Assembly: GCA_003024785.1 (NCBI GenBank)
Contig: PUQB01000097.1
Span: forward strand, 503,804-567,803
Direction of reading: 5' to 3'
Origin: Selaginella tamariscina
Taxonomy: Eukaryota > Streptophyta > Lycopodiopsida > Selaginellales > Selaginellaceae
Length of the DNA stretch: 64,000 nucleotides
Part shown: piece after piece, positions 1 to 64,000 of the stretch
Numbering within the stretch: position 1 is the first letter of the stretch
How the letters are laid out: every line of letters starts with the position of its first letter
Position numbers and translations under genes: made by a program
The notes under the pieces: model-generated
The model's database searches: none
What the model was told of the DNA's origin: nothing
Seen by the model: only the letters and a program-made list of their open reading frames with translations

Positions 1-33
1 ATAGATATATATTGCAAGTACAGACACATGTAA

Positions 34-36
<3 letters not shown>

Positions 37-82
<46 letters not shown>

Positions 83-83
83 A
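37..83. repeat. Compound (CT)n(CA)n microsatellite
   Basis: A CT run passes directly into a CA run inside the VPS45 intron that opens the window. Similar compound runs sit in many introns of all the host genes here. Confidence 0.95.
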
Positions 84-107
84 TAATGATTCATGTAACT
101 TTTGCAG

Positions 108-3811
<3,704 letters not shown>

Positions 3812-6800
3812 TTGAACTCTTCTAGGACACACATGCATATCAATATAAATAAGCCATTTTGAATATATATAGATATGTGTGTGTGTGTGTGTGTGTGTAT
3901 TGCACATTGATGCTATATGTTCTGCAATATAGTTACTTTAGTTAAAAAATATTTTTAAATTACATAAACTAGTACTCTTAGTAATATAATATATAATAAT
4001 ATTATTTTAAATTCAAACTACTAAACTTACTTGAATTAAGGTGTATTAGTCATTAAAACATTATATATTCAATTTCATGTACTTTTATTAATTACATATT
4101 TAGATTAATTAAGTCTGCGTTGCATACTCAATTTTATTTACTTAATTCTAAATGAATTTTTTTATGGATTAGTAAACACCTATTCATATTTTTACTTTGT
4201 CATATATATATATATATATATAGTAAATAAAATCGAATAAAAATATACATGGATATAAGATTCAATATAATACATATTTATGTAATTTAAGACCATAAAA
4301 ACTCAATATATAATTAATTTGACAATGTACTAATATAATTTAAAATCAATATAAATCACAGTTCATATCAATTTTATCAACATAATAGCAGTTAGGTTAT
4401 ATCTTTTCAATATTTAAATTAAGAAAAATATAAAAAACAAATTAAGATGTTATTTAGCACGACCAGGACAACTAAGTTAGAAATATTAATAAAATTAATA
4501 ATATTATATAATAAAAAAAAGTGAAAATTCAAATTTATAAAATGAGAACTTAGAATATTGCATATTAGATTTTACTTAATATAAAAGATAAATAAGAAAA
4601 TAATGAGCTTATCTATGATCAATGTTAACATAATCGTTTTATGTATACATTTACATAATTATAATTTATATTACTTAAGTATATGTCATTTAAATATCTT
4701 GAAATGCTTAAATTTAATTCATTTTATTTTAGCTTAACTTTAAAGAAAATGTACTCTCAAAAAAGTTTTAAAAAAACTAATAATATCTTATAATGCAATG
4801 ATTTAAATTTAATTTCATTTATAAAATTATAATTATAAAAAGAATAAAATATATTAATAATATTTATATTTATACTAAAGAAAAATTATAGATATTAATA
4901 ATACAATATATTTCTTAATTGAATGGCTTGCATTTAATTATTTTTCTTTATGTTTAAAGTAATTTTAAATTTTATTTAAGAAATTACAATTATAGAAATA
5001 TTAAAGTGTATTAATAACATAGTTAAGAAAGGATGATGTATTATATATTACATAATTGATTAAATATTTCTTTGACATATATATGTATGTGCCTCTGTTT
5101 ATTTAAATTATCATTACAAAATGTAAAATTCTTAATATTAATGTGTTAAATATGTTATATATATAAATTTTGTCCAAAACTAACACATTTAAATTCAAAA
5201 AAATCTTGTGTATATATATATTTAATATCCAAATTTGTATTGTTGTTTATATTATTAATAATTATTTTTAAGAAGTTTTAATCATCTCAAGTATCACTTT
5301 TGTCTTTAAAATTTTATATTTGACAAGAAAAACTTTATTACTGAATTACATTTATTTAAAATTTAATAATTGTGTAATTAAAAATCATTTATATGAGTTT
5401 ATTATTATTTAAATAAAACAAGAATGTAAAAGATCTAAGTATAAAAAAACATAATTTTTAATTACTCTATTTAAAAAACATAAAAATATATTCTTTTAAT
5501 TTATATTTACTAAAACATAAATTAGGTAATGTAAGTTTCTCAATAAAATAAAAGTAAATATGGTGCATAATGATCATGTAATTCAAAACAAAATATATAT
5601 AGAAATTATTGAATATATTATAATGTTGAAATAAATATAATAAACATAAATAGTCAATTTAAATGCACTAAGTGGGTTTTTATAATTTTACTAATCAAAC
5701 AATAATAAAGTTAAATTTAAAAATTATAAAACTTTAAAATGAAATAAAATATAGTTATTATTCATTTTATTACAATAAAACATAAGCTATTAAATTATTA
5801 ATTCTATTTTTATTATCTTTATTAAAAAATATAATAATTTATAACGTAAATTTATATTTATAAAAGATAATTATAAATTGTTTACTCAATTTATGTACTT
5901 ATGGGCTTTATAAGAAAAAATTATAATAAAATATTAACATAAATTTTCAAAAAGTTATTATTTCAATTTTTAGATTTATAAAATAAAAATTATAAATTTA
6001 TTTTAATTAAAGAATTATTAATAATCAAACCATACATATAATACTTTTTTTTAATTAATATGATGCAATTTTTAAATTTTTTTTCAATATGAAACATTTT
6101 CATTATTATAAACATTTTCAATGTGATGATTTTTTTATTTGTATACTCAAATAAAAAAATAATTGTTAAAGTAAAATATCAATTAAAACTTACTTATTAA
6201 CACATTATAAAATTTTAAATTATTTTTAAGTTTCTTTATAAAATTTTAAATGAATTTTCTATTTTGTTTAGTGTTTAAAATTCTCAATTGTATAAACTTA
6301 TAAATAAATTAAATTTTAAATTAGAAATTATATAAATGAAATAATCAAAATTATATTTGATATCATATCCTCTTCAACTTTTTATTATAATTAATTATTA
6401 TATTTTACTTTATATTTAATATATAAACATGCTTTTTTTGTGTACATGTGTGTTATTTGATATTTATACATTTTCACTTAATTATATATATATATTGATG
6501 TAAACTATTTATTTTGTGGTTATATATATTATGTTAAGAATTATTGATTACATTTCATAAAACTTATATAATTTTAAATTTTATTTTTTTATTGCATACA
6601 TTCATTTTGATAACTTAAATAACCTCTAATTTATTTAAAATTAATTAATTTAAATTAATTTATTTACATGTAGCTTCTCACCCCTTTCTTATATACAATA
6701 TAAATTTTGAAAGATATATTATAATTAATAGATATACATACCTTTTTATTTTTTCTATGCATGAAAATTCATATTTCTATATGTATATGTATTTTAAAAA

Positions 6801-8013
6801 GATTTTATAATTGTGCATGTACATAGTAAATATTTAAAAATTAATTATTAAAAATAAATGGTTATAACATCATATTTCACATCGTATAAGATAGTATATA
6901 TGTGTGTATATATTCTATATATATAACTTATTATATGTCACATGATTTATATAAACATTATGCAGTTATATATGTTATATATGACAATATACATATTTGT
7001 TATATACCACATTATTTATGTAATTATTTATAATTAATACTTTGTACATTATTATATATATTTAATTTCTTATTAATATTTAAATAACATATTGAACAAT
7101 ACATTATTTTTTATTTACATTTTTAAAGATTCTTATAATTTACAAGAAATGAATTATTTTAAAATATCATCTTTAAGTACTATTGCAACAATTTTAATTT
7201 CATTTCAAATATTATAAATTAACATATAATGTGATAATTAAAAAAAAAATTATTAATTTGAAAAAACGAAACATGATTATAAGAAAAGTAAAAATATTAA
7301 TATAATTCAATCTTAAATTTATTATTGAATATAAAATCTCATTTCATAAGATTTACTTTTGTCCTATTACAATACATAAATTATTTATTAACAAAGCCCC
7401 TCGTAATGAATTATTATTGTAATTAACATATATTATATTATAAATTTATTAATTTTATTATATATTTGATATTGTTTTATAAGTTTATAAAATGTTTTTT
7501 TTCTTACAGGTAATTAGACATTTTGGACCTATTATTATTTTATTATTTTTGAAAACAATTATTGTGAAGACAATGTCTTTCTTATAATTACTACTAAACA
7601 TAAGTCTCTAACTCACTATTTCAGATCAATTTTAAATAACCGGTATGAGAAAATTTATTATTTTAAAAAATGATTTATTTCATTGCTTTACATAAAGTAA
7701 TAACGCTCTGAAAATAATTAATCTTTATTTTAAACAATGATTATTTTTCTTAACTTTACATAAGTATATAAGTTAATATAACAGTATATTCTAAATTAAT
7801 ATAACAGTAACTTTTACATAAGTATATAAGACAGTATATTACAAATTAATATAACAGTAATATTCCACTTACATATTACAAATTTACAAAGTTTATTTTT
7901 CAATATGAAAATATAATTAACATACAAAAAAAATATTATATTTACAATATAAACCCCAACAGGACAAAATATAATATTAAAATTTTAAATTTTATATCAA
8001 TGGAAGAACTTTG
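3812..8013. other. AT-rich intergenic desert, no gene seen
   Basis: About 4.2 kb between the VPS45 stop and the convergent ACR-type stop. It is overwhelmingly A/T with short TA runs. Neither strand holds a coding-like frame, RNA gene or recognisable mobile element. A short imperfect direct repeat around 7750-7860 (an ATATAACAGTA-like block twice) is the only local structure noticed. Confidence 0.7.
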
Positions 8014-9353
8014 TTATCCCATTAATATATTTCTTACTCGTTCTTGTATGTGTTCAAGTGTTCTTGGTTTATATATCAGTGAAGTGTCTGTTAAAAGAAA
8101 CCTATAAATCTCCCACAACAAATCGTTAACAAAGTATCGACCAATATCAGCCTGCATTAAAAAATTAAATATTAAAACACATATAATTTATTATTATTAT
8201 ATATTAAAACAATATACTTTTACATAAGCAATTATAACAATATACTTATACTTTTTAAATAGGATTTAAAAATAAAAATCTAAAAACTAAGGCATATACC
8301 TGAAAAATACCAAGGTCGAACATCTTCAAAGCAAGAGTGACATCATGTAGAACCCTCGGCCTCCCTCTCCCGCTAATCTCAATAGGAGTGGCAACAAAGC
8401 TCTGTATCAGGGCCACGTGGCAAGACTGTAACCCACAATGGATTAGCTATATCCCTCTCTATACGCTTACATAGAGCCCTTTGCTTATCAGGGTCCGTTA
8501 TTTTCCTCCCATCTGCTTGTGTTATAAAGAGGTCTATTTCACATTTTCCTCTTTCTATATTAGACATGGACAACCGCCCATATGCAACCTGCCAAATAAA
8601 AACAATAATAATAATTATCATTATCAATATATATAAATATTTAGAATAAATTTATCATAATCTGAAAATTCTACATTATGTTTGTGTATATATGTACATA
8701 TATAAGAATATACTTACTTGATAGTTAAAGTCCTTTAAAACTCTCAAGCAGTCGTATAGTAAGCCTTTCCTGTCTCTACATGAAGTTTGGAGCAGGGTGT
8801 GAACAGGACTTAATAAGTTATCAAGTGTAACTTTTGGAATCTCCTCAGGGTTAGCATTAACACCATTTGAAAGCTATAAAACAATATTAACATAATAATA
8901 CTAAATTTTTCATGTAAATATAATTATATATCAATTACTTGCTCAGTAACTGATGGGGGCAGGTTCAATGCTGGTTTGCATATCAACCCTCCATATTCAG
9001 GACCTGCTTCTTGTAGTTCACACTCTGAATGTTTAACTCCGGATATCCTCTTTACTTGTTCACGCACTTCTGTGACCCGTTCCTTCGACGGAAGTAAACC
9101 TCTGCAAAGAACTAAGCTATTAATAACATTTGATAAGATGTATAATCAAACTCAAACCATTAGATAAACATATATTTATATAAGACTTACTTGTTGTCAG
9201 ACACTATAAACAAGTCAATTACTCGCCCATCCGGACAAGTTGATATCTTGACCTTGTGAATTGTAAGCTCAAGTTCCCACAGTATTCGAGACATGTCTAC
9301 AAAAAAATTGCATATCATTTATATGCATATACATAAGTGTGTGTGTGTGTGTG

Positions 9354-9397
<44 letters not shown>

Positions 9398-9960
9398 CAC
9401 ACCACCTTATTAACTAAAACATTTACCATGAAGTAGACCAGCACGATCTGGAGCACGGAGGTACAAAAGAAAGGGTTTTGGGGGTTTATCAGCAGGTTTA
9501 ATAGGCACAAAAACTTGGTTTTCAGGTGGGCAAGCAGCTACCATTCTTTTCTTGAGTAAACCCCATTGTATAGGTTTTGTAGTTGTCATCCTTGGCACAG
9601 CCCAAAAGAGTATATAACACCACCTTCCATCCGTTTGCAGATCTGTTTTGTCAAAGAAAAAACTATGTGATACATATGTAGAAAACATCTATGTGTCTAA
9701 AATGTGTTATTAGCAATCACACACATAACTCATTTAATAGACAATTTATTTGAACACCATAGAGACCTCTCTCTCTCACACACACACACATATATTGCAT
9801 ATACATATATACACTGACCTGCTCGTACAAGGCTAAGGCCGAATTCAAAAATAATGCGAATTAAATCACACCCAAGCCCCATCTTATCTGGACAATTTAT
9901 AGTAATAACAGTGGGATCCGTTGAATTTGAAGATTGTCCGATGTTCACAGCCTCATCCAT
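8014..9960 (-). CDS. ACT-domain repeat protein, ACR9/ACR10 type
   Basis: Plant ACR proteins carry several ACT domains, which usually bind amino acids or other small ligands. ACR9 and ACR10 are their short plant-specific members. Seven coding exons on the minus strand: 9960-9819, 9642-9427, 9296-9191, 9101-8939, 8873-8718, 8588-8300, 8151-8014 (TAA). The total of about 403 residues is close to the roughly 411 of ACR10. Diagnostic blocks are VITINCPDKMGLGCDLIRII, TDGRWCYILFW, RDRKGLLYD, VAYGRLSMSN and PLWVTVLPRGPDTEL, then RGRPRVLHDVTLALK and WEIYRFLL. A splice acceptor ends just before the ATG, so a 5'UTR intron is likely. Oddity: exon 8588-8300 is out of frame by one base near 8394-8402, right after GPDTEL, while both sides match the family. 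This is probably an assembly slip. Confidence 0.9.
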
Positions 9961-10206
9961 ATCAAAAATAGATAGTTATATCCTGTAAGAACACACAAGT
10001 ATACGTGTGTATACATCCACATATCCACACACACACACAGATATATATATATATATAGAAAGAAAAAACAATGTGTATCTTTACATATGTAACAAATATT
10101 TCTACATGTCTAAAATGTGTTATAGCAAGCAAAGTCACACACGTAACTCGTTTAATAGACCATTTATTTGAACACCATAGTGAGCTCAGATAATTTGTGT
10201 ACAGGA

Positions 10207-10249
<43 letters not shown>

Positions 10250-10560
10250 GACACACACACACACACACACTCGATGATACTTACAAATCATAGCCTAGTT
10301 AATCCGCAAAATTGGATTAAAAACGAGTTTAAGTCCTGTATAGGAAGTAAGAATACCAAACAAAGTGATAAGTTAACCTCCTTAACCTTGTGAGACGACG
10401 AATAAGCAACCATGGCGAGAATTGATGCCAAAGAAGCCAGCGATCTTCTTCCAGATCTGACGATCTATACAAAACCTCAACAAAATTGAATCTCCGCCGT
10501 GCAACTCCTTCCATCAAACTCGGTTCTACCGAAGAGCCCTAATTGCAAGGTAATACGTGG
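9961..10560 (-). promoter_or_regulatory. Probable 5'UTR intron and promoter region of the ACR-type gene
   Basis: On the minus strand a TTCTTACAG acceptor ends about 21 bases before the ATG. A plausible donor (ACAAG then GTTAAGG) lies near 10390, which suggests an untranslated first exon around 10390-10510. (TG)n(TA)n runs fill the putative intron. The transcription start itself is not visible. Confidence 0.45.
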
Positions 10561-10847
10561 CATCTTAATAGCCTATTGCATACATAAAGTGTATTTCTTT
10601 TATTGTATGCCTCGTGAGCAAATATGTCAACTATATAAAATATTTATATATTATTATTTAAATATCAAATAAATAATTGTTTTTTATTTATGAGATAAAG
10701 AATTTAATAATCGTAAACTCTTAAATTTGAATATATTATTTTAATCGAAAAGGTACAAAAGAAATGGAATGCTAACTCAGTTGTTAACTGTGAAAATTTA
10801 TTAATTTAATTTTTTTAATATATAATATTTTTAAATTATTTAGCTAT

Positions 10848-11054
10848 TGTGAGAACCCCGAGACACAACACAGTAAATATACGAAAAGACAGAAAACTCA
10901 GATATCCTTTGTATTCAAGGTCAGGTTTATATATACAAAGGAAAAGGTATATTCTAGCTATATTTGGACTATCCTATCAAGGATTTAGCCAGACCATAAA
11001 TATCTCTAGTAACTTCTAGAAACTTCTAGAATATACCATGGTAATTACCTTACA
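10848..11054 (-). repeat. LTR (3' LTR of the gypsy element)
   Basis: 207 bp, TG..CA ended, nearly identical to 15354-15553. The purine tract lies immediately inside it. Confidence 0.95.
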
Positions 11055-12485
11055 TTATCCCCCCTCGTAAGAAAAACTTCTTCAGTCGTAAAACGTGAGC
11101 AACCAAAGGTGCTTCTCGAGACTCAACATCTTGCACATGGTAAACTTGAGGGCCAACTTGACGAAGAATCTTATAAGGACCGAGCCATTTCCGCAAGAAA
11201 CCTGGAGTGAGTCCTTTTTGATGAAGTTCCGGAAAATGTACAAGAACAAGGTCACCAATAGCAAACTGAGGAGGTGGCCGATGACGAGAATTATAATCCT
11301 GTTGTTGTTGAACTTGTGCCCGACCTAAATGTTCTGCTGAGGTAGCATACAATAAAGGAAGAGCTCGATCTAAGTAAGTGCCCAATATCGAGCTTCAGCA
11401 TACTTAGGTTTGTGAGAAGCCAAACCAACTTCTGGAGGCATTCGAGGGTCTCGCCCATACAATGCTTTGAATGGAGACATGCCAATGGAACTTTGAATGC
11501 CAGTGTTGTATGCAAATTCTAAGTATCGCAAATACCAATCCCAATCATTCTGAGTAGGATTTACATACTTAGAAATCATACCTTTAAAAGTCCGATTCAA
11601 ACGCTCGACTAATCCATCTGTTTGTGGATGAAAGGGAGATGTGAAAGATTGTTGAATTCCCATCCGTGAAGTCAAAACCTTCAAAACTTCAGCAATAAAG
11701 GCAGGTCCATTATCTGATAAAATCCGTTCTGGACATGAATGGCGCAAAATTACCCGAGTGAGTAGAAAATCAGCAACACTATGGGCCGTGGCATCTGGTA
11801 AAGCTCCAACCTCCACCCAACGTGTCAAATAATCTGTTAAAACCACAACATATCGGTTGCCTGCAGCTGAAGGTGGAAAAGGACCAATTAAATCCCATGC
11901 AACAAGTTCAAATGGCCGTTCCACCTGTATAGACTCTAAAGCACCAGTTGATCGTGAGGAGTTCCGAGTCTGACACAATGAACAACTTCGTACGTACTGG
12001 ATCACATCTTGTCGCATATTCGGCCAGTAAAAAGAACGTTGTAAGCTGTCCAAAGTTCTTCGATAACCAAAATGTCCGCCAGAAAGTGGTGAATCATGAT
12101 ATGCTGCAAGATACCTAGGAACAAAAGTGGTTGGAATTGCCAAACGTAGTGAAGTTGTAACATCTGTGCCAATAAAATAAACCACACCGTCATGTATGCG
12201 AAATTGTGCCACAAATGAAGAAAAACGAGAGTTGGATGGTTGAGAAGGATTGGTTAGTGCCAAACGAATAGGTTGAATCCAAGCATCTGTTTCCTGAGCC
12301 CTTGAGACCTCTGCAAGAGATGGAATTGTAAGATCCAATTGATTGGCCATAACTGCACAAGGAGCCCTAGAAAGAGCATCAGCATCCACCATACTATCCC
12401 CGGGACGATGTTTGACCTCAAAGTCATACATTTGGAGCCGAAGTGCCCATCTGGCAGATCGTCCAAGCAACTTCTTGTTCTTCAT
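11050..12485 (-). CDS. gypsy integrase region
   Basis: Shows the zinc-binding H-H-C-C module (GGHFGYRRTLDSLQRSFYWP, then RSCSLCQTR), the catalytic core (WDLIGPFP, SDNGPAFIAE, FHPQTDGLVERLNRT) and a C-terminal GPY/F-like module (GDLVLVHFPELHQ, KWLGPYKILRQVG). It is a fossil part of the LTR element. No chromodomain was seen. Confidence 0.9.
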
Positions 12486-12630
12486 AAGGCAAAAACAGCT
12501 GCATGATCACACTCCAAAAGCGTATGAGATCCATGGAGATATACATGAAGACGCTCAAAAGCCCACACTGCAGCTAAGCACTCAAGATCTGAAGCACAAT
12601 AGTTGTTTTCAGGGCCTTGCAATGCCCTAC

Positions 12631-13839
12631 TCACATATGCAATGGGATGTCGAACGGACTCATCACATACCTCAGTTGCATTAGGACTCCACCAATACCT
12701 ACGGAAGAAGCATCCGTTCGTAATATAAAAGGACGAGAAAAATCCGGATAATGAAGCACCGGAGGGGACGTCAAATACTTTCGTAGCTTACAAAAAGAAT
12801 CTTCACAATCGTCAGTCCACACAAAAGGAACATCCTCATGCAACAAAGCTCGCAAAGGAGCATTGACATCAGCCAAACGAGGTATAAAACGTCCTAAATA
12901 TGTGACCTTACCAAGAAATCGTCGTAAAGACCGTACATCTGTTGGACGAGGAAATTTCGCCACAGCCTCCACCTTGGATGGATCCACACGTAACCCCTCA
13001 CGAGAAACCATGTACCCCAAATACGTAGTTTCAACTGTGCCAAAAACACACTTAGGCTTCTTCAACTTGAGCCCATACTCCCGTAAACGATCAAACACAC
13101 GAGCTACTTCCTTGAGATGATCTTCCCAAGATCCCTGAGTATGAACCAGAATGTCATCCAAGTACTTTGCAACTGTCTCCAGAAACTCATCATTAAAAAC
13201 TTCATCCATCATGCGCTGAAATGTGGCAGGAGCAGATACTAAACCAAAAGGCATAACAAGGAACTCATATAAACCAAAAGGAGTTCGGAATGCTGTTTTG
13301 GGAATGTCTTCGGGAGCCATAGGAATTTGCCAATAACCTGAAGCAAGATCCAATTTAGTAAACCAACGACTCTTACCCAATTGATCTAACAAATCCTGTG
13401 TGTTCGGCAAGGGATAGCTATCTGGTTCTGTAACAGCATTGACGGGACGGTAATCCACCGTGAACCGCTTAGATCCATCAGGTTTATCCACCAAATGGGG
13501 CTCTGATGCCCATGGACTGAAAGAACGGCGAGCCAGCTTCTTCTCCAGCAACTCTGACACACATTTTCGTATAATGGCCAATTCTTTTGGAGATCGCCTT
13601 CGAACAGCAGCTTTAGAAGGTAAAGCGTCCCCTGTTCGAATGTGGTGTTGTGTTCGAACCTTAGCAGTGGGGGTGATATCTGTAGAGAAAAGATCTGAAT
13701 ATTTCTTCAATAATTGTTGTACCTGAAACTCTCGCTGAGAAGAAGTTGGTTCAGTTGCCACATGTACATTTCCAGAGTTCCTTGACACTGAGGACACCAT
13801 TGCTGAAACATCTAGCTCATGCATGATGGCACTTGACAA
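12631..13839 (-). CDS. gypsy reverse transcriptase and RNase H region
   Basis: Carries the RT blocks KLDLASGYWQIPM, FRTPFGLYEFLVMPFGLVSA and YLDDILVHT (the YxDD active-site box), followed by the RNase H start FILRTDASSVGIGG. The Ty3/gypsy order of RT and RNase H before integrase is kept. Confidence 0.93.
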   Translation of the reverse strand: MSSAIMHELDVSAMVSSVSRNSGNVHVATEPTSSQREFQVQQLLKKYSDLFSTDITPTAKVRTQHHIRTGDALPSKAAVRRRSPKELAIIRKCVSELLEKKLARRSFSPWASEPHLVDKPDGSKRFTVDYRPVNAVTEPDSYPLPNTQDLLDQLGKSRWFTKLDLASGYWQIPMAPEDIPKTAFRTPFGLYEFLVMPFGLVSAPATFQRMMDEVFNDEFLETVAKYLDDILVHTQGSWEDHLKEVARVFDRLREYGLKLKKPKCVFGTVETTYLGYMVSREGLRVDPSKVEAVAKFPRPTDVRSLRRFLGKVTYLGRFIPRLADVNAPLRALLHEDVPFVWTDDCEDSFCKLRKYLTSPPVLHYPDFSRPFILRTDASSVGIGGVLMQLRYVMSPFDIPLHM

Positions 13840-13900
13840 AATTGCTCCACATGCTTGAGAGGGAGTTTATCCAAAAGAAAAGGTGAATGACCTGGAAGTA

Positions 13901-14479
13901 TTAACCGTCGAGGCCCAAATTGGCAACTTGCCTTACATGCATCAACCAAGTACACCCAAGAATAATATCAAAAATCTGGTGTGAGAATACATGGAGTTGC
14001 AACTCGTCTGCATAAGTCCCAAACTGCAAAGGTACTTGAGCAAGTGTAGACGAAGCAGCTCGAGTACATCCATCGCCATACAACACATGTAAAGCTTCCT
14101 TGCTTGGCACCGTTGTCAAAGCACAACGTGTAACCACATTAGCAGAAATCGAAGAAATACTAGAACCTGTATCAATAAGAATAGTTACAGGGGTACCATG
14201 TATGAAACCTTGTAGTGTAAATGGAGATAACCCTTTATGAGGAGTTCGCGAAGCTTGAGGTGAAAAAGAAAGAAAAGATGAAGGACTAGGAGATGAAGGA
14301 AAAGTGTTAGGTGCCTTCGTACCCAACACACCTACTCGTTTCCCGCCTCCACAGGAGCAACATCCACAACAGCAACCGGTTGATTCTGACCTGGACGCCA
14401 ACCTGGATATGGTGGTCGCCAATCGGGAAACCGCCGACAATGTTGGTAAGTGTGACCAAGTACACCACAAGCCCAACAA
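13901..14479 (-). CDS. gypsy retropepsin region
   Basis: An aspartic protease motif (VTILIDTGSSISSISA) identifies the retropepsin-like protease between gag and reverse transcriptase. Confidence 0.8.
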   Translation of the reverse strand: MLGLWCTWSHLPTLSAVSRLATTISRLASRSESTGCCCGCCSCGGGKRVGVLGTKAPNTFPSSPSPSSFLSFSPQASRTPHKGLSPFTLQGFIHGTPVTILIDTGSSISSISANVVTRCALTTVPSKEALHVLYGDGCTRAASSTLAQVPLQFGTYADELQLHVFSHQIFDIILGCTWLMHVRQVANLGLDG

Positions 14480-15226
14480 GACAATCGTCGTCGTCCTTGT
14501 CCTTGACCACGACCAGCACCACGACCAGCACCATTAATGCGAGCAGCTTCTACCTCCATAGGCACAGGACCAGCAGGCGCATTGAAAGTTGGAGGAGTGA
14601 TGGCCTCTGGAATGGGTAATTGTACTCTTGGAGCCGCTTCAAAACGTTGTGCCGAGTGAAAGCCTCTTCCAAAGTGACAGGTCCCAGTGCCCGAACATAA
14701 CCAACAAGATCCGGTCGAAGAGCAGGCCATAACATTCCTAATTTGCTACGCTCGGACATGGTGGGATCCGCCCGCATCAAGAGATCACGAAACTTTATAG
14801 CAAACTGCATGACAGATTCATTTGGTGCTTGCTTCAAACTATGAAGTTGTTGAAACGCATCGTCAGAATCTTCTGCTTTCCCAAAAGCCAATTTAAATTC
14901 CGCTTGAAGGGTGAACCAATATTGCTCATCTGTGAGTAAACCTGTTGGTGGTGGACGACTATTATACCATTGGAGAGCAACATCTAAAAGACAAGTTGGA
15001 AACTCGCGAAGGCAATGTGTAGCTGTCCACCCATGATATGTGGCAATATTGATGAAATGAGCCAACCAATGGTGAACATCTGCACCCGGCGCACCTCGAA
15101 AAGGTTGAGGTCGTACACGTGGGTTTGATTGAGGAGTAGGAGCTAGAACTGGAACTTGCAAGTGTTGAAGGAGCTGTTCATGCTGGTGTGTGATGCGAAT
15201 TAGTTGTTCCAAAAGTTGTTGCTCCA
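14332..15226 (-). CDS. gypsy gag region with CCHC knuckle
   Basis: Starts MEQQLLEQLIRITHQHEQLL. Retrotransposon gag-type sequence follows (DVHHWLAHFINIATYHGW, ALQWYNSRPP, SVMQFAIKFRDLLMRADP), then one zinc knuckle (CWACGVLGHTYQHC) near the C-terminus. The frame is interrupted. Confidence 0.85.
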
Positions 15227-15353
15227 TAAGAATCGTATGAAAGGAAACAAAGAAACAAAGAAAAGAAAAAAAAAAAAGGAAAGATTGAAAAGAGATAAAA
15301 GAAAAGAAGATCAAAAGAAACTTCTCTCACAAATTGCCCGACTTCTCCACCAG

Positions 15354-15553
15354 TGTGAGAACCCCGAGACACAACACAGTAAATATACGAAAAGACAGAA
15401 AACTCAGATATATTCAAGGTCAGGTTTATATATACAAAGGAAAAGGTATATTCTAGCTATATTTGGACTATCCTATCAAGGATTTAGCCAGACCATAAAT
15501 ATCTCTAGTAACTTCTAGAAACTTCTAGAATATACCATGGTAATTACCTTACA
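15354..15553 (-). repeat. LTR (5' LTR of the gypsy element)
   Basis: 200 bp, nearly identical to 10848-11054. The few-base length difference between the two is the only one noticed by eye. Confidence 0.95.
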
Positions 15554-16063
15554 TATATATTTAACAATTAATAAAATGTAATTACAATGCTCATGAACAT
15601 TCTGTGATAGGAGAGCAACTTTTGCATGTTAAAATAATATTTCCAGTCTTAATTTATATTGATTAACCTTGATTAATTTAAATAAATTATTAATTTATAT
15701 AATAATATTTTATTGAATGTATTTCTATTTATCAGTATTAATTTAAAATAAAATTATTAACATAAATTTAATGTAGAAATCAACGGTATCCTATTTCTGT
15801 ATATCCTATCATATACTATATATAATCTATCACATATCATATCAAATTTCATAAAACAACACATCATATATTTTTGTGCTACGTGGATTTCCACGTCACT
15901 CTGATCTTCTTTTCTACGGACGAGCAATGTCCCACGTTGCCAATCATGAGCTACAAGTGTAAAAGTGTATATAATATCAAGCTTTTATTTCCCCCTATAT
16001 AGTGTATATATTAAATAAATATACACGTGTACAATGTTTTACAATTATAGGTTTCAATAATCA
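15554..16063. other. Promoter-side intergenic region of the ferroportin-family gene
   Basis: AT-rich DNA without a coding frame. It contains the ACGT-type motifs listed separately and nothing else recognisable. Confidence 0.6.
15881..15896. promoter_or_regulatory. Inverted ACGT pair (bZIP/ABRE-like)
   Basis: ACGTGG and CCACGT face each other across a 4-base spacer about 170 bp upstream of the ferroportin-family ATG. A canonical G-box CACGTG lies at 16024-16029, inside the probable leader. These are typical plant bZIP or bHLH target cores. The link to this gene is positional inference. Confidence 0.5.
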
Positions 16064-16215
16064 ATGGCTGCCATAAGCACATCAAGAAGCTTTGTTGGGT
16101 ATTCTTCTTTAAGGCTTACACCACTAATAAAGCCCCAAGTATGTCGATTTTCATCTCAAACATTATTCACAAGGTAAAATTTATACACATATATATAATG
16201 CTTTTTTATTTTTGA

Positions 16216-16259
<44 letters not shown>

Positions 16260-17577
16260 CACACACACACACACACATATATTTTTATGTTGGGTTTCAG
16301 AAAAAAATGTCTTTTAGTTACAAATTTTACTCATGAGAGTGGAAGAAATTCTGTTGAAGTTTTAGAAGATGATTCTCAGCTATCAGATTTATCATTATCA
16401 GAGCTACAGGTATATATATTTGTGTGTGTGTGCGTGCGTGTGTGTGTGACACAAATCAATTCTTTTATTATATAAACCGACAGGTAATTACATATGAAAA
16501 TGATAGTATTTGTGTGTGTGTGTGTGTGTTGTGTGTACTAAACATATGCATAATACAGCGCTCGTGTGTGTAGAGAGAGAGAGAGATTATATACTAAAGA
16601 TACACATAGGTGATACAATGCATATTTATACACCATGCACCATATACATTATACATTAGAAATATTTATATGTTATTAATGTATGTTACTAAAGTTTTGT
16701 ATGACGCACGCACGCACGCGCGCACACACACCCACACACCCACACACACAAATAAATCTAGGCTTTGTTGTGTCTTTTAGGTGCAAACATTGGATGAACA
16801 GGCTCGAATCGCAGGAACACCAGCTCATCCTGAAAGTCTTTATGGTGAGTTCTTAAGCAATGTACAATATATACCTGCACTTACACACACACACACACAC
16901 GTATATGCATATGTGCATTTGCTTTCCTTATGCCAACGTATGCCCAGCCATGTATGCAACATATGTTGCTGCATGTTTCATGGAGCGAGTTTGGCGATTT
17001 GGACTGCCTGTCGTGATTTCTCTTCTCTCAGATACTCTCCTCCCTGTTGCAATTCTCAGCTTCGTTGGTCAGGTACATGTGTGTGCGTGTGTGTATATGT
17101 GCATGTGTGTACACCTTATATCCATTTTTGACTGGCATTTTCTTGGACTGTATGTTTGCATGGACTACACCCTGCTCTTAGTTTATACACATACACACAT
17201 ACATACATAATACACGCAGACGTATAACGTACATGTAACACATTTGTATATGTGCATACCAGCGTTGTATGGAATACACTTAGCTTCATGCGCACGCTTG
17301 GCACTTTGGTTTGCCTGCAGTTATCGCAATTCTGCATCACAGCTTTCTTCCTGTGGCTGTAGAAGGCTTTGTAAGCCAGGTTAGCTTCCACTAAACAATC
17401 AACCATTAAGCTAATCATGTTTTATACTTACAATATGTGTTGTATCCTAGTTAAACTGTTAATTCCTATCTAATGCTTGAGATGTTTATAGCTGGTTATA
17501 TTTGCTGGTGGTCCATTGGTAGGAGCTCTAATGGATTCTTTGCCAAGGCCAGTATCATTTAATCTGTTAAGTATAGT

Positions 17578-17674
<97 letters not shown>

Positions 17675-18533
17675 TATATATATATATATACGCACGCACA
17701 CACATACACACATATGTATGTGTGTAATATTAGTTTGTTGCAGACATTTTCCATGGTTATATCTGCTTCCACCGTGGTATATGCTCTCCGAGGAACAAGC
17801 ACACTTGCAAGCACACATAGATTCTTACTACAGCCTTGGTTTATTATTCTGATGTTTTTCGGTGCAATAGAGAGGTTAACAGGACTTGCATGTGGTGTTG
17901 CATTCGAAAGAGACTGGGTGGTACTGGTAAAGTGTACTCTAAAAAATAATACATTAGAGTATATTATTGTATATTATTTGTATATTGATATATATATATA
18001 TTCACAGCTTGCGGGATCAAACAGGCGAATTGCATTGGCAAATGCAAATGCAATTTTGAGAAGAGTAGATCTTGTTTGTGAGGTATGTGGATACACACAC
18101 ACACACACCAAGTGCATGACTAGTATACATATAGCACACATACTCTATATATGTATATATGTATAATGTTTCTGTTATAACTATGTATATGAATAATTAA
18201 TGATTTCTGCAGATAGCTGGTCCTTTTCTTTTTGGCCTTCTTCTTTCCAAGTACAGTCCTATCCAATGCATTACCGTTGCAGCAGTAGCAATGACTACTT
18301 CACTTCCACTTTTGGTAATATATTTAAATAAAATAAATAACATTTATTTAACGTCTGGTATGTATATGTTATGTATACAGCATATATGCAACGCACATGT
18401 ATAATATACTAATGTACAAGGTATATCCAGATATACCTTGTACACTGTACATACAAGCTCTCCAAGGGTGTACTGGATCGTCCCAGAACAAAATTGAATG
18501 AAAACAATGAGGAACCATGTAAGCTACATATTC

Positions 18534-18574
<41 letters not shown>

Positions 18575-19906
18575 AGTGATATAAGCTCTGTAACACACAC
18601 ACATCACTGGTTAATAATGTACAGCGAAAGAAGGATTCTTATCAATTAAGCGTGGATGGGTAGAGTATTTGTCGCAGCCAACTCTTCCTGCAAGTCTTGC
18701 GTATGTTCTTCTGTATTTTAATGCTGTTCTTGGACCTGGTGGACTTATGACCTCATTCCTCACACAAAAAGGTGTGGGCGTGCGTGTGTATTTGTACACT
18801 TGTTGTATACATATCTCGTGGATATCTGTGTATATCGCATTTGTACATCTGTATTGCACTTGTATACATGCACATACAGGCATATTATAGCCATACATAC
18901 ATGTGTGTGTGTGTGTGCACGTCACACCCAGATACACATGCATATATACTAACTTTTTCTTCATATAACCTTTTTATAGGACTCAATCCTTCAATTATTG
19001 GTAGCTTCAGAGGGATGTGTGCACTCATGGGGTTTGTGGCAACGTTTGTATCTTCAGCTCTTATAGGAAAACTCGGTATCTTAAAAGTAAGTTTATTACA
19101 TTATAATTATGTAATGTATAATAATGAGATTAGTATATACTTAACTTCAAAATACATAATTGTATATATATTATACTAAGTTATATGTACTGTAGACTGG
19201 ATTGACTGCATTGGTTTTTCAAGCATCACTTCTTGCTTTGGCGGTTGCTGTATATTGGACTACTCAAATGACACACAAGGCTTGTCTCATCACATTTTTA
19301 GTTTTAATTGTAAGTATTAAAGTTAATTATTAAAGTTACTCACTAATTACGTAATATTAATAGGTGGTTTCACGTCTTGGATTTTGGGTGTATGACATGG
19401 TGGACGCACAAATCTTTCAGGTAAGCGTTTAAATTATTATGTTATATATTTTTACATATATATAATGTTTATATGTGAGATATATGTGTTGAATTTCTAG
19501 CTTAAAACATTTTGAAATCATAGAGAGAAACCGAGGGGTTAGGGTTAGGGTTTACTGCAGTATGTGTACTGCCTGAAAGATGCTGGAATACAATATACAT
19601 GTCCATAGACACGGCACACACACACGCACACGCACACGCATAACACGCACGCACGCATGCAAATAACCCAAGAATATGTGTATAGACTGCAGTGCCAGCG
19701 TCGCAAGTAAACCTGGTGGGAACAACGGAGGTTTCCTTATCGAGTTTGGCGGAGCTTGTGATGATGGGAGTAGCCATTGTTGCAAGTGATGTATCACATT
19801 TTGGGCGTCTTTCTGCCCTCTCCATGCTAGCTGTTGTAGGGCTGCAGGAATATACTGGAATTGGGTGAGGAAATCCAACAATGAAGTACATACTAGACTC
19901 ATATAG
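16064..19906 (+). CDS. Ferroportin/IREG-family transporter, plastid type (IREG3/MAR1-like)
   Basis: SLC40-family polytopic metal exporter. Plant IREG3/MAR1 acts in plastids. The N-terminus [20 protein letters not shown] is Ser-rich and acid-poor, like a transit peptide, and precedes the family block [20 protein letters not shown]. Exons: 16064-16173, 16301-16409, 16781-16844, 16948-17072, 17492-17581, 17744-17926, 18008-18082, 18213-18314, 18431-18518, 18625-18771, 18980-19086, 19196-19309, 19364-19420 and 19686 onward. Membrane segments and family blocks follow the plant protein ([84 protein letters not shown]). As written, the last exon stops at 19866. A one-base slip at GGG near 19840 would instead read a family-like end ([14 protein letters not shown]) to TAG at 19904, so the end given is the longer reading. 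Confidence 0.9.
17263..17379 (+). pseudogene. Duplicate of ferroportin exon 16948-17072 (possible alternative exon)
   Basis: Downstream of exon 16948-17072 lies a second stretch with the same start phase, an AG acceptor and a donor. It reads [17 protein letters not shown] and then [19 protein letters not shown], against [19 protein letters not shown] and [19 protein letters not shown] in the exon. Its length, 117 bases, is out of frame by one relative to that exon (125). It is either a decayed tandem exon copy or, if a base is missing from the assembly, one of two mutually exclusive exons. Its second half resembles the plant family (PSAIAMLHPSLLPVAVMGF) more than the first copy does. Confidence 0.7.
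17582..17672. repeat. Long (CT)n microsatellite at a splice donor
   Basis: An almost pure CT run starts at the donor after exon 17492-17581 (CAG then GTCTCTCT), so the microsatellite begins at the 5' splice site itself. Confidence 0.9.
19537..19554. repeat. Telomere-like repeat inside an intron
   Basis: GGTTAGGGTTAGGGTTTA in the last ferroportin intron, about 130 bp before the final exon. Two and a half units mix TTAGGG and TTTAGGG forms. Confidence 0.7.
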
Positions 19907-21235
19907 CTTTGTACAATAAATTTAAAGTCTCTTAAGCACACTACACACGCACTTATGTTGTGTATATACGTGTGTATACATACACATATCTTGTCAATGT
20001 AAATATGTCATGTCGGTGTACTAGCATATGTTTGCTTTAAATTTGAGTTCAGGCTTAAATTTATTTAAGAAATAATAATAGTAAAAACACTAAAATATAT
20101 TGGGTGAAGGTATTTTGAACATTCTTTATTAACTTAAACCTCTCAAAAGTAAAATAAAATTAGACAATTACTTGTCCATTGTTGAGATGTATCAATTCAA
20201 TGTACTTATGCATTAATTTTATCGTTAATTTAAAATTTTGTATAATATAATATTTGTCATAGGTTAATCTTTAATTTTTTTTTTTATGAAGTAGAGGGCT
20301 TGACTTTAATATATAATTGGATGCATGAGCTTGACTTTAATAGATATATAGATGTAAGTTCTTGGCTTTTTATACAACCAAACTCTACCACATAAAACTC
20401 TAACATGAATATACTGTATATGCTTTAAAACACATTATATGTACATAACTTTATTTGAATATTAATAATAACTTAGAGAGTTTCACACCAAAACTCAAGT
20501 TCCTCTAAATTATGCTTAAAATATTAAAGATGACTTCACACTGAACTCAAATTGATTACGTGCGAGAGATAAGTTAAGAATTTTTTTTTTAAACAACAGC
20601 ACACATGAAAACAATTTAAGTCCCATACTTAAGCTAATTTAAGTTCATACAGCAACCTTTTGAAGTGAAAATTATATTAAATGGTTATCTTGGTCTAATT
20701 AAGTTTTATTTTAAGTTTGGTTTAAATAAGTCTTATCTTAAGTTTAATTGTGAAGACACGCTTAAATCAAAATCTTAAATTTTTAATTTTATTAGTTTGG
20801 ATATATATATACATATTATTTATAATATACTTATAAATCAGTAATGCTAATTATAAAGTTTTAAACTATTACATTAGATCACTCATCAAATATGTGTCAA
20901 TTTAGTGATTTATTGACCTAGATGCCAGGGATAACGTGCGCAGTGTTAAAGCCTATGTATGCATATGCATATAGGGAGGACGAATCTGCCAAAGCATACA
21001 TACAATAGATGCAAAGTTAAAAAGTATCTTCCACCGTGATTGTAGCTTTCTAACATGGTGGAGGTTGAGGTGACCACCACTATAGTGGCTTTCAGAATAT
21101 AAGCCATTTAATTATTGTAGGTTACACAAGCTGAATGGGTATTCCCAAATGTCTCAACTGGTTGTGCACTCCTTCAAAAGAGGCTCCAACTAAATTGAGT
21201 CCTTCACCCCACACTGACAGGGCAACCAATGCCCT
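19907..21235. other. Intergenic region, no gene seen
   Basis: AT-rich DNA after the ferroportin-family gene. The last 250 bases are less AT-rich and lead into the gene fragment at 21236. No coding frame, repeat family or RNA gene is recognised. Confidence 0.6.
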
Positions 21236-21745
21236 GGTTACAGTAAGTGCCAGATCCTTTGATGTACCAGGGAAGCCTAAAGAGCAGATTGAGTACTTCA
21301 AAAACCCACAGTTCCATCTCCATGTGCTCTCTACATTCATAAGAGCTGCCATGCGTGCAACCAATTATGTTCCGGGAGCAGTGGGAATGTTCAGGGAGAG
21401 AGCCAATCGCTCATCAATTTTCAGAACTACCTGCAGAATTTCTCCCCTATATCTACGTGACCAAGTCGGACTCAACAGTTGTTACAGTGAATGAAGCCAG
21501 CCCAGTATCTAAGGTAGAATATGTTCTTGCTGTCAGGTGGACATAAGGATCCTTCTCTCACCATCCATTACATGAACATGGATGCTGCAGCAAAATGCAG
21601 TAAGGAGGTGAAAACGACATACACACTCAATAGTGCTGCTGTTGTGGCAGATGCTCTCGAATTGGCCAGCAGCAGAATTACAAGCACGGATGATCTAGTT
21701 GCTTTTATTAACAAAGCCAATCTAAAAAGTGTGTATTATATATAA
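21236..21745 (+). pseudogene. Fragment of an unrecognised gene family (copy of 54014-54513)
   Basis: Nearly the same DNA and protein as 54014-54513, from LVTVSARSFDVPGKPKEQIE through FHLHVLSTFIRAAMRATNYV to YTLNSAAVVADALELASSRI. Similarity starts at GGTTACAGTAAGTGCCAG, and the sequence upstream differs from the other copy. The frame is interrupted at least once. I do not recognise the family. A minus-strand gene at 52670-53508 is a diverged relative (shared pattern FHxxVLSxFIxxAM...Y.P). It is a dispersed or segmental duplicate of unknown function. Confidence 0.7.
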
Positions 21746-22914
21746 GCTATATACTATATTATTTATATTATATAGATTTTTCATATTTGTATATTATGAC
21801 TTCTATTCAAATCACTTTTCATTATATAAAATCACTTTAAACTTATTATTCATACGACTGCCAATGTGGAAATCCATGTGTCACAGAATGAATGAGTTGT
21901 AAAATATGAGACAGAGCTTCTTATATGGATGATATGGAGTATTTAAGAGAACTATCGTAAAACAAATTATGTATTCTGCATATAAGTGCAATATTAGTTT
22001 ATTCTAAAATTCCAACAGTAAATTATATTTAAATGTTGAAAAAATAATAATATACGTAGAACATGATTTAAGTTCTTGACCTTTACTTTCATTTATATTA
22101 TATATACATGCAAAATTATTAATAGAAAGAAAAATACTTTCTAGATCACTTAAAATGAATATCCAATATAAACTTTTCATTAAAAAGCTCTTTAAGAAAA
22201 CTTAAATTAATAATATAAAGATATCAATTGATAATATTATTACATTACAACTTAACATTAATGATACAAGATAGTATAGATAATTATATGACACATAACA
22301 GCTTATGCATAGAATAAAAATTTATAAACACTGTTTATATTAGATATGACCAGCGAAATTAGCCGTAGTCCAAAATCGCTACGGATTAGTAACTAAATAA
22401 ATTAATAATTAAACATTTCTATAACATTTTTTGACTACGGCTAGTTTCGCTGGTTATGATATATAGTCACGATTATATCTATACATTTAAAGTAATAATA
22501 AACATGTTCTTTATATTTTAACATTTATATCTATTTTAATATTAATTGTTTCATAGTAAAAGTGTGAAGTTTTAAGTTGTTAAACACATATTTAGTAAAT
22601 ATAATATAATTGCCAAACTTATTGAATCAATCTTTCATATTTAATCTTAAAGTTATAAAAAAAGAATAAAATAATATATAAAAAACTTTACACTTTTTCA
22701 ATCTCCTGTTTTACCTACATTACACAACATTTTCTTCACATAATGTATTAAAAGGTAATTCTTAGTCTAAATAAACTCTCACATAAGTATCTTGAAGTTT
22801 TATTTATATATTGCATTATATTATGTGTGTTATACACACACGGTGAACACCATTTGCAAGCATGTTGAGGTTTGGAAATGAAATTTGAAGAGGGTTCTCA
22901 TATATTATGAAATA
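21746..22914. other. AT-rich intergenic region holding one MITE
   Basis: No coding frame is supported. Apart from the MITE at 22349-22454 only AT-rich sequence and a short CA run are seen. Confidence 0.6.
22349..22454. mobile_element. 106-bp MITE with 22-bp terminal inverted repeats
   Basis: The left arm starts ACCAGCGAAATTAGCCGTAG and the right arm is its reverse complement with one mismatch over 22 bases. TATG directly flanks both ends (22345-22348 and 22455-22458), a candidate 4-bp target duplication. Just inside the left arm CCGTAG pairs with CTACGG, giving a second hairpin. It is non-coding; the superfamily cannot be assigned from one copy. Confidence 0.8.
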
Positions 22915-25759
22915 TAGATGAAGTCAAAGTTGACACAGAATATGCAGAGTCACAAATAAATAGTAGTACGAGTTCACCAGATGATGGTTTGTTACTATGA
23001 TGGATGAGGTGATTCTCTTTTTTCATGAGATCGAGGTTGGGAGAGGCATCATTACAGTTATAAATCTAATGGAAGCCGTATTAGAAGAGAAACTAGGGGC
23101 CTACTTCGTGGGTGTAATTATGACAAAGGTTTTACCTAATGGCACATTACATTCTGGATTCCTTGTGAGGTGGTGAACATCTGAATTAAGACAGCGAGAT
23201 GGTTCAATATATTTTGGGTTGAATTTTAATAATAACAACCCGGAAGGACAACTCATATTTAAAGAGGTTTCTTGCATTAGTCCTATAATAAGGAAAAGGC
23301 GATTCATGGTTGTAGATATTCCCCTACAAGTTTTGGCAAGAGGGTCAAGATGAATCCTACATCTTCAGCAAGTGTTACTAGCATTTTCATGATTGACTGC
23401 TGCAAAAAAAGTGTTGTCAGATGGCAGACCGGAATGAAATTACCCAATGTAGACATGTCTTTCGTATGCTCACCAAAAGCAAAGGCATGAATTTGCATAT
23501 GTTGCACTAACTGGGTGTATTAATGGAATGGCCTTGGACACAGATTATTAAAGTACATTCATGATATTTAATAAAGTGGCCATCTGCTTCAAAGCTTGGT
23601 ACACTATATACAGGATCCCAAAGACCACGTTCTATCGTCGGAGGGATGAGTGGCTAGATGGAGCGCAAACTTCAGTACATGGGAACACTTGCCTGGTCAA
23701 AACCCGTTCTCACATTATGGCAGCCATATAGATACTCAAGGCTTTTATGAAGAAAATGTAAATAGGTGCCTCACAAATGTTGAACCACAATGTAGGGGTC
23801 AGGAAAAAGCTCAAGGTTTTCCTTCAATCTACACTCAATTGAAGCTGTGTGAACATGAACAAGTGCCTCAGTTTGATGGGGCTTTAAGCAATCTGCACTG
23901 GTACCTTCAACAACATATGAAATACTCATTTTTAAGATGTAAGATTGCAAAACACTCTAGCTTTTCCAAGTGTGACACTTGTACATCATTAAAGGCTACA
24001 GAGGCTTGTGCAAAAACCTTGGTGGAGATCATTGCCATTCAAAAGAAGATGGAGGCCCACATGATTGCACAACAAACTTGCCGGTCTCAGTACTATGCAC
24101 ACACGCATGCTTTCTGTGTCACGCCCATCAGAACCTGTGCTTGATCCATGACAAGATGGATCATTCAAAGACCAGCATTCCAAAGCTCTTGCAACACCAA
24201 AGTGCTTGGAAATGTCATGAAACTTCCGATTTCATTGACATGTGTGCTAACACATGGACACGGTTGTGAATCATATGGACACTTTTCACTTCCACATTGG
24301 TCTAGCGACTCCAATTTCACTATTGGGTCGTTGGCCATGTGTTTCAGAAACCTTGAAGCCCACTCACAACAAGTCTATCAGTGATCTCAAAGTGAAGAAA
24401 CAACACCTTCAACCTTTACATAATGCTCTCATGAACATCTGCACTTGAGGCTACTTGGGAATATGAGAGGCATTGTCAGCATCCTGCACAAAAAACAGAT
24501 GGCCCTGTTGAGAGTTCTGGTTCAGTAGGGATCTAGCTCAAATAGTGTACATGTGTCCTCAACATCAAATAAGCTTCCTCGTCATTTGCTTTTACAGATG
24601 GATAATTGTGTAGGCGAGAACAAAAATAGTAAATCATTTTACTTAAGGGTTTCTCAAGCTCATACTTACTTTTATTTTCTAGATATGTGCTAGCATACTT
24701 GCAATGCTTGTTGCCAAAGGTGTGTTTGAACAATCATGCTCAGTTTCCTTATGGTTGGTCACACTCATGAAGATATTGATGCGTTCTTCAGCAAGGTCTC
24801 CAACTCTACAAAAAGGACAAGTGCACTTACCTTATCGCATATGATGATCTTTTTGAAAATTGCATCTCCAAAAAAAGTTGTGCTTTGCTTGTGACTGAGG
24901 TGCCAGATTCAAAAAATTTCTCAAGGAGTATATAAAAGAGGGAGCGATTCTTTAGTTGGTCACCTTGTGCCGCACAATTTTTTTCTCCATAAGATGGTAT
25001 ACCTATTATGCAATACAAGTTACGGCCATCAAAGCAGGAGTGGTTACCAAAAGGGGCTTAATGCTCTTCAAAAGTGGAGAGGATGGAAAGCCACTTCTCC
25101 CAGAAGGACAACCAACCTATTCCATTGAGTGCCAGCTCAAGGAACAAGAGGTTATTATTGATGGCATCAAAAAATATGTGGCATGGGTTCAAAAATCGAT
25201 GCCAAAGAATTTTATAAGGCAATGGTTACTCAGAACTATATAAGCATGTGGTTGATATTGGAGACTGTTGTTCGAGAGTTGGAAGGGCCTACTGTCACAA
25301 GTACAGAATTGCAACACCCTTTTGGCCTAAAACAAGGTGGCAGAGGAGATTGAAATGAACATCTGAGCACAGACGACATAGAAGCCAGTAGTGATGTGGA
25401 AGTGCAAACCCCACACTTTGTTGGACAAAGGAAAAAAACCTAAAGCATACTTTGATTGCTGCAAGGATCTTCAAAAACTAATGGTTCTCATTACTCCAGA
25501 TGTCATATAATCAGCCTATTTGGATGGGTCAAATTATGACAGTATGATTAAGGTTGCATGGTTCAAACCACAAAAAAGGCGACACGAGAAGGAGAGCGAA
25601 AGATATAATGGATGCCTAGAGAAAACATGGTCTCCCAATCAAAAAGACCCAGCATGTTTTATAAATGTTAAATCCATTCGATATGGGTGGATGTCAAGAA
25701 GCATTGATAAAGTCACGATTAACAAAACTGCAAGGGAATGTATGTTTTCTGAAGCTTAA
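22915..25759 (+). pseudogene. DUF7869-type transposase gene, decayed copy
   Basis: Parallel to the minus-strand gene at 37339-40462, with many frame interruptions. Recognisable blocks are FSKCDTCTSLKATEACAKTL, LQMDNCVGENKN-like sequence before a small intron at the same site, VGHTHEDIDAFFSKVSN, KKYVAWVQKSMPKN, and the C-terminus KVTINKTARECMFSEA followed by a stop at 25757-25759. The 54-base intron of the other copy is conserved, so this copy arose by DNA transposition or duplication and not through RNA. Confidence 0.85.
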
Positions 25760-26261
25760 AGCAATTATAAAATTATAAAATATCATATATTTAATATTCA
25801 TAATTATATAAACTCTTTAATAATAGTACCAAATTGTTACTTAACTATATAAATTTAAAAAAGATATGGAAGATTGACTATATTATTATAGGATTTTATA
25901 TATATATATATATATACTACAAATTTTTAATTAATGTTATATTTAAATATTAATATTTTAATAACAACATCAATATTTATATAATGTACCTCTTATGCTC
26001 TTCCTTAATTTTATATTAGGCAAATATATTATATAATTAATTAATACCTTCTACTTTTATAATGTTATTAATTTTTGTTCATGAATGCTATAATTTATTA
26101 AAGGGTTGATACAAAATAGAATATTCTAAAGAATATTCTATCTTCAAACATATATTCTAAAGAATATTCTTTAATATTAGAAAATGCTAATTAAATAACT
26201 AAAATTACTAATTATTAAGAAATGAGACTATAGACATGCCCATTTTAGTTATAACATGCAT
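22915..26261 (+). mobile_element. 5'-truncated half of the DUF7869-type transposon (copy A)
   Basis: The opposite-strand counterpart of 36832-40260. It begins abruptly within the N-terminal coding region (equivalent to DEVKADTEY of the other copy), runs through the coding part and a shared AT-rich tail with AGAATATTCT palindromes, and ends at 26235-26261 in the same terminal sequence as the 14.7-kb element. The 5' portion and its palindrome array are missing. With 36832-40260 it forms a large tail-to-tail inverted repeat around about 10.6 kb. Confidence 0.85.
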
Positions 26262-26728
26262 ACTAAGTGTTAAATACTCTAGCAAACATACATGTTTGTG
26301 CTTGCATCATGGTGCTAAGCTTTGTGCATCGGCTCAAGGGTGATTAGGTCTCATAACTGGGTGTGCTACTTGCACATTTCGCTAGGGGTGTTCTTTTTAG
26401 GATTTAGGGGTTGAACAATCGAAACTTGTTAGCATAGGTCATGTACATAAAGTTATCTAAATTTAGTCTTAGGGAGTTTACTTAGTAAAACACTCATGTC
26501 TGCTTTTGGTGCACACTCTTATCCTCACTAAGTACTAGCTCTAGGTCTAGGGTATGACTTACTCTTTAGGGTTAGTCATGGTTCACGGGACCCTTATTAT
26601 CCTAAAGGGGTTGTGCTTTTAAATGAGGGTGATTTTTTAAGGGGTAAATGATAAGGCCTTAGCTCTCATGAAGGTATGCATGGGACATGTCTCTTTGGTG
26701 GAGTTAGGGCATGAGCCTATTTAGGTCT
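26262..26728. other. Unassigned sequence between repeats
   Basis: Less AT-rich sequence between the copy A terminus and the chromovirus LTR, with no coding frame. It was continuous with 31817 onward before the chromovirus inserted. Confidence 0.5.
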
Positions 26729-27184
26729 TGTCAAGCCAAGATCCAAGAACAAGAAAGCTTGACTCAAGAACAGGATAAGGATTAGGAGCAGGACAGGAAC
26801 CAGGAACAAGTCAGGAGCAGGACAGGAACCAAGAGCAAAACGGGAGCAGGATAGGAACTAGGAATAAGACAAGGAGAGAACAGGAAGTAAAGAGCAAGAC
26901 AAGAACAAGACAAGATAAGATTGATCGTGGTGTTGATAGTAACTGATTGTACAACAATTAGGTTGGAGCTTTTATGCTCACAACTCTAAGAGCTAATCTA
27001 GTCATGAGCTAAAAATGGTGACCCTTATCCTCTAGGCATATCCTGTAGCATATCCTTTAGGCATATCCTGTAGAAATATCTTGTAGGCATATCCTATAGG
27101 AATATTCTGTAGGTATATCCTATAGGCATATCATGTATTCCATATCCTGTATCCGAAATTCTGCATCCTGTATTGGTCGTGACA
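26729..27184 (-). repeat. Chromovirus 3' LTR
   Basis: 456 bp. Contains two internal tandem-like blocks: AGGAACCAGGAGCA-type repeats near its outer end and GGCATATCCTGTAG-type repeats (about 13-14 bp, many variants) near 27035-27130. Confidence 0.9.
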
Positions 27185-27199
27185 ACACCTCCTCCCTAA

Positions 27200-27570
27200 G
27201 GACGAGTTCCACGAGTCTTGGGAGTTGATTTAGCAAGATAACGCCGATGGAAGGCAACAACCTTGGACGAAGCATGGAGTAAGTTGGATGCAGGTTCCCA
27301 AGTGTGATCGGTAGGCAAATAACCTTTCCAATCCACCAGGTATTGAAGTTGATGTCAATGAAGATGAGAATCAAGGATGGCTACCACTTCGTACTCAGGT
27401 TCATCGTCAATGACCACAGGAGGGGAGGAGAAGGAGAATGACCAGAAAGAGAAGAAGGATGACGGCTCCAATAAATAAGTGTGAAACACATGATGAAGTT
27501 TCACTATAGATGGTAACTTGAGTCGGAAAGCTACAGGATTGACCTCAGCCGCAATCCTGTAAAGGCCCAA
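27200..27570 (-). CDS. Chromovirus integrase C-terminus and chromodomain-like tail
   Basis: Minus-strand sequence includes VAFRLKLPSIVKLHHVFHTY, then EPEYEVVAILDSHLH, with DWKGYLP and TWEPASNL-type sequence beyond, as in a chromodomain that guides insertion. The frames are interrupted. Confidence 0.75.
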
Positions 27571-28057
27571 TCGTTAAAAATCCAACTTAGAAGAAGGCAT
27601 GTTGGTGCGAATATGCTGACAAAGAAGCCAAACGAGGTCACCAACCTTGTTGCAGGTGTTGGTTGATGGTGAGTATCAGCATGATGCTTGTACCGTTCCT
27701 ATACCTGCTGAAGATGAACCTGGAGATCATCCTGTACCTGACGAAGATGTTGGAGACGATCATGTACTGTAGGAGTAGAAGAAGGAGAAGCAAAGTCAAA
27801 ACGTGGATGGTACATATAAGAACGAAGAAAGGTGTCTAGCCTGTAGATGCGTGAACAGAGCTGTTGTAGGCAAACTCCGCCATCAGAAGAAGGTCCAGCT
27901 AGTTGTCATGTTGGTAACTGATGAAGCAGCAAAGATATTGTTCCAAGGTCTGAATCGTGCGTTTGGACTACCCTTCAATTTGTGGATGATATCCTGAAGA
28001 AAGATCCGCTTTCACTTGTAGACTTCGGAGAAGCTCTCGCCAAAACTTGGACATGAA

Positions 28058-28444
28058 TTATGATCCTTGATCAGAAACAATGCTCTTAGGAAGTCCATGA
28101 TGTTGAAACACTTCGTAGATCACCAACTCAGCAGTTGTCTGGCCCGTAGCCGTCTTGTTACATGGTAGAAATTGAGCCTGTTTGGTGAAACGGTCAACCA
28201 CCACAAGAACTGCATCAAACCCACGAGAAGGAGGAAGATCTGTGAGGAAATCCATAGAAATGGATCTCCAAGGAGCAGAAGGAACAGGAAAAGGACGAAG
28301 AAGACCAAAGGGTGCATGACGAGGCATCTTCGACTTGTTGCAGGTGTCACAACTATGTACAAACCTTTCCACAAAACCTCGTAACCCAGGCCACCAATAG
28401 TTGTGAGTCACCAACTCAACTGTCTTGGCCACACTAAATGTCAT
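28058..28444 (-). CDS. Chromovirus integrase core, partial
   Basis: HNYWWPGLRGFVERFVHSCD and TCNKSKMPRH show the zinc-binding part. SMDFLTDLPPSRGFDAVLVV and LPKSIVSDQGS show the catalytic core. Fossil. Confidence 0.88.
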   Translation of the reverse strand: MTFSVAKTVELVTHNYWWPGLRGFVERFVHSCDTCNKSKMPRHAPFGLLRPFPVPSAPWRSISMDFLTDLPPSRGFDAVLVVVDRFTKQAQFLPCNKTATGQTTAELVIYEVFQHHGLPKSIVSDQGS

Positions 28445-28696
28445 GTAGCCGAGGTATCATGATAATCCTGTACCACATGAGTCTTGTAAACACCAACAAG
28501 AACGTAACAGGAGACCTTCTTGGTACAGGTGTCCATCCTGTATGGCGAACAACTTGTAATCTGAACTGGAATTGGAGGAAGAGGAGCTTGCGATGTCAGG
28601 ACTAATGTGTGAGAACACATTTTTTGCCAAGTCGTTGGTAGCCAACTGCGAATGGATGTCCTGTAGAAGTGTTGAATTTGCTGGAGCCTGATGAAC

Positions 28697-29260
28697 CTAT
28701 ATTGCCGCAAGTCGGAATCGATCAGGACCCAACAACACTTGCCTTTGACAGTCATATGCAGGATCATTCGGAGTCGGTGCAAGGTAAGAGTGCCTAGACA
28801 ATGCGTCCACCTTGTCATTCCGAAAACCGGGCCTGTAGACGATGACAAAATCAAAACGTGATAGGAATTCTACCCACCTAGCCTGTCGCCGACTGAGAAC
28901 TCGAGCCGTTTGAAAAAACTTTAGGTTCTTGTGATCCGTAAGGACTTGTATAGGCTGTGCAGCACCTTCTAGGAAGTGCCGCCACTCCTCAAACGAATCC
29001 ACAATGGCATTGAGTTCCTTGTCATGAATCTCGTAATTGATCTCCGCCGAAAGGAACTTACGAGAGTGAAAGGCGATAGGATGGAGTAACTTGTCTTCTC
29101 CAACTTGTGATAGGATAGAACTTACCGCAAAATTCGAAGCATCTGCTTCAACAAAGAAGGGACGGGAAGGATCAGGATGTATTAGGATCGGAGCTGTTGT
29201 GAAGGCATCCTTGAGTGTTGTGAATGCATGTTTCGCCTTGTCAGACAAGAGAAAACCCAT
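28697..29260 (-). CDS. Chromovirus RNase H region
   Basis: PFFVEADASNFAVSSILSQ, then HDKELNAIVDSFEEWRHFLE, then VLTDHKNLKFFQT are standard Ty3/gypsy RNase H blocks. Confidence 0.88.
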   Translation of the reverse strand: MGFLLSDKAKHAFTTLKDAFTTAPILIHPDPSRPFFVEADASNFAVSSILSQVGEDKLLHPIAFHSRKFLSAEINYEIHDKELNAIVDSFEEWRHFLEGAAQPIQVLTDHKNLKFFQTARVLSRRQARWVEFLSRFDFVIVYRPGFRNDKVDALSRHSYLAPTPNDPAYDCQRQVLLGPDRFRLAAI

Positions 29261-30002
29261 GTGTGCTTGGTGAGTTCTGTGAGTGGAAGTACATGCTTGG
29301 AGAAGTCTTGTATGAATCGCCTATAGAAGTATAAAGCCAAGAAAACATTGTACATCTCGTACAGACTTGGGCCTCTCCCACTCCACGATGGTCTGCACCT
29401 TGTGCATGTCCATGGGAACTAGCAAGAGAGACAATGTAGCAGGATGCAAGATCAGTGGCAAGTTCACACATGGTAGTGGCAAGAACTCGGAGAGGAGAAG
29501 AAGGGAGCTGTGACTGAAAAACAAGAAGGATCTTAGGGGGTGAAACAGAAGCAGAGTAATGAAAAGAGGCAGGATTGGGAAAAATCTGTGTGGATGTTGA
29601 CAAGTGTATAGGATTGGAAGAATCCTGTACAGAAGTATGTGGATGCACAGGAGTGAGGAGAGCTTGCGAGTGTGCTAACAAACCAACAGGAGGTGGATCT
29701 TGTTGAGGAGGAACCTTGAACATTGATACAAGATTGGAAGAACCCTGTATAGGAATCTGCAAACTTACATGAGTGGAGAGAGCCTACGGATGTGCTAAGG
29801 AACTAACATGAGGTGAATCCTGTCGAGGAGGAGTCTTCAACACTGATACAGGAATAGGCACAATCAATCCTGTAGCTTGTACTGCCTTAGACACTAAGGA
29901 CGTATCCTACATGCAGGAAGGTATAGGATTAATCTTGGTTGTCGGAGAGGAAAATGTGAATGTCCTAGACCTTCAGTCGATCTGAGGATTTGCAACCACG
30001 AA

Positions 30003-30245
30003 TCATGGCATGCCCAAAATGATGGGAGTCGACCGAGTCTTGATCAAGTTGAAGGAAATTGAACAATTGAATGCGCTATGACTACAAGAAAGAGGTGTGG
30101 TAGCATGGGTAATTGCACCAGAAGCAATTAGATGACCATTGACCACCTCTACAGGAACTGCACGCTTCAACTTCACCACCAGAATGCCATGCTGAGTTGC
30201 AAAAGTGTCATCCATGAAGCATGCATTTGCACCAGTGTTTAACAC
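30003..30245 (-). CDS. Chromovirus retropepsin remnant
   Basis: LNTGANACFMDDTFA and the following hydrophobic blocks resemble the D-T-G region of an aspartic protease, placed between gag and the pol remnants. Confidence 0.6.
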   Translation of the reverse strand: MLNTGANACFMDDTFATQHGILVVKLKRAVPVEVVNGHLIASGAITHATTPLSCSHSAFNCSISFNLIKTRSTPIILGMP

Positions 30246-30360
30246 AGGGCAAACTCCTTGAGCTCTCGATTATTGAGACGAATGTGTACAGGAAACTTGA
30301 GTGATGAAATGGTATGAGCAGCATCAATGGAGCTTGTGCCTACGTCCAACTTCGCGGCTC

Positions 30361-31238
30361 CTAGACGAAGTGGACATTAAAGTTTTCCGACTGAACTTCA
30401 GCTTCAACTTCACGCATCTTGAACTTCCTGGCTTTAATAGGACATTCTGCCACCTTGTGTCTGGCTTCACCACAATACAAGCATAGGTTCTCACTGCGGT
30501 GACATTGCTTCGTAGTAGCGAAAAGTGATCCACGCTTGGATTTCTCAACCTCCATAGGATCTTTCCTAACGACGTTCGAACAAACGGTTGTCGCAGCGAA
30601 CAGCCTGTTATATGATCTTTACTAATGTTTGGGCATCCGATAACGTAAGGAGAAGGTCCTTCACGTCATCCCTTAACCCAAAACGGAAGTGTTCGATCAA
30701 TGTAGTCTCATCCCATGGAATGTCCGTGCAAAGTTGCTGAAATTCGGATGCATGGACGGAAACTGGTCGGGATCCTTGTGTGAGCTTTCGTAGCTTTGTG
30801 CATGCAGAACAGTACTTATCGGGATCTCCAAAGCAGGCTTCAAAAGCAGCCACAAAACCTTCAAATTCTTCCATTAATGGGTTGTCACGCTCCAACAAGG
30901 GGGCAACCCAAGCCTGTGGAGATCCAATTAGTACCAGTCAAGTAGCGGTGTGGTTGCATGCGGATCAAGAGCTGGATCTGATTCAAGAAACCTTGAAAAT
31001 CGGCGCGATTGCCATTGAACTTTTCCAGCATGCTGATATTCGGCTTCAAAGAAGAGTTTGATAAAGAGGAAACTACAGATGCTTGAGAGAGAGCCTGTGC
31101 AGCAGCCTTGGAGGATGCATTAGCAACTGCATGTGCCGCGTTGGTGGAACTTTGTAGATCTATAACCACTTGGCACAAAGTGGCCAGCTCGTGAGGCAAC
31201 ATTTGGTGCTCACGTTGAAAGTGCTCAAAATTGGCCAT
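30361..31238 (-). CDS. Chromovirus gag region with CCHC knuckle
   Basis: Starts MANFEHFQREHQMLPHELA. The gag core includes FVAAFEACFGDPDKYCSACT and FQQLCTDIPWDETTLIEHFR, and the knuckle is CLYCGEARHKVAEC. Several interruptions. Confidence 0.8.
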
Positions 31239-31324
31239 GATCTATGAAAGAAAACGAAGGAGGAAAAACAAGGAAAAAAAAGTAACTAGAAATCGGAGAG
31301 TTATGAAAGGAGTTACTATCAAAC

Positions 31325-31816
31325 TGTCAAGCCACAATTCAAGAACAAGGAAGCTTGACTCAGGAACAGGACAAGGATTAGGAGTAGGACAGGAACCAGG
31401 AGCAAGTCAGGAGCAGGACAGGAACCAGGAACAAGACATGAACAGGATAGGGAACTAAGAACAAGACAAGGAGAGAACAGGAAGCAAAGAGCAGGACAAG
31501 AATAAGACAAGACAAGATTGATCGTAGAAAGACTGGTGTTGATAGTAACTGATTGTACAACAATTAGGTAGGAGCTTATGCTCACAACTCCAAGAGCTAA
31601 TCTGGTCATGAGCCTAATCTAGTCATGAGCTAAAAAATGGTGACCCTTATCCTCTAGGCATATCCTGTAGCATATCCTTTAAGTATATCCTGTATGAATA
31701 TTCCTGTTAGGCATATCCTGTAGGAATATCCCGTAGGTATATCCTGTAAGCATATCCTATATCCCGTATCCTGTATCATGTATTCGGAATCCTACATCCT
31801 GTATTGGGTCGTGATA
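31325..31816 (-). repeat. Chromovirus 5' LTR
   Basis: 492 bp partner of 26729-27184, with the same two internal repeat blocks. Confidence 0.9.
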
Positions 31817-32244
31817 GGTCTCTTAGGACAGAATTCTAAAGTTTAGTCGGGTTATACTCAAGGGGGGTTCACTCTTGTATATATAGTTACATCATGAACT
31901 CTATTTTTGGCCCCCAAAGTATACCTAAATTTCAAAATTTTACACACCCCAAAACTTACAAATATGTAAAAAATAATTTTTTAAATTATAACCCCAACAG
32001 TATTTTTACATAATAATTTTATTAATTTTAATCGCTAACCTTATGTTGACAAATAAACTCGTCAAGCTTTTGACAAGTACTCTGGCCTATGGAGTATAAC
32101 TCCTTCAAAGTATCATAAGTCAATACCCAAGTGCACTAAGCAGACTTATTTCCTACTACATCTAAGGTTTATCAACATAATACAGTAGGTAACAATAGTC
32201 AACAAAAGTAAAGGGCTAAGTAATAGTAAAAACTATGACACTGA
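31817..32244. other. Unassigned sequence with a low-copy repeat
   Basis: Starts with the right GGTCT target copy. A block at 32133-32235 (CAAGTGCACTAAG, TTATCAACATAAT, AGTAAAG) matches 36510-36616 at moderate identity in the same orientation. No coding frame is seen. Confidence 0.5.
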
Positions 32245-34469
32245 ACCTCCATCTGATACACCGATACATTACAAGTCAGGTTGCACGGAGCATCGTCAAC
32301 TTGATCAAGGGTCCTCACAATGATGCATGGGTTTTTTGACTACTGCACTAGGGGATCCGTCTTGAAGGAGTGTTACCTTCGGGATACATGTGTGTTTGCC
32401 GTTGAAAAGGATAAGACCATGGTTGAGGACTTGAACAAGTAGATATAGAGGTTCTCAATTGACTACCCCAACAAACCCATACATGAGTATTTGAGAAAAT
32501 TCCCTTCTGAGAAGTGCGATAGCTCTGATGAGGAATTTGGTTTAATGTCGGAGTTTGAGGACGATCTTCAATCAGATATTAGATCGGAAGTTATTTCGAG
32601 GAGTATAGAACATTCACATACTCCATTCACCATGAAAACATCAACAGAAGAAACAGAAGATTATGAACGATCTTCCAAGCGGCTTAAACCTTCTTCACCT
32701 CACTCAAAAGATAACAGCGAAGAAGAATTGTTAATGAATTGTTAAAGTGATGAATAGTTGTAAATAAGTGTAACATAAGGCATTTTTGTATATTTCGTTT
32801 ATATTTGTACAGAAAATAAATTCTCAAGGATAAAGAAGCTTTAATTCAAACATGGGTCACACATTAACAAGGTAAATAATATACCTTGATAATTTTAAGG
32901 TCAGCTAATTATCATTTTACAGATGCAATGAAACAATTGAGAACATGGATTTTCAGCATTGGCATGAGGTAGAGAGGGGTTTGGCGACAATTTCTTGTGC
33001 CACATGTCAGAATGACAGAGTTCATGCAGGAAATGGATAATAATGCAGCGCAAAACATCGTTACCATGGGGGCCACTTCAGTTTTTTTCATCATCATTTT
33101 TATTGGCTTCAATTCCGAAATCAATTTCTTCAGCGCATGCAATATCTGAATCTTGTAAGGATGATGTAAAATTAAATGATGAAGGGATAGGCAACGAGAT
33201 AGTGGCAACAGATAAATGTGAAAGGGAGCAAACAAGTGATTTGTAAAGTATTCAAGAGGCAACGCTATCTCATGTTACTCATGGCCATATTGTGTTGTTG
33301 GATGTCAATGGTGTTCTGCTTCATCGACAAAGGCCCGAGGATAGGAAAAAAGAAATAAACAAGGAGATTTCATTCCTGTCATGGTAAATTTCGATATGAT
33401 ATTATTTTCGTCTAGGGTTGGATCGTCTCTTTCAAAAGCTTAAGGAATGGGTGCGCTTGTGGGGATTGGTCATGCATGCAGATTTATAACTTAACACCGC
33501 TGTTGAATTTGCTTAAGAAACATTTAGTGTTGCAGAAGAGGTGATTCGTAAAGATTGGATTTTGACCAGTGAATGTGTTATAAACCTCTCGAATTTCACA
33601 ATATAAGAAAGGAAAGCAAGCCATACTTCTTCAAGAATGAAAGAATAATTAGGACTCATGGGGAGATCAGTCGCTTAAGGATAATGAAGAATGCACATAT
33701 CTTAGTAGTAGACGACTCTCCTCAGAAGGCTATGCTCAACCAAAACATTGCTTGTATTCATCCAATCACTTTCGATCCATATTCTAATATCGATATCATG
33801 GATGAGCTAGTGAACTACTTGGATACGTGCCTCAGAAAGAAGAATCTCAAAATTTTTTGTGAGTAGTATCCACCGTATCATACATTTCCTAAAGCTTTTC
33901 TTTCTCGTGATTTTAAATTTTATAAAATGAAGGATAATAACCAGGCTTTATAATATTATTCTTAAGGAACGTCATTCTTTAGATGAACCTTTATGCAGAC
34001 CTGGTCTTATTACATCTTATGTATTAACAAGGATGGCAACTCCCAATTGCATTCGTGAAAGTGTTAGGTGGTGGCAACAACATCAAGATATTGACCAAAA
34101 TGATTTGATTAATCCGGAGAGTGATGATTTAGACAAAATGAGGAGATTTCTCTGTATGGTTAGGAAGAAAGTATTTATAAATAAATTAACATGTTGATAA
34201 GGAAATGATTTCATTTGTAATTATGTTTGATAGTATTTCTTCATTATTGTAAACTATTTTTAAAATAATATGAATATTCTAAGATAGTTTAGGAATATTC
34301 CTTACTAAGTAAGGTTATTGAAGGATTAATTAATTAATTAATTAGTATTTAAGGCTTAATTACATATTAATTAAATGATTAATTAATAATTAAAACTTAA
34401 ATATTAATTAGTAATTTATTTTATATTCCCATTTTCACGTATCATGCCCACTTTAGTTACAACGTGCAT
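32245..34469 (+). mobile_element. Right-half fragment of the 14.7-kb transposon family
   Basis: Collinear with 49191-51533: the acidic C-terminus of the long gene, the phosphatase gene, the AT-rich tail and the terminal sequence at 34443-34469. It is 5'-truncated and older than the 49-51 kb copy, with more interruptions. Confidence 0.85.
33000..34196 (+). pseudogene. FCP1/NIF-type phosphatase, decayed copy 1
   Basis: Matches 49990-51260. Motif I VLLDVNGVLLHRQRPEDRK and motif III NAHILVVDDSPQKAMLNQ are readable, as is the C-terminal block PLCRPGLITSYVLTRMATPN. The frame is interrupted several times. Confidence 0.8.
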
Positions 34470-35708
34470 AAAGCATTCGAGAGGCAATGCTACCCTTGTT
34501 ACCCATGGTCATATTGTGTTGTTGGATGTCAATGATGTTTTGCTTCATCAACAAAGGCTTGAGGATAGAAAAAAAGAAATCAAACAAAGAGATTTCATTC
34601 TTTGTCATGATAAATTTCGATATGATATCATTTTTCGCCCGGGGTTGAACCGTCTCTTTTAAAAGCTTAAGGAGATGGGTGCACTTGTGGGGATTTGGTC
34701 ATGCATGTAGATTCACAACTTGACACCGCTGCTGAATTTGCTTAAGAAACATTATAGTGTTGCAGAAGAGGTGATTTGTAAAGATTTCATTTTTGACCAG
34801 CGAATATATTATAAACCTCTCAAATTTTATGATATAAGAAAGGAAAGCATGCCATACTTCTTCAAGAATGAAAAATTTATTGGGCTTCATGGGGAGATCA
34901 ATTAGTTAAGGATAATGAAGAACGCACATATCTTAATGGTATACGACTCTCCTCAAAAGGTTATGCTCAACCAAAACATTGTTTATATCCATTCAATCAC
35001 TTTCGACCCATATTTTGATATCAATATTATGGATGAGCTAGTAAACTACTTAGATACGTGCCTTAGAAAGAAGAATTTCAAAAACTTTTGTGAGCAATAT
35101 CCACCGTATTAAACATTTCCTAAAGCTTTTCTTTCTCGTGATTTTGAATTTTATAAAATGAAAGAGAGCAACTGGGCACTTTACAATATTATTCTTAAGG
35201 AACGTCATTTTTTAAATGAATCTTTATGCAGACCTGGTCTTATCACATCTTATGTATTAACAAGGATGGCAACTCCTAATTGGATTCGTGAGAGTGTTAC
35301 GTGGTGGCAACAACATCAAGATATTAACCAAAATGATTCGATTAATCCGAAGAGTGATGATTTAAACAAAATGAAGAGATTTCTCTGTATGGTTAAAGAG
35401 AAAGTATTTATATAATAAATTAATATGTTGATAAGGAAATGATTTCATTTGTAATTATGTTTGATAGTATTTTTTAATTATTGTAAACTATTTTTACAAC
35501 GAAGAATAATATGAATATTCTAAGATATTTTAAGAATATTCCTTAATAAGTAAGGTTATTGAAGGATTAATTTGTTAATTAATTAATATTTAAGGTTTAA
35601 TTATATATTAATTAAATAATTAATTAATAATTAAAATTTAAGTATTAATTAGCAGTTTATTTTATTCCCATTTTCATGTATCATGCCCATTTTAGTTACA
35701 ACATGCAT
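34466..35708 (+). mobile_element. Second right-end fragment with FCP1-type phosphatase, decayed copy 2
   Basis: Starts immediately after the terminus of the previous fragment, at the position equivalent to about 50240. It keeps VLLDVNDVLLHQQRLEDRKK, a KNAHILMVYDSPQK version of motif III (first Asp of DDSP lost) and the tail, and ends in the same terminal sequence (35682-35708). The two fragments are therefore head-to-tail neighbours, by insertion or tandem duplication. Confidence 0.8.
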
Positions 35709-36831
35709 TAGTATTAAACCCATGACACAACTCCAAAGGGTGTGCCTCATGTATTGTACCATGCGTTGTTTAACTTAATGTCACATGTTCATGTGACATT
35801 GTTTTCAAAATGTATGTTATTTTGCCATAACCACTGACTCAAGAGTTACACTTAGTGTCACAAATATGACTTATAAATGCAAGCTTTAGAACCCCTTTAT
35901 GAACCATAAAAAACTTATTAAAAGAACATGTCAACCAAGATCCCACACTCACAATTGGGCAAAAATATGTATGTGTCCTATTTAGTTATATAATGTTACT
36001 CTTAACTTAATGTAAAGGAGACCTCAACCTTTGACCCTTAAAATGTGTATTTCGATAAAACCTTATAGATACGGATTTATTAATGTTAAGGATAGGCTAC
36101 CCTAAAGGTAGGACATATCTTTATTGTCTGGAAGTTGAGGCGGCACAACAAAGGGTTATGCATTGATGACATAAGCTTGAGATTACATTGGTAAAAAAAT
36201 AATAAACTTAAAAATTCTTATTTCATATCCTACTTAATATATGTGATAGAGCCTCTCCTCCCCTTGTTTTTTTGTTTTATAAAGTGATATAACGCGGAAT
36301 TTCATTTTCAATAGGAATATATTTGGTGAATTTAACCTAAAAACCCATTAACTGAGTGTAGAGTTAAGGCTTATTTGACACACCAAACTCACCAAAACTA
36401 ACTATAAGCCTAATCGGAACATGAAAATTAAGGATAAGAGTTTTTTAAATGGAAGTGCTAGTTTCTTTTGTAAGTACCTAACGACACTGATCGAACCATC
36501 ACTAGATACTCAAGTGCATTAAGTGGGTATGTTTCCTAACACCTAGAGCTTATCAACATAATTTAATAGGTAATAACAATCAATATCCAAAGTAAAGAGT
36601 AGTCATAATAAAAACTTTTTAAGTGGTTAAATGCCAATCCTAGAAACTTTCTCTAGAAACCCTATGAAATTTGATAAAATAATCTTTATTATGAATCCGT
36701 CTCTTAGGAATTCACACTCACAATTAATCAAGTTTATGGATAATGCTCACCTTGTGAGTCAGGATGTGTGAGCTAACCAAGCTACAAATATTATTACTAA
36801 TTTGGCATGGATGAGTCACTCTCTTCACAAT
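35709..36831. other. Unassigned repetitive spacer
   Basis: No coding frame. Contains the second copy (36510-36616) of the low-copy repeat at 32133-32235. It ends in CAAT at 36828-36831, the candidate left target duplication of the 14.7-kb element. Confidence 0.5.
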
Positions 36832-36858
36832 ATGCAAGTTGTAACTAAAATGGGCATG
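36832..36858. repeat. Left terminal inverted repeat
   Basis: 27 bp, inverted partner of 51507-51533 with two mismatches. The same sequence is found at 26235-26261, 34443-34469 and 35682-35708. Confidence 0.85.
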
Positions 36859-37338
36859 GCTATAGTCCCATTTCCTAATAATTAGCAATTTTAGCTATTT
36901 AATTAGCATTTTCTAATATTAAAGGAATATTCTTTAGAATATATGTTTGAAAATAGAATATTCTTTAGAATATTCTATTTTGTATTCTACCCTTTAATAA
37001 ATTATAGCATTCATTGAACAAAAATTAATAACATTATAAAAGTAGAAGGTATTAAATTATATAATATATTGCCTAATATAACAATTAAGGAAGAGCATAA
37101 GAGGTACATTATATAAATATTGATGTTGTTATTAAAATATTAATATTTAAATATAACATTATTAATTAAAAATTTGTAGTAGTAATAATATATATATAAA
37201 ATCCTATAATAATATAGTCAATCTTCCATATCATTTTTTAAATTTATATAGTTAAGTAAACAATTTGGTACTATTATTAAAGAGTTTATAATAATTATGA
37301 ATATTAAATATATGATATTTTATAATTTTGTAATTGCT

Positions 37339-40300
37339 TTAAGCTTCAGAAAACATACATTCCCTTGCAGTTTTGTTAATCGTGACTTTATCAACGCTTC
37401 TTGACATCCACCCATATCGAATGGATTTAACATTTATAAAACATGCTGGGTCTTTTTGATTGGGAACCATGTTTTCTCTAGGCATCCATTATATCTTTCG
37501 CTCTCCTTCTCGTGTCGCCTTTTTTGTGGTTTGAACCATGCAACCTTAACAATACTATTTTTTGTGATTACTTCAGGTGTGTCGATAATTTGACCCATCC
37601 AAATAGGCTGATTATATGACGCATCTGGAGTAATGAGAACCATCATTAGTTTTTGAAGATCCTGGCAGCAATCAAAGTATGCTTTAGGTTTTTGGTTCCT
37701 TTGTCCAACAAAGTGTGGGGTTTGCACTTCCACATCACTACTGGCTTCTATGTCGTCTGTGCTCAGTGATGTCATTTCAATCTCCTCTCGCCACCTTGTT
37801 TTAGGCCAAAAAGGGTGTTGCAATTCTGTACTTGTGACAGTAGGCCCTTCCAACTCTCGAACAACAGTCTCCCAATAGTCAACCACATGCTTATATAGTT
37901 CTGAGTAACCAGTTGCCTTATCAGAATTCTTTGGCATCGATTTTTGAACCCATGCCACATATTTTTTGATGCCATCAATAATAACCTCTTGTTCCTTGAG
38001 CTGGGCACTCAATGGAATAGGGTCTGGTTGTCCTTCTGGGAGAAGTGGCTTTCCATTCTCTCCACTTTTGAAGAGCATTAACCCCTCTTTCGGTAACCAC
38101 TCCTGCTCTGATGGCCGTAACTTGTACTGCATAATAGGTATACCATCTCGTATGGAGAAAAAGAATTGTAGCGGCACAAGGTGACCAACTAAAGAATCAC
38201 TCCCCTCTTTTATATACTCCTTGAGAAATTTTTTGAAGTCTGGCACCTCAGTCACAAGCAAAGCACAACTTTTTTTGGAGATGCAATTTTCAAAAAGATT
38301 CATCATATGCGGTAAGGTAAGTGCACTTGTCCTTTTTGTAGAGTTGGAGACCTTGCTGAAGAACGCATCAATATCTTCATGAGTGTGACCAACCATAAGA
38401 AAACTGAGCGTGATTGTTTCAAACACACCTTTGGCAACAAGCATTGACAAGTATGCTAGCACATATCTAGAAAATAAAAGTAAGTATGAGCTTGAGAAAC
38501 CCTTAAGTAAAATGATTTACCTATTTTTGTTCTCGCCTGCACAATTATCCATCTGTAAAAGCAAATGACGAGGAAGCTTATTTGATGTTGAGGACACATG
38601 TACACTATTTGAGCTAGATCCCTCCACTGAACCTGAACTCTCAACAGGGCCATCTGTTTTTTGTGCAGGTTGCTGACAATGCCTCTCATATTCCCAAGTA
38701 GCCTCAAGTGCAGACGTGTTCATGAGAGCATTATGTAAAGGTTGAAGGTGTTGTTTCTTCACTTTGAGATCACCGATAGGACTTGTCTGTGAGTGGGCTT
38801 CAAGGTTTCTGAAACACATGGCCAACGACCCAATAGTGAAATTGGAGTCGCTAGACCAATGTGGAAGTGAAAAGTGTCCATATGATTCACAACCGTGTCC
38901 ATGTGTTAGCACACCTGTCAATGAAATCGGAAGTTTCATGACATTTCCAAGGCACTTTGGTGTTGCAACGAGCTTTGGAATGCTGGTCTTTGAATGATCC
39001 ATCTTGTCATGGATCAAGCACAGGTACTCTGATGGGCGTGACACAGAAAGCATGCGGTGTGCATAGTACTGAGACCGGCAAGTTTGTTGCGCAATCATGT
39101 GGGCCTCCATCTTCTTTTGAATGGCAGTGATCTCCACCAAGGTTTTTGCACAAGCCTCTGCAGCCTTCAATGATGTACAAGTGTCACACTTGGAAAAGCT
39201 AGAGTGTTTTGCAATCTCCACATCCTTAAAATGAGTATTCCATATGTTGTTGAAGGTACCAGTGCAGATTGCTTGCAGCCCCATCAAGCTGAGGCACTTG
39301 TTCACATGTTCACACAGCTTCAATTGAGTGTAGATCGAAGGCAAAACCTTGAGATTTTCCCTGACCCCTGCATTTGTGGTTCGGCATTTGTGAGGCATCC
39401 TGTCTGCATTTGCTTCCACAAAAGCCTTGAGTATCTCTATGGCTGCCATAATGTGAGAGCGGGTTTTGACCAAGCCAGTGTTCCCATGTACTGAGGTTCG
39501 CGCTCCATCTAACCACTCATCCCTCCGACGGTAGAACGTGGTCTTTGGGATCCCATATATACTGTACCAAGCTTTGAAGCAGATGGCCACCTTATTAAAT
39601 ACCATGGATGTACTCTGATAACCTGTGTCCGAAGCCATTCCATCAATACACCCAGTTAGTGCAGCATATACAAACTCATGCCTTTGCTTTTGGGTGAGCG
39701 TACGAAAGACATGTCTACATTGGGTAATTTCATTCCGGTCTGCCATCTGACAACACTTCTTCTTGCAGCAGTCAATCGTGGAAATGCTCGTAACACTTTC
39801 GGAAGATGTAGGATCCATCTTCATCCTCTTGCTGAAACATGTAGGGGAAGATCTGCAACCCATGAATCGCCTTTTTCTTAAATAGGACCAATGCAAGGAA
39901 CCTCTTCAAATATGAGTTGTTCTTCCGGGTTGTTATTATTGAAATCCAACCCAGAATATGTTGAACCATCTTGCCGTCTTAATTCAGATGTTCGCCACCT
40001 CACGAGGGATCCAGGATGCAAAGTGCCATTAGGTGAAACCTCTGTCACAACTACACCCACGAAGTCGGACCCTAGTTTCTCTTCTGACACTGCTTCCATT
40101 GGATTTATAGCTGTGATGATGCCTCTCCCAACCTCAATCTCATGAAGAAAGAGAATCACCTCATCCATCACAGCAGGCAAGCCATCATCTGGAAAACTCG
40201 TGCTACTGTTTGTTTGTGACTCTGTATATTCTGTGTCAGCCTTGACTTCATCCAAATTCCACAATACAGGAGAACCCTCCTCAAATTCCATTCCAGGAAC

Positions 40301-40462
40301 CTCAACATGCTTGAAAATGGTGTTCACCCATACGTACACACAAGATCCTTGGGCAATATTGTGACATGATGCATTATCATCTCGAACTTCCACAGTTCCA
40401 GTGCCAACTATCTCGTTGTTCCGAAGAAGACATACTTTATCTCCAGTATTATACATATTGTC
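37339..40462 (-). CDS. DUF7869-type protein, putative transposase
   Basis: Roughly 1,000 residues in two exons split by a 54-base intron (38520-38467) with normal borders. The N-terminus (GDKVCLLRNNEIVGTGTVEV) has a small beta-rich, DUF8039-like look. The middle is Cys-rich (CCKKKCCQM, FSKCDTCTSL). The DUF7869 region has LLLQMDNCAGENKNR, broken by the intron, then LSFLMVGHTHEDIDAFFS. These Asp-bearing strands look like an RNase H-fold DDE core, though I know of no proof of catalysis. The stop is at 37339-37341 by comparison with copy A. The frame is interrupted about twice. A TGTGCAG acceptor precedes the first readable codon, so an upstream leader exon beyond the palindrome array is likely. 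Good match to the DUF7869 pattern; the transposase role is inferred. Confidence 0.75.
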
Positions 40463-40608
40463 CTGCACATAAAAATTGTGTTATTTATGATATCTGTTTA
40501 TGCAATATTTGTAAGAAATCATAACTGCAGTTGCTTAATAATATGCATGTGCAATAATACATAATTATATATAAAAATAATATCTCATGCTTTATTAATA
40601 TAACTGAT

Positions 40609-41447
40609 GGGCGGGATTAATCCCGCCGCAGACTCTACCCCTTCAGAGTGAGTCGGCGGGATTAATCCCGCCGCGACTCTACCCCATCGGAGAGAGTCGG
40701 CGGGATTAATCCCGCCGCCGACTCTACCCCGTCGGAGAGAGGCGGCGGGATTAATCCCGCCGCCTCTCCCTCAGAGAGAAGGCGGCGGATTAATCCCGCC
40801 GACTCCCCTCGAGAGAGCGGCGGGATTAATCCCGCCGCGGGCTCCCTCCGACGAGGAAGTAGCGGCGGGATTAATCCCGCGCGGGCTCCCTCCGACTAGG
40901 AAGTACCGGCGGGATTAATCCCGCCGCCGGATCTTCCTCGTCTGTGAGAGTCGGCGGGATTAATCCCGCCGCAAATTCCTCCGACGAGGAAGAGGGGGCG
41001 GGATTAATCCCGCCCACAACACTGACGACGGAGAATAGGCGGCGGGATTAATCCCGCCCACAACTCTGACGACGGGGAATAAGCGGCGGGATTAATCCCG
41101 CCCACAACTCTCTCCGAAACTATGATTTCAAAGAGATTCGGGATGAATTCTGCCCACAAATATTTAAAACAGGGAAGTAGTGGCGAGATTAATCCCGCCA
41201 CCCCTTCTCTGCCTCCTAAAATGGTTGGCGAGATTAATCCCGCCGACAACTCTTTCTAATAAATTCAAGTAAATCATTATCAGTTGAGAGAGTTATCGGC
41301 GGGATTAATCTCGCCGCTCTTTTTAAGAGGCGGAGAAGCATTGCCCGAACTAATTCTGCCATAGCTATGAAAGAGATGGTGGCGGGATTAATCCCGCCAC
41401 CTCTTCAAAGAGGCGAAAAAAAAGGCCGGATTAATCCCGCCGCCCCG
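40609..41447. repeat. Palindrome array 1 (about 19 units of GGCGGGATTAATCCCGCC)
   Basis: An 18-bp perfect palindrome recurs about every 44 bp, with spacers of related but varying sequence (GACTCTACCCC, GGCTCCCTCCGACGAGGAAG). Units near 40470-41130 are nearly all exact; those toward 41450 are more diverged (GGCGAGATTAATCCCGCC and others). The GC content stands far above the surroundings. It lies directly upstream of the leftward DUF7869-type gene, probably between its leader exon and first coding exon. Confidence 0.95.
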
Positions 41448-42789
41448 GCTAACCGAGAATACTAAGTTAAAAGTATATTTAAACGGGATAAATCCCTAAC
41501 AGAATATATTGTAATCCTAATGCATTCCTAAATCCCTAAATTCTAAAATTTAAGAGAGAATGTAAGAGAGTGAATCTTTATAAATATATCTAAATTTGTT
41601 TATAATACTTACTTGTAAACAGCACTGAAGGCGCCGTGCTTTCCTATAAACAATAGCGCACCCAATTTAATGTCGCTCCTGAGCTGATCACTAAGAAGAA
41701 AAAAGAAAATCTGAAGAGTGAAAATGAAGAAACCCTTGCCGGAGAAAGAACCAGATCTGAATTTGAGTGGGAAATTAAATGTATTTTCAAATTTACATGT
41801 CAGACTGATAATACTTATGTCAGAAATTTTTTGAAATAACAGAAAAGAAAATTTAAGATGAGTTGAAACAAATAACCGACAGTCTGACATATATACTCTC
41901 CAATTCCAATGAGTGTTTTAAAATTGCATTTAATGTCATTCAAGTGCTTCAAGCTGTTTAATATTACGAAATTTTTGTAATTATTCTATTCTTAATATTC
42001 AAGTATATATTATTAAGTTTATATTATATATATATATACACTAATACAATAAATAAATTGATATATTATTATGTATCATTTAAAATATATTCATAGTCTG
42101 TTTATTATTATTATTTTCTTAATTACTCGAGTAATTAATTTACATTTCCTACTATTAATGGGATATTCTTTTATTTTCTTAATATTCAAAGAATATTCCA
42201 ATATTAAACATATTATCATAATTAAATTAGTCTTATTCTTAATTATCTCAGTAATTATTCTACATTTGTATATATTAATGGGATTTTCTCAATTAATTTG
42301 TTATTATTTCAAGAATATTCTAGTGTTAAACCTTATTATCAATATTAAATTAATATATATTATTAAAACTATATATGGCTATATATTAGATAAAATCATA
42401 TATTATTATGTATAATTTAAAATATGTTCATAGTGTGTATATTAATATTATTTTCTTAATTATTCGATGTTTGTTTTGCACATATTATATATAAACACAA
42501 TCATAAATTTATATATACATGTGCACACGCATTAGAAGCACTTACAGAGACACATATGCACACACATGCACATTGCCCTAAACCAAACTTGAGAAATTAT
42601 ATGTTGCTTCTTTATTGAAAAACATCATGTTCAACGCATGTATGATCTATATGTACTCAGTGTGTGTGTATGTAACACATTGAATTTACACATGTAATAT
42701 ATATGTATGTCTGTGTGTATACACGTGTGTATGTATATATGTGTACTAATATAATATATGCAATGTGTACGATTTTCATTTGTTAACAC

Positions 42790-43310
42790 TCTATCTCTTC
42801 TCTCATACATACACAGTGTCACCATGCATAATCCCTTCTCTCATACATACACACCATGCATGATCATGATCCATAATATGTAGCCTGTCTCTTCTCTCAT
42901 ACATACACACCATGCATGATCCATAATATGTACTGATGTTACAATATTATGTAATATGTATAATGTATATCTGTGTATAACACTCACTCCTCTCATACAT
43001 AAACACCATGCATGATCCATCCTAACCCTAAACCCTAAACCCTACATTGAATTTACACATGTAATATGTATGTATGTCTGTGTGTATACACGTGTGTATG
43101 TATATGTGTGTACTAATATATCCAATGTGTATGAATTTAATTTGTTAACACTCTCACTCTTCTCTCATACATACACACCATGCATGATCCATGTAAATAT
43201 GTACTGTCTCTCTTCTCTCAAACATACACACCATGCATGATCCATAATATGTATTGTCACTCTTCTCTCATACATACACACATACATGATCCTGTACTCT
43301 GTCTCTCTAA
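42790..43310. repeat. Minisatellite (TCTCATACATACACACCATG unit)
   Basis: Irregular tandem copies of CTTCTCTCATACATACACAC followed by CATGCATGATCCATAATATG, about 40 bp per unit, at least six copies with AT-rich inserts. Confidence 0.8.
43021..43045. repeat. Interstitial plant-type telomeric repeat
   Basis: Three CCCTAAA-type units in a row (CCTAACCCTAAACCCTAAAC and onward) within the minisatellite. Too short for a chromosome end. Confidence 0.85.
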
Positions 43311-44169
43311 TATTAATATATACTAATATGTATGTAGGAATGTTTAAAGTTTATTCATGGGCTAAATACAAGTATACATAAAAACATCCCAACGGATTTT
43401 ATATAAACCTACTCTTATTCCCATCCCCCTAAACCCAAGCATCGTTGAGTGTTCGAAGAAGAAAGTAATCGATTCAGACCTTTACGGGTAGTCTCTCGCC
43501 CGGATACTGTCTCGAGCTTCAATCTCCAAACCACAGCTCACAAGCACACACCAAAGAAAAAAGCAAACACAAACAACGAGGCCAAACCAATCGCAGCAAT
43601 GCCCAAAGTAGCTCCATCACAACCACTATAGCATACCACATACACATCCACCAAGATCAAACATCAAATGCCTAAGGATATGCCCAATACGCATCAGAAT
43701 GACCACTTATTGCAAACACACCAAACCTCTTCGTAAACAAGAACCATCGTTGCAGTTGCCCTCTTAGAAGATACCATTAAACCTTAGAGCAATCCCTAGC
43801 AAACTGTATAGCAAATGCCCAAACTAATATGTATGTATGTCTATGTGTATAATACTATGTGTGTATATATGTATCGCTGCATGTGAAACTTTAACACTTC
43901 ATGGGACACACACGTGTTAAACCCTTGCATGATATTTTATTCTTGGGGTGTATGTGATACACCCACGCACACGCACACGCTGATAATATAATGAAAAAAT
44001 ATTTGTTTAGGGCGAATCTATAGTTTATTCTTTTTAGGGTTTAAGTATATTCTTAGAAGGAATATTCGATTAGGGTTAATATATATTCTATTCCTTTTAG
44101 GGTTTAAGTATATTCCTAGGGTTTGTAAGGCGGCGGCAGCGGCAGCGGCGGTGTGGAAATCTCCTTCTC

Positions 44170-44442
44170 TCTCACACACAGGTGAGATCTCTCTCTCTCA
44201 CACACGCACACTCCTATGAGTTTATTTATTTATTTTATTCACATATATATTTATATGTGTGTGTATCTTAATAATATAATTTAGATCTCTATCTCTCGCA
44301 CACACACGCACACTCGTATACATATATACACACAGATATATATATATATATATATATCTGTATGTATATATATATATATATATCTCCTCTCTCTCTCTTC
44401 TCTATAGATCTCTATCTCTTGCACACACACGCACACTCGTAT

Positions 44443-44482
<40 letters not shown>

Positions 44483-44557
44483 TATATATATATATTATAT
44501 ATATATCCTTCTCTCTCTCTTCTCTATAGATCTCTATCTCTCGCACACACACGCACA

Positions 44558-44610
<53 letters not shown>

Positions 44611-45150
44611 CTAGAATATATATATATATATCTCCTTCTCTCTCTCTTCTCTATAAATCTCTATCTCTCGCACACACGCACACTCGTATACATATATACA
44701 CACAGATATATATATACATATACACACACACACAGATATATATATATATATATTCTATTTATTTATCTATATATATGTGTGTGTGTGTGTATCTGTATAA
44801 TTTTATTGATTTGTTAATTGTATCTCTCGCACACACACGCACACTCCTGTATATATATGTGTGTGTGTGTGTGTTTGTTTATCTGTATGATTTATTTTTT
44901 CACACACGCATACACACGATATACATATACACACATATATATATATATATACCTATGTATACATACATATATTATGTGTACCAGTATCTGTATAATTTTA
45001 TTTATTTATTTATCTCTCGCACACACACGCGTATATACATATACATATAGTGTGTGTGTGTATCTGTATAATTTTATCTGATTTGACTATCTCTGGCACA
45101 CACACGCACTCTCCTACACACACATATACATTATATATCTGTGTGTGTGT
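44170..45150. repeat. Tandem composite microsatellite block
   Basis: A unit of about 115-190 bp made of CTCTATCTCTCGCACACACA, CGCACACTCGTATACA and (TA)n or (CA)n runs is repeated at roughly 44283, 44407, 44527, 44649, 44821, 45013 and 45089. Open frames through it are artefacts of the repeats. Confidence 0.85.
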
Positions 45151-45156
45151 GTGTGT

Positions 45157-46341
45157 AGCGGCGGGATTAATCTTGCCGCTATATGGTGAGACGTGTGTAG
45201 GCGGGATTAATCCCGCGCTATATAATTAGCCACTCGGCGGCGGGATTAATCCCGCCGCCATTTCAGGCCCGAGTGAAGGGCCTGGGCGGCAGAATTAATC
45301 CCTCCACCTATGCATGCCCTGCGCGGAATCGGGTGGGATTTATCCCGCCGCCATTGGCCTGCCTGAAGGGCCTAGGCGGCGGGATTAATCCCGCCGACTA
45401 AGGCCCGAGTGAAGGGCCTGGGCGGCGGGATTAATCCCGCGGCGTACGCATGCCCTGCGCGGAATCGGGCGGGATTTATCCCGCCGCCATTGGCCTACCT
45501 GAAGGGCCTAGGCGGCGGGATTAATCCCGCCGGATTTCGCACAGGGCATTGGCGTTCGGCGGGATTAATCCCGCCGACTAAGGCCCGAGTGAAGGGCCTA
45601 GGCGGCGGGATTAATCTCGTCGCGTATGCATGCCCTGCGTGAAATCGGGTGGGATTTATCCCGCCGCCATTGGCCTGCCTGAAGGGCCTAGGTGGTGGGA
45701 TTAATCCCACCCAATTCTGCGCAGGGCATTGGCGTCCAGCGGGATTAATCTCGCCGCCTAGGGCCCAAGTGAAGGGACGGGTCGGCGGGATTAATCCCGC
45801 TGCCCTGCGCGGAATCGGGCAGGATTAATCTCGCCGCCAAAGGCCTGCCTAAAGGGCCTAGGCGGCGGGATTAATCCTGCCCGATTTCGAGCAGGGAATT
45901 GGCGTCCGGCGGGATTAATCCCGCCGCATAGGGACTGAGTGAAGGCCCTGGGCGGCGGGATTAATCCCGCCGAGCCTTCAATGCCTATTGGAGGAATGAA
46001 TCCCGCCACCCTTCCTTTTTTTCTCCATTGGTGAGTCGGACCAATCCCAAACGTTTCTGTCTGAGACGTAGAAGGTTTACAACATACCAATGGAGAGAAC
46101 GGGGAAGGGTGGGGAAATTCATTTAACCATCCCTTACATGGTGGGCGAGATTAATCCCACCTCCTTTCTGGAGTCACTGAAGGGGTGTGCCAAATAAATC
46201 CTGCCCAGTTCTCTTTGAGACCGAAAAGGGTGGCAAGATTAATTCCGCACTCCCGTTCAAGGCCTCCAGAAAGGTGGTGAGATTAATCCCGCCCACTCTT
46301 TTAGGAGGCATTGAAGGGGTGGCGAGATTAATCCCGCCGCA
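45157..46341. repeat. Palindrome array 2 (about 25 units), alternating with a second palindrome
   Basis: The same core as array 1 recurs about every 45 bp, including GGGATTTATCCC and GGCGAGATTAATCCC variants. Many spacers contain AGGCCCGAGTGAAGGGCCT, itself an inverted repeat with a 7-base loop, so two palindrome types alternate. Other spacers share ATGCATGCCCTGCGCGGAAT. Units after about 45960 are diverged. The array lies directly upstream of the rightward long gene. Confidence 0.95.
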
Positions 46342-46417
46342 CCTTCCATGTGAATATATATGTGCTTTTATCATCTTATCATAATATTTCGAGTAAAAAC
46401 TAGGAAACTATGTAAAA

Positions 46418-46500
46418 CTGTCCAGAGCTCACATTTGTGGTGGTTCTAAAACGAAATGTTATCTTTCCTTTGAACTAGCACAAAGGTGAGCTTTGGACAA
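46418..46500. other. Imperfect 30-bp inverted repeat (hairpin)
   Basis: CTGTCCAGAGCTCACATTTG at 46418 pairs with the complement of the segment ending at 46500 (CAAAGGTGAGCTTTGGACAA) across a loop of about 23 bases. It sits between palindrome array 2 and the ATG at 46644. Confidence 0.75.
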
Positions 46501-46643
46501 TTAATTCCGTCTACTTCTCTCTGTGTATTATTTTTGTATATTTGGGTTTATACAAGTGTGTGTGCATTTTATATGATTTGTATTCATAGTGTATTATTTT
46601 GCAAAAAGACGATTTAATTAAACAAGGAGATCGAGTCATTAGT

Positions 46644-49600
46644 ATGGAGTCGTCGTCAAATTCTGGGTAAGAATTAAAATAAAATCTGTTATACTCGGAT
46701 ATGTGCTTGAACTAATCATTTTTGTATTCAGATGTGGAATTGAGGTAACATTAAAGACGAGAGCAGGAGAAGAGATGGGCAGGGGGATTCTGGAATCAAC
46801 TTGGCCATATTTCAAACTAAACGGAAGCGCATTGGAACAACCATGGTTGCTGTCAAACTAACCTCTGTCACATCGCATGGACAAGCAAAACAATGGAAAG
46901 TGGGTGTGCTAGTCAAGCATCCGAAAGCATGCTGTGAACCCAGATTGAACGATGCTCGACACATATGCCTCGTTCCATCCAATGTCACGTTCTCGGATCC
47001 AGAGGTCACCAGTTACAACATTAATTTCGGGGGTTTTGTCGACTTGTGGATAATGACGTTCACGTGTTCACTAATGATGTTGACCGTGGAGTTCGTCTTC
47101 AACTCAACGAAAGCCCATCTATAAAGGGGATCCATCTGGATGTCTACTTCGAAGATCTTCAGACTCATCGAGTAGGTGTATTGTCAGGAGATATTGCTTC
47201 ACAATACAGAAAATCCACAAGTGGAGCAATCGTCCCTCTTCACATTGAAGAAGAACACAGTGACATCATAAAGGAGATTGAGAGGGTGGCTTGGTCTCAG
47301 GTTCTTTACAGATCACGTTCAATTTGCTTAGCAAATTTCGGGAGCTTGAAGAGTGTGCCGAGAACATTAGAACAGCATCAATCGGGGATCACACATGTTG
47401 ATTCGGATCGTAGAAGAAAATCATTAGTCGTTTTGTCAACTGCACCTGTGGCGTCCCATGCTGCAATAAGCCACAAGGAAATGATGTTGGATGATAGGAT
47501 TTACCAGTGTAGGGTTAAGTATTGCAGCGTCAACCCAAACTTCAATTACAGGCCACTGAATCAGGAACATGTAGCTGAGCTCATGGAGAAGATGAAGGAC
47601 GACAATTCTTACACCGTTCCACATAATGCTGTTTTGTGCGCATACTACGAGAGACACAAAGGCGCTGACAAAGTGTGGATCACAACACCGGAACAAATGA
47701 GGAAGGTTCAGACGGAGAATAGAAAATCAGTTAAGTACTACATCATTAGTGGCCAGCACACAATAACGGCAGCCCAACGACTTCTCAACGAACACAACAA
47801 AGGAACGATGGCAACAAAATTTTCCGAGCATACCCGTGAGAAGCTGACAAAAAGATCGGCGTTTTTAACGAAGCCGAATCTCACAATCGAGCAGTACCAT
47901 AAGTTATTGGCGGAATGGGACGCTGCAGACACCAACCACTACAACAGCAAAATATGGGAGAAGTTCAAACACACGCGAGCCGTGTGGGAATCTCTTCAGC
48001 GACCGCAAAGAGCTACTGCAGGGAATACACAATCTGCAGAGTACCGGGTAAGCAAATTGTTTGGGGGGATTTATCTCGCCGGTATATTAATCTGTCTTTT
48101 TCTCAGAGAGTTGAAGAAATTGTAGCAGTTGATTTTGCCCAGGTGGGCGGGAAGGAAACATCCTTTTTGATGATGTTGATTTCTTGTCCTGAGGATAGGA
48201 TCTTTGCGAAATGGTTGGGGATTATGGAATCCTTTGCAAAAGGAACACTGAAAAAGAAGCAGACAAGTGAAGTGAAGCCCTCAGAGAAGTCTGCAAAGAA
48301 ACCCAGTAAACGCCGAAGGCTAAGTCTGTTCAATTTATAAAGGATGTAGACAATGATTTCAAACTCACATGGTTGAAGCCTTTAAATGGAACAACGATGG
48401 AGGAGATGGAAGTCTTGGCTGATTTGGTGATTGATGGCAAATTACAGATTAACAACAGCAGCCCCACCTCTCCTTTTCATCTCAAGGCAATGGAGTTGAA
48501 GACGGTCAGGCACTTCAAGGAGTGGTTGGGAATACACTGCACAAACTGGGTTGGATTTCGGCTTCAACATACGAAGAGGTCAACAAATATTTGTATGTGA
48601 AAACGATGATATGCTTGTCGAATGGGTGAATCAATCGGAAGATCTGGGCAAGAATCTATTGCACGCCAACGCCAAAAAGGAGAACATTGCGATGACGCCT
48701 TCTCTTATGGCAGTCCTTCAGCAGCGGAGAACCGAGTTGAACCTTATAAAGGAGGATGTTACGAATCATGACAAGCCCTACAGATGTTTGTTGTTGGATT
48801 CGGAGACTTTATGGGGTACCATCACTGCTTGTAGGAAACTGTTTTAATTGTTCGTGATGGATCGGCGGGTGTCAAAAAATCCTTCGACAGACAGGACACT
48901 AGAGGATTTGGTGGAGAAACTTAGCCGTGCAAGCATGTAAAAGAAGGTATATTATTGAATTCATATGTACTGAAGAATGATTTATTATTGAATTCATACT
49001 TGCACTTTGCTCATGTCACCGATACCTTTGCCTTCTCCTTTGCCAAGAGGAATAAACATCGTTGGACAGGATTTTATATGAATGATGCTGATCCGAAGTG
49101 CATTGATTCGGTTGTTCACTTGGTTGTTAGGAATGCGCCAAACAGTTTCAAACTTCCAAATGACTGGCCAGGCATCTGTTTGCACTCCAACGGCCCTGAA
49201 CCTCCATCCGATACACCGATAGGTGAGAGTGACGTATTCGGCAATGTACGTTATCCAAACATCACAAGTCAAGCGGCACGGAGCATCGTCAACTTGATCA
49301 GGGGTCCTCACAGTGATGCGTGGGTTTTTGACTACTGCACTAGGGGGTCCGTCTTGAAGGAGTGTTACCTTCGGGATACATGTGTTTTGCCGTTGAAAAG
49401 GATAAGACCATGGTTGAGGACCTGAACAAGTGGATAGATAGGTTCTCAACTGACTACCCCAACGAATCCATAAAGGAGTATTTGAGAAAGTTCCCTCCAG
49501 ATAAGTGCGATAGCTCTGAAGACGAATCTGGTTCAATGTCGGAGTCTGAGGACGAACTTCAATCAGATATTAGACCGGAAGTTATCTCGAGGAGTACAGA

Positions 49601-49757
49601 ACATTTGCACACTCCATTACCCATGGAAACATCAATAGAAGATGCAGAAGATCTTGAACCATCTCACAAGCGGCTTAGACCTTCTTCGCCTCACTCAGAA
49701 GGTAATAGCGAAGAAGAATTGTTAATGAATTTTAGAGTGACGAATAGTTGTAAATGA
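46644..49757 (+). CDS. Long transposon-borne protein with a ParB/Srx-like domain
   Basis: About 1,000 residues expected. The start MESSSNSG is followed by a 65-base intron (46667-46731); a second short intron is 48048-48106 (CGG/GTAAGC..CTCAG/AGA). A segment at about 47570-47790 resembles the ParB/sulfiredoxin fold: VNPNFNYRPLNQEHVAELME, then YYIISGQHTITAAQRLL, with GQHT where ParB has GxxR. A basic stretch (KKPSKRRRL) could be a nuclear localisation signal, and the C-terminus is Ser- and acid-rich (CDSSEDESGSMSESEDELQ). The frame is interrupted several times in this copy. A second partial copy is at 32245-32745. No family is recognised for the rest; a DNA-binding role is inferred only from the ParB-like part. 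Confidence 0.6.
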
Positions 49758-49989
49758 GTGTAACATAAGGCATTTTTGTATATTTCTTTTATATTTGTAC
49801 AGAAAATAAATTCTCAAGGATTAATGAAGCTTTTAGTTCAAACATGGGTCACACATTAACAAGGTAAATAATATACCTTGATAATTTTAAGGTCAGCTAA
49901 TTATCATTTTGCAGATGTAATGAAACAATTGAGAACATGGATTTTCAGCATTGGCATGAGGTAAGAGAGGGGTTTGGCGACAATTTCTT

Positions 49990-51284
49990 GTGCCACATGT
50001 CAGAATGACAGAGTTCATGCAGGAAATGGATAATAATGCAGCTCAAAACATCGTTACCATGGGGGCCACTTCAGTTTTTTCATCATCATTTTTATTGGCT
50101 TCAGTTCCGAAATCAATTTCTTCAGCGCATGCAATATCTGAATCTTGTAAGGATGATGTACAATTAAATGATGAAGGGATAGGCAACGAGATAGTGGCAA
50201 CGGATAAATGTGAAAGGGAGCAAACAAGTGATTTGCAAAGTATTCAAGAGGCAACGCTATCTCATGTTACTCATGGCCATATTGTGTTGTTGGATGTCAA
50301 TGGTGTTCTGCGAGGCAACGCTATCTCATGTTACTCATGGCCATATTGTGTTGTTGGATGTCAATGGTGTTCTGCTTCATCGACAAAGGCCCGAGGATAG
50401 GAAAAAGAAATCAAACAAGGAGATTTCATTCCTTGTCATGGTAAATTTTGATATGATTATTATTTTTCGTCCAGGGTTGGATTGTCTCTTTCAAAAGCTT
50501 AAGGAGATGGGTGCGCTTGTGGGATTTGGTCATGCATGCAGATTCATAACTTAACACCGCTGTTGAATTTACTTAAGAAACATTGTAGTGTTGCAGAAGA
50601 GGTGATTCGTAAAGATTGGATTTTTTACTAGCGAATGTGTTATAAACCTCTCGAATTTCACAATATAAGAAAGGAAAGCAAGCCATACTTCTTCAAGAAT
50701 GAAAGAATAATTGGGACTCATGGGGAGATCAGTCGCTTAAGGATAATGAAGAATGCACATATCTTAGTAGTAAACGACTCTCCTCAGAAGGCTATGCTCA
50801 ACCAAAAATTGCTTGTATTCATCCAATCACTTTCGATCCATATTCTAATATCGATATCATGGATGAGCTAGTGAACTACTTGAATACGTGCCTCAAAAAG
50901 AAGAATCTCGAAAATTTTTGTGAGTAGTATCCACCGTATTATACATTTCCTAAAGCTTTTCTTTCTTGTGATTTTGAATTTTATAAAATGAAGGATAGCA
51001 ATCAGGCGCTTTATAATATTATTCTTAAGGAACGTCATTTTTTAGATGAGCCTTTATGCAGACCTGGTCTTATTACATCTTATGTATTAACAAGGATGGC
51101 AACTCCCAATTGCATTCGTGAGAGTGTTAGGTGGTGGCAACAACATCAATATATTGACCAAAATGATTTGATTAATCCGGAGAGTGATGATTTAGACAAA
51201 ATGAGGAGATTTCTCTGTATAGTTAAAAAGAAAGTATTTATAAATAAATATAAACATGTTGATAAGGAAATGATTTCATTGTAA
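49990..51284 (+). CDS. FCP1/NIF-type HAD phosphatase, transposon cargo
   Basis: Contains HAD motif I in FCP1-like form (HIVLLDVNGVLLHRQRPEDR; DxN in place of the usual DxD), FRPGLDCLFQKLKEMGALVG, motif III NAHILVVNDSPQKAMLNQ (VVDDSP in the copy near 33.7 kb) and a C-terminal extension LCRPGLITSYVLTRMATPN. FCP1/NIF phosphatases usually remove phosphate from Ser/Thr of RNA polymerase II or other nuclear proteins. Here motif I lacks the second catalytic Asp (Asn instead) and the frame is interrupted several times, so activity is doubtful. A small intron may precede it (49966-50005, GTAAGA..GTCAG). Three copies exist in the window, all in this element family. Confidence 0.75.
50248..50375 (+). 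repeat. 64-bp tandem duplication inside the phosphatase gene
   Basis: A segment starting GAGGCAACGCTATCTCATGT and covering phosphatase motif I occurs twice in a row (starts 50248 and 50312), nearly identical. Copies 1 and 2 elsewhere have it once, so it is recent and specific to this copy. Confidence 0.9.
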
Positions 51285-51506
51285 TTATGTTTGATAGTAT
51301 TTCTTTATTATTGTAAATTATTTTTAGAATAATATGAAATTCTAAGATAGTTTTAGGAATATTCCTTACTAAGTAAGGTTATTGAAGGATTAATTAATTA
51401 ATTAATTAATATTTAAGGCTTAATTACATATTAATTAAATGATTAATTAATAATTAAAACTTAAGTATTAATTAGTAATTTATTTTATATTCCCATTTTC
51501 ACGTAT

Positions 51507-51533
51507 CATGCCCACTTTAGTTACAACGTGCAT
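51507..51533. repeat. Right terminal inverted repeat
   Basis: Inverted partner of 36832-36858. CAAT follows at 51534-51537. Confidence 0.85.
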
Positions 51534-52669
51534 CAATGACTCATCAAGCCCTTTTAACTCCACTAAATGATTTTCTAAAGACTCTTCCTAATTTTTTTTT
51601 AAAAACAATCTTTATGAATGATATCAATACGAGTTATAACTTCTAAACTATAATATGCAAACTTAAAAAAGATTTCTATAGTAACATTACAGGTTGTCTT
51701 ATAAGTCTAAAATCCTAATTTTTTTGTTTTTTATGAATCACTTTATTATCCTTATATAAATAAATAAGTTGAATCCACTAATAAGGTTATTAATAAGAAT
51801 GTTTTAAAGAAGTATAATATTTTTATACTTTATAACCAACTCCTTGGTGTGTATGAATCTTTTCATTAACAAATTACTTGTGAATTCCATAACTTACTAT
51901 AATGGTGTTGTAAATAACTGGTGCTATCTTTACAATAAAAGCATATCACTATTCAATGATTTCCGGATACTTTATATATCAACTAATCTTTTATATATAA
52001 TGGACTTACTTTTAAAATATTCTAGTAATTTCATTTTTCCATTTTTTCTTATTATATTTAAAATGTTTTATTCTTAAAATACTTTATGTTTAGACCATTC
52101 ACTATATGTCTGTTTCTCTCTCTCTCTCTATATATATATCATGTATGTATATAAACTATATAATTAATACACCCATTGGGCATAAGTTAATTATTAGGTT
52201 AAATAAGATTCATTTAGGTTAATGAAATCAAATAAAATTATTAATAAATTCTTTTTTTTAAAATGGAACCAGAAAATAATCTTAAATTATATACTATTAG
52301 TATATAAGTTTCTAAGCGCCCTAATTGCCACATAATATATTATATATATCAAAATTTGAATTTCTATATATATCATGGCTTCATATGATTTTTTTGTATA
52401 TACATACTCGTTACATTGATAATCTCTCCTTGTCACCTTTCTTTTTACCTCTATATATATATATATATATATATTTTGTTCTTCAGATGAAATCTAATTC
52501 TTACTCGTTGAATTGGTCTACAATGCTCTTGCTGACACTGGTTTCCTTATGTTCACAAGTTTCATGAGCATATGCCACCACGAATGAGCTATTAAGCTGG
52601 AAGGTGTAGCGCACGACCCTGATCACGTTATCATATGCCGTACTCTTGCAACGTGGAGTGACTTTCATA
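51534..52669. other. AT-rich intergenic region
   Basis: No gene supported. A short frame at 52488-52567 (MKSNSYSLNWSTMLLLTLVS) looks signal-peptide-like but ends after 26 residues. Short (CT)n(TA)n runs occur near 52110 and 52450. Confidence 0.55.
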
Positions 52670-53508
52670 TTAAGAGTGCTCCAATAAAATAGTTACCAGT
52701 GGGTTACGGGCGCCGCCTCCATCAATGTTGAGCATAGTGTACAAGGTGCGTTTCACAGTTCCGGAGGTATTACGCTTCTGCTTTGAGAGTGTGGCAGCTG
52801 CACGCTTTACCATTTCGCACAATGTGTCTGCTATCTGGCCTGGAGGGGATGCATTTCCCGCGAGCTTGGCGCCTTCTTCAGCAAAACTTTTGAGAGCCTG
52901 CTGCAGTTCGTTACAGCTATGTGTGGAGTTGTCGATGTTTACTGAAGCTGCTTCCTTGACCATCACAAACTCAGAAAAAACGTCGCGGAGTGTAGTGATG
53001 AATTTTGAAAAACCTTCAGCTTCCTTACTTGCAGCATCATGGTCTCCTTGGATACTGCTCTGGGAAGGGCTATAGCCTGCCCTTTTCATAGCCATTGCAA
53101 TAAAACATGAAAGCACATCTGCATGAAAGCGGGTGTCTCTGTAGAGAGCATATCCGGCAGCCTGGCCCTCTGGCAAGCAAAGCACAGGAACAGCAGAATC
53201 AACATGGTGTCTACAGGTATCTCCTCCTCTCTCGGCACGTTTATCACAGCATTGATATTGGCCTTCACTTGTTTTATAGGTGGTGCCATAACGACCCCAC
53301 CTGTTGGAGGAGCTGGAGCATTTCGTGCCGGGGCAACCTTGAACGTGCCTTTCCTGCCAGAGCCCTTGGGAAGAAACCAGATATTCCCAGGGGGACGAAG
53401 TGGAATAGTATGAGCTACATTAGGAAGAACAGCTGCTGATATCTTGGATTTGGATCTAACGTGCTGGGATACCTTCAAATTGTGCTGGAATTCTTCTTCA
53501 GACCACAT
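52670..53508 (-). CDS. Unrecognised protein, diverged relative of the 54-kb and 21-kb sequences
   Basis: Minus-strand coding-like sequence starting MWSEEEFQHNLKVSQHVRSK, with a Pro-rich middle (APARNAPAPPTGG), then YALYRDTRFHADVLSCFIAM, a Ser/Ala-rich helical stretch (CNELQQALKSFAEEGAKLAG) and RTLYTMLNIDGGGARNPLVT. Expected length is about 280 residues, with one interruption in the assembled frame. Shared spacing with the plus-strand sequence at 54014 (FHxxVLSxFIxxAM, then Y.P; TLYT.L or TTYTLN) makes them a head-to-head pair of one family. No known domain recognised, and I assign no function. Confidence 0.6.
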
Positions 53509-54013
53509 TGCTACAAGAAAAAACGACTCAACAACATCACATTATATACAGTCACATAATTATTGACAGAAATTTCTAACACGACACGACTTTGTGAGTG
53601 GTGGTCCTTATAGATGCTTGAAGCTTTACAATCATTCACCATTGTCAGACGACTACTTCCGAGACTTCTAGCCTAGGAGGCCACTTTAAGTAGTACTAAC
53701 TCATAGACAATACATACACAAACAACCAGATATGCAAGAATCTGTATAATAGAGAAGTCGGCCAGGCCCAGGGTTACAGACTATATATACATGACTGCAT
53801 AGGCTCACTAAGGGTTACACACCCTAATGGGTAAAGATTGTTTAGAAAAAATAAGATCCCGGGTCACACCTCAACCAAAGGAACCCAGTGCATTGGGTGA
53901 AGGAGCTGCAAACTTCACCTGGAACCCTAAAACCCACTGCGAATTCCGCAAAACCCACCGAGAATTTTCAAGAATCCACCAACAATCTCCAACAGCCCCA
54001 AAGAACACCCTTG

Positions 54014-54513
54014 GTTACAGTAAGTGCCAGATCCTCTAATGTACCAGGGAAGCCTAAAGAGCAGATTGAGTACTTCAAAAACCCACAGTTCCATCTCCAT
54101 GTGCTCTCTACATTCATAAGAGCTGCCATGCGTGCAACCAATTATGTTCCGGGAGCAGTGGGAATGCTCAGGGAGAGAGCCAATCGCTCATCAACTTTCA
54201 GAACTGCCTGCAGAGTTTCTCCCCCTATATCTACGTGACCAAGTCGGAATCAACCGTTGTTACAGTGAATGGAGCCAGTCCAGTATCTAAGGTAGAATAT
54301 GTGTTCTTACTGTCAGGTGGACACAAGGATCCTTCTTTCACCATCCATTACAAGAGCATGGATGCTGCAGCAAAATGCAATACAGAGGTGAAAACGACAT
54401 ACACACTCAACAGTGCTGCTGTTGTGGGAGATGCTGTCGCCTTGGCCAGCAGCAGAATTACAAGCACGGAGGATCTGGTTGCATATATTAACAATAGCCA
54501 AGTTCGGAAATGA
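54014..54513 (+). pseudogene. Second member of the unrecognised family
   Basis: LVTVSARSSNVPGKPKEQIE, FHLHVLSTFIRAAMRATNYV and KVEYVFLLSGGHKDPSF continue to a stop at 54511-54513. Interrupted once in the assembled frame. The less certain upstream coding part may start near 53827 (MGKDCLEKIRSRVTPQPKEP). Closest copy: 21236-21745. Confidence 0.6.
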
Positions 54514-55177
54514 TTGCTGAAACGTCTTGTATATAATCTATATAGCTTGTTTGAATACTTAAGTATGTGAATAAGTGCAATGAGGCACAGTCGTTTTTAC
54601 CAGCAACTCAAAATTAATCTTTATCATAATTAGTTAAAACTAACTTAATTAAATAATAAATTAAAACTACTTTAACATTGCAATCTAACCTATAAACAAA
54701 TTTGATAATAAATCATTATTTACAACTAATAATTCCTACATCTCATTTCGCCAATGTGAAACACCACATACATAATTTCCCTGTGGTGTAGATACGTATA
54801 GTCATAAATATGTATACATGTGTAATTTACACAAACCATAGAGGAACACATAATACATATATTGTATGGGTATTTTTAAACTAAAATTGTACACTTTATC
54901 TTATATATATCACATACACATTCTTAATTGTGCACGCAATATAATTATCTTACAACATATATTGAATTCCAATTTTCTTATTTGTTTTTTCATCACATAT
55001 TTTACTTTTTAATTTTATATATTTCAGCTTTTATACTTTAAAAATTAATTATACTTTAACACAAAAATTTATTATGAAAACTTCACATTGTAACTATAAC
55101 GACAGAAAACTTAATTCAAGCAAATTCAGGAATAAACTGAAATTAAAAATACATGTTAAAAAACTAACCTTCTTTGC
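54514..55177. other. AT-rich intergenic region, no gene seen
   Basis: Lies between the unrecognised family member and the convergent MCM3 stop. AT-rich with no coding frame. Confidence 0.6.
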
Positions 55178-62803
<7,626 letters not shown>

Positions 62804-62846
62804 TGCCAGCCGCTATGCTCCAGCTACTCGGCCATGGCGCACACAC

Positions 62847-62866
62847 AAACCCTAAACCTAGGGTTT
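62847..62866. promoter_or_regulatory. Palindromic telo-box upstream of MCM3
   Basis: AAACCCTAAACCTAGGGTTT, two facing telo-boxes 45-65 bp upstream of the MCM3 ATG. Telo-boxes are common in promoters of plant replication and translation genes, often beside E2F sites. Confidence 0.75.
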
Positions 62867-62870
62867 CCAA

Positions 62871-62885
62871 TTTTTGGCGGGAAAA
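62871..62885. promoter_or_regulatory. E2F binding site
   Basis: TTTTTGGCGGGAAAA is a full-consensus E2F site about 70-80 bp upstream of the MCM3 ATG, as expected for S-phase transcription of plant MCM genes. Confidence 0.85.
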
Positions 62886-63464
62886 TACAGAATACCATTC
62901 CATTCCGGAATGTCCCATCCAACTTCCGTACCATACAAAACCTCTGAATAAATGTACTGTTTTACGTCTTACTGCCCTCCATATGTATATACGTGTGTAG
63001 CATCTAGTTTATACCCATCTGAATATACAGAGAAGAAAAAAATTTCTTATCTAATAAGATATACACATATATGTGTAAGTATACCTCTATACGTAAGACA
63101 TTTTATAAGATGTATTATAAATGCATATAAATACCATATGTTTACATAGATATTTATATAAATATAGACAATTTATAAAATATAAGGTGAACATCGTATA
63201 CTTAGTGCATATGAGTATATAAATATTATTATTACTCAAAATGTAACAAAAAATCACTACAGTTTAATCAGTGTATAATCTTTAACCGTTAGATTGGTGA
63301 GGGTGTTAAATTTGTGAGGGTACTATTCTAAGGGATTTGGTAATGATGTAAATTAAATAAATTAAACAATAAACTCTACACGACACGTGTCGTTATTGCA
63401 TGGATAGAAATAAGGGGAATAGATACCTAGGGTTTCTTTTTGGGACATCGCTTGCTTATACTCT
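62886..63464. other. Divergent promoter region between MCM3 and the TPD1-like gene
   Basis: AT-rich with short TATA-like runs and an AGGGTTT telo-box at about 63429-63435, near the TPD1-like start. No coding sequence. Confidence 0.55.
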
Positions 63465-63979
63465 ATGGCGAGATCAACAATTTACAAGGCACTGCTCCTG
63501 TCTCTAATTTTCATGTTTGCTGCTCTATTAGGTAAATCAATGCATATCATGCTGCATGTGTTTTTGTTAGTTGTTTAGTTCATGATTTGTGATTCCTGGG
63601 AATCCGTGGGGTATTTGTGGGAATTGACGAATGGATCTAGGTGGTTCTCGAGTGGCTCCAATATGTGGGAAGCAGGACATAGAGGTCCGCCCAGGAGCGC
63701 ATTATGGAGCATGTCTATGGTGAGACATACAGCGTCAGATTCCGTAATTTGTGCAAGTGCCCAGCTAGGAATGTGCACATGTTATGCGGTGACTTTGCTA
63801 CTGCTATGGACTATGGCGATAATGAGCCTGAAATTCTTATTGAGAATCAGCCTGGTGATTGTATTCTGAGGAATGGGCACCCACTGAAACCTTATAAGTG
63901 GTATGGGTTTAACTATACCAGTCATTCTGGCATGATTCCTCTTGGCACGGTGAGAGAGGCTGAATTCTGCAAGGAATAG
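63465..63979 (+). CDS. TPD1-like small secreted cysteine protein
   Basis: TPD1 is a secreted ligand of the EMS1 receptor kinase in anther cell fate; related proteins occur across land plants. Exon 1, 63465-63531, encodes a signal peptide (MARSTIYKALLLSLIFMFAA). The last exon ends at TAG 63977-63979 and gives ETYSVRFRNLCKCPARNVHM, LCGDF, QPGDCILRNGHPLKPYKWYG and EAEFC. The Cys spacing (C-x-C, C, C, terminal C) and the D-C-x-x-N-G-x-P-L block fit the family. The splice joint is unresolved: acceptors at 63676 or 63683 do not match the phase of exon 1, so a base slip or unseen exon is likely. The receptor and role here are inferred from family only. Confidence 0.75.
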
Positions 63980-64000
63980 TAGTGCAATATCTTCTTTAAT

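Follow-up and report, generated by a model that had tools for sequence, protein, structure and literature searches.

The analysed stretch of Selaginella tamariscina DNA (64,000 nucleotides, here called the window) holds at positions 36832-51533 an element whose 27-bp inverted ends match at 25 of 27 positions, begin with ATGCA and are flanked on both sides by CAAT. Its gene blocks point outward: the left one, on the minus strand, encodes a protein of the Pfam family DUF7869, and the right one, on the plus strand, encodes a putative ParB-like protein (gene R) and a protein with a NIF domain. Two arrays of a single palindrome lie between them (Table 1). All of these features (the ends with their 25 matches, the CAAT flanks, the outward-facing blocks and the two central arrays) had been described in an initial annotation of this DNA, and they were found again on re-measurement. 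Rfam models at gathering scores and tRNA scans found nothing in the window.

Table 1. Features of the element and of related fragments in the window (window coordinates).
Feature	Position	Strand	Evidence or remark
Copy B, inverted left-half fragment, 93%	22842..26262	-	Homology ending at terminus
Copy C, right-end fragment, 89-96% (C and D)	32266..34469	+	Homology ending at terminus
Copy D, right-end fragment immediately following C, 89-96% (C and D)	34470..35708	+	Homology ending at terminus
Left target duplication copy, CAAT	36828..36831	.	Sequence
Left 27-bp terminal inverted repeat	36832..36858	+	27/27 in 10 further copies (picked for identical left ends)
Probable transposase (DUF7869) exon, GHTHEDID motif and C-terminal half	37437..38466	-	Pfam, splice model
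Putative 54-nt intron of the transposase gene, GT...AG	38467..38520	-	Flanking exons join in frame
Probable transposase exon: HTH-like segment, CxxC, first catalytic Asp motif (IHDKMD), QMDNCAGENKN	38521..39818	-	
196-aa ORF, probably encoding the transposase N-terminus	39878..40468	-	phmmer to homologue N-termini
Palindrome array 1, 17 near-copies (11 perfect)	40610..41441	.	Adjoins transposase gene start
Palindrome array 2, 24 near-copies (6 perfect)	45160..46338	.	Adjoins ParB-like gene start
Gene R, about 988 aa, ten reading-frame pieces	46644..49754	+	ParB-like motif region within 47043-47984
Lone degenerate palindrome within gene R	48063..48080	.	One in the corresponding part of 7/7 elements
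NIF (CTD-phosphatase-like) domain, frame broken	50260..50945	+	Pfam; 64-bp tandem duplication at 50248-50375
98-aa ORF after the NIF domain, possibly the last part of that gene	50988..51284	+	ORF; no family above cut-off
Right 27-bp terminal inverted repeat	51507..51533	-	Sequence
Right target duplication copy, CAAT	51534..51537	.	Sequence

A scan for inverted 27-bp pairs with at least 22 matches, identical 4-bp flanks and a distance of 1-20 kb returned none in eight Markov shuffles of the window and 116 in the real window. The ten pairs listed of these 116 all match at 27/27 and connect the element with the inverted copy B, the element's own pair not being among the ten. The terminus recurs at 26235-26261, 34443-34469 and 35682-35708, with 24, 27 and 25 of 27 positions agreeing with the right-end sequence, and in all three fragments (B, C and D) homology to the element stops at this terminus. 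They had been annotated as decayed pieces sharing one end sequence, one from the left half (B) and two from the right half (C and D). That description stands for these three, while the word decayed does not suit the family overall, which has many identical ends.

In the 300.7-Mb genome of S. tamariscina, at least 40 matches to the left end were scored, and 28 left ends, including that of the window, are identical over 269 bp. Ten further copies were fetched, selected (not randomly) for having an identical left end. Both ends are present in six of them, which together with the window makes seven bounded elements; the other four are not judgeable, since three contain stretches of N and one meets a contig end. 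All seven bounded elements hold the transposase gene, the ParB-like gene, the NIF gene and both arrays, with the two halves in the same order. An exact 4-bp duplication flanks five of the seven (CAAT, ACTA, ATGG, TAAT and ATAT) and is absent from the other two. Inverted ends and a duplication of fixed length thus recur over several copies, and the element is a giant cut-and-paste DNA transposon, a genuine and recently active 14-15 kb component of the nuclear genome. The proposal of a single family whose full form contains both halves is supported by these copies. Two patterns had been named that would speak against it: halves with separate pairs of ends that never occur together, and the lack of a 4-bp duplication at other copies. 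Half-elements with their own pair of ends were absent among the seven bounded copies (from ten fetched of at least 40, picked by their left end), and the duplications recur with differing sequences.

The two exons of the left gene, joined in frame, give an ORF of 776 aa. The N-termini of ten homologues were compared with the 196-aa ORF by phmmer, with E-values of 1e-8 to 4e-4 in seven of them and 0.011 to 0.077 in the other three; an intron tried between this ORF and the next exon shifted the frame. With this N-terminal part the protein would reach about 970 aa. The gene clears the Pfam model DUF7869 (PF25273) with 158.8 bits against a cut-off of 26 (E 1.6e-46), and the closest DUF7869 proteins are 47-48% identical to it, in alignments that cover 84-86% of the query. 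In the family alignment, D169 and D172 are present in 46/46 rows with letters and D327 and D369 in 48/48; the window protein carries the matching Asp motifs, and three invariant acidic residues fall at active-site positions. A structural model of DUF7869 has the strand and helix order of an RNase H-like fold, and its best structural matches by VIA-align are retroviral integrases and Mos1, in a list that excludes no family. Based on these invariant residues, placed on the modelled RNase H-type core, and on the integrase and Mos1 matches, DUF7869 is very probably a DDE/D transposase, which would give a Pfam domain of unknown function a likely biochemical role. A search of PDB sequences with the DUF7869 profile gave no match, and viral contigs contained pattern matches of DUF7869, with no relative confirmed, and no copy of the element terminus. 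The literature searched for "DUF7869" or "PF25273" contained no paper naming the family, and therefore no described element is tied to it; the annotation's remark that DUF7869 lacks an established role was fair within that literature, to which the evidence for a transposase is now added. An N-terminal domain common to the transposase and R, indicated by phmmer at E 0.0074 in a set of 11 sequences and not supported by HHalign, is not claimed.

In a profile comparison, the putative ParB N-domain motif of R scored 27.1 as a single sequence, with 60 shuffles staying at or below 18.5 and a probability of 18%; with all eight copies (all rows kept) the score was 32.7 and the probability 52%. The motif aligns at the place expected from phage ParB-type and ParB-methyltransferase proteins. 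Searched as a whole against Pfam, NCBIfam and PHROGs, the ORF hit none of their ParB models; it matched PDB sequences only at E 0.86 and above, and had pattern matches in viral contigs with no relative confirmed; a single-sequence fold (pLDDT 37) was set aside. On this weak profile evidence R may be ParB-like, as annotated.

By published description, the closest kind of element is the giant Sola-type transposon that carries a ParB-type accessory gene. The published account of Sola1-1_Ec32 from Ectocarpus describes a 21.5-kb DNA transposon whose accessory gene, running antiparallel to the transposase gene, encodes a divergent ParB-methyltransferase protein of 1104 aa, ParB-like plus N4mC/N6mA methyltransferase (PMC12477816). 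The Selaginella element resembles it in being a giant DNA transposon with a putative ParB-like gene opposite to the transposase; section 5 of that account makes no mention of palindrome arrays (PMC12477816). The earlier statement that no superfamily with this structure has been described has to be tempered to this extent, as a transposon with a ParB-methyltransferase gene is in print. The 4-bp target duplications (five of seven copies here), the terminal inverted repeats and the large transposase also recall the Sola superfamily, for which a 4-bp AT-rich duplication is given for Sola2 (PMC3627910) and Sola1 is listed for Physcomitrella (PMC9033089). Assignments to KDZ, piggyBac/Kolobok and CACTA elements were rejected, given duplications of 4 bp and ends beginning with ATGCA. 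KDZ elements make 8-bp duplications, piggyBac and Kolobok target TTAA, and CACTA elements have CACTA ends and a target duplication of 2-3 bp. In Spm, subterminal repeats serve the protein TNPA. The combination of a second gene with repeated short sites is shared with En/Spm (CACTA), but here the ends and the duplication length differ and the arrays are internal.

Following the Ectocarpus example, R could be a complete ParB-methyltransferase fusion that marks the element by binding the arrays and adding methyl groups to adenine or cytosine within or close to them. The layout and the opposite-strand accessory gene of Sola1-1_Ec32 are alike (PMC12477816), and the C-terminal part of R contains a stretch (DAWVFDYCTRGSVLKECYL...CFAVEKDK) that looks, by eye only, like AdoMet motif I. 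However, this part gave no signal above shuffles when aligned to the methyltransferase domain of six phage ParB-methyltransferases (score 14.6, where 60 shuffles reached 26.9; with other copies added, 14.4 and 13.6, where 40 column shuffles reached 22.1), and it had no match in Pfam, NCBIfam or PDB sequences. Such a fusion, as in Sola1-1_Ec32, is therefore somewhat unlikely for R.

The NIF gene is probably a captured passenger. On read-through its domain clears the Pfam cut-off (36.3 bits against 21.8, E 5.8e-9), while the ORF alone stays below it (18.8 bits, E 0.0013). Phosphatases of the NIF/FCP1 type carry the motif DxDx(T/V), the second Asp of which reads Asn in the window element and in copies C and D.

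The unit of both arrays is the 18-bp palindrome GGCGGGATTAATCCCGCC, with near-copies counted at up to 4 mismatches and spaced mostly 44-46 bp apart. Since it is alike in both arrays and the linkers between its copies are unrelated, it suggests a candidate binding site. Hairpins in the linkers (mean z -0.9 and -1.0) are not claimed, and in viral contigs the palindrome occurred at one site in one contig, within unrelated-looking phage DNA.

Taken together, a likely explanation is a giant cut-and-paste transposon with a DUF7869 transposase, a ParB-like protein R recognising the palindrome and a passenger NIF gene. It is strongly inferred that the transposase acts on the 27-bp ends and inserts with a 4-bp stagger; R, as a DNA-binding accessory protein, would recognise the palindromes banked beside both divergent gene starts. 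Binding there might control the element's own promoters or shield them from silencing, and so mark the element or counter its silencing, whether or not the DNA is modified. More speculatively, the ParB-type protein and the parS-like palindromes might form a bacterial-style, partition-like module in a eukaryotic transposon, which would mark or cluster the transposon's DNA or insulate it against silencing by the host.

The arrays could instead be promoter, enhancer or transposase-binding repeats, bound by the transposase or a host factor and unrelated to R. They do adjoin both gene starts, and the transposase has a barrel-like region at its C-terminus and, judged by eye, an HTH-like segment; yet 3.8 kb and 5.2 kb separate the arrays from the element's ends, an internal and not a subterminal position, and a degenerate palindrome is also found inside R in 7/7 elements, which makes this reading somewhat unlikely. 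It is still more improbable that two elements fused once, that the composite was then copied and that the arrays are functionless amplified satellites. The left half is indeed the more uniform (identity to the window of 97.4-100% for the transposase in ten copies, against 93.7-97.7% for R in seven), and its 28 identical ends compare with right-end matches elsewhere in the genome of 98-99% at best. Nevertheless, both halves occur in the same order in every bounded copy, an excess of synonymous change is seen in both of them against the two most diverged copies, and palindromes but not linkers are alike across the arrays. Misassembly of noisy reads into inverted repeats and frameshifts is extremely unlikely, and for the whole element largely refuted, by the at least 40 scored places and the seven bounded elements with differing flanks and duplications. 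Single frameshifts may be read errors: frame changes vary between copies with nearly identical DNA, and thus look like read-error indels.

For ParB-type accessory proteins of transposons, a recently reported class, the palindrome is a concrete candidate DNA target, and this young multi-copy family makes both the target and a protective role directly testable. Touching on the partition-like reading, the arrays of each bounded element hold 34-47 near-copies of the palindrome, which adjoin both divergent gene starts and are retained although array copy number changes.

The element at 36832–51533 is a young, giant transposon of the DDE type that has internal palindrome arrays and an accessory gene, R, that is probably ParB-like; it most likely belongs to the Sola kind or stands near it. 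The initial annotation had attributed its two halves to a single family whose full form contains both; the element is real and this interpretation holds, as the transposase, R, the CTD-phosphatase-like NIF domain and both arrays are present in all seven bounded elements (that of the window and six further genomic copies). Its 27-bp inverted ends match at 25 of 27 positions and are flanked by CAAT on the left and on the right. The left block (the DUF7869 transposase) is transcribed leftward and the right block (R and NIF) rightward, their starts being separated by 6.2 kb that contain both arrays of an 18-bp palindrome, with AT- and microsatellite-rich DNA in between. Both ends receive independent support from three fragments of the same family (B, C and D), since their homology is lost at the terminus. 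The first base of D directly follows the terminus of C, as if C had been inserted into D.

Features of the window and further copies with both ends
Feature	Position	Length	Remark
Array 1	40610–41441		
Array 2	45160–46338		
R	46644–49754 (+)		
NIF domain	50260–50945 (+)		
Fragment B	22842–26262		homology to element ends at terminus
Fragment C	32266–34469		homology to element ends at terminus
Fragment D	34470–35708		homology to element ends at terminus
C1333		13,845 bp	both ends
C771		15,031 bp	both ends
C747		14,970 bp	both ends
C542		14,970 bp	both ends
C440		13,933 bp	both ends
C926		~14,176 bp	both ends, right end with one extra base

The window's own genome (300.7 Mb, 1391 contigs) was searched with the element ends. 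With the left 269 bp, 40 places were scored among 1316 first-look candidates, 28 of them with the full score, window included; with the right 269 bp, 40 of 964 candidates were scored, at 98–100%, the value of 100% being that of the window alone. Ten plus-strand copies were fetched, chosen non-randomly among those whose left ends are identical: three hold N stretches, one stops at a contig end, and six have both ends. The 4-bp target duplication does recur at other copies, being found in five of the seven bounded elements (CAAT, ACTA, ATGG, TAAT and ATAT) and absent from C542 (CCTT/ATTT) and C926 (TTAC/TTGC). Neither of the two outcomes set by the initial annotation as contradicting it was obtained. 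Intron-bearing genes and homologues in liverworts point to a plant-like eukaryote as the host. Identity to the window is 97.4–100% for the transposase (10 copies) and 93.7–97.7% for R (7 copies), a greater uniformity of the left half hinting that halves have been exchanged between subfamilies. Beyond the right ends of C771 and C747, an inverted further copy of R starts within about 0.1 kb, which indicates that these elements may insert into or beside one another.

Per element, array 1 holds 14–18 near-copies of the palindrome (up to 4 mismatches) and array 2 19–30, with a median spacing of 40–46 bp. Together with a single degenerate copy inside R in each, the seven elements contain 298 near-copies, 124 of them perfect, and the least variable part is the core GATTAATC. 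Their right-hand flanks (21.2 kb) contain 35 more: 15 past C771, 19 past C747 and 1 past C1333. Between the two arrays of the window, palindromes are 91% identical, whereas linkers are 54% identical, compared to 52% for shuffled linkers. Palindromes common to both arrays, joined by unrelated linkers, argue for a candidate binding site. The arrays offer a candidate target that is absent from section 5 of PMC12477816, in which the ParB-methyltransferase proposal for Ectocarpus is presented.

The ParB-like assignment of R comes from profile comparisons. An alignment of its motif with 12 ParB-type proteins of phages scored 27.1 (probability 18%), the highest of 60 shuffles being 18.5; a query keeping all 8 copies reached 32.7 (probability 52%), in a setting without a shuffle control. 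A 128-aa cut matched a PHROG ParB family (E 0.041), and the same cut scored higher with an unrelated Pfam domain, itself below the cut-off of that domain. The whole ORF gave no match to ParB models, homologue searches with R scored none, and a single-sequence structure model was uninformative. A profile comparison of its C-terminal part gave no support for a methyltransferase reading of R.

R reads as about 988 aa spread over ten pieces, from one to the next of which, apart from introns, the reading frame shifts. Such frame changes occur in all eight copies read, and their differing positions in near-identical DNA point to read-error indels, decay or both. Synonymous/non-synonymous changes number 60/63 against C771 and 63/70 against C542, with a third-position excess, but no clear excess is seen against five closer copies (13/32, 12/28, 21/35, 20/36 and 16/24), so the frame was constrained between subfamilies, and not visibly since. 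Phosphatases of this type carry a DxDx(T/V) motif. In NIF, the window (50260–50380) and fragments C and D (33290–33330 and 34510–34545) read LLDVN(G/D)V, in which the second Asp is replaced by Asn; the phosphatase may therefore lack activity or represent a variant type.

Around the transposon cluster, a direct repeat of about 490 bp (93.5% alike) lies on either side, at 21232–21720 and 54008–54501. Between fragments B and C, at 26729–31777, LTR-like repeats in the same orientation (26729–27153 and 31325–31777, 85% alike) enclose retrotransposon-like ORFs, and a second retrotransposon-like set of ORFs lies at 11050–15314. ORFs at 58311–58619 and 60830–61177 resemble exons of a gene for an MCM replicative helicase and would place a nuclear gene of the host close to the transposon cluster.
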